From IMG/VR virus record IMGVR_UViG_3300034198_005867, positions 1-28,862 of that record: a DNA stretch of 28,862 nt; one strand, written 5' to 3'. Positions 1 to 28,862 of the stretch are shown piece after piece (the first letter of the stretch is position 1; each line of letters begins with the position of its first letter). Below the pieces are notes generated by a model, which did no database searches, was not told the origin of the DNA, and saw only the letters and a program-made list of their open reading frames with translations. The DNA is from a virus. Position numbers and translations under genes: made by a program.

Positions 1-53
1 CCATACTTAACTTCCACCATTTTGGGCTGCTTGATATTCATGTTGTTTTCCAT
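1..53 (-). CDS. 5' end of an unknown protein running off the left edge
   Basis: Only the first 17 complete codons lie in the window, reading MENNMNIKQPKMVEVKY. The ATG at 53 is preceded by a strong SD (AGGAG) with 9 bases of spacing, which is the main reason to call a gene here. It lies just downstream of the SprT-like gene on the same strand with a 15-base gap, so it is probably in the same operon. Too little is visible to assign a function. Confidence 0.6.
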   Translation of the reverse strand, partial: MENNMNIKQPKMVEVKY

Positions 54-68
54 GTTGCTTATCTCCTG

Positions 69-836
69 TTAAAATTTGTCCCAATGCGCCTTCACACAAC
101 TGCGGGCACGTTCCCGGGTCATACCCAGTTCCATAATAGCCAAGCCGATCACAGTTTCTTGACTGATGCCCTGCGGCTTGTGCGCCCGGATCAAGCGCCG
201 CACCTTCTCAGCCCACGTGAGCTCACCCTGCTTGCGAGTGTGCACCACTTTCTGTGCAGGCATCACAGGTTGCACTGTGGGTGTGGGTGCCACAGGCGCA
301 GTGTCTACGGGCTGTCCATAAGGGACCCATGCACAATCCTTATGGATACGTCCCTTGGTCTTACGGAGCACGCGACCTTGACCCATTTGGATCTTACGAT
401 GGATCACAGCACTCACCGTGATCTCAGTGCCACACGTTGCGCGGTAAGTGAACCCATCGCCACGTGCAGGCGCTGTATCATAGCTGTGAGTTCTGTCACC
501 ACTTCCACCCAAACTCACACACACCCGCTTCCAGCCTGGGTTATGCTTGGCACCCAGGTCAGGACGAGCATAGCACGTCAAGTGGGCCACTTCATGAGGA
601 ATTGTGAGGTTCATCATGTCCTCGAAATGCTTGCCCTGAATGAGCTCGCTGTTGAAGCGCAAGGTAAAGTCTTGTGCCTTACGGGTGATGCGGCAAAACT
701 TGCAGCCGGCCCACCCGGCCACACGACCTTTCAGATTGAACAGGATCTTGGGATCAATCTTCACACCATACAAGAGTTCAGCCTTGGCCAAAACCTCCTG
801 GGTGCGAGCACGCACAGCTTCAAAACGGTCCATCAT
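69..836 (-). CDS. SprT-like zinc metallopeptidase-fold protein
   Basis: This 255-residue protein carries a zinc-metallopeptidase HExxH motif (HEVAH, residues 81-85) followed by H98 in an HNPGW context. That is the arrangement of the SprT/Spartan family, in which two His and a later His bind zinc. SprT-like proteins are common in phages; cellular relatives digest DNA-protein crosslinks, but the role in phages is not established. The region after about residue 120 resembles the SprT zinc ribbon but has few of the expected Cys, so the ribbon may be degenerate. The last 55 residues form a basic helical tail. I place the start at 836 because GGAG at 846-849 is 9 bases upstream of that ATG, whereas the first in-frame ATG (845) abuts the SD. 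A sigma70 promoter at 864-891 precedes it. Confidence 0.8.
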   Translation of the reverse strand: MMDRFEAVRARTQEVLAKAELLYGVKIDPKILFNLKGRVAGWAGCKFCRITRKAQDFTLRFNSELIQGKHFEDMMNLTIPHEVAHLTCYARPDLGAKHNPGWKRVCVSLGGSGDRTHSYDTAPARGDGFTYRATCGTEITVSAVIHRKIQMGQGRVLRKTKGRIHKDCAWVPYGQPVDTAPVAPTPTVQPVMPAQKVVHTRKQGELTWAEKVRRLIRAHKPQGISQETVIGLAIMELGMTRERARSCVKAHWDKF

Positions 837-863
837 GAACAGCATCTCCGTTGTTGTAGCGCC

Positions 864-891
864 AGTATAGCATGGTTAATCTGGTTGTCAA
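864..891 (-). promoter_or_regulatory. sigma70 promoter for the SprT-like gene
   Basis: On the minus strand the -35 is TTGACA (886-891) and the -10 is TATACT (864-869), with a 16-base spacer. The SD of the SprT-like gene lies about 15 bases downstream. The same hexamers and spacing recur at 3190, 3609 and 3991. Confidence 0.8.
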
Positions 892-933
892 CTCATATTT
901 TCATCGCAAACATTAAAAGTTTGTAATGTGTGG

Positions 934-1047
934 TCAGCCTCGCGCCACAGCTTGTTCAGCTTCTCGCAGCACTTGATCACTCACACGCCCGCCCAGAGCG
1001 AGAATTTGAAGCAGACGTGTCAAACGCGCCTTGGCACATTCATTCAT
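934..1047 (-). CDS. 37-residue unknown protein
   Basis: This short ORF (MNECAKARLTRLLQILALGG and 17 more residues) starts at an ATG with a strong AAGGAG SD 8 bases upstream and has its own extended -10 promoter just before it. It is Leu- and Arg-rich and could form one amphipathic helix. No family is recognised. The SD, the dedicated promoter and a position in line with other small early genes argue that it is expressed. It lies between the SprT-like gene and the 53-residue ORF, all on the minus strand. Confidence 0.55.
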   Translation of the reverse strand: MNECAKARLTRLLQILALGGRVSDQVLREAEQAVARG

Positions 1048-1073
1048 ATGAACTTCTCCTTGGTTACATGTGC

Positions 1074-1082
1074 ATTATAACA
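1074..1082 (-). promoter_or_regulatory. extended -10 promoter
   Basis: The minus strand reads TGTTATAAT, a TGn extended -10 followed by a perfect TATAAT. A TTGACG lies upstream, but 21 bases away, too far for a normal spacer, so I read this as an extended -10 promoter that does not depend on a good -35. It sits about 25 bases before the 37-residue gene. Confidence 0.6.
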
Positions 1083-1116
1083 AACAAATGAGTTTTTTTA
1101 CGTCAAGGATTTTTTG

Positions 1117-1278
1117 TTAATTTGAGGTGTCAGGTACGCTGCCCAAAGATTCAATCTGTTTGATCAAAAGTTCCACACCCTGTAACCAGATCATGGCCAG
1201 TTCAGGATGTGTGTCTTGCAGCTTGGTCACCATGGCTTCATGGTGGGCCAGCTTGAGCTGGAGCAGTTCAGGATCCAT
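1117..1278 (-). CDS. 53-residue unknown protein
   Basis: The ORF begins MDPELLQLKLAHHEAM and ends in TAA at 1117. Its start overlaps the end of the upstream interrupted gene by 11 bases, which suggests translational coupling because no good SD is present. The sequence is mostly helical with regular Leu spacing. Base composition resembles the neighbouring genes. No family is recognised. Confidence 0.5.
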   Translation of the reverse strand: MDPELLQLKLAHHEAMVTKLQDTHPELAMIWLQGVELLIKQIESLGSVPDTSN

Positions 1279-1486
1279 GTGAATCAAAGTCACTCAGATA
1301 ACGGGTGGTGCCGGCTTGCACATCATACACATGCACCCAATCACATGATGTATATGACCACTCGTCTGGCTCACGCAATTCACGCATGCGAGTTACCGCC
1401 TAAGCCAGATCATCAAAGGAGCCCACAAGATCCTGCATGCCACCGCCAGGGTAGTATTCACTACCACCAAATACCAGATATCGCAT
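1268..1486 (-). pseudogene. small phage protein interrupted by one in-frame TAG
   Basis: From a strong SD (GGAGG, 8 bases before ATG 1486) the frame reads MRYLVFGGSEYYPGGGMQDL, then an in-frame TAG at 1400-1402 (codon 29). It continues in frame with plausible protein (AVTRMRELREPDEWSY, then WVHVYDVQAGTTRYLSDF) to TGA at 1268. The whole 72-codon frame resembles a common small phage family with a GGxxDLVGSFDTLEEA-like start and a W-x-x-V-x-D end, recalled from memory. In such proteins the interrupted position would be Glu or Gln, one base away from TAG. It is either a nonsense mutation, a sequencing error, or a readthrough site. Both halves keep coding character, so any loss would be recent. 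Confidence 0.6.
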
Positions 1487-1490
1487 TGTG

Positions 1491-1796
1491 TTAGCCTCCA
1501 TACTGCTTCTTCAAACGTGCCAGTTCTGCGAGATCACGAGCAGTCTTTTCAGCTTCCCATCGCTCTTCCTTTCCAATACGCTTGGTCATTTCATAATCGG
1601 TCTCGTCACGCTCACACATGACAGCATAGTACTCACCGTCTTTATAATCATGGTGCCTCTTCTCTATACGAGTGTGGGCGCCATACTGATTGCGATATGA
1701 CTGAAGTTCAGCAATCACACTATCCAGACTGCTATACTCCATGTCCAAGCTGGTGACTTCACGCCAAACCTTTTTACGTTCACGGTTCACGGTCAT
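1491..1796 (-). CDS. 101-residue charged helical protein, unknown
   Basis: This 101-residue protein begins MTVNRERKKVWREV and has AGAGG 9 bases upstream as SD. It is very rich in Glu, Lys and Arg, with a long helical C-terminal part (about residues 70-100) ending KKQYGG. It contains a YxxxMCERDETDYE stretch in the middle. The next gene downstream starts 5 bases after its stop, so the two are probably co-transcribed. No known family is recognised; the location suggests an early host-interaction protein, which is inference only. Confidence 0.7.
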   Translation of the reverse strand: MTVNRERKKVWREVTSLDMEYSSLDSVIAELQSYRNQYGAHTRIEKRHHDYKDGEYYAVMCERDETDYEMTKRIGKEERWEAEKTARDLAELARLKKQYGG

Positions 1797-1818
1797 GTCA
1801 GTTATCCTCTTCTTGTGT

Positions 1819-2094
1819 TCAGCGATCGTATTTTGATTTCAAACGCAGATATTCTAGATATTCCTCGTTGACACTCAACTCCAGTTCCTGCTTGATTTGT
1901 TCATATTGCGGGGGTAAGATCTTATCCCAGCCCATGAGCCACATGTCCAGCATTTCCAGATCGCGCCCGGCACCGCCATCATGCCAGCCACCACTGAACG
2001 CTGCATTATTGCTCTTTGTTTCGGCTCGCTTGCGAACTTCTGCCGCAATGGCTTTTACGGTATCCACGGTCACACGCCCGCTAATATAGGACAT
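1819..2094 (-). CDS. 91-residue unknown protein
   Basis: This ORF begins MSYISGRVTVDTVKAIAAEV and is preceded by AAAGGA at a workable distance. A perfect 10-base palindrome (AACAATTGTT) lies between the SD and the ATG. The middle holds a GGWHDGGAGRDLEMLDMW segment that looks globular; the ends are helical and charged. It sits 22 bases upstream of the 101-residue gene on the same strand. No family is recognised. Confidence 0.7.
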   Translation of the reverse strand: MSYISGRVTVDTVKAIAAEVRKRAETKSNNAAFSGGWHDGGAGRDLEMLDMWLMGWDKILPPQYEQIKQELELSVNEEYLEYLRLKSKYDR

Positions 2095-2126
2095 AACAAT
2101 TGTTCCTTTGTATGCAAATATGATTG

Positions 2127-2510
2127 TTACAGCAGTCCCAGGATTTGTTGTTCTTCCTTAGTCAACTTAGCTAGAGCCACTTTCTTCAACTCTGCCAGCC
2201 GTTGCTTTTCCTTCAACTCATCGTCTAGTGCATCCATTTCATATTCAATATTGCTCATAACAACTTCGTTCAATTCGCTATAATAGAAATCATGATGAAT
2301 AGGATTATCCGCATCAAGGTTTTTGATCCGAACCATTACGTCGTCAACGGTAATGCCACCATAAAAATATGTTGCAAGACCATGGGATTGAGCACGTGCT
2401 AGAACTCGAAGCAACCGCAAGGGCTTTTCAGCTTCGAACCTTGCCATATTAGCTTGAACTTCCTCGCTATAGCGGGCTTCACGTTCAGCGGCAGTTTCAC
2501 GTTTCGGCAT
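2127..2510 (-). CDS. 127-residue charged helical protein, unknown
   Basis: The protein begins MPKRETAAEREARYSEEVQA and is preceded by AGGAG at 9 bases. It has two highly charged helical ends (residues 1-35 and 85-127) around a more globular centre containing ATYFYGGITVDDVMVRIKN. The C-terminal LKKVALAKLTKEEQQILGLL could be a short coiled coil. It is the first gene downstream of the palindrome-containing promoter at 2537-2565, which probably also drives the following 91- and 101-residue genes. Function unknown. Confidence 0.7.
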   Translation of the reverse strand: MPKRETAAEREARYSEEVQANMARFEAEKPLRLLRVLARAQSHGLATYFYGGITVDDVMVRIKNLDADNPIHHDFYYSELNEVVMSNIEYEMDALDDELKEKQRLAELKKVALAKLTKEEQQILGLL

Positions 2511-2536
2511 CTGTCATGTCTCCTGTTTATGTGAGG

Positions 2537-2565
2537 TTTATAGCAGGTTTGGGCAAACCTGCCAA
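2537..2565 (-). promoter_or_regulatory. sigma70 promoter with an inverted repeat filling its spacer
   Basis: The minus strand shows -35 TTGGCA (2560-2565), a 17-base spacer and -10 TATAAA (2537-2542). The spacer is occupied by a perfect inverted repeat at 2543-2562 with 9-base arms (GCAGGTTTG / CAAACCTGC) and a 2-base centre. This is a typical position for a repressor operator. It lies 26 bases upstream of the 127-residue gene. Confidence 0.65.
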
Positions 2566-2598
2566 CGCCTGATTTATTACAAAGAGTTAATCTTTAGA

Positions 2599-2784
2599 TC
2601 ACCGGGTATCCACACAAACCACGATGGCTATAAATCCGCGAATGATACCAGATTGACGATTATATAGAATTTCCAAACGGTGCTTGATACGATCACATGC
2701 TTCCATGGTGGAATTCATCTGGCTGGTTGTGCTCTGCGCACCTGGGGAAACCAGAGTCAAGATTAGCATTGCTTCCATAATCAT
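2599..2784 (-). CDS. small exported-type protein with two conserved Cys
   Basis: This 61-residue protein begins MIMEAMLILTLVSPGAQS, a short hydrophobic stretch followed by a possible signal-peptidase site. It has two Cys, C30 and C57, and ends CVDTR. The plus-strand protein at 6193-6369 has the same plan: a hydrophobic N-terminus, two Cys exactly 27 residues apart and a C-x-x-x-R-like end. I infer a tiny periplasmic or envelope protein with one disulfide. It has a perfect-consensus promoter upstream (2812-2840). A weak AGGA lies 11 bases before the ATG; M3 is an alternative start. Membrane-acting phage proteins of this size can cause superinfection exclusion, but that is speculation. Confidence 0.6.
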   Translation of the reverse strand: MIMEAMLILTLVSPGAQSTTSQMNSTMEACDRIKHRLEILYNRQSGIIRGFIAIVVCVDTR

Positions 2785-2811
2785 GATGGTTTCTGTCCTG
2801 TTTATTGGCGG

Positions 2812-2840
2812 ATTATACCATCGCCAGAGGCCGTTGTCAA
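2812..2840 (-). promoter_or_regulatory. perfect-consensus sigma70 promoter
   Basis: The minus strand has TTGACA (2835-2840), a 17-base spacer and TATAAT (2812-2817), matching the full consensus. The -35 lies inside the 3' end of the 108-residue gene. It drives the 61-residue exported-type protein, so that small product should be strongly made early in infection. Confidence 0.85.
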
Positions 2841-3163
2841 CTGTTTTTTTCTGGGGTTTTGCCAGCAGTCTGTGCAGCTTGAGCTTTCATGTGTGCACGC
2901 TGAGCAGTCTTTTCTGCCCGGGCAGCCTGGTTCACTTGGAGAGCATACACTCGCACAGCCTTGATCATATCACCATAGGTGTCGCCACCACGGTTCCACA
3001 TGTTGATGATGTCCTCATTATCCTTGGCCCAATTGCCTCGTTGCAGAATGCGAATCAGGCTGTCAGCACTTTCACGGTTCAGGGTGCCTGGACTGACTCC
3101 AGCATTCACAGCAGCCTGATACAAGCGACCAATGTAAGGATATACAGGCTTGGGAAGTGTCAT
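2837..3163 (-). CDS. 108-residue unknown protein
   Basis: The protein begins MTLPKPVYPYIGRLYQAAVN and has AAGGA 8 bases before the ATG. The first 70 residues look globular (NRESADSLIRILQRGNW, then IINMWNRGGDTYGDMI). The last 35 are an Ala/Gln/Lys-rich helical tail ending TPEKNS. It has its own sigma70 promoter at 3190-3217. No family is recognised. Confidence 0.7.
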   Translation of the reverse strand: MTLPKPVYPYIGRLYQAAVNAGVSPGTLNRESADSLIRILQRGNWAKDNEDIINMWNRGGDTYGDMIKAVRVYALQVNQAARAEKTAQRAHMKAQAAQTAGKTPEKNS

Positions 3164-3189
3164 GTGTGTGGTCCTTGCTTTATGATGTT

Positions 3190-3217
3190 AGTATAGCATG
3201 ACGATTCTGGTTGTCAA
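3190..3217 (-). promoter_or_regulatory. sigma70 promoter for the 108-residue gene
   Basis: The minus strand has TTGACA (3212-3217), a 16-base spacer and TATACT (3190-3195). The leader that follows contains an AGCAAGGA element similar to the leaders at 3579 and 3963. Confidence 0.8.
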
Positions 3218-3225
3218 CCAAGTTG

Positions 3226-3579
3226 TTAACCCAGCACCAGATTGATGTCCACTTCACACCAGTAACCACCGGTACCAGCCCACACCACAGCAGGATTGCT
3301 CACATGGTGGTAGGAGTCCATGTACTTGACTCCATCTGTGCGTCGCAATTCCTGGAGTGTGTCCCAGTTGAGGCCAAAGTCACGGGCTTCACGCTCACCT
3401 ATCATGCTGTAGTGCCAGGAGCAACCAGGCATCATGTGGTTGACCTTCACACGCTGAGCACGGGTGGTCACATAGCTGGAACGACCAGGATGCATGCTCT
3501 TGACCCTAGTGCCCTTGGGGATGACAACCACATCACCAGGATGGATGGGCAGCACCTTGTGATATCCCACATATGTCAT
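3226..3579 (-). CDS. 117-residue phage protein, unknown
   Basis: From ATG 3579 the protein begins MTYVGYHKVLPIHPGDVVVI, then IPKGTRVKSMHPGRSSYVTT and RAQRVKVNHMMPG. This PxGTRVxSxHP...RAQxVKV layout is familiar to me as a conserved phage hypothetical, with no known function. The start is set by AAGGA in the shared leader, 10 bases upstream; an earlier in-frame TTG at 3609 overlaps the -10 and is unlikely. Beta-strand content looks high, and a Trp/Gly-rich C-terminus reads VWAGTGGYWCEVDINLV. It has its own sigma70 promoter at 3609-3636. Confidence 0.7.
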   Translation of the reverse strand: MTYVGYHKVLPIHPGDVVVIPKGTRVKSMHPGRSSYVTTRAQRVKVNHMMPGCSWHYSMIGEREARDFGLNWDTLQELRRTDGVKYMDSYHHVSNPAVVWAGTGGYWCEVDINLVLG

Positions 3580-3608
3580 GTGTGCAGCTTCCTTGTTGCT
3601 ATGTGGCA

Positions 3609-3636
3609 AGTATAACAGAACCAGTCAGGCTGTCAA
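3609..3636 (-). promoter_or_regulatory. sigma70 promoter with the shared early leader
   Basis: The minus strand has TTGACA (3631-3636), a 16-base spacer and TATACT (3609-3614). The leader after it (GCCACATAGCAACAAGGAAG) is identical over 20 bases to the leader of the AAA+ gene on the plus strand at 4213-4232. Confidence 0.85.
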
Positions 3637-3642
3637 ACCTTT

Positions 3643-3963
3643 TTATGCATCAAAGTCGTAATAGTTCTGCCCTTGTGTGCCCCAAATAGCTTGGTTTATC
3701 TTGAGCGCAACAAACTCACGCATGTCAGTTGCCTCCTTGGGTAGGCGGATGCGCAGTTCATAAGCGCCAGTGCGGCTCACAGCATAGCCCCAGAACATCG
3801 ACTGGGTGCCACCATCTGCACGTTGACCGCCCACATAAACCAACACACTGCGGCCGCTGTCGCTGGGAATCAACCCCAAACGCATGCAGCTACCTGCAGG
3901 ATACGCCTTGCGCACTGCTTCACGATACTGGTGGACCTTCGCCATGGGTTCATAACCGCACAT
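3643..3963 (-). CDS. 106-residue unknown protein
   Basis: The protein begins MCGYEPMAKVHQYREAVRKA with AAGGAG 8 bases before the ATG. An alternative start is M7. The middle (VLVYVGGQRADGGTQSMFWG) looks like beta strands, and the C-terminus (TDMREFVALKINQAIWGTQG) is helical, an alpha/beta single domain. It is the first of the minus-strand early genes seen from the divergent region at 4020-4180, and has its own promoter at 3991-4018. No family recognised. Confidence 0.7.
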   Translation of the reverse strand: MCGYEPMAKVHQYREAVRKAYPAGSCMRLGLIPSDSGRSVLVYVGGQRADGGTQSMFWGYAVSRTGAYELRIRLPKEATDMREFVALKINQAIWGTQGQNYYDFDA

Positions 3964-3990
3964 GATATCTGCTCCTTGCTCTATGTGGCC

Positions 3991-4018
3991 AGTATAACAC
4001 GATGAGCCACGCTGTCAA
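3991..4018 (-). promoter_or_regulatory. sigma70 promoter for the 106-residue gene
   Basis: The minus strand has TTGACA (4013-4018), a 16-base spacer and TATACT (3991-3996). The following leader (GGCCACATAGAGCAAGGAG) is a close variant of the shared early leader. Confidence 0.85.
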
Positions 4019-4153
4019 CCAAATTCTCGCGTAATTTTATTACAAATTTCACCCAATTTCCGTATGATTTTCACATGAGATTTAGCTAGACATCTGTGCT
4101 AACCATGCTACCATGCACATGAAGACGATGATCACACTTGACACAGGCTTCGA

Positions 4154-4180
4154 AAAAAAGGTTCAAAACACACCTTTTTT
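4154..4180. terminator. A/T-rich hairpin in the divergent intergenic region
   Basis: AAAAAAGGT (4154-4162) can pair with ACCTTTTTT (4172-4180) around a 9-base loop. The A and T runs flank the short GGT/ACC core, so it could act as a terminator in either direction, or insulate the AAA+ promoter that begins 3 bases later. The rest of 4019-4180 shows no convincing gene. Confidence 0.4.
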
Positions 4181-4182
4181 GG

Positions 4183-4211
4183 TAGACAGTGTGCAGATAC
4201 CATGTTATATT
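4183..4211 (+). promoter_or_regulatory. sigma70 promoter for the AAA+ gene
   Basis: The -35 is TAGACA (4183-4188) and the -10 is TATATT (4206-4211) with TG at 4203-4204, an extended -10, and a 17-base spacer. The leader then repeats the early leader of the minus-strand gene at 3579, ending with the AAGGA SD. Confidence 0.8.
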
Positions 4212-4240
4212 GGCCACATAGCAACAAGGAAGCATACCAC

Positions 4241-5281
4241 ATGGAACTGAACAACACTTTTGTCCGTGTTATCCAGGGCCACACCAAGGCCGGTGTGCAC
4301 ATTGAAAACCGCGTGCTGCGCCTGCTGGGCCACATGCAACGTGAGCCCAACCTGGGGCTGTACATCACTGTGGAGGGCGAAGGTCAGGAAGGCCTGCGTC
4401 AGGGCAAGAACCGCATCTTCATCAAGAGCGGCACTGACTTTGAGCTGATTGATGCCAAGCAGGGTGCGGCTGCGGTTGCACAGGAAGAAGTGGCCACTCG
4501 CACGGACGATGAGATTGCCACTGACCTCAAGGAGACCTTCGAGATCCTGGCAGAGATGACTGCTGCCGCGGCTTCTGGCGTGATCAAGGGCTTGGTGGTG
4601 AGCGGCCCTGCTGGCATTGGCAAGAGTCACACTGTTGAGAGTGAGTTGGAGACCACCATTGGCATCCAGGCCAAGCTTACTGGTGAGATGCCCAAGTATG
4701 ACATCTTCAAGGGCTACACCAGCGCCATCAACCTCTACTGCATGCTCTATCGCTTCAGCGATGAAGGTAGTGTGCTGGTGCTGGATGATGCTGACAGTGC
4801 CCTTTATGACGAAGACAGTCTGAACCTGCTCAAAGCGGTCCTTGACACGAAAAAGACTCGTCGAGTGCATTGGGGCACCAATAGCCCTATCCTGGAGAAG
4901 GAAGGTGTGCCCAGCTCTTTTGATTTCAAAGGCAGCATCATCTTCCTCACCAACATCAAGTGGGACGGTGCAAAGAGCCCGCGTATTGCCAACCACTTGG
5001 CCGCGCTCATGAGTCGAGTCCACTATATTAGTCTCAGCATTGAGACTTTGCGTGAGCGTATCATCCATATCAAGAATGTGGCACTCAGCACGGACATGCT
5101 GGATGAATATGAGTTCAGTCAAGCTGAGAAGGAAGATCTTCTCAACTTCCTGATTGAGAATGTGAACCGCCTACATACAGTGGATTTGCGGACTGTGATC
5201 AAGGCCAGCGACTTGGCCAAGGCCATGCCCAAGAACTGGAAGGCGCGGGCGGCCAAGACGTTGTTTAAGGGTCAGCGTTAA
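4241..5281 (+). CDS. AAA+ family ATPase
   Basis: This 346-residue protein has a Walker A (GPAGIGKS, K128) and a Walker B with two acidic residues (VLVLDDADS, D182-D183). A sensor-1-like strand (SIIFLTNI, about residue 235) follows, then a helical C-terminus with basic residues. This is a typical single-domain AAA+ core with an N-terminal extension of about 95 residues. Similar ATPases are widespread in large phages with no agreed role. The start at 4241 is chosen because AAGGA lies 10 bases upstream; the in-frame ATG at 4202 sits inside the promoter. It is transcribed away from the minus-strand early genes. Codon use is GC-rich and regular, as expected for a well-expressed gene. Confidence 0.85.
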   Translation: MELNNTFVRVIQGHTKAGVHIENRVLRLLGHMQREPNLGLYITVEGEGQEGLRQGKNRIFIKSGTDFELIDAKQGAAAVAQEEVATRTDDEIATDLKETFEILAEMTAAAASGVIKGLVVSGPAGIGKSHTVESELETTIGIQAKLTGEMPKYDIFKGYTSAINLYCMLYRFSDEGSVLVLDDADSALYDEDSLNLLKAVLDTKKTRRVHWGTNSPILEKEGVPSSFDFKGSIIFLTNIKWDGAKSPRIANHLAALMSRVHYISLSIETLRERIIHIKNVALSTDMLDEYEFSQAEKEDLLNFLIENVNRLHTVDLRTVIKASDLAKAMPKNWKARAAKTLFKGQR

Positions 5282-5292
5282 CCTTGTGTGGA

Positions 5293-5313
5293 GGGCGGAG
5301 TATTACTCCACCC
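5293..5313. terminator. hairpin between convergent genes
   Basis: GGGCGGAGTA pairs with TACTCCACCC with one mismatch. The hairpin covers the last codons of the minus-strand HNH gene and lies 12 bases after the AAA+ stop, so it may end transcription from both sides. There is no clear T run. Confidence 0.45.
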
Positions 5314-6073
5314 TTCCTGTGTCACTTCTCATTTTGCAATTATTGTTATGAAATCTACTTAACGCAGGTAAGGGCATCATTTTACCACAATGGACGCAGG
5401 GCTTACGTATCTGAGTAGGATGTCTACCTTCTTCAATCAGTTTACGCTGAATTGAGCCTCCTACTAGATGGTGGCTACCCTCCTGGACCCTTTTAACTTG
5501 ATCTGCTCTTTGTTTCTCAGGATTGTTAGATGAATGTGTTCCTAATACCAGTTGTTTGTGGACTGGGTTTTTATCGCCACTAAATGGGTGTGAACCATCC
5601 GCCAGCATCTTTGCGTTATTTGCACGAGACTGTTCTCCACCCTGCCAGTTATGTGTGCCCTGAGCTGATCTTTGCAAAGCCCATTCTCTGTGTTTAGCAG
5701 AACTATAAAATGGATTAGTGCCATCTTGTTTGGTCTTATCTACTCTGCGCTTGTGCATTTCTGGATCTAGAAAGGGATGATCACCTCTTGCAATTCTTTC
5801 TTTTGCTGCTGCAGACGCAAATGCGCTTATCTCAGATTGACTTAATTGCATTTTACTAGCAATCATAGTGCAAGCGTACCAATCCCCCTGTAGGTAATGG
5901 ATATATAAATGGTCTTCCATAGATAATGCTATTAGATTTGAAATTGCGTTGTTATTACGATTACCATCTATGTGATGGACATCAAAAGATATACCCTTAT
6001 TATCTTTAGGAATAGGTCCATGATGTTGTTCATAAATCTTGCGATAATTCACTTTTGTAGTAGACTTGGTCAT
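5303..6073 (-). CDS. HNH homing endonuclease with NUMOD3-type repeats
   Basis: The N-terminal 60 residues carry an HNH nuclease signature (FDVHHIDGNRNNN, His33-His34, with NLIAL and MEDH following). From about residue 95 there are roughly seven repeats of about 17-19 residues, each starting with a G-x-H/N-P-F-like turn (GDHPF, GTNPF, GTHNW, GSHPF, GTHSS, GSHHL, GRHPT). These match NUMOD3 DNA-binding repeats of phage homing endonucleases. The C-terminus has a Cys pair (CVHCGK) and a later Cys. AGGAG lies 8 bases before the ATG. It sits antisense between two plus-strand genes, is more AT-rich than them and uses different codons, all signs of recent insertion as a selfish gene. Confidence 0.9.
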   Translation of the reverse strand: MTKSTTKVNYRKIYEQHHGPIPKDNKGISFDVHHIDGNRNNNAISNLIALSMEDHLYIHYLQGDWYACTMIASKMQLSQSEISAFASAAAKERIARGDHPFLDPEMHKRRVDKTKQDGTNPFYSSAKHREWALQRSAQGTHNWQGGEQSRANNAKMLADGSHPFSGDKNPVHKQLVLGTHSSNNPEKQRADQVKRVQEGSHHLVGGSIQRKLIEEGRHPTQIRKPCVHCGKMMPLPALSRFHNNNCKMRSDTGRVE

Positions 6074-6140
6074 GCTAAATGCTCCTATAAGCGTTTAGGG
6101 TGGGTGGGTGTTGGTAGCACCGCGATCCACAATTTATTTA

Positions 6141-6168
6141 TTGACATTGTACAGCATGGTGTTATAGT
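6141..6168 (+). promoter_or_regulatory. sigma70 promoter
   Basis: TTGACA (6141-6146), a 16-base spacer and TATAGT (6163-6168) precede the 58-residue gene, whose SD AGGAG follows at 6180-6184. The coupled kinase gene is in the same transcript. Confidence 0.8.
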
Positions 6169-6192
6169 AACGCAATAATAGGAGATAGAGAA

Positions 6193-6369
6193 ATGAACGT
6201 GCTAGTTGTGATCATGATGGTGGCTGGTGTGATCCAGCCCAACCGAATGGAAATTCAAGCCCAGCGAGGTGATTGCATGACTGAGATTGTGGTTGTGCAA
6301 TCCATCAACCGTGCCAACCGTGCGGCTGGTGTGGACACCCAGTATCTTGTGAGCTGCGAAAACCGCTGA
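6193..6369 (+). CDS. small exported-type protein, paralogue of the 61-residue protein
   Basis: This 58-residue protein begins MNVLVVIMMVAGVIQPNRME, a short hydrophobic N-terminus like a signal peptide. It has Cys28 and Cys55, 27 residues apart, and ends CENR. Length, Cys spacing and the ending match the minus-strand protein at 2599-2784, so I take them as paralogues. AGGAG lies 8 bases before the ATG and a sigma70 promoter at 6141-6168. Its TGA overlaps the ATG of the kinase gene (TGATG), giving translational coupling. Role unknown; an envelope location is inferred. Confidence 0.65.
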   Translation: MNVLVVIMMVAGVIQPNRMEIQAQRGDCMTEIVVVQSINRANRAAGVDTQYLVSCENR

Positions 6370-6833
6370 TGCCCAAGTTGTACATGATGATTGGGGTGCC
6401 AGGTGCAGGAAAAAGTTTCTGGCTCAGCAAGCAAGATCTCAGCAATGCTGTCGTGCTCAGCACAGACAACTATGTGGAGTACTTTGCCCAACTGAACAAC
6501 ACCACCTACACACTCATCTTCAAGAAGGTGATTGGTGAAGCCACCCGCCTCATGAAGGAAGATCTGCGTAAGGCCATTCGGGATCAGAAGGACCTGTTCT
6601 GGGATCAGACCAACGTAACAGCCAAGGCTCGTGCACCCAAGTTGGCACAAATTCCTCTCACCTATGAAAAGGTGGCGGTGTATTTCCCCACACCTGGTGA
6701 TGCAGAACTCAAGCGGCGATTGGACAGCCGTCCTGGTAAGATGATTCCTGTGAATGTGGTCATGGCCATGAAGAGCCAGTTGGAACCTCCCCACCAGTCT
6801 GAGGGATTTGATGGAGTGGTCATGGCAGGTTGA
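6369..6833 (+). CDS. polynucleotide kinase-like P-loop protein (kinase domain only)
   Basis: The 154-residue protein starts MPKLYMMIGVPGAGKS, a Walker A at residues 9-16. It continues with VVLSTDNYVEYFA, where the Asp sits like the T4 PNK catalytic Asp, then a DQTNVTAKAR stretch and a Lys/Arg-rich lid region (AELKRRLDSRPGKMIPVNVV). This follows the order of the kinase domain of T4 polynucleotide kinase, which phosphorylates 5'-OH ends of RNA and DNA. The T4 enzyme also has a C-terminal 3' phosphatase domain of about 150 residues, absent here. The start overlaps the stop of the upstream small gene. It could act on other nucleic-acid or nucleotide substrates. Confidence 0.8.
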   Translation: MPKLYMMIGVPGAGKSFWLSKQDLSNAVVLSTDNYVEYFAQLNNTTYTLIFKKVIGEATRLMKEDLRKAIRDQKDLFWDQTNVTAKARAPKLAQIPLTYEKVAVYFPTPGDAELKRRLDSRPGKMIPVNVVMAMKSQLEPPHQSEGFDGVVMAG

Positions 6834-6900
6834 CCATCCTGGTTTTCCCACATGGGATAAAAATACTTCATGTTGGGATTAGATCTCATTTGAAATCTGT

Positions 6901-7212
6901 ATGCACATACATCATAATCTGATCATGGAAAATGCACAAACCGAAGCCCTGGACATTCTGCAAGAGGAATGTGGTGAGCTGATTGTTATCTTGAGCAAGG
7001 TCAAACGTTTTGGTTTGATGAGCGAAAATCCTGAGCAGCCTGGCGTGACTGCCGCACAACGTCTGATTCAAGAGATAGGCGATGTGCTTGCATTAGTGGA
7101 TCTGGTGTGCACACACCATCACCTACACACACAGGAAATAGAGGTTGCTAAACAGAGAAAATTCGATAAGCTCAAACTGTATTCAAAACATTTGGGGCTA
7201 CACCATGAGTGA
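6901..7212 (+). CDS. MazG-like nucleotide pyrophosphohydrolase
   Basis: This short helical protein has the two metal-binding motifs of the all-alpha NTP pyrophosphohydrolase (MazG-like) fold: EECGE (EExxE) and EIGD (ExxD), about 40 residues apart, then a basic RKFDKLKLYSK tail. Such enzymes split nucleoside triphosphates to monophosphates and PPi; phage versions are proposed to alter (p)ppGpp or clean the dNTP pool. The start is uncertain: ATG 6901 gives 103 residues, ATG 6925 (MENAQTEALD) gives 95, and neither has a clear SD. A weak promoter (TTGAAA at 6890, CATAAT at 6913) would put the mRNA start near 6925. A terminator follows at once. Confidence 0.75.
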   Translation: MHIHHNLIMENAQTEALDILQEECGELIVILSKVKRFGLMSENPEQPGVTAAQRLIQEIGDVLALVDLVCTHHHLHTQEIEVAKQRKFDKLKLYSKHLGLHHE

Positions 7213-7226
7213 CTGAATCATCAACG

Positions 7227-7252
7227 CCCCGCCAAGTTGGTGGGGTTTTTTT
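7227..7252 (+). terminator. Rho-independent terminator after the MazG-like gene
   Basis: CCCCGCC (7227-7233) pairs with GGTGGGG (7239-7245) through one G-T pair around AAGTT, followed by seven T. This is a classic intrinsic terminator. Confidence 0.9.
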
Positions 7253-7264
7253 ATCACACATGGG

Positions 7265-7293
7265 TTGAGATCCTGTTCAGGATAAATTAACAT
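7265..7293 (+). promoter_or_regulatory. promoter with palindromic operator-like spacer, upstream of the UvsW gene
   Basis: TTGAGA (7265-7270), a 17-base spacer and TAACAT (7288-7293) form a moderate sigma70 promoter. A perfect inverted repeat ATCCTG-TT-CAGGAT (7270-7283) begins at the last base of the -35 and fills most of the spacer; a half copy (CAGGAT, 7295-7300) follows the -10. Confidence 0.5.
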
Positions 7294-7327
7294 ACAGGAT
7301 CGTTTATCAGAATAGAGAAAGAACCAC

Positions 7328-8785
7328 ATGGATCAAGTAGCCAAGATTGTGATTGAAGATGAAGTTAACGTGCACATTCAAAATGTGGACTTGGCCACCA
7401 AGAGAGCCATGATCAAAGCGGTGCAGTTCTTTCTGCCTTCGGCTAGATATTCTCCTGCCTATAAAATGGGGCGTTGGGATGGAACCACGAGCTTCATGAC
7501 ACAAGGTGGTAAGACCTATCTGAACTGTCTGGATGTACTCATGGGCGTGCTGCAAGAGAAGGGTTATGAATTTGAAATTGATGACCAGCGTGCATATCAC
7601 AAGTTTGAATTTGACACTGTGGATGAACTGTATCTGACTGATCAGACTTGGCCTCATGGACATCGTTTTGCAGGTGAACCCATTCAATTGCGAGACTATC
7701 AGGCAGATGCCATCAACTGTTGTTTGCAGAATTTGCAGGGTGTACAGGTGCTACCCACAAGTGCAGGCAAGACTTTGGTCACAGCCACACTCAGCAAGAT
7801 GGTGGAACCATATGGTCGCACCATTGTGATTGTGCCCAACAAGAATCTGGTGCAACAGACTGAGGAAGATTATCGCAACCTGGGACTGGATGTGGGGGTG
7901 CTGTTTGGTGATCGCAAGGAATATGATTGCACCCACACCATCTGCACTTGGCAGAGTCTGAATGTGCTGGAAAAAAAGCACCAGGACTGTCTGGACCATG
8001 ATCAGATGGAAAAGTTCATGAAGGGGCTGGTGGCAGTCATAGTTGATGAGTGTCACGCGATAAAGGATACAAATATTCTACACAAACTGATGACCTCAGT
8101 GTTCAAAAACTGTCCCATCAGATGGGGGCTCACAGGCACTATTCCTGAAGAAGATTACAAGCAGATGGGTCTGTTCACAGCCATTGGTCCAGAAATTGGC
8201 AAGCTGACAGCCAAAGAGTTGCAGGACAAAGGTGTGTTGGCCAAGTGTCAGGTCACAGTTTGGCAAACACAGGAAACTGCTCAATACAACAACTACCAGG
8301 AAGAGCTCAAGTATTTGGTAACAAATGACATGCGGCTCAAATGGCTGGCAGAAGAGATTGAGAAACTGGGAGTGTCAGGAAACACCCTGGTGTTGGTGGA
8401 TCGTATTGAAACTGGACAGAAGCTGTATAACCAAATCAGCGACGCTGTGTTCATTAGTGGTGAAATGAAAAGTTCTGATCGTCGTGAACACTACAAGGAA
8501 ATCAACTTTAGCGACAACAAGATCATGATTGCCACATATGGCACCACCAGCACAGGCATCAGCATCAATCGCATCTTCAATTTGGTGTTGGTGGAAGCTG
8601 GCAAGAGCTTTGTGAGAACCATCCAGAGTATTGGTAGAGGATTGCGAATGAGTGACGACAAGGACAAGGTGGAAATTTATGATGTGTGCAGCAAGATGAA
8701 GTTTTCCAACAATCATTCCAACAAGCGCAAACAATTCTACAAGAACGCTGAGTATCCTTTTGATGTGAAAAAAATCAACTTATAA
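7328..8785 (+). CDS. uvsW: UvsW-like superfamily 2 helicase
   Basis: This 485-residue protein follows the T4 UvsW plan (503 residues). After an N-terminal DNA-binding region of about 115 residues comes PTSAGKT (Walker A, K148), the DEAD/H box VDECHA (D240-H243), GLTGTIP (motif III region), and the C-terminal helicase lobe with TYGTTSTGISI and QSIGRGLR (arginine-finger region, G436-R440). UvsW unwinds R-loops and branched DNA, ending origin-type replication and promoting recombination-driven replication in T4. The SD is weak (AGAGAAAG). It is preceded by a terminator and its own promoter, so it is regulated apart from the MazG-like gene. In T4, uvsW is a late gene. Confidence 0.9.
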   Translation: MDQVAKIVIEDEVNVHIQNVDLATKRAMIKAVQFFLPSARYSPAYKMGRWDGTTSFMTQGGKTYLNCLDVLMGVLQEKGYEFEIDDQRAYHKFEFDTVDELYLTDQTWPHGHRFAGEPIQLRDYQADAINCCLQNLQGVQVLPTSAGKTLVTATLSKMVEPYGRTIVIVPNKNLVQQTEEDYRNLGLDVGVLFGDRKEYDCTHTICTWQSLNVLEKKHQDCLDHDQMEKFMKGLVAVIVDECHAIKDTNILHKLMTSVFKNCPIRWGLTGTIPEEDYKQMGLFTAIGPEIGKLTAKELQDKGVLAKCQVTVWQTQETAQYNNYQEELKYLVTNDMRLKWLAEEIEKLGVSGNTLVLVDRIETGQKLYNQISDAVFISGEMKSSDRREHYKEINFSDNKIMIATYGTTSTGISINRIFNLVLVEAGKSFVRTIQSIGRGLRMSDDKDKVEIYDVCSKMKFSNNHSNKRKQFYKNAEYPFDVKKINL

Positions 8786-8796
8786 CAGTCAGTCAC

Positions 8797-8804
8797 TTTA
8801 AATA
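8797..8804 (+). promoter_or_regulatory. T4-type late promoter-like element
   Basis: TTTAAATA differs at one base from the T4 late consensus TATAAATA. The ATG of the 166-residue gene starts only 5 bases later, so the mRNA may begin at or next to the ATG. Confidence 0.45.
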
Positions 8805-8809
8805 TCCAC

Positions 8810-9310
8810 ATGAAAATATTGACAGTGGATAACCAGGTGTTCAATTTGAACACCATGCCAGACAAAGTGGACGATTTAAGATACTGTGTGTTAGACTATA
8901 GTGATCGTGATTGCATAGACTATTATTGGCCCCCTTTGGTGTTTTTGGACATATTCCATTCTCCATGTGCTGATCTTAAAGTGGGTGATCACAACATACA
9001 AATGCCGCTAGATTGGCATGTGGTAGTGGGGGACAAGCATGCAGGAGATCTGGAAGTTATCAGATTGGTGGATATCATGGACAAACAATTTGATGCATTT
9101 GCATTCAATCCCATAGCTGGGTTCATGCCTGATTTTCTGCATGTGGAGATTGTGAATGTGTTTGCAGATGTAAAATGGTGTTTTCCCAAATTGAAGCTGG
9201 GTCACTTTTTGGCTGTGCCTGTGGAAAATAAACCCAATCCTGCATGTGTGTTTTTTATTAAGGATGTGGGTAAAAACTTGGATGTTTTAGATATCAGGGA
9301 AATGGTGTAA
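8810..9310 (+). CDS. 166-residue unknown protein, possibly leaderless
   Basis: The protein begins MKILTVDNQVFNLNTMPDKV and looks like a mixed alpha/beta globular domain rich in Asp, Val and aromatic residues (DRDCIDYYWPPLVFLDIFHS). No SD is visible; the only upstream signal is a late-promoter-like element 5 bases before the ATG. It lies 24 bases after the UvsW stop and converges on the repeat protein at 9412. A large hairpin follows it. I do not recognise a family. Confidence 0.7.
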   Translation: MKILTVDNQVFNLNTMPDKVDDLRYCVLDYSDRDCIDYYWPPLVFLDIFHSPCADLKVGDHNIQMPLDWHVVVGDKHAGDLEVIRLVDIMDKQFDAFAFNPIAGFMPDFLHVEIVNVFADVKWCFPKLKLGHFLAVPVENKPNPACVFFIKDVGKNLDVLDIREMV

Positions 9311-9333
9311 CCCCACAAGTTAGTAGAGAAGGC

Positions 9334-9371
9334 GACACCTTCAAGTTCGCTCGGGCTTACTTGAAGGTGTC
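9334..9371. terminator. bidirectional hairpin terminator between convergent genes
   Basis: A perfect 13-base inverted repeat (GACACCTTCAAGT / ACTTGAAGGTGTC) encloses a 12-base loop. It lies between the stops of the plus-strand 166-residue gene and the minus-strand 315-residue gene. No T run is present. Confidence 0.65.
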
Positions 9372-9411
9372 ACTGAGTCTGCCAGGGTTTACCAATCCCC
9401 TTGGCTGATTG

Positions 9412-10359
9412 TTATGCGCTTGTGATCTGCACAGTCTGACCATATGGATCAATACTGGTGGCTTCCAGAGTCCAGGGGGCATCCTCACCGGATTGATAAA
9501 CCCCGGCGCCAAGGACCTTGCGCTCCAGCAGGGCCAATCTTGAAGTCAGCTTCAGGACCCAATATGTTTCACCAAGTGCATCTGTGGCTGTGATGCTGGC
9601 TTGACCTGCTGTGGGTGTGTCACTAGCCACCAATGTGACCACACTCTGACCGTCAGTGGTCTCCATCACATATTCATTTGTACTGACTTGCTTTAAGATG
9701 TCTGCGTCCAGTGCTGCTGTGCCTCCCACAACAAATGCTTTGGCCAAGATCACATTAGTGCCTGTGGTTGTAAGCGTGACAGCTGATGTGCTGGCATTGT
9801 CACCACCGGTTCCACCTGTAAATGTGACAGTGGGTGCAGCCACATATCCTGAGCCTGTGGCTGTCACAGTAATATCACTCACTTCCCATGTCACGTTAGC
9901 AGTAGCTGCTGATCCGCCACTGCCTGTCACATAACTCAGATTCAGGGCAGTTGTAGAACTGCCTGATTTTGCAGGCAATACAGTATATGCACCTCTGGAG
10001 CTAGCACCCACATTTAATGCTGAAAATCCTGTTATGGCTCCGCCACCGTCCACAGTGGCCACCCGGATTGCAGCCTGTGTGGTGTATGTGCCAGCTGTGG
10101 TGCCACCACCTGATATGGTGAGTATGTCGCCCACAGTATATCCTGTGCCACCTGCATTCACACTCACTGTGCCTCTCAGTCTCATGACTGTGGTGCTGGC
10201 GGGCAGCTCGCCACCAGGTAATTCAGGGGCACTGTATGTCACAGTAGGGAGAGCACTATAGTTGCCTCTGTCTGCGTTGTTCACTGTGACTGATCCTACA
10301 CCTTCTCCATTTGAGGCAGGCACTGGATTAAAATATCTTTTGTTTAACGGTCTTCCCAT
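9412..10359 (-). CDS. repeat-built virion structural protein
   Basis: The 315-residue protein starts MGRPLNKRYFNPVPASNGEG, a start I recall from structural proteins of marine T4-like phages. It then consists of loosely repeated beta units with the pattern G-x-G-Y-x-x-x-P-T-V-T-(F/Y) and V-x-G-G-x-I-T-G, for example GSGYVAAPTVTFTGG and GTGYTVGDILTISGG. It is rich in Gly, Thr, Ser, Ala and Val and has almost no Cys, as in fibre or baseplate-decoration proteins. The last 115 residues are a different domain (TNEYVMETTDGQSVVTL, then RLALLERKVLGAG). AAGGAG lies 9 bases before the ATG, and a late-type TAAATA lies about 85 bases upstream. It shares repeats with the open-ended gene at 27319. Confidence 0.75.
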   Translation of the reverse strand: MGRPLNKRYFNPVPASNGEGVGSVTVNNADRGNYSALPTVTYSAPELPGGELPASTTVMRLRGTVSVNAGGTGYTVGDILTISGGGTTAGTYTTQAAIRVATVDGGGAITGFSALNVGASSRGAYTVLPAKSGSSTTALNLSYVTGSGGSAATANVTWEVSDITVTATGSGYVAAPTVTFTGGTGGDNASTSAVTLTTTGTNVILAKAFVVGGTAALDADILKQVSTNEYVMETTDGQSVVTLVASDTPTAGQASITATDALGETYWVLKLTSRLALLERKVLGAGVYQSGEDAPWTLEATSIDPYGQTVQITSA

Positions 10360-10442
10360 TTGATTGAGCTCCTTGTGGCGTTCTAGGCCATACGGGGTGG
10401 GTTAAACCCCATAAAACCACAACTACTGTGGTCTTTCAGGAG

Positions 10443-10448
10443 TATTTA
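10443..10448 (-). promoter_or_regulatory. possible T4-type late promoter for the repeat protein
   Basis: The minus strand reads CCTAAATAC, keeping the TAAATA core of T4 late promoters. It is about 85 bases upstream of the 315-residue gene. A short hairpin (ACCACA / TGTGGT, 10416-10432) lies in the leader between them. Confidence 0.35.
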
Positions 10449-10470
10449 GGATGTATGATGAATATCCAGC

Positions 10471-10499
10471 TTGAATACATCATGGTCTCACACTATCAT
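10471..10499 (+). promoter_or_regulatory. possible sigma70 promoter for the clamp-loader-like cluster
   Basis: TTGAAT (10471-10476), 17 bases and TATCAT (10494-10499) form a moderate promoter 28 bases before the ATG at 10527. Confidence 0.4.
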
Positions 10500-10526
10500 A
10501 TCATACTAAACAGGAATCGTGCACAC

Positions 10527-11048
10527 ATGGCCAAAAAGACTGAAGCCAAACGCTCATATAAACTGGATATTCAGACAGTGTTAGAAGCTGCTGACAAAGG
10601 TGTAAAGCCCTTTTATGTTAACTTAACGGAGGAAGAACAAAAGGCATTTGCGCCCAGAGTCATGATCAGATGGATGAGCACACTGAGTGACAAGAATGAT
10701 GCCAAATATTATCAGATCTTGGCCACTAATGATTTGGTCAACTTGGGCATGTGGAGTTTGATCAAACATCCTGAACTGCTGTGGCTGCTCATGTGTGTGA
10801 GTGGCACAGGTCGCAAACAATATCATGGCTGGATTCCCATGACCAAATCTGCAACCACTACCCCCAAATTGGATGATTTCATACATGAGCACTGGCCACA
10901 CACAAACAAACAAGAGCGTGATATTTTAAAAAAGATCAAGCCACAAACTGAATGGCTGGACATGGTCAAACAAAGTGGGGCAGATGACAAACACATCAAG
11001 GAAATCCGCAATGAGCTCCAGAAACTCCAAAAAAGTGACGGTGATTGA
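10527..11048 (+). CDS. probable clamp-loader small subunit (gp62-like)
   Basis: From ATG 10527 the protein is 173 residues: MAKKTEAKRSYKLDIQTVLE, then FAPRVMIRWMSTLSD, YYQILATNDLVN, KHPELLWLLMC and KQYHGWIPM. This central pattern is one I associate with the gp62-type small clamp-loader subunit of marine T4-like phages. In T4, gp62 works with gp44 to load the gp45 sliding clamp, and it is 187 residues, so the length fits. Direct similarity to T4 gp62 is too low for me to see by eye. AGGA lies 11 bases before the ATG; the longer in-frame TTG or GTG starts upstream overlap the promoter. Its end overlaps the next gene by 38 bases. Confidence 0.5.
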   Translation: MAKKTEAKRSYKLDIQTVLEAADKGVKPFYVNLTEEEQKAFAPRVMIRWMSTLSDKNDAKYYQILATNDLVNLGMWSLIKHPELLWLLMCVSGTGRKQYHGWIPMTKSATTTPKLDDFIHEHWPHTNKQERDILKKIKPQTEWLDMVKQSGADDKHIKEIRNELQKLQKSDGD

Positions 11049-11736
11049 TCTGAACAAACCTCACACATGTGAATATTGTAAAAAGCCATTCGCACAGGAA
11101 ACCACATTGATCAGTCATGTGTGTGAGCCCAAACGCAGACATCAAAGTGTGCACACGCCATATGTGAAGGCAGCATACACAGCTTACAAGATTGTATGGA
11201 AAGAACTGAATCCCAGACAAGTGCATCAAACACCCACATATCAGGAGTTCTGTATTAGTGAAATGTGGCCCACGTTGGTCAGGTTTGCCAGTTGGTGTGA
11301 AGAACAACTGGTGCAGGAGTTTGCACAATTTGTAAAATACCTTGTCAAACAAAATGTTAAGATGGTCTCATGGTGTGATGTGCGAGTGTATGAACAGTTC
11401 ATACAAGATTTGTTGATCACAGAAAGTGCTGAACAAGCATTGTGCAGAAGTTTGTCATGTGTGCATGTGTGGCATGAACATTCACAACAGCCTTATAGTG
11501 AGTTTTTTGCACATGTGAACACCAACCAATTACTGCGTTGGATACAACAGGGCAGAATCAGTGCTTGGTTACTATATAATAGTGTGAGCGCAGAAGCATT
11601 TTTTGTCAGATGTAGTCCAGAACAGTTACACCTGATTCAGGAAGTTTATCCCATAACCAAATGGAAAGTGAAATTTTTGCGCATGCAAGAGCACATGCAA
11701 GTGATCAAAACCACTTTGAAAGAAGCAGGGCTGTGA
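11011..11736 (+). CDS. zinc-finger phage protein, unknown
   Basis: The 241-residue protein has an N-terminal C2H2-like finger, HTCEYCKKPFAQETTLISHVC: two Cys three residues apart, then His and Cys at normal finger spacing. After a basic CEPKRRH stretch comes a mostly helical region rich in Trp, Gln and His. I recall similar proteins in marine T4-like phages, with no known function. The start at 11011 is chosen because AAGGAA lies 7 bases upstream; it overlaps the end of the clamp-loader-like gene by 38 bases, so the two are probably coupled. A nucleic-acid-binding or accessory replication role is inferred from the finger and the neighbours only. Confidence 0.65.
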   Translation: MSSRNSKKVTVIDLNKPHTCEYCKKPFAQETTLISHVCEPKRRHQSVHTPYVKAAYTAYKIVWKELNPRQVHQTPTYQEFCISEMWPTLVRFASWCEEQLVQEFAQFVKYLVKQNVKMVSWCDVRVYEQFIQDLLITESAEQALCRSLSCVHVWHEHSQQPYSEFFAHVNTNQLLRWIQQGRISAWLLYNSVSAEAFFVRCSPEQLHLIQEVYPITKWKVKFLRMQEHMQVIKTTLKEAGL

Positions 11737-11788
11737 ACATTGACTGTGCGTCACATTCAGTTAAACTCACAAACACAAGGTTAATCCC

Positions 11789-12064
11789 ATGGACCAATAC
11801 ACACAATCCCCTCAAGAGTTACCCAGCACTCAAAAAACCACACATCAACTACAGGCAGTTGTGCAACCTCAAGTGACAGAACTGAGGTGGGAAGATAAAA
11901 TTCTCAAAGTGTCCAATCCAGCTTATGTGCGAGAGTTGGCAGCAGACTGTGCGCAGTTGCGTGTGGATCTTCAAGAACTACGCGAACGGCACCAGCGTCT
12001 GCAACAACAATATACCCAGCTGACACGTGTGGTCACGCAAATTCAAAGCCAACTGGGAGGTTAG
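11789..12064 (+). CDS. 91-residue coiled-coil protein
   Basis: The N-terminal 35 residues are Gln- and Thr-rich (MDQYTQSPQELPSTQKTTHQ). From about residue 45 to the end (YVRELAADCAQLRVDLQELR onward) hydrophobic residues fall at heptad spacing with many Arg and Gln, a coiled coil ending QSQLGG. AAGG lies 8 bases before the ATG. It ends in TAG, one of few genes here to do so. It lies between the zinc-finger gene and the DnaE-like gene on the same strand. Function unknown; an adaptor role in the replication cluster is possible. Confidence 0.6.
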   Translation: MDQYTQSPQELPSTQKTTHQLQAVVQPQVTELRWEDKILKVSNPAYVRELAADCAQLRVDLQELRERHQRLQQQYTQLTRVVTQIQSQLGG

Positions 12065-12071
12065 TACACTC

Positions 12072-12668
12072 ATGACAGAGATCACATTGGGTGATATTGA
12101 CATTGACACTAGTAACCGGCAGTCATTGTTGGAACATTTGCAGCATGTGCCTGCGGTGATCAATAGGCAGGGTGAATTGATCAAACATAACACAGGAGTT
12201 TATTTTCATGACGTACCTGTGAATCCATTTTCCAGGTATTGTTCTGTCACATACACACAAGCAGAACAAATGGGATGTTACAAGATTGATGTGCTCAATA
12301 ATAGCATTTATGATAAGGTGAGTGACGAGAATCATTTACAGCAACTCATGCACACTCCCACCATGTGGGACCTGTTACAACATGCAGAAGTGGTTTCACA
12401 ATTGGCTCACATCAACAATCATTATGAACTGGTTCGCAAATTAAAACCCACACAGGTGACTGATTTGGCATGTGTGTTGGCCATGATCAGGCCAGGCAAA
12501 CGTCATTTGGTGCGTAAATGTGAACAATCTGGCTTTGCAGCCATCCAACCTGAGGTGTGGCTTCAGGATAGTAATGGGTACACATTCAAGAAGTCTCATG
12601 CCATAAGTTTATCATGGACCATTGTGATCCAGCTCAACCTGTTAATTGAGCAGTTGACATTAACCTGA
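12072..12668 (+). CDS. short protein resembling an internal segment of DNA polymerase III alpha (DnaE)
   Basis: From ATG 12072 the protein has 198 residues. Residues 51-147 follow an internal stretch of bacterial DnaE: VTYTQAEQMGCYKIDVLNN (the KxDxL part), MWDLLQHAEVVSQLAHINNH (DnaE: the ELLQ...TxxVFQLES part), LVRKLKPTQVTDLACVLAMI and RPGKRHLV (DnaE: LKPxxFEDxxAxxALxRPGP). The catalytic Asp residues of DnaE are not included, so it cannot be a polymerase. I recall proteins of this type annotated as DnaE-like in marine T4-like phages. GGGAGG lies 11 bases upstream, just before the stop of the coiled-coil gene. The role may be structural, or it may contact the host replisome; both are inference. 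Confidence 0.6.
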   Translation: MTEITLGDIDIDTSNRQSLLEHLQHVPAVINRQGELIKHNTGVYFHDVPVNPFSRYCSVTYTQAEQMGCYKIDVLNNSIYDKVSDENHLQQLMHTPTMWDLLQHAEVVSQLAHINNHYELVRKLKPTQVTDLACVLAMIRPGKRHLVRKCEQSGFAAIQPEVWLQDSNGYTFKKSHAISLSWTIVIQLNLLIEQLTLT

Positions 12669-12711
12669 TTGTTGTTAAAGTGTACACATAAACAAATCAC
12701 AGGATTCCATC

Positions 12712-13161
12712 ATGCGGCAGCTGATCAAGTTTACTCATGCGACCAACATGTTTGGTCACAGCTATTCATATGAAAAAGATCAAAAACAAGTATCCATAAT
12801 TGAAAATGCGGAGCATGCATGGCACATGAAGCACCAGCGTGTTACTAAACCTTATTTTTGGTTCCGTGCTCCCAACATCACAGAACAGGCCTTGCAGATC
12901 ACCATGCGAGATCTGGGCTTACTGGAACACAAGTTTGAACTCAAGGTTTGGCAGTCAGATAAGGGGCTGGATGCCAGCCTTAAGATTAAAGACGAAATGG
13001 ATGCCAGCATGTGGGCTTGGAGTCATACAGAGATTTGGGCCAAATGGTCAGAGGCGCAAGAAAAAGATTGGAATCAAGGACAAAAGCCACAAAAACTAAA
13101 AGTGAATAAGAACGGTCAGGTCAAAATCAAAGTCACCATGAGTGAGATATCTGATCCATGA
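12712..13161 (+). CDS. 149-residue unknown protein
   Basis: The protein begins MRQLIKFTHATNMFGHSYSY with AGGA 7 bases before the ATG. The first 90 residues look globular and aromatic (AWHMKHQRVTKPYFWFRAPN). The C-terminal third is charged and Trp-rich (MWAWSHTEIWAKWSEAQEKD), ending in a Lys-rich strand. A weak promoter (TTGACA at 12654, TAAAGT at 12676) may precede it. Its end overlaps the next gene by ATGA. No family is recognised. Confidence 0.65.
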   Translation: MRQLIKFTHATNMFGHSYSYEKDQKQVSIIENAEHAWHMKHQRVTKPYFWFRAPNITEQALQITMRDLGLLEHKFELKVWQSDKGLDASLKIKDEMDASMWAWSHTEIWAKWSEAQEKDWNQGQKPQKLKVNKNGQVKIKVTMSEISDP

Positions 13162-13610
13162 GATCCGGAAGTTCTCTGCTTGCATTACACAATGCACTGG
13201 GCCAGGCCATACACAAACATTTACCAGATATCACATATATGAATCGTGACTGGGATGCATGGCGAAAAATGGATGCACACGCACAAGGTGTGGCTCTCAA
13301 AACTAACTGTGTGCCACAAACACTTCAAACTCGCCGTCCTTGCGAGGATGAGGTACAAGTGCACATGTTTTGTCAAACTTGGGGCAGCACTGCGCTAGGG
13401 TATGGGGGCATGGGCGGTGCTGCTGTGACCACTGCATACACTGTGATTGTGTATGATTCAGACTGTTATTGTGTGTATTTTGGTAAAGGTGATCTGGCAT
13501 ACCAGATCAAATATAGTCAGTTGAGCACAGAAGGTAAGTTGACGTTCAAGCAGGACATACAGTCACAAAACATGGCATCCAAACAAAATGCCCACATCAA
13601 ATACGTTTAA
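13158..13610 (+). CDS. 150-residue unknown protein
   Basis: The protein begins MRSGSSLLALHNALGQAIHK and is coupled to the upstream gene through an ATGA overlap. It has a Trp-rich segment (MNRDWDAWRKMDAHAQG), a Gly-rich turn (GYGGMGGAAVTTAYTVIVYD) and several Cys, including DCYCVYFG. The layout suggests a small alpha/beta domain. Its stop is only 3 bases from the end of the convergent minus-strand gene. Function unknown. Confidence 0.6.
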   Translation: MRSGSSLLALHNALGQAIHKHLPDITYMNRDWDAWRKMDAHAQGVALKTNCVPQTLQTRRPCEDEVQVHMFCQTWGSTALGYGGMGGAAVTTAYTVIVYDSDCYCVYFGKGDLAYQIKYSQLSTEGKLTFKQDIQSQNMASKQNAHIKYV

Positions 13611-13613
13611 GGA

Positions 13614-14006
13614 TCAATGTGTGGGTGTACCTTTAACCAACTGCACAGTTCTTTTTTTACTGCGCTTGTTGATGAGTGTGTCCAGGCTGGGCATGGGTCC
13701 ATATACTAGCTGAACTTCCTTCTGACTGAATGATTTGAGGTATACGCTATATGGTTTGAACCTGGCTCCCATGAACACATTGATGGGGATCTGTCTGTTG
13801 CTGCCCCACCAATATAATTCCCCACAACTCATGAACTCCACCTTTTGCTCAGGGCTCCATGAGTGCTCTATCACATACATGTGCACAAAGTTTTGATCAC
13901 TGTTTTGTACAATACCCACATAATCTCTGGCCAGATACTTGATGTGTGTGAGAAAGGGCCATCTGGCCAAGCTAGGTGTGGGTGTGTTTGTCATGATTAT
14001 TAACAT
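13614..14006 (-). CDS. 130-residue unknown protein on the opposite strand
   Basis: The protein begins MLIIMTNTPTPSLARWPFLT and has AAGGAG 8 bases before ATG 14006, so the longer start is right. It is aromatic and basic, with WWGSNRQIPINVF in the middle and a Lys/Arg-rich C-terminus (INKRSKKRTVQLVKG). It is the only minus-strand gene between 10360 and 17322 and runs head-on into the 150-residue gene. It is divergent from the BppU-like gene, and the 46 bases between them hold late-promoter-like TTAAATA. Function unknown. Confidence 0.65.
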   Translation of the reverse strand: MLIIMTNTPTPSLARWPFLTHIKYLARDYVGIVQNSDQNFVHMYVIEHSWSPEQKVEFMSCGELYWWGSNRQIPINVFMGARFKPYSVYLKSFSQKEVQLVYGPMPSLDTLINKRSKKRTVQLVKGTPTH

Positions 14007-14018
14007 ATTTAGATCTCC

Positions 14019-14025
14019 TTAAATA
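14019..14025 (+). promoter_or_regulatory. T4-type late promoter-like element
   Basis: CCTTAAATATG at 14017-14027 keeps the TAAATA core. It is 28 bases upstream of the 272-residue virion-like gene, which fits late expression. On the other strand the same bases overlap the SD region of the 130-residue gene. Confidence 0.4.
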
Positions 14026-14052
14026 TGATATGAGAAATCTTTCGGTGTTACC

Positions 14053-14871
14053 ATGAGTTTGGTCTATCTTTATCACTATGTATTGCCTGTGCAATTGAGT
14101 CAGACAGATCATGGAGCACCCAACCTGAGCAGGCCCATGTATAATTATCAGACCAAACTGTACAAGAACAATCACAACAGGGTGGATTTTGTGATTCGTA
14201 ACAATGACAAAAAACCAGTCAAATTGTTGGATTGTGTGCTACAAGTCACCATACAATTTGTGGAGACAGGACAAACTGTATTACAAAAACAGGCACAGGT
14301 CACCAACGAAATCAAAGGCAGAGCACAATTGTATGTGAGTCCCACTGAATGTGCAGGTTGGCCATTGGGTGGTTACCTGTTCAGTGTGCAAATGAAAAAG
14401 CCTGGTTTCCAGGATGAATTTCTGTTTGTGGATGTAAACAATCATGTGCAAGGCATGTTTGAACTACTGCCTGCACTAGGAGATGAACTGGTGGCTGCTC
14501 AAGAAATTTTGGCCAAAGAGTTTACACCCCAGATTATCAATTGGGACACTCAATATCAAGTGTACAGATCAGGAGCCCTGGCTGCCCGCAACACTGTGGG
14601 TCAACATGCAGGCTTTTACTCTGTGGCTGTGTACACCCAAAACTACACAGGCAAGTTTAGCATACAGGCCAGCTTGCAGAATTTGAGCCCCACAGATGTG
14701 AGTTGGTTCACAGTGCCCATTAACGGTGCTGCGCATTTGCAAATCACACCAGAGTCACCTGCTGTGGTGCCCATCAACTTTGGTATAAATGCTCGCTGGA
14801 TCAGATTCACTTATGACACAGACCTGAATAACAAGGGTGATTTTGTGAAGGTGCTATACAAAATCAGCTGA
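14053..14871 (+). CDS. virion or baseplate-type protein with Ig-like N-terminal domain
   Basis: The 272-residue protein begins MSLVYLYHYVLPVQLSQTDH. Residues 40-115 (NRVDFVIRNNDKKPVKLLDC, then GWPLGGYLFSVQM) resemble the beta-sandwich at the N-terminus of BppU-type baseplate upper proteins, where a RxDFxxxNxD opening is common. The second half (GFYSVAVYTQNYTGKFSIQA) looks like a jelly-roll or carbohydrate-binding sandwich. I infer a tail or baseplate component. The SD is weak. It sits between replication genes, just before the primase, with a late-promoter-like element 28 bases upstream. Confidence 0.6.
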   Translation: MSLVYLYHYVLPVQLSQTDHGAPNLSRPMYNYQTKLYKNNHNRVDFVIRNNDKKPVKLLDCVLQVTIQFVETGQTVLQKQAQVTNEIKGRAQLYVSPTECAGWPLGGYLFSVQMKKPGFQDEFLFVDVNNHVQGMFELLPALGDELVAAQEILAKEFTPQIINWDTQYQVYRSGALAARNTVGQHAGFYSVAVYTQNYTGKFSIQASLQNLSPTDVSWFTVPINGAAHLQITPESPAVVPINFGINARWIRFTYDTDLNNKGDFVKVLYKIS

Positions 14872-14890
14872 ACACATGTTATACTAACAC

Positions 14891-15910
14891 ATGCATGAAT
14901 TACAGCAACTGATTGTGGACCATCTGCCTGCCAAGCGCAAAGTCACAGGCAAAGGATGGATCTGGTTTAATGCACCCTGTTGTGCTCACAGAGGCCATAA
15001 CGCAGACACCAAACAGCGAGGAAATTTATGGTTTGGTACAGATGATACTGTGGGCTACCATTGTTTCAATTGTGGCTGCAAATGGAGATTTTCAGGCCAT
15101 CATGTGAGTGATAGTCTACAAGAGTGGCTCAACTGGTTGGGCGTGGAGCCCAGCACAGTGCAAAAGTTGAAGTTGCACTTGTTGCAAGATCAAGTCACAG
15201 GCACACATAAACCTGAGCAGATGGCCATACCCAGTCATTTGAAAAGACATCAGGTCACACCCATGCCTGAACATGCCCAACCATTTCACACATGGGCACA
15301 ACAGCCAGATGTGCATGCAAAGTTTCTGCAAGCCTGTGCATATGTGCAGGATCGTCAAGCACTCAATTGGGAAAACTATGACTATTATTGGACACCTGAC
15401 ACCACACATCAAATGTGTGACAGAGTGATACTGCCCTTTTATAACCAATCACAGATAGTGGGCTGGTCAGCCAGGCTGTGTGTGCCACAACAAGGGCGGC
15501 AGCCCAAGTATTTCAACTCAGACATACCACCTGGCTATGTGTTCAATCAGGATCAACTCCGAAAGAAACGCAAATGGGTCATGGTGTGTGAAGGCCCTTT
15601 TGATGCTATTGCATGTCAGGGCGTGGCAGCCATGGGCAGCCATTTGAGTGAGCATCAGATCAAGACCATCCTGGACAGTGGACAGCAGCCCATCATATTA
15701 CCTGACAGGCAGATGCAAAACCAGCACATGATTGATCAAGCACTTGCATTTGGTTGGCATGTGAGCTTTCCTGAATGGGATTATCAAATAAAAGATGCAT
15801 CAGATGCTTGTGTTCATTATGGCATGCTATACACAATCACTAGTGCTATTCAGGCAGCCACATCAGATCCACTACTGATTGGCGTTAAACGCAAAATGTT
15901 CAAAGGTTGA
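14891..15910 (+). CDS. 61: T4 gp61-like DNA primase
   Basis: This 339-residue protein has an N-terminal zinc-binding segment: C30-C31, H33/H36, then HCFNCG with C58 and C61. It continues to a TOPRIM catalytic region with MVCEGPFDAIA (E234) and IILPDRQMQ (D272). That is the domain order of T4 gp61 (342 residues) and of DnaG primases, which make RNA primers for the lagging strand. The usual TOPRIM DxD is reduced here to a single Asp (PDRQ), as in some gp61 proteins. An extended -10 (TGTTATACT, 14877-14885) lies only 5 bases before the ATG and no SD is visible. Its stop overlaps the start of the helicase gene (TGATG), so primase and helicase are made together, as fits a primosome. Confidence 0.9.
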   Translation: MHELQQLIVDHLPAKRKVTGKGWIWFNAPCCAHRGHNADTKQRGNLWFGTDDTVGYHCFNCGCKWRFSGHHVSDSLQEWLNWLGVEPSTVQKLKLHLLQDQVTGTHKPEQMAIPSHLKRHQVTPMPEHAQPFHTWAQQPDVHAKFLQACAYVQDRQALNWENYDYYWTPDTTHQMCDRVILPFYNQSQIVGWSARLCVPQQGRQPKYFNSDIPPGYVFNQDQLRKKRKWVMVCEGPFDAIACQGVAAMGSHLSEHQIKTILDSGQQPIILPDRQMQNQHMIDQALAFGWHVSFPEWDYQIKDASDACVHYGMLYTITSAIQAATSDPLLIGVKRKMFKG

Positions 15911-17319
15911 TGGTTCACATGGATATTAAAGATTATGGTGAAGATGTTCAAATGATGTTGGTGAGTGTGCTGTTGAGTGATGAAGAAGTGTTCAGCAGAT
16001 GCGCCAACATTCTGAATGTGAAATACTTTGTGAACAAGCTGAGACCAGCTGTGAGATTCCTGTTGCAATTCACAGAGCAGTACAAGACTCTGCCCACACA
16101 TGTGCAAATGAGAGCACAGTTTGGTATGGAATTTGAAAAGATGGATCGCATGCCTGCTGCACTACAACAGGCATTTCTGGATCAGATTGAGGAATTCTGC
16201 AAGAATAGGGCTTTAGCAGATGCTGTGCTGAGTGCTCCTGATCTGATTGCTAAGGGTGCATATGCAGAAGTGGAGAAGAAGGTCAAAGAAGCCATTCTGG
16301 TGGGATTGAACTCCAATATTGGCATCAGATACTATGATGATCCCAGGGCCAGGCTCATGAAAATCAAGTCATCCAATGGCACAGTGAGCAGCACTTGGAA
16401 AAGTGTGGACAACAAGTTGTATGGCGGACTTAATAGAAAAGAGCTCACAATTTGGTGTGCAGGATCAGGTGGTGGTAAAAGTTTGACCATGCAGAATCAG
16501 GCTGTGAACATGAGCAAGGAAGGCCTGAATGTGGTGTACATCAGCCTGGAGCTTTCCGAAGAAATGATCAGCATGCGACTGGACAGCATGGTGAGCGGTG
16601 TGGCTTCCAAAGACATATTTCAGCGTCTGGATGATGTGGAAATCAAGGTGCTGCTGGCAGGTAAACGAGCAAAAGACTTGCATGTGAAACAGATGCCACA
16701 AGGCACCACCACAAATGATTTACGTGCATACTTGAAGAACTATGAGATTGAGACTGGTCACAAATGTGATGTGCTTGTGGTGGACTACTTGGACCTCATG
16801 TTTCCCAACAACAAAAAAATTGATGTGAGTAACCTGTTTGTCAAGGACAAGTTTATCACAGAAGAGCTGCGTGGGTTGTGTGTGGAGAAAAGCATGGTGG
16901 GTGTTACAGCCAGTCAGTTGGGACGTAGCTCAGTTAATGAAATGGAAATGGATCACAGTCACATTTCTGGTGGTATTAGTAAGATCCAGACAGCAGACAA
17001 TGTGATTGCAATTCTGGCCACACCAGCCATGAAGGAGCGAGGTCAGTATCAGTTCCAGTTTTTGAAGACACGTTCCAGTTCAGGTGTGGGCAGCAAGGTG
17101 GTCATGGGATTTGATGTGGACACGTTGCGCATCTTTGACATGGAAGAAGATAACATGCCTCCAGTAAAAACTGCCACAGACATGATGGCTGATCTGCGTA
17201 GGAAAAACAGCAGCACAGGTGCTGCAAGTGGTCCAGACAGGAAACCGGATCCTGAACTCCAGGATCCGGTTAAAAGTGTGGCCACTCTGAAAGAGTTAAC
17301 CAGCTTGATCAGGCGGTGA
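15910..17319 (+). CDS. 41: T4 gp41-like replicative helicase (DnaB family)
   Basis: The 469-residue protein has the RecA-type helicase core of the DnaB/gp41 family: Walker A AGSGGGKS (K190), the following GLNVVYISLELSEE (motif 1a), Walker B VLVVDYLDLM (D292), GVTASQLGRSS (motif 3) and a QFLKTRSSSGVGS arginine-finger region. T4 gp41 (475 residues) is a hexameric 5'-3' helicase that works with gp61. The N-terminal 150 residues match the helical domain that binds primase. The start at 15910 overlaps the primase stop; ATG 15919 is a good alternative with AAAGG upstream. A perfect hairpin lies in the last codons. It ends 3 bases from the convergent minus-strand gene. Confidence 0.92.
   Translation: MVHMDIKDYGEDVQMMLVSVLLSDEEVFSRCANILNVKYFVNKLRPAVRFLLQFTEQYKTLPTHVQMRAQFGMEFEKMDRMPAALQQAFLDQIEEFCKNRALADAVLSAPDLIAKGAYAEVEKKVKEAILVGLNSNIGIRYYDDPRARLMKIKSSNGTVSSTWKSVDNKLYGGLNRKELTIWCAGSGGGKSLTMQNQAVNMSKEGLNVVYISLELSEEMISMRLDSMVSGVASKDIFQRLDDVEIKVLLAGKRAKDLHVKQMPQGTTTNDLRAYLKNYEIETGHKCDVLVVDYLDLMFPNNKKIDVSNLFVKDKFITEELRGLCVEKSMVGVTASQLGRSSVNEMEMDHSHISGGISKIQTADNVIAILATPAMKERGQYQFQFLKTRSSSGVGSKVVMGFDVDTLRIFDMEEDNMPPVKTATDMMADLRRKNSSTGAASGPDRKPDPELQDPVKSVATLKELTSLIRR
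17243..17271. terminator. perfect hairpin inside the 3' end of the helicase gene
   Basis: AACCGGATCCT (17243-17253) pairs perfectly with AGGATCCGGTT (17261-17271) around a 7-base loop. Both arms are coding sequence for the helicase tail. On the minus strand it follows the stop of the 231-residue gene by about 50 bases and is followed by TTTCC, so it may terminate the convergent transcript. Confidence 0.45.
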
Positions 17320-17322
17320 TCG

Positions 17323-18018
17323 TCAGCCTCGGGGAATATATCTAGGAGTCAACCTATCTGCACTGGCTTGGCGCCGGTTTGTAGGCGGAGCGTACTTTAA
17401 TACCCCTGTAGGAAAAGCATTGATAAAATGCTTAATCACATAAGGTAATACTTCCGCAAAGGACCATCCTTCATTGTATTCACTGCTAGTAAATGGACCT
17501 TTAAAATCAACCACCATCTTATCATGAACGGGATTCCAACGCAAATTAAATTCGAGATTGAAAGTCTTATCTTTGTAAAGATTTGGTATGGTTACTTGAT
17601 ATTTAGATCCTTTTTTTGATAAAGTACCATTATGTGATGCAACTAACTTTTGAGCTGCATCAATTAATTCCTGACTCTCATCTTCCCTGGTTTTATCTTC
17701 CATCACAGGCTCTTGCTTGGCACTCACTCTCTTGAGTGCCATCATGACCTTATGAGTTTCCTTTTCTTCCAGTGCTAGCAGACGCACAAAGGCTTCTGCT
17801 AGTTCTGTCATTTCTGCACGAGTTAGCTTGAGTGCATCGCCGCCACGAATCTTGTTCATGCTGCGAGTGAATGTCTGCAAGTCGTTCACGCCCAGCATTT
17901 CAGCCAGCTGCTTGGCATTCAGACTGCCTTCTAAACCTGTGTGTGGAAGGGGATTCTGAGCCAGCTCTTCCAGTCTGCGTGTCAAGCTTCGCATCTGCTC
18001 TGCCAAATATTCTGCCAT
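17323..18018 (-). CDS. 231-residue probable late protein, unknown
   Basis: The protein begins MAEYLAEQMRSLTRRLEELA and has AAGGAG 7 bases before the ATG, with a perfect TATAAATA late promoter 34 bases further up. The N-terminal half is helical (LQTFTRSMNKIRGGDALKLT, then MTELAEAFVRLLALEEKE), a pattern I have seen in structural proteins of marine T4-like phages. The C-terminal half is beta-rich and more AT-rich in codon use (YQVTIPNLYKDKTFNLEF), which suggests a later-acquired domain. It is divergent from the late cassette beginning at 18113 and probably shares its timing. No firm family assignment. Confidence 0.7.
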   Translation of the reverse strand: MAEYLAEQMRSLTRRLEELAQNPLPHTGLEGSLNAKQLAEMLGVNDLQTFTRSMNKIRGGDALKLTRAEMTELAEAFVRLLALEEKETHKVMMALKRVSAKQEPVMEDKTREDESQELIDAAQKLVASHNGTLSKKGSKYQVTIPNLYKDKTFNLEFNLRWNPVHDKMVVDFKGPFTSSEYNEGWSFAEVLPYVIKHFINAFPTGVLKYAPPTNRRQASADRLTPRYIPRG

Positions 18019-18051
18019 GTGGTATCTCCTTGTGTGTGACTTGATTAAGAG

Positions 18052-18059
18052 TATTTATA
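18052..18059 (-). promoter_or_regulatory. T4-type late promoter (exact consensus)
   Basis: The minus strand reads TATAAATA, the exact T4 late consensus recognised by gp55-type sigma. It drives the 231-residue gene. No -35 is expected for this promoter class. Confidence 0.75.
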
Positions 18060-18087
18060 AGTCTAGTTGTTTTTAAAACGGTTTGGC

Positions 18088-18095
18088 TATAAATA
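18088..18095 (+). promoter_or_regulatory. T4-type late promoter (exact consensus)
   Basis: TATAAATA on the plus strand, 28 bases from its minus-strand partner, drives the six-gene late cassette from 18113 to 22074. The leader before the first ATG would be only about 10-12 bases. Confidence 0.75.
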
Positions 18096-18112
18096 ATGCA
18101 AACTTGATCAGG

Positions 18113-18376
18113 ATGCGTGAGTTGAAGAACGCCAAGAGTATCATTGACGAACTGGGTGATCTGGTTCCCATCAAAAATAAACACACAGTGGTGGAGGCCA
18201 GAGCCACCCATGTGATCAGCAGTGCAATCAATCTGATTGAGACACTTAAAGTGATGTATCCTGAGGCTGAAGCACAAGACCTCACCAAGAGGCTCATGCG
18301 AGCCATCTTGCAAGAAGATCCACAAAAATTTCACAGAAAGCTAACCCAGCTAAGGAAGGGGGATATCAAATCATGA
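18113..18376 (+). CDS. 87-residue helical protein, first gene of the late cassette
   Basis: From ATG 18113 the protein is 87 residues, beginning MRELKNAKSIIDELGDLVPI and ending LTQLRKGDIKS. It looks all-helical with mixed charge. The longer frame from TTG 18083 overlaps the late promoter and is rejected. No normal SD is present; AGG abuts the ATG and the leader is very short. It is coupled by ATGA to the next gene. Late promoter and neighbours suggest a virion or assembly protein. No family recognised. Confidence 0.65.
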   Translation: MRELKNAKSIIDELGDLVPIKNKHTVVEARATHVISSAINLIETLKVMYPEAEAQDLTKRLMRAILQEDPQKFHRKLTQLRKGDIKS

Positions 18377-19158
18377 AACCACAAAATGATGCAGAACTCA
18401 TGAGGCACATAATGAGTCTGTTAGAACAAACAGCAACTATACCATCCTCCACACCAGACCCTCTGGATGAGGACCTGGGCCTGCTGAGAAGAGCTAGCAC
18501 CCGATTAAAGGGTGTGTTCAGTAAGAGGCAACGGGGCATCTCAGATGTATTGAGAGGTGCTGCACCCTTGTTAAAACAGTTTGAGAGATATATGGGTCGT
18601 AAAAATCAAGCTTACGACACTTTGACTTGGCAGACTGTGATCATCTTCATGGCAAGTAATGCAACCACATCCATACCAGTGGGTAAGAATCGCGGTGTAC
18701 CCTTAAACATAACTCAGATTGGGGAAGTGCTTAATGACGCCACCTTCCGCAACGGTGTGATTCAACAGTTGGCTACAGAAAGAGTGCAAGCAGGTTCATT
18801 TAATTCCTGGTTCCCCACAGCCACCACACTGGCATCTAAAAAAACACAGCTAGTGGGCGGACCCAGCCCCACTGCTAGGGGCAAGCGCACTGAAGTGATA
18901 ATGAACAGCTTTATGGAAGCTGTTGTTAGTAAAATGTTTGATATAGTGGACGCTGCTGCGGCACCAGAACCAGTTGCCGCCCCTGGTGGGGGCGCTGGCG
19001 GAGGACCTGGTCCAGGTGGTGGACCTGGTGGAGGACCCGGACCTGGACCTGGACCTGGTGGAGGACCTGGCAGTCAGCCCACCCCTCCACAATTTAGTGC
19101 GAGTGATCTAGCTGCTCTAAGAGATTTGGCTACCAAGTTGAGAGGGACCACACCATGA
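18373..19158 (+). CDS. 261-residue late protein with Gly/Pro linker
   Basis: The protein begins MKPQNDAELMRHIMSLLEQT. Residues 45-195 look helical (GISDVLRGAAPLLKQFERYM, then WQTVIIFMASNATTSIPVGK). From about residue 198 comes an extended Gly/Pro linker of some 40 residues made of GGGPGP-type units, and then a short helical tail (FSASDLAALRDLATKLRGTT). Long flexible linkers are common in virion and ejection proteins. Both ends overlap neighbours by ATGA, so it is translationally coupled to the 87- and 360-residue genes. No catalytic motif is seen and no family is recognised. Confidence 0.7.
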   Translation: MKPQNDAELMRHIMSLLEQTATIPSSTPDPLDEDLGLLRRASTRLKGVFSKRQRGISDVLRGAAPLLKQFERYMGRKNQAYDTLTWQTVIIFMASNATTSIPVGKNRGVPLNITQIGEVLNDATFRNGVIQQLATERVQAGSFNSWFPTATTLASKKTQLVGGPSPTARGKRTEVIMNSFMEAVVSKMFDIVDAAAAPEPVAAPGGGAGGGPGPGGGPGGGPGPGPGPGGGPGSQPTPPQFSASDLAALRDLATKLRGTTP

Positions 19159-20237
19159 ACACAACATCCCAACTCTTATTAGAAGTTAATAATGACCTCA
19201 GCATACCGTTAAACTTTAAGATAGCGTTATGGGAATTTCATAACGAAGTTAAACTTGCCTACACAGATAGCATTAAGGACAACCATAGCAAGCGCACACT
19301 CTTGGAGTTTACTAACTTAGATTATGCTCAAACTAAAGCTGCATTTGAGAGACTGCCCACATTGGATGTGAACAAGTTGCATGTGATCACACAAGTGGTT
19401 AATCCAGAGACAGCAGGTGCCCAAGTTCCCCAGGGCCTATTATCCGCACTAAACAAGTGGCTTACAAACGCTTTGTCGGGTTGGATAGAAAAAAAGCTGC
19501 CATCTTCTAAAAATCCAGCTGGATGGGTAATCAAGTTAAAAGATTACCTGAAAGGCCAGAATCCAGCTCTTGTGCCCAGATATGAGAAGATAGTAAGGAT
19601 TGGTGGCAAAGTTGGATCTTTGGCAATTGTAGCAATAATGGCCATAGGTATAGTTTCAGGTTTTCCATTTGTTGGTCCACTTGTGGGAACAGTGGCACTC
19701 AGTATGTTAAAACTGCTCACTGACATTTTACAAGGTGTGAAAGTGAGTGAAGCTGTTGCAAACGCAGTCAAGAGACTGGCTACTGGTGCAGCCCTAGGCG
19801 GTGTGATTGCTGGTGTGGATGCTGCATGGCCCAGTGTGGCCTCCTGGATATCAGGTAATGCTCAAGCACTGGAAGTGCCTAATGCACCTGAAGCCCCTGG
19901 AGAATTTGGAGCTGTTCCTGTCCCCACCGAGCCTCCCTCCACTGGTCCTGATGCAACTGGCGCATATGAAGAACCGGATGCAACTGGCGCATATGAAGAA
20001 CCACCTACTGGCCGCCCCACCGAAGTCACTACACGGAGAGGTGAAACCCTGGGTAGCATTGCACAAAAGCATGGAGTCACTGTGGCTGACATGCAAGCTG
20101 CAAATACTGGAATTAGAAATCCACATGAAATTGGAAGTGGTATAAAACTTAACATACCAACACAAGTCAGACCAGAAGGAACTAATATATGGAACGGTTT
20201 TGACTTTAACAGATGGGGCAGGCCCCCAGGGAGATAA
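19155..20237 (+). CDS. hydrophobic-segment protein with C-terminal LysM domain
   Basis: This 360-residue protein has three parts. Residues 1-150 are helical. Residues about 153-215 are strongly hydrophobic and Gly-rich (LAIVAIMAIGIVSGFPFVGP, then AALGGVIAGVDAA), enough for one or two membrane segments. After a Pro/Glu-rich linker with two exact DATGAYEEP repeats comes a LysM domain at about 294-336 (RRGETLGSIAQKHGVTVADM onward), a fold that binds N-acetylglucosamine in peptidoglycan. I infer a virion-carried protein that meets the cell wall or membrane during DNA entry. A lysis role is an alternative, but no muralytic domain is visible. It overlaps the upstream gene by ATGA. The first half is more AT-rich than the neighbours. 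Confidence 0.75.
   Translation: MNTTSQLLLEVNNDLSIPLNFKIALWEFHNEVKLAYTDSIKDNHSKRTLLEFTNLDYAQTKAAFERLPTLDVNKLHVITQVVNPETAGAQVPQGLLSALNKWLTNALSGWIEKKLPSSKNPAGWVIKLKDYLKGQNPALVPRYEKIVRIGGKVGSLAIVAIMAIGIVSGFPFVGPLVGTVALSMLKLLTDILQGVKVSEAVANAVKRLATGAALGGVIAGVDAAWPSVASWISGNAQALEVPNAPEAPGEFGAVPVPTEPPSTGPDATGAYEEPDATGAYEEPPTGRPTEVTTRRGETLGSIAQKHGVTVADMQAANTGIRNPHEIGSGIKLNIPTQVRPEGTNIWNGFDFNRWGRPPGR
19950..20003 (+). repeat. two tandem 27-base repeats in the LysM gene
   Basis: Two adjacent 27-base units differ only at the last base. Each encodes DATGAYEEP. They lie in the linker before the LysM domain, a site where unit number can change by slippage without breaking the frame. Confidence 0.9.
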
Positions 20238-20240
20238 CAC

Positions 20241-20882
20241 ATGGCACTTGAAGATACAATCTTAAATGATCCAACTAATCACCAAGCATGGATAAATGCT
20301 ATTGAGGCAGACGTTAATAGTAAGTATGCCACTCTGACTCAGGTGCAAAAGCAGGCCAAGGTTGCAGAAGCTCTGCAAGCTTATCTGGAAGAGGTTTGTC
20401 CCAAAACACTACAGGAACTGCTCACTATATCCAAGAACAGTCCTGCAGATGCTCAAGTGTGGATTAGCATACTGCCACCAGCACGCAAAGCCCAATTTAT
20501 ATCTGAAATTGAGGCTGCCATCAATACACTGGATCCACCTCCTCCTCCCCCACCCACAGAACCTGACATAAGAAATGCTGTGAACATCATGACTAGATTT
20601 ATAAGTAGTGCCTCACCAAACAACAAGGGTGGCAACAAAGGTGCATTTGAAGCATTTTTGCGCAAATATAAAACTCATTCACAACTAAACGAGAACCCCC
20701 CACGGTCTCGTCAAACCTATCTAGAACAAATAATTCAGCTTTTAACTAATAATGAAGCTAAATTTAAGCCTGGAGATTATCACAGACTTCAAACACAATT
20801 GGGCTCACTCATGGTTGCTGAGTCTGTGCAATCCACATACCCAGTTGGCAAAGAAATATTACAGAGTCTAAACTTGAAATGA
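20241..20882 (+). CDS. 213-residue late protein with Pro-rich linker
   Basis: The protein begins MALEDTILNDPTNHQAWINA with GGAG 7 bases before the ATG. Residues 1-95 are helical. A run of seven Pro (DPPPPPPPTEPD) near residue 98 separates it from a second helical half (RNAVNIMTRFISSAS, then YLEQIIQLLTNNEAKF). It starts 3 bases after the LysM gene and ends in an ATGA overlap with the next gene, so the cassette is one transcript. Two helical domains joined by a stiff Pro linker suggest a structural or scaffolding role; no family is recognised. Confidence 0.7.
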   Translation: MALEDTILNDPTNHQAWINAIEADVNSKYATLTQVQKQAKVAEALQAYLEEVCPKTLQELLTISKNSPADAQVWISILPPARKAQFISEIEAAINTLDPPPPPPPTEPDIRNAVNIMTRFISSASPNNKGGNKGAFEAFLRKYKTHSQLNENPPRSRQTYLEQIIQLLTNNEAKFKPGDYHRLQTQLGSLMVAESVQSTYPVGKEILQSLNLK

Positions 20883-21634
20883 ATTTAGATGAGAGCAAAC
20901 TCCTGCCCACTTTGAGGAATATCAACAGATACTCTGCAAGAGATGTGGCAGATTTAGCATTCTGCTATATGTTGGCGTTACACATGTGCAGGCAGGAGTT
21001 TGAAACAGCCCCCTGGGTGAGACTGTATGCAACCACTAGTTTGAGTGTGAATGGTTGGCACACAACCAACCTGAACCGCACAGACTTGTATCAGTTTTTG
21101 ACTGTGTTAATTTCACAAACACCCACCTGGACACACAACCTGCGTAATCCAGATGCTAGCGATTTGCTGTTGAAGCAGATCAGAGTGAATCCACACAGTG
21201 TGGAAAGATTTCTGCACAACTTGCAACAGGTGTCATTTGATCCAGAACTGAGTGGCAGACTGTTATTGCAAATGGAACGTGATCTGAAAATCACCACCAG
21301 CAACTACAAGAGCATGAGACGCATCCTAACAGATTGGCATATGGATCATGTGGACACAGAAGCACAGTGTTTGGTGATGACCAGATTATTGCAAGCACTG
21401 CGAGCCAAAGCCTTGAGAGGTGATGTGATCGCAAGACTGCAATCCCTGGCTAGGGATCGTGATTGGGAAATCCATCACGCATGCGATCCTGAGACTGGTA
21501 AAAACTGCGGCATTACAGCAAACACCACCACTCCCAAAAAGCCCAGCCTGCTAAAGCAATTGGCAGTGGGGGCTGGATTGGGTGTGGGTGCATATTTATT
21601 GGGTAAGGCATTATTCGGAGGAAGTAAAAAATGA
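20879..21634 (+). CDS. 251-residue late protein with C-terminal hydrophobic tail
   Basis: The protein begins MNLDESKLLPTLRNINRYSA. Most of it is helical with many Leu, Asn, Arg and Trp (LLLKQIRVNPHSVERFLHNL and similar). The last 30 residues hold a Gly-rich hydrophobic segment (LAVGAGLGVGAYLLGKALFG) and end GGSKK, like a C-terminal membrane anchor. A Cys pair (CDPETGKNC) precedes the tail. It overlaps both neighbours by ATGA. Together with the LysM/hydrophobic protein it makes this cassette unusually membrane-directed for a late operon. No family recognised. Confidence 0.7.
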   Translation: MNLDESKLLPTLRNINRYSARDVADLAFCYMLALHMCRQEFETAPWVRLYATTSLSVNGWHTTNLNRTDLYQFLTVLISQTPTWTHNLRNPDASDLLLKQIRVNPHSVERFLHNLQQVSFDPELSGRLLLQMERDLKITTSNYKSMRRILTDWHMDHVDTEAQCLVMTRLLQALRAKALRGDVIARLQSLARDRDWEIHHACDPETGKNCGITANTTTPKKPSLLKQLAVGAGLGVGAYLLGKALFGGSKK

Positions 21635-22074
21635 AGATATCAGAACTACAAGAGGCCATCAAGGGCTGGAAACATGCAGGCAGAGACATAACCCGCATGC
21701 GTGCAGACAAGGCGGCTGCTCAACACACCGCCAAGCTGGTGAAACTAAACAAGGATGATGCAGAAAGCCAGATGCACGATGCCACCACTACCTACCCCAC
21801 AGAAGAAAAGGCTAGAGAATACCATTCTCGGATAGTCAAACTCAATCCCACCCGTAATATCCGTCACAACTTGTATGTGGACGGAAAACTGGTGGGCGTT
21901 TTGGACAAGGACAACCTGCTGGAATTCTCCAGTGGTGGCGGAACCAGTTCCGGTGCTGTGGCCAGCACAGTGAATCCATTTGGTATTGTGATGCGCAGAC
22001 CCAGTTTGTTTGGTTATGTGACTCCCGCAAAAACTAATGCGAAACCAAAGAAAAAACACTCACGTCATAAATAG
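21631..22074 (+). CDS. 147-residue basic late protein
   Basis: The protein begins MKISELQEAIKGWKHAGRDI with GGAGG 9 bases before the ATG. It is basic throughout and ends KPKKKHSRHK. The middle (NLYVDGKLVGVLDKDNLLEF) looks like a small beta hairpin, then a Ser/Gly-rich linker. Basic small virion proteins often pack with DNA or line the capsid, but this is inference. Its TAG stop overlaps a late-promoter element (CATAAATA) for the next gene. It is the last gene of the coupled cassette. Confidence 0.7.
   Translation: MKISELQEAIKGWKHAGRDITRMRADKAAAQHTAKLVKLNKDDAESQMHDATTTYPTEEKAREYHSRIVKLNPTRNIRHNLYVDGKLVGVLDKDNLLEFSSGGGTSSGAVASTVNPFGIVMRRPSLFGYVTPAKTNAKPKKKHSRHK
22066..22073 (+). promoter_or_regulatory. 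T4-type late promoter for the 229-residue gene
   Basis: CATAAATA, one base off TATAAATA, lies 39 bases before the ATG of the 229-residue gene and overlaps the stop of the preceding gene. With the terminator at 22824 it makes that gene a separate transcription unit. Confidence 0.6.
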
Positions 22075-22112
22075 TTTTGCAATCATGCACTCTTTTTTAG
22101 GAGACAAATACT

Positions 22113-22802
22113 ATGGCCTACGGTCAAACCGACGTCAATGCAGGAGCTCGCGGTGGCGAATTCCTCACCGGCAATCTGAACTACTTCACAATCAAGACAG
22201 TTGTTCCTGCCTACCCCACCAACGTGAAGACACCACTTGCTCAGGCACTCAAGGCCCGTAACTGGACCAGCCTGGCAGCCAGCCGCACAATCGTAGTTGT
22301 GGATGGTAATGGCGCAACAGTCACTTATGACACTGATGCAGAATACACAAGCGCATACAACAAGCAGCAGAATCTGAACACTGTGGTTGCTGTGTTCGCC
22401 ACTCGTGCTAACCCAGTTGTTGTGAACGTGAGTGCTGCTCTTAGTGCAGATCCTAGCGCAGCCAACTCTGCTTTCGCAAGCGGCGGCGTGGCCGACGATG
22501 AGTTCGGTGCCACATACAACAGTGCTAACACAGCCATCTACACCATCAGCATGGTTATTGAAAAGGCCGGCAGCTGGTTGGTGAGCGGCGTGGGTGCAGG
22601 CACAAATGACGCTGGTTATCAGCTGTTGAACGTTATGAACGGCGTGCCTGTTCTGAACACCACAGCCACAACTCCAGCTGGTCCTCAGGATGCATCAGGT
22701 ATTGCTATAACTGTGGCAACTAGTGCATTTGTTGTGGACGGCGCAAGTGCCGACAACAACGTGGTGGCCAAGTTCACAGACAGCCTGCCTTCTGTAGCTT
22801 AA
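22113..22802 (+). CDS. probable abundant virion protein
   Basis: The 229-residue protein begins MAYGQTDVNAGARGGEFLTG, then NLNYFTIKTVV. It is rich in Ala, Val, Thr, Asn and Gly, has no Cys, and reads as mostly beta strands with Ala-rich loops. It has the best expression signals of the late region: its own late promoter, a strong AGGAG SD at 9 bases, GC-rich codons unlike the AT-rich genes around it, and a perfect terminator right after it. That points to a protein made in many copies, such as a tail tube or decoration protein. I recall a similar GEFLTGNLNYFT start in marine T4-like phage proteins of unknown role. Confidence 0.7.
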   Translation: MAYGQTDVNAGARGGEFLTGNLNYFTIKTVVPAYPTNVKTPLAQALKARNWTSLAASRTIVVVDGNGATVTYDTDAEYTSAYNKQQNLNTVVAVFATRANPVVVNVSAALSADPSAANSAFASGGVADDEFGATYNSANTAIYTISMVIEKAGSWLVSGVGAGTNDAGYQLLNVMNGVPVLNTTATTPAGPQDASGIAITVATSAFVVDGASADNNVVAKFTDSLPSVA

Positions 22803-22823
22803 TCACTAACAGTATAAACTAAT

Positions 22824-22851
22824 ACAAAAGGCGCAGCAATGCGCCTTTTGT
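22824..22851 (+). terminator. strong intrinsic terminator
   Basis: A perfect 12-base stem (ACAAAAGGCGCA / TGCGCCTTTTGT) with a GCAA tetraloop ends the 229-residue gene. The A and T tracts make it work in both directions. Confidence 0.9.
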
Positions 22852-22871
22852 CATCTGTGACCAAATTGACC

Positions 22872-22877
22872 TAAATA
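22872..22877 (+). promoter_or_regulatory. T4-type late promoter-like element
   Basis: CTAAATATGATC at 22871-22882 carries the TAAATA core right after the terminator and ends where the ATG at 22883 begins, so the transcript may be leaderless. Confidence 0.45.
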
Positions 22878-22882
22878 TGATC

Positions 22883-23059
22883 ATGAAACTGGAACAAATA
22901 CCTGTGGGCACACACAGAATCCAATTTGTGCGCAAAAAGGGTCTGTTGCGTAGAGTGGTCACAAAACACCATGCGCACACACCTGTTATAAACCAACCCA
23001 TGTTCCCTATTGAGAGACCTTCCCATGAACACAAAAGAGCTAGCTCAGAAGACAGCTGA
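22883..23059 (+). CDS. 58-residue basic protein, possibly leaderless
   Basis: From ATG 22883 the protein reads MKLEQIPVGTHRIQFVRKKG and continues with LLRRVVTKHHAH. It is strongly basic with many His and Arg. No SD is present, and a late-promoter core lies 5 bases upstream; ATG 22877 lies inside that core. The end overlaps the next gene by 35 bases in another frame. No family recognised. Confidence is moderate because it is short. Confidence 0.5.
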   Translation: MKLEQIPVGTHRIQFVRKKGLLRRVVTKHHAHTPVINQPMFPIERPSHEHKRASSEDS

Positions 23060-23888
23060 CCTCACAGACAAGAGTGAAGCTGAAATTCAAGATCTCATGG
23101 ATCTCATGAATGCAGATCAAGTGATAAACCTGACTGCGGCTGTGGCAGATGAAGATTCAGATGCCATAGATGAAATATTGTCAGATGTGAGTGCTGATGC
23201 AGATTGGGACAATTCTGAAGAACCAGAAGATGTTCAGGAAATCAAAGCAAAGATTAAAAGTTTAGGTCGCAAATTGATCAAGAATGATCAAGAACTAACT
23301 GATCTTTGGCCTCTGATTGGTAAACTGGATGAAGATGATTGGCGACTGGTTTGGCCCAGCCTGGATTCTGAGCTCATGAGCCAATTGTATGCAGAAGCCA
23401 CAGACAAAGAAAAATCAGACATAAGCGGATCTGATGCCACCATGTTGCATGATTATGCTCAGTCATACATTAAAGAAAGTGTGGTCATGTATGAGAACAC
23501 CATGTGGCAAGTGCAAATTCCACAAGCCCCTGACAACTTGGTGGGCATCCGCAATCAAGATCACATGATCTTGGTGCCTCGCAGACATTTGCAATCCCTA
23601 CAAGAGCATGTGATGGGCATGACTCACATGCCCAGCTTGGTGAGGATCAAACAGTTAGCAGGAGTGCCTGATACACATGAAAAAGCAAGCACCATGCACA
23701 TGCTAGCCAATATGAACTCCAAGGTTCAACCTGAAACTGCCTGGTTACAAGAGTTACGCATGCACATGGCAGAAATTGAAAAATTACAACATGAACCTGT
23801 GACAGCAGACACTCAGGAAGAAATTCAGTTGCATGTTAAAGCACTGGGCCGTAAAGCACAAAAAGCTGCTGGTAACATGAAGACATAA
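23025..23888 (+). CDS. 287-residue acidic protein, probable head or assembly protein
   Basis: From ATG 23025 the protein begins MNTKELAQKTADLTDKSEAE. Residues 20-75 are very acidic (ADEDSDAIDEILSDVSADAD). The remainder is helical with a Trp-rich middle (LWPLIGKLDEDDWRLVWPSL). The acidic N-terminus and helical body resemble scaffold or prohead-core proteins, but I cannot tie it to gp22 or another named protein. The TTG at 23010 gives a longer frame and is less likely. No strong SD is present; coupling to the overlapping 58-residue gene is possible. The next gene starts 2 bases after its stop. Confidence 0.6.
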   Translation: MNTKELAQKTADLTDKSEAEIQDLMDLMNADQVINLTAAVADEDSDAIDEILSDVSADADWDNSEEPEDVQEIKAKIKSLGRKLIKNDQELTDLWPLIGKLDEDDWRLVWPSLDSELMSQLYAEATDKEKSDISGSDATMLHDYAQSYIKESVVMYENTMWQVQIPQAPDNLVGIRNQDHMILVPRRHLQSLQEHVMGMTHMPSLVRIKQLAGVPDTHEKASTMHMLANMNSKVQPETAWLQELRMHMAEIEKLQHEPVTADTQEEIQLHVKALGRKAQKAAGNMKT

Positions 23889-23890
23889 TC

Positions 23891-24118
23891 ATGAAAATAT
23901 TATATTTGAATTCGGGATTTCAACTGCTGATCAGCAATGAACAATCTGAACTACTGGACAAGTTTCAATCTGGTCAACCCATTCTGAAAAAGCAGCTTAC
24001 AGAAAGAGAACAATATTTGGCAACCGAATTGGTACATAAAGGAGCATTGACACGGTGCACTGTACAGAATAAGCTAGCTTATTGTAAACCTGACCCTGAA
24101 CAAGTGTGGAGGATTTAA
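23891..24118 (+). CDS. 75-residue unknown protein
   Basis: The protein begins MKILYLNSGFQLLISNEQSE and looks like a short beta hairpin followed by helices (LTEREQYLATELVHKGALTR). It begins 2 bases after the upstream stop and has no clear SD of its own, so it depends on coupling. It ends just before the GGAGG SD of the next gene. No family recognised. Confidence 0.6.
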   Translation: MKILYLNSGFQLLISNEQSELLDKFQSGQPILKKQLTEREQYLATELVHKGALTRCTVQNKLAYCKPDPEQVWRI

Positions 24119-24119
24119 T

Positions 24120-24785
24120 ATGGTTGTTAACGAAACAGACAGACTGGCCATGGCACATCTAATTGACATCATGAACGGGAAAATTACACCAGCCCCTCGT
24201 CAGCCGTTGGCAGCCCACACACATGAAATGCCTGTACAATTGGGTGGTGCTGGTCAAGTCACAAACCAAGACATTCAGGCCATGGCCAGTGTGTTGCAAA
24301 AGTTCAATCAAGCCGTGGAACAGACACATGTGCAACTGCTGTATGAAAGCAAGCATGATGCACATGTGGCAGAAGCGTTGGTTACTGAAAAACAAAATGA
24401 TTCGGTAAAAATTGGCCACTATAAGATTGCAGTACACATGGACGAACAACGTGTGGCAGGCAAGCAATATTATGATGTGGTGCATGGTGTAACTGGTGAA
24501 AAACTAGCATCTGAACTCAGCTTGTATGAAGCTGCACATGGATTGGTCAAGTTGCTGAATTCCGGCAAGTATGTTAACCATACCCAAGTGAGAGATCTAC
24601 TTGAAGCAGAAGCTGCATACACCAGTCATCGTATTGATGCCATTCATTACCATAAATTGGTAAAACGTGCAAGTACTCAAATGCAGTTGAGCAAGGTGGA
24701 CGTTTTTGAGGCACGTAAAGCAGCCAGCATGGATAAAGCTGCACATGCCAAAATTAAGGTCAAAAGGATTTATGCTAAACTATGA
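24120..24785 (+). CDS. 221-residue conserved phage protein, unknown
   Basis: The protein begins MVVNETDRLAMAHLIDIMNG with GGAGG 7 bases before the ATG. The N-terminal 100 residues include a His/Pro-rich linker and a helix. The C-terminal 120 residues (KIGHYKIAVHMDEQRVAGKQ, YYDVVHGVTGEKLASELSLY, EAAHGLVKLLNSGK) form a compact alpha/beta pattern I recall from marine T4-like phages, ending in a basic KIKVKRIYAKL. No function is known. Its stop overlaps the start of the IscA-like gene by ATGA. Confidence 0.65.
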   Translation: MVVNETDRLAMAHLIDIMNGKITPAPRQPLAAHTHEMPVQLGGAGQVTNQDIQAMASVLQKFNQAVEQTHVQLLYESKHDAHVAEALVTEKQNDSVKIGHYKIAVHMDEQRVAGKQYYDVVHGVTGEKLASELSLYEAAHGLVKLLNSGKYVNHTQVRDLLEAEAAYTSHRIDAIHYHKLVKRASTQMQLSKVDVFEARKAASMDKAAHAKIKVKRIYAKL

Positions 24786-25084
24786 TGATTACTCCTCAAG
24801 CACAATTAAAGATTTCACTAATTTGTGACCCTACTGAATGGTTCAGAGTTAGTGTGCGTGCAGGAGGTTGTTCTGGTTTTGAACATGCATTCAGTGTGGT
24901 ATCACAAATTGATACAAAGCATGATATCATGGTGGGTCAAGTTTGTATGGATTTGTCCAGCGCAGAAATATTACAAAATGCAGTGCTGGATTACCGCGTG
25001 GATTTGAGCGGTAGTCAATTTAAATTGACTGTGCCCGAAGCCACAAGTGCATGCGGCTGTGGCCAAAGCTTCAGTTTGTTCTGA
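24782..25084 (+). CDS. IscA/HesB-type Fe-S cluster carrier
   Basis: This 100-residue protein has the A-type carrier signature: RAGGCSGF (C30) and near the end ACGCGQSF (C91 and C93). Those three Cys bind an iron-sulfur cluster that the protein passes to client enzymes. The length is normal for the family. HesB/IscA-like genes are known in several cyanophages and other phages; the benefit may be maturing phage or host Fe-S enzymes. It sits in the middle of a late, structural-looking cluster and starts through an ATGA overlap, so it would be made late. The final FSLF tail is typical. Confidence 0.9.
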   Translation: MMITPQAQLKISLICDPTEWFRVSVRAGGCSGFEHAFSVVSQIDTKHDIMVGQVCMDLSSAEILQNAVLDYRVDLSGSQFKLTVPEATSACGCGQSFSLF

Positions 25085-25095
25085 CACATTTGGGC

Positions 25096-25101
25096 TAAAT
25101 A
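25096..25101 (+). promoter_or_regulatory. T4-type late promoter-like element
   Basis: GGCTAAATAAC at 25093-25103 holds the TAAATA core, about 30 bases before the ATG of the 581-residue gene. Confidence 0.45.
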
Positions 25102-25132
25102 ACTCAAACCACGAGTTTAGAAAAGTTTGGCC

Positions 25133-26878
25133 ATGTTTGTAGATCAACTCTCTGCTTCCCCTCACCACAGACTGAATCAAATCTTGCATACTCTCAAGCA
25201 TGTGCATGCTTGTGAATTACCTGTGCATGATGTTCACAAGCTTTCAGAATGGGCATCAGATGCCATATCTGAAAAACAACAAATTGTGAAAGATCAAGAT
25301 TTCAATTCCTACATGCAGCAACCTGCATATGTGAAGGCCAATTTGATCCTAGAAGCTGTGAAAATGCTCACAGAGGTTGCACCCAGACGTCGCAAGCGTG
25401 TGAAAGAACATAAGGAAACAAGTATGCCCACTCTGAATGAAGCAAAGGGTTCCAAACCAGACTTCCTGGATCTGGACAAAGATGGTGATCGCAAGGAATC
25501 CATGAAGCAAGCTGCCAAGCAGGCCAAACACAAAGAAGTGGATGAAGCCAAACAGGATCCTGAAGCAGACAGATTGAGAGATGAATGGATGGCCAAAAAG
25601 GCGCCCACATATGGTAACACCAAAGTGGCCAAGGGGGCTAAATTCCACAGACCAGGCTCTGGGCATGTGGGACGTACTGGCAGTGCAAGTGCAGATGCAC
25701 CTGGAATTAAATTGCCCAGAATAAAGGTTAAAGAGAGAGTGCTACAAGAAGATACCAATCTGGACAAAGCACAAACTTTGTTAGCTGCCCAAGATATAAG
25801 TGACCGCTTGCAAAAGATGGCAGAGGACGCAGCCAAGATGGCTGTGGATGATCTGATGCCACTTGTGGACACCATGAAGGATCAATTTGGTATGGAAGCT
25901 GCCACAGCATTCAATAATGTGGTCAAGCAGAACCTGCAAACTGTGCTGGACAGCATTATTGCAGCCAAGGATCAGACAGACAACGCTATCAACACCATGG
26001 AGACAGGTGGCATGCCTGCTGCTCCTTTAGACATTGGCCAACCCTTGCCTCCCATGGGAGCCCCGGCTCCTGCGGCTACAGCAGCTACTCCAGCTGCCCC
26101 TGCTGCTCCTGAACCAGAAGGTGAGATTGATTTCGAAAAAGAATTCGCAGCCATGCCTGCCATGAGTGGCCCCCACGAGGAGCCATTGGGCCGGGCCAAG
26201 AAGGAAGTAGCCGAAGCCACACTTACACCAGCACAACAAGTATTAGCCAAAGGGTTAGCTAAAAAAGAAGCAGAAGATCTGTTAAAAACTCGCAAAATGG
26301 GTAATAAACCAGCAACGGCTAAAGAAATTCAAGATGCTAAACAGATAGCGATGCAAACTGAGGCTGTGGCCAAAGTCAAAGAGAATAAAAGAGCTATTGA
26401 GAAGGATCTCAAGGAACAGCAGCTCAAACAGACTAAAGAGCAAGTGCATGCACTCAAGGAACGCTTTGATCATGTGAAGAAAAGTTATTCAGCTCATGTG
26501 CGCACACTGAGTGAAAACTGGATTCAAAACCAAGGTGATCTGCAATCTGCCGTGTTGCAAAACCACATGCATGAGATCAGAACACAAATTCAGGAACTAG
26601 TGGAAACACACAAGCAGCTCAAAGCAGAACTCCTAGAAGCTGCCAGATTTCAAGCGCAAACACATCGCAAGGTGGCCCAACTGGACCAACAACTAACAAG
26701 TGAACCTTGGGGTGTTAGAGGTCAATACACATATGGCGAACGTTTCCGTAAGTTTTTTGAAAGTGCAGTGTCCCGTGACACATGGCTCAGATACAATGAA
26801 GATCATATCAAAGTCATGGAAACAATTGACCCTGAGCATGTTAAGGCAGTGAAAAACAGATTACTAGATCAAATCTGA
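25133..26878 (+). CDS. long coiled-coil structural protein with Ca-binding-like motif
   Basis: From ATG 25133 the protein has 581 residues. Residues 113-119 read DLDKDGD, a Dx[DN]xDG calcium-loop motif inside KPDFLDLDKDGDRKES, a signature I recall from marine T4-like virion proteins. Residues about 213-295 form a helical module (QTLLAAQDISDRLQKMAEDA onward), then an Ala/Pro linker to about 335. Residues 360-520 are charged coiled coil and the end is globular (WGVRGQYTYGERFRKFFESA). Codons in 26220-26400 are AT-rich, unlike both sides. The size and layout suggest a prohead core, scaffold or neck protein; I cannot choose. A late-type element precedes it and a perfect terminator follows. Confidence 0.7.
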   Translation: MFVDQLSASPHHRLNQILHTLKHVHACELPVHDVHKLSEWASDAISEKQQIVKDQDFNSYMQQPAYVKANLILEAVKMLTEVAPRRRKRVKEHKETSMPTLNEAKGSKPDFLDLDKDGDRKESMKQAAKQAKHKEVDEAKQDPEADRLRDEWMAKKAPTYGNTKVAKGAKFHRPGSGHVGRTGSASADAPGIKLPRIKVKERVLQEDTNLDKAQTLLAAQDISDRLQKMAEDAAKMAVDDLMPLVDTMKDQFGMEAATAFNNVVKQNLQTVLDSIIAAKDQTDNAINTMETGGMPAAPLDIGQPLPPMGAPAPAATAATPAAPAAPEPEGEIDFEKEFAAMPAMSGPHEEPLGRAKKEVAEATLTPAQQVLAKGLAKKEAEDLLKTRKMGNKPATAKEIQDAKQIAMQTEAVAKVKENKRAIEKDLKEQQLKQTKEQVHALKERFDHVKKSYSAHVRTLSENWIQNQGDLQSAVLQNHMHEIRTQIQELVETHKQLKAELLEAARFQAQTHRKVAQLDQQLTSEPWGVRGQYTYGERFRKFFESAVSRDTWLRYNEDHIKVMETIDPEHVKAVKNRLLDQI

Positions 26879-26901
26879 GTCATCTGCACACATGCACCAT
26901 A

Positions 26902-26934
26902 AGAAACACCAGGATGCACTATCCTGGTGTTTCT
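26902..26934 (+). terminator. strong hairpin terminator
   Basis: A perfect 14-base stem (AGAAACACCAGGAT / ATCCTGGTGTTTCT) with a 5-base loop lies 23 bases after the 581-residue gene. The arms end in A and T tracts. Confidence 0.85.
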
Positions 26935-26958
26935 GTATTAAAACCATCCAGAATAAAG

Positions 26959-26964
26959 TAAATA
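26959..26964 (+). promoter_or_regulatory. T4-type late promoter-like element
   Basis: AGTAAATATG at 26957-26966 keeps the TAAATA core, 7 bases before the ATG at 26972 and just after the terminator. Confidence 0.45.
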
Positions 26965-26971
26965 TGTCATT

Positions 26972-27319
26972 ATGAGAGCACATGAATTCCTTTGCGAACA
27001 ATCACACGAAGACCTTGCACGCGATGCACTGATCACTTTGATCACCACTCAACATGCCATGGGGATACCCACCATCAAAACATCCCAGCTACTTAAAAGT
27101 TTGGAAGACAGAAACTTCTTCATGGACCAAGACTGGGTTTGGAGTCAGATGCACACCATACCTGTTGTGGATATGCAACAAAGTAAACCTGAGCAGATTG
27201 TGCTCAAATTATCCAGCAGTGAGCCAGAAGCTACACCCCCCAAGCAGCCCACAGAACCCAATAATGCAAAAACTGTGGAAAAGATGGCTAAAAACGCTCT
27301 TGCACAAAGGATCAAGTAA
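26972..27319 (+). CDS. 115-residue unknown late protein, possibly leaderless
   Basis: The protein begins MRAHEFLCEQSHEDLARDAL. Residues 1-80 look like a helical domain with a short beta end (VWSQMHTIPVVDMQQSKPEQ), then a Pro/Thr linker (EATPPKQPTEPNNAKT) and a basic helix (KMAKNALAQRIK). An MRAHEFL-type start is frequent in small proteins of T4-like marine phages, from memory. No SD is seen and the late-promoter core is 7 bases upstream. Its TAA overlaps the ATG of the next gene (TAATG). Function unknown. Confidence 0.65.
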   Translation: MRAHEFLCEQSHEDLARDALITLITTQHAMGIPTIKTSQLLKSLEDRNFFMDQDWVWSQMHTIPVVDMQQSKPEQIVLKLSSSEPEATPPKQPTEPNNAKTVEKMAKNALAQRIK

Positions 27320-28862
27320 TGGTAACAGCTAATTGGTTTGTGTCAGCCACAGAAGCCCGTAACAACGTGGTAAAAGACATTGCAGTGCATGGAGAAATCA
27401 GTGCGCTGGAAATGGAAATCTTATTGGCTGTGCAGCGTGGAGATTATCAGGTCACTGTGAGCGGCGAAAGCCCCATGACCTCACTGCCTGCAACAGCCAA
27501 TCAAGTGTTCACAGTGGATGCCATCACAAACACCATCCAAGTGCTGAATCACGGCTTCAGCCAAGGGGACATAGTCACTGTTTTCAGCACAGGCCAGTTA
27601 CCAGCACCCTTGCAAGCCCTCACCTATTATTATGTGATTTATGTGGATGCAGATCACATCAAGCTGGCTGCCACTCGTGCAGATGCTCAAGCAAACAGAC
27701 CCATTGCCATCAACATAGCACCTGGTGTGGGCACTATCAATTTGACTGAACCAGGTTCAGGATATGTGACAACACCTTTGGTCAGGATCTCAGGTGGTTC
27801 GCCCAGCCTGGATGCTCAAGCAGTTGCAAATTTGAGTACAAGTGGCAGACTGGAATCTGTCACAGTTCTGGATGGTGGATCAGGATTCACACGCACACCC
27901 ACTGCGCAGGTACTCAGCGCAGGCACAGGGGCAACAGCTGGCATCATCAGATTCAAAGTTGTTGCTATCACAGGCATCACATTTGGTGGGTCAAATTATA
28001 ATGTGGGAGACACAGTTACATTGATAACTGGTGGTGGTACTCCCGCAGCTAGTGCACAGGTCACACAAGTTAATGGGGGATCTGTCACACAGGTTGTGCT
28101 GATTAATTCAGGTAATTATCTGAGTACCCAACTGCCTGATTTAACAAACAGTATAACGTCAGGATCAGGCATAGGTTCAGGTTGCAGTTTAAATCTGAGC
28201 ATGGGCATCCTGAGTGTGGCTGTGGATAATGGTGGGCTTAGTTATGCACAACCTCCCCTAGTAACAGTGCAAGACGGTAGTGGCACCAATGCTACTGTGC
28301 AAGCTCAATTGACAGGTGGTGTGGTGAGTGCGTTTATTGTGACAAGTGCAGGCACAGGATACACAAATACACCCAACATACTCATAAACAGCGGCACAGG
28401 TGCAACTGTGGCCACACAATTGAGCCCCACAACAGTGAGCAGAGTGGATGTAGTCAACAACGGTGGTAACACATATGTGGATGTACCCACTGTGCAATTC
28501 ACCACACCAGGCAGTGGTGCACTTGTGCAATCTGTGTTTATGAAAGTGGTGCATGTACAGATCAGATCACTGGGTCAGAACTATCAGCTGAATGATCAAC
28601 TGTATGTGAGTGGCGGCGTAGGCACACAAAATGCGGTACTGCAAGTGTCTGCGCTCACACCTGGTGGTGGCATACAACAGGTGCAAATTGTTAATGGCGG
28701 CTCGTACAACAGTCTGCCTGTGCTACAGAATAACCCTGTGTATGGTGGCACAGGTCAAAATGCCTATGTGGATATCATCCTGGGCGTGGATCAGATCACA
28801 TTGAGTAGTGGGGGCACAAGTTATCAAGTGCCTCCCACAGTGCTAATCATAGGGGACGCCAC
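27319..28862 (+). CDS. large repeat-built virion protein (right end missing)
   Basis: The frame is open from ATG 27319 to the window edge, 514 codons. The first 140 residues include FSQGDIVTVFSTGQLPAP and YYVIYVDADHIKLAATRADA, a module common in phage tail proteins. From about residue 145 the sequence is a series of beta repeats of the form G-G-x-G/S-Y-x-x-x-P-x-V-x-I, then G-x-G-A-x-A-x-A-x-(10)-G-x-V (for example GSGYVTTPLVRISGG, GSGFTRTPTAQVLS, GTGYTNTPNILINSG). The Gly, Thr, Val, Ser-rich composition without Cys fits a tail fibre or baseplate-type beta-solenoid. It is coupled to the upstream gene by TAATG and shares repeat type with the 315-residue protein at 9412. Confidence 0.8.
   Translation, partial: MVTANWFVSATEARNNVVKDIAVHGEISALEMEILLAVQRGDYQVTVSGESPMTSLPATANQVFTVDAITNTIQVLNHGFSQGDIVTVFSTGQLPAPLQALTYYYVIYVDADHIKLAATRADAQANRPIAINIAPGVGTINLTEPGSGYVTTPLVRISGGSPSLDAQAVANLSTSGRLESVTVLDGGSGFTRTPTAQVLSAGTGATAGIIRFKVVAITGITFGGSNYNVGDTVTLITGGGTPAASAQVTQVNGGSVTQVVLINSGNYLSTQLPDLTNSITSGSGIGSGCSLNLSMGILSVAVDNGGLSYAQPPLVTVQDGSGTNATVQAQLTGGVVSAFIVTSAGTGYTNTPNILINSGTGATVATQLSPTTVSRVDVVNNGGNTYVDVPTVQFTTPGSGALVQSVFMKVVHVQIRSLGQNYQLNDQLYVSGGVGTQNAVLQVSALTPGGGIQQVQIVNGGSYNSLPVLQNNPVYGGTGQNAYVDIILGVDQITLSSGGTSYQVPPTVLIIGDA

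Follow-up and report, generated by a model that had tools for sequence, protein, structure and literature searches.

A constant frame of virion genes around a block-exchangeable slot in a T4-superfamily jumbo phage: a candidate head-internal cargo locus

The internal proteins of T4 are a diverse set having only a capsid targeting sequence in common (PMC3012670, PMC9026906). In phiKZ and SPN3US, ejection proteins constitute a protein mass packaged in the head, and their propeptides are removed by the prohead protease (PMC5694885). In Atu_ph07, the cluster syntenic to the locus described here lies within CDS 31-76, of which 29 proteins were detected in the virion (PMC6102473). The PF19782/DUF6267 (phrog_455) proteins of marine T4-like phages also have to be considered; no mention of DUF6267 was found in the literature searched.

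The window is the whole stretch of viral DNA that was analysed (28,862 nucleotides, IMG/VR record IMGVR_UViG_3300034198_005867). No match was obtained by megablast of the window against isolated phages, nor by Rfam and ARAGORN searches. The features of the cassette and its surroundings are the following:

g0: 17323-18018, minus strand, 231 aa; divergent late gene whose C-terminal part is exchanged.
Divergent T4-type late promoter pair: 18052-18095; TATAAATA at 18088-18095 (plus strand) and at 18052 (minus strand).
g1: 18113-18376, plus strand, 87 aa; frame gene.
g2: 18373-19158, plus strand, 261 aa; conserved leader of about 12 codons, helical body, Gly/Pro linker; the body is exchanged.
g3: 19155-20237, plus strand, 360 aa; helical N-terminal part, hydrophobic hairpin, Pro-rich linker, C-terminal LysM.
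g4: 20241-20882, plus strand, 213 aa; Pro-run protein, slot gene.
g5: 20879-21634, plus strand, 251 aa; all-helical frame protein with a hydrophobic C-terminal tail.
g6: 21631-22074, plus strand, 147 aa; basic N-terminal domain and C-terminal segment similar to the major-capsid-protein N-arm.
g7: 22113-22802, plus strand, 229 aa; next frame gene, beyond the cassette as first delimited.
Exchange block (g2 body, g3, g4): 18411-20867, plus strand; DNA unalignable to the sister contig.

A preliminary description had proposed six coupled plus-strand genes at 18113-22074, joined mostly by ATGA overlaps and served by one late promoter. The ORF coordinates bear this out: an ATGA overlap of 4 bases is present at four of the five junctions, g3 and g4 are separated by a 3-base gap, and TATAAATA occurs once on the plus strand, 25 bases before the g1 ATG. 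As the element is also found once on the minus strand, at 18052, the two make up a divergent promoter pair common to the cassette and g0 (one copy per strand in the window, for an expectation of 0.18 per strand under a Markov-1 model). Both elements are present in the sister contig; TATAAATA or TATAAAT was detected within 150 bases upstream of g1 in 8 of 45 loci only, mostly those of the nearest relatives.

The cassette is located directly after the primase-helicase pair, at the site of the virion-protein cluster of RaK2, PA5oct, Munch, Phosso and Atu_ph07-type jumbo phages, and g1 homologs lie immediately 3' of the helicase in RaK2, PA5oct, Munch, Phosso and Vibrio 2.275.O. The g1 protein matches phrog_11854, "virion structural protein", over most of its length (E = 5.6e-15, residues 6-84), and its start at 18113 is backed by the L005 homolog, which begins at the same residue; seven g1 homologs were also aligned, but their divergence was too great for the alignment to serve in scanning. 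In PA5oct, the syntenic cluster is rich in virion proteins detected by mass spectrometry (MS), including gp251 and gp250, whose N-terminus and position are similar to those of g7; the PA5oct g1 homolog bears no MS-found mark in the virion data. The g7 gene comes after g6 in relatives too. The clusters of Atu_ph07, Phosso, PA5oct, RaK2 and Munch resemble the window by the presence, 3' of the helicase and in unchanged order, of g1, g6-type small proteins and g7-type proteins, to which g5 is added in Atu_ph07 and Phosso. They differ by a slot containing ligase-like and NTase-like enzymes, whereas that of the window contains the LysM/membrane protein and g4, and in Atu_ph07 ART-like arrays are found farther along. 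With regard to the virion-internal or ejection complex initially proposed, the MS-found virion clusters of PA5oct and Atu_ph07 at the syntenic position lend indirect support to a virion association of the proteins.

The g5 protein is homologous to the C-terminal domain of the DUF6267 proteins (103 bits; hhalign probability 99.7% over 216 columns), which occupy the same locus, in the cassette after g1, and to Atu_ph07 gp64 (E = 8e-20). In the window, the ligase-like DUF6267 domain has been lost or was never present, so that g5 stands alone and the slot is made of g2-g4. The AlphaFold2 model of g5 reached a pLDDT of 81.4 and no solved structure related to this predicted fold was found. The C-terminal hydrophobic tail noticed earlier corresponds to residues 228-246 of g5 (Kyte-Doolittle maximum of 1.59). 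Since relatives were found for g1, g5 and g6, the six proteins can no longer all be called unrecognised; g4 gave no family match in PHROGs, Pfam or NCBIfam.

Comparison with the sister contig revealed that the DNA flanking the slot is 84-93% identical, whereas the exchange block (18411-20867) could not be aligned, the adjoining sides being 88.6% and 84% identical. The edges of the slot are sharp, at about codon 13 of g2 and 11 nt before g5: in the g2 leader, 28 of 30 bases are the same as in the sister contig, similarity is then lost, and the g2 proteins share 31% identity. The g4 protein and its positional counterparts in relatives are 17-26% identical. On the other side of the promoters, the first 112 residues of g0 are 78% identical to those of the sister and no DNA match was obtained over 17321-17694. 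L005, L024, L027, L138, L139, L140, Atu_ph07 and Phosso have other slot contents or lack them: L005 is devoid of g3 and g4, L139 of any cargo, and the slots of some relatives are occupied by the ligase-like and NTase-like enzymes. A homology of g2 between the clade of the window and Atu_ph07/Phosso was considered but found no support (hhalign probability of 0.2%). Inside a constant frame made of g1, the g2 leader, g5, g6 and g7, the body of g2 is exchanged together with g3 and g4 as one block. That these genes are exchanged or missing in relatives would be expected of accessory cargo rather than of an essential conduit through wall and membrane. Alternatively, the proteins of frame and slot could serve head assembly alone, as constituents of the core or scaffold together with partner proteins, with no part in ejection, the variation resulting from co-evolution with other head parts. 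The conservation of g1, g5 and g6 close to other virion genes, the scaffold-like low-complexity linkers of g2 and the influence of T4 IPIII on head assembly as well (PMC9026906) are in agreement with this explanation, which nevertheless appears improbable in view of the exchange of a block amid an 84-93% identical background, of the relatives deprived of g3/g4 or of all cargo, of the enzymes in other slots and of a peptidoglycan-binding domain with no evident assembly role.

Prohead-protease-like sites of the type (L/I/F)xE, a pattern which is partly post hoc, are present near the N-termini of g2, g3, g5 and g6, and the LxE glutamate is unchanged in 18 g5-type sequences. The pattern (L/I/F/V/M)xE(S/A/N/G/T/D/K) at residues 4-23, fixed after some of the sequences had been viewed, was found in PA5oct in 16 of 57 MS structural proteins versus 29 of 290 other ORFs and in one of 20 tail proteins (p = 6e-4). 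In the IMG/VR loci, 38 of 101 clusters downstream of g1 carry it versus 9 of 78 upstream (p = 5e-5). (L/I)xE is a brief and frequent motif, which is likewise seen in 2 of 15 MS-found enzymes and in 29 of 290 other ORFs. Looser leader patterns gave little signal in PA5oct alone; the residue 4-23 version, partly post hoc, is clear both against all other PA5oct ORFs and in the clustered IMG/VR loci.

The small basic protein of the preliminary description is g6 (net charge +12). Its C-terminus probably belongs to phrog_17311, a family of small proteins similar to the capsid N-arm, the arm being that of the major capsid protein; the match is weak for the g6 of the window (E = 0.29), better for that of L024 (E = 7.5e-4) and strong for the Munch member (E = 2.1e-25). 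The capsid N-arm profile retrieves the g6 family before nearly all other ORFs. The g6 of the window, the weakest member of the family for this similarity, scores z = 4.6 against shuffles, and its near-identical sister gives E = 3.9 with the profile. No g6 relatives were found in bacterial and archaeal genomes. The protease-like N-terminal sites, together with the g6-family tail that looks like a capsid N-arm, favour a location inside the head over one in the tail of the virion. We regard as unlikely that the products are parts or surface decorations of the neck, tail or baseplate, with the LysM of g3 contacting the wall at contraction and the variability reflecting host-range selection. LysM is known in phage baseplate proteins, g3 weakly matches phrog_46 'baseplate hub' (E = 0.034), families of baseplate-wedge and head-closure proteins are matched by g14, a neighbouring gene (27319 onwards), and RaK2-type phages have unusual fibres and whiskers (PMC6102473). 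However, the leader motif is nearly absent from the PA5oct tail proteins, the likeness of g6 is to a capsid arm, g1-g6 have no tail family matches apart from LysM, and an exposed tail part bearing a hydrophobic hairpin would be unusual. According to the preliminary description, clear homology to known T4 neck, tail or holin/lysin proteins would have spoken against its proposal; for the cassette proteins, no homologs were found among the neck, tail or lysis proteins of T4.

The LysM domain reported earlier in g3 was recovered as Pfam PF01476 (residues 292-335, E = 6.1e-10, 39.3 bits for a cut-off of 20.9), and the hydrophobic region next to it corresponds to residues 146-188 (Kyte-Doolittle maximum of 2.3). 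The Gly/Pro linker and Pro-run proteins, g2 and g4 respectively, are also seen in the sequence. Peptidoglycan binding is a known property of the LysM family. In L024/L025 another domain takes the place of the LysM of g3, and LysM recurs at the equivalent locus in a second lineage, L071-L074. Structure prediction of g3, based on four sequences only, gave a pLDDT of 36. A lysis or lysis-control unit, in which g3 and g5 would be membrane proteins of a holin/spanin-like system, is compatible with their hydrophobic segments and with the frequency of LysM in endolysins. It is nonetheless very improbable: none of the six proteins has a catalytic domain, g3 and g4 are entirely missing from relatives and the adjoining genes are virion genes. 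The lysis option of the preliminary description is not supported, as g1-g6 matched no muralytic enzyme, holin or spanin family and the weak PHROGs lysis matches all go through LysM.

We propose, with a probability of about 0.5, that in this T4-superfamily jumbo phage of the RaK2/PA5oct/Atu_ph07 type the cassette represents the virion-protein locus that follows the helicase, and that its products are head-internal and T4 internal-protein-like, g3 being an exchangeable envelope-acting cargo. Late in infection, the products would enter the prohead core by means of a short leader at the N-terminus that finishes in (L/I/F)xE and that the prohead protease would trim, and g6 may dock via its segment resembling the capsid N-arm. 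The slot contents are probably packed inside the head and delivered with the DNA. On exit, the hydrophobic hairpin of g3 would insert into the inner membrane and its LysM would bind the peptidoglycan, and g3 may help or guard the passage of DNA or act on the envelope. The likeness to IPI, IPII, IPIII and Alt lies in late virion genes with putative short N-terminal leaders carrying LxE-like sites, in contents that vary among close relatives, and in a leader kept while the body is exchanged between close relatives, which in the window is seen for g2 only. In contrast to T4, the variable part is framed by the conserved g1, g5, g6 and g7, LysM, membrane segments and a capsid N-arm-like segment are present, and the genome position differs; IPI-III or Alt families are absent from the PHROGs, Pfam and NCBIfam matches of g1-g6. 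The proposed head-packaged protein mass with protease-cut propeptides would also recall phiKZ and SPN3US, which belong to another phage lineage; no homology is claimed.

What is new is the layout of the cassette, with a constant frame around an exchangeable slot. More tentatively, T4-superfamily jumbo phages could possess a dedicated, block-exchangeable slot for injected proteins, in which one frame protein docks to the shell or core by mimicry of the capsid N-arm. This one slot would then be loaded either with envelope-binding membrane proteins, whose C-terminal domain is LysM or a substitute for it, or with enzymes of RNA-repair-like type. If so, the injected host-takeover or counter-defence proteins of many uncultured large phages should be sought between g2 and g5, and the leader and capsid-arm-like segment would offer a handle on the addressing of cargo into jumbo-phage heads. 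Finally, phrog_11854, phrog_17311 and the DUF6267 C-terminal domain, to which vague or unknown functions are attached, would be tied to one locus.

The genes of the coupled late cassette (g1 to g6) and the next gene (g7) were compared with those of a sister contig (L003/L004/L015/L021). The features concerned are:

14891-15910, gp61-like primase
15907-17319, gp41-like DnaB helicase
17323-18018, minus strand, divergent gene upstream of g1
18113-18376, plus strand, g1
18373-19158, plus strand, g2
19155-20237, plus strand, g3
20241-20882, plus strand, g4
20879-21634, plus strand, g5
21631-22074, plus strand, g6
22113-22802, plus strand, g7

The DNA identity to the sister contig is 92.5% over 9323-17320 and 88.6% over 17695-18410, no alignment is found over 18411-20867, and the alignment then picks up again, with 84% identity in 20868-22432 and 92.7% in 22824-26264. 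The exchanged block begins near codon 13 of g2 and stops 11 bases 5' of g5. At the protein level, identities are 100% for g1, 31% for g2, 26% for g3, 22% for g4, 85% for g5, 88% for g6 and 62% for g7; in g2, 28 of the first 30 bases are identical and the similarity ends beyond them. A second exchanged stretch (17321-17694) falls in the divergent gene, whose N-terminal 112 residues are kept and whose C-terminal part is swapped between these near-identical phages.

Every element of the preliminary description was recovered: the six genes with their late promoter, the LysM domain and hydrophobic segments, and the proteins noted for a Gly/Pro linker, a Pro run and a basic composition. ATGA overlaps join four of the five junctions. 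The promoter had been described as single; it is a divergent pair of TATAAATA elements, at 18088 (plus strand) and 18052 (minus strand), each the sole copy on its strand of the window (expected 0.18), an arrangement that probably places the divergent gene in one late unit with g1 to g6.

Judging from its proteins, among them the primase and helicase listed above, the window (an IMG/VR record of 28,862 bases) is placed with the RaK2/PA5oct/Atu_ph07-type jumbo myophages. A DNA-level search of the window against isolated phages gave no match; for the protein encoded at 14053-14871, every match among isolated phages is to a phage of this type, the hosts being Pseudomonas, Klebsiella, Salmonella, Agrobacterium and Sinorhizobium. 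The g1 product belongs to phrog_11854, annotated "virion structural protein", and in Vibrio 2.275.O, PA5oct, Munch and RaK2 its homolog immediately follows the replicative helicase gene, whereas in Phosso and Atu_ph07 one small gene lies between the two. In PA5oct, most genes after the g1 homolog are marked as virion-found by ESI-MS/MS (gp258, 257, 254-249, 247-245). The syntenic Atu_ph07 genes are CDS 53-68 (counted from the sequence record; gp18 and gp70 match the published numbers), within the cluster CDS 31-76, for which, as a whole, 29 proteins were detected in virions (PMC6102473). A placement of the cassette products in the tail, or an action in assembly only, is a less likely reading than the head-internal one given below. 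Elsewhere, the window encodes an HNH homing-type endonuclease (5303-6073, minus strand; phrog_12324, E = 2.9e-35), an A-type iron-sulphur carrier amid the late virion-gene run (24782-25084, plus strand; PF01521, E = 2.4e-9), also present in relatives, and two virion-type proteins of variable length among relatives, one at 25127-26878 (plus strand; 583, 610 or 790 residues) and one with internal repeats at 27319-28860 (plus strand).

The content of the slot formed by the g2 body, g3 and g4 differs among relatives. In the relative L005, whose g5 is 67% identical, g3 and g4 are missing and g2 leads straight to g5; in L139 the slot is without any cargo. In L024 and L025, g3 retains its N-terminus and hydrophobic hairpin, and LysM gives way to another C-terminal domain, SYSGSFRDAFAAARK...FSWTDP(A/T)TGQIKPFTTNT, without match in Pfam or PHROGs; an IS605-type TnpB (PF07282, PF01385) is inserted between g3 and g4 of L024 (11321-12514). 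LysM occurs at the same locus in a second lineage, in an 839-residue protein 3' of g1 (L071-L074). The lysis-related unit that had been offered as an alternative is judged unlikely. In L138, a g3-like protein occurs together with a DUF6267-like one, g5 and an arm protein of 65 residues. Atu_ph07, Phosso, L027 and L140 harbor a ligase-like protein with an E-K-x-D-G motif (for Atu_ph07, PF09414 at E = 0.002, a match that does not reach the curated cut-off), as well as a Pol-beta-NTase-like protein assigned by its GS...GDID motif alone; RNA-ligase-associated Pol-beta NTases are known in jumbo phages (PMC7824862).

Directly 3' of g5, Atu_ph07 carries a tandem array of about ten paralogs (L006 1485-12593; CDS 53-63, also given as CDS 53-62) whose shared N-terminus reads M(R/K)WxxL(T/N/I)E; a YRG motif in them recalls, by eye, ADP-ribosyltransferases. 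The largest paralog ends with a capsid N-arm-like tail. Myophages commonly package ADP-ribosyltransferases in virions (PMC9503650). The array resembles a store of effectors packaged in the head.

A profile was built on the C-terminal domains of those marine DUF6267 proteins that lie after g1; it found g5 at 103 bits (hhalign 99.7%). The homology starts at (L/I)xE(S/A), and among 18 sequences no more than five residues are invariant, this glutamate being one. The predicted g5 structure is all-helical and confident (pLDDT 81.4); it found no relative in the PDB, and a viral library returned four proteins, among them that of Atu_ph07.

The T4 protease prefers (L/I)xE. In PA5oct, a leader pattern, [LIFVM]xE[SANGTDK] in residues 4-23, is carried by 16 of the 57 structural proteins detected by MS, by 1 of 20 tail proteins and by 29 of 290 other ORFs (p = 6e-4). 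At the IMG/VR loci, after clustering, 38 of the 101 clusters located downstream of g1 have it, versus 9 of 78 upstream (p = 5e-5). Both p-values are indicative, because the pattern was settled after part of the sequences had been inspected. In T4, internal proteins bear 10-19-residue propeptides which target them to the core and are then cut off, and past this leader the proteins differ greatly from one another (PMC3012670, PMC9026906).

The g6 C-terminus probably belongs to the small-protein family phrog_17311, to which the window's g6 is itself a weak match. A capsid N-arm profile was built from the major capsid proteins of three jumbo phages, using the part at the presumed maturation site and beyond it, and searched against 10,607 different six-frame ORFs. 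Once capsid proteins and a single capsid-like fragment are set aside, the best matches were the g6 family: L140 (E = 1.5e-5), Munch (9.5e-5), L027 (0.004), RaK2 (0.01), Vibrio (0.011), the virion-detected PA5oct gp281 (0.042), Atu_ph07 gp53 (0.055) and L005 g6 (0.072), the top match of shuffled ORFs being 1.1. Against composition-matched shuffles the family gave z = 4.6 to 14.4, the real score being reached by 0 of 200. The window's g6 stands at the weak end of these scores, so the arm relationship is drawn from the family. Since the scored segments were picked with a motif derived from the g6 family itself and are Gly/Ser/Ala/Thr-rich, the likeness may have arisen by convergence. Phosso encodes, at about 182 kb, a protein of 226 residues (L109 1402-2082) that resembles major capsid protein residues 60-102 (E = 6e-7) and is possibly a further capsid-fragment mimic.

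The most economical reading is that the cassette encodes virion proteins housed inside the head, a locus in which a constant frame (g1, the g2 leader, g5, g6 and g7) surrounds an exchangeable slot; we infer the head location, as well as processing and ejection of the products. The cassette would work like the T4 internal-protein genes, without homology to them, and g3 would be an accessory able to meet membrane and peptidoglycan as the head empties.
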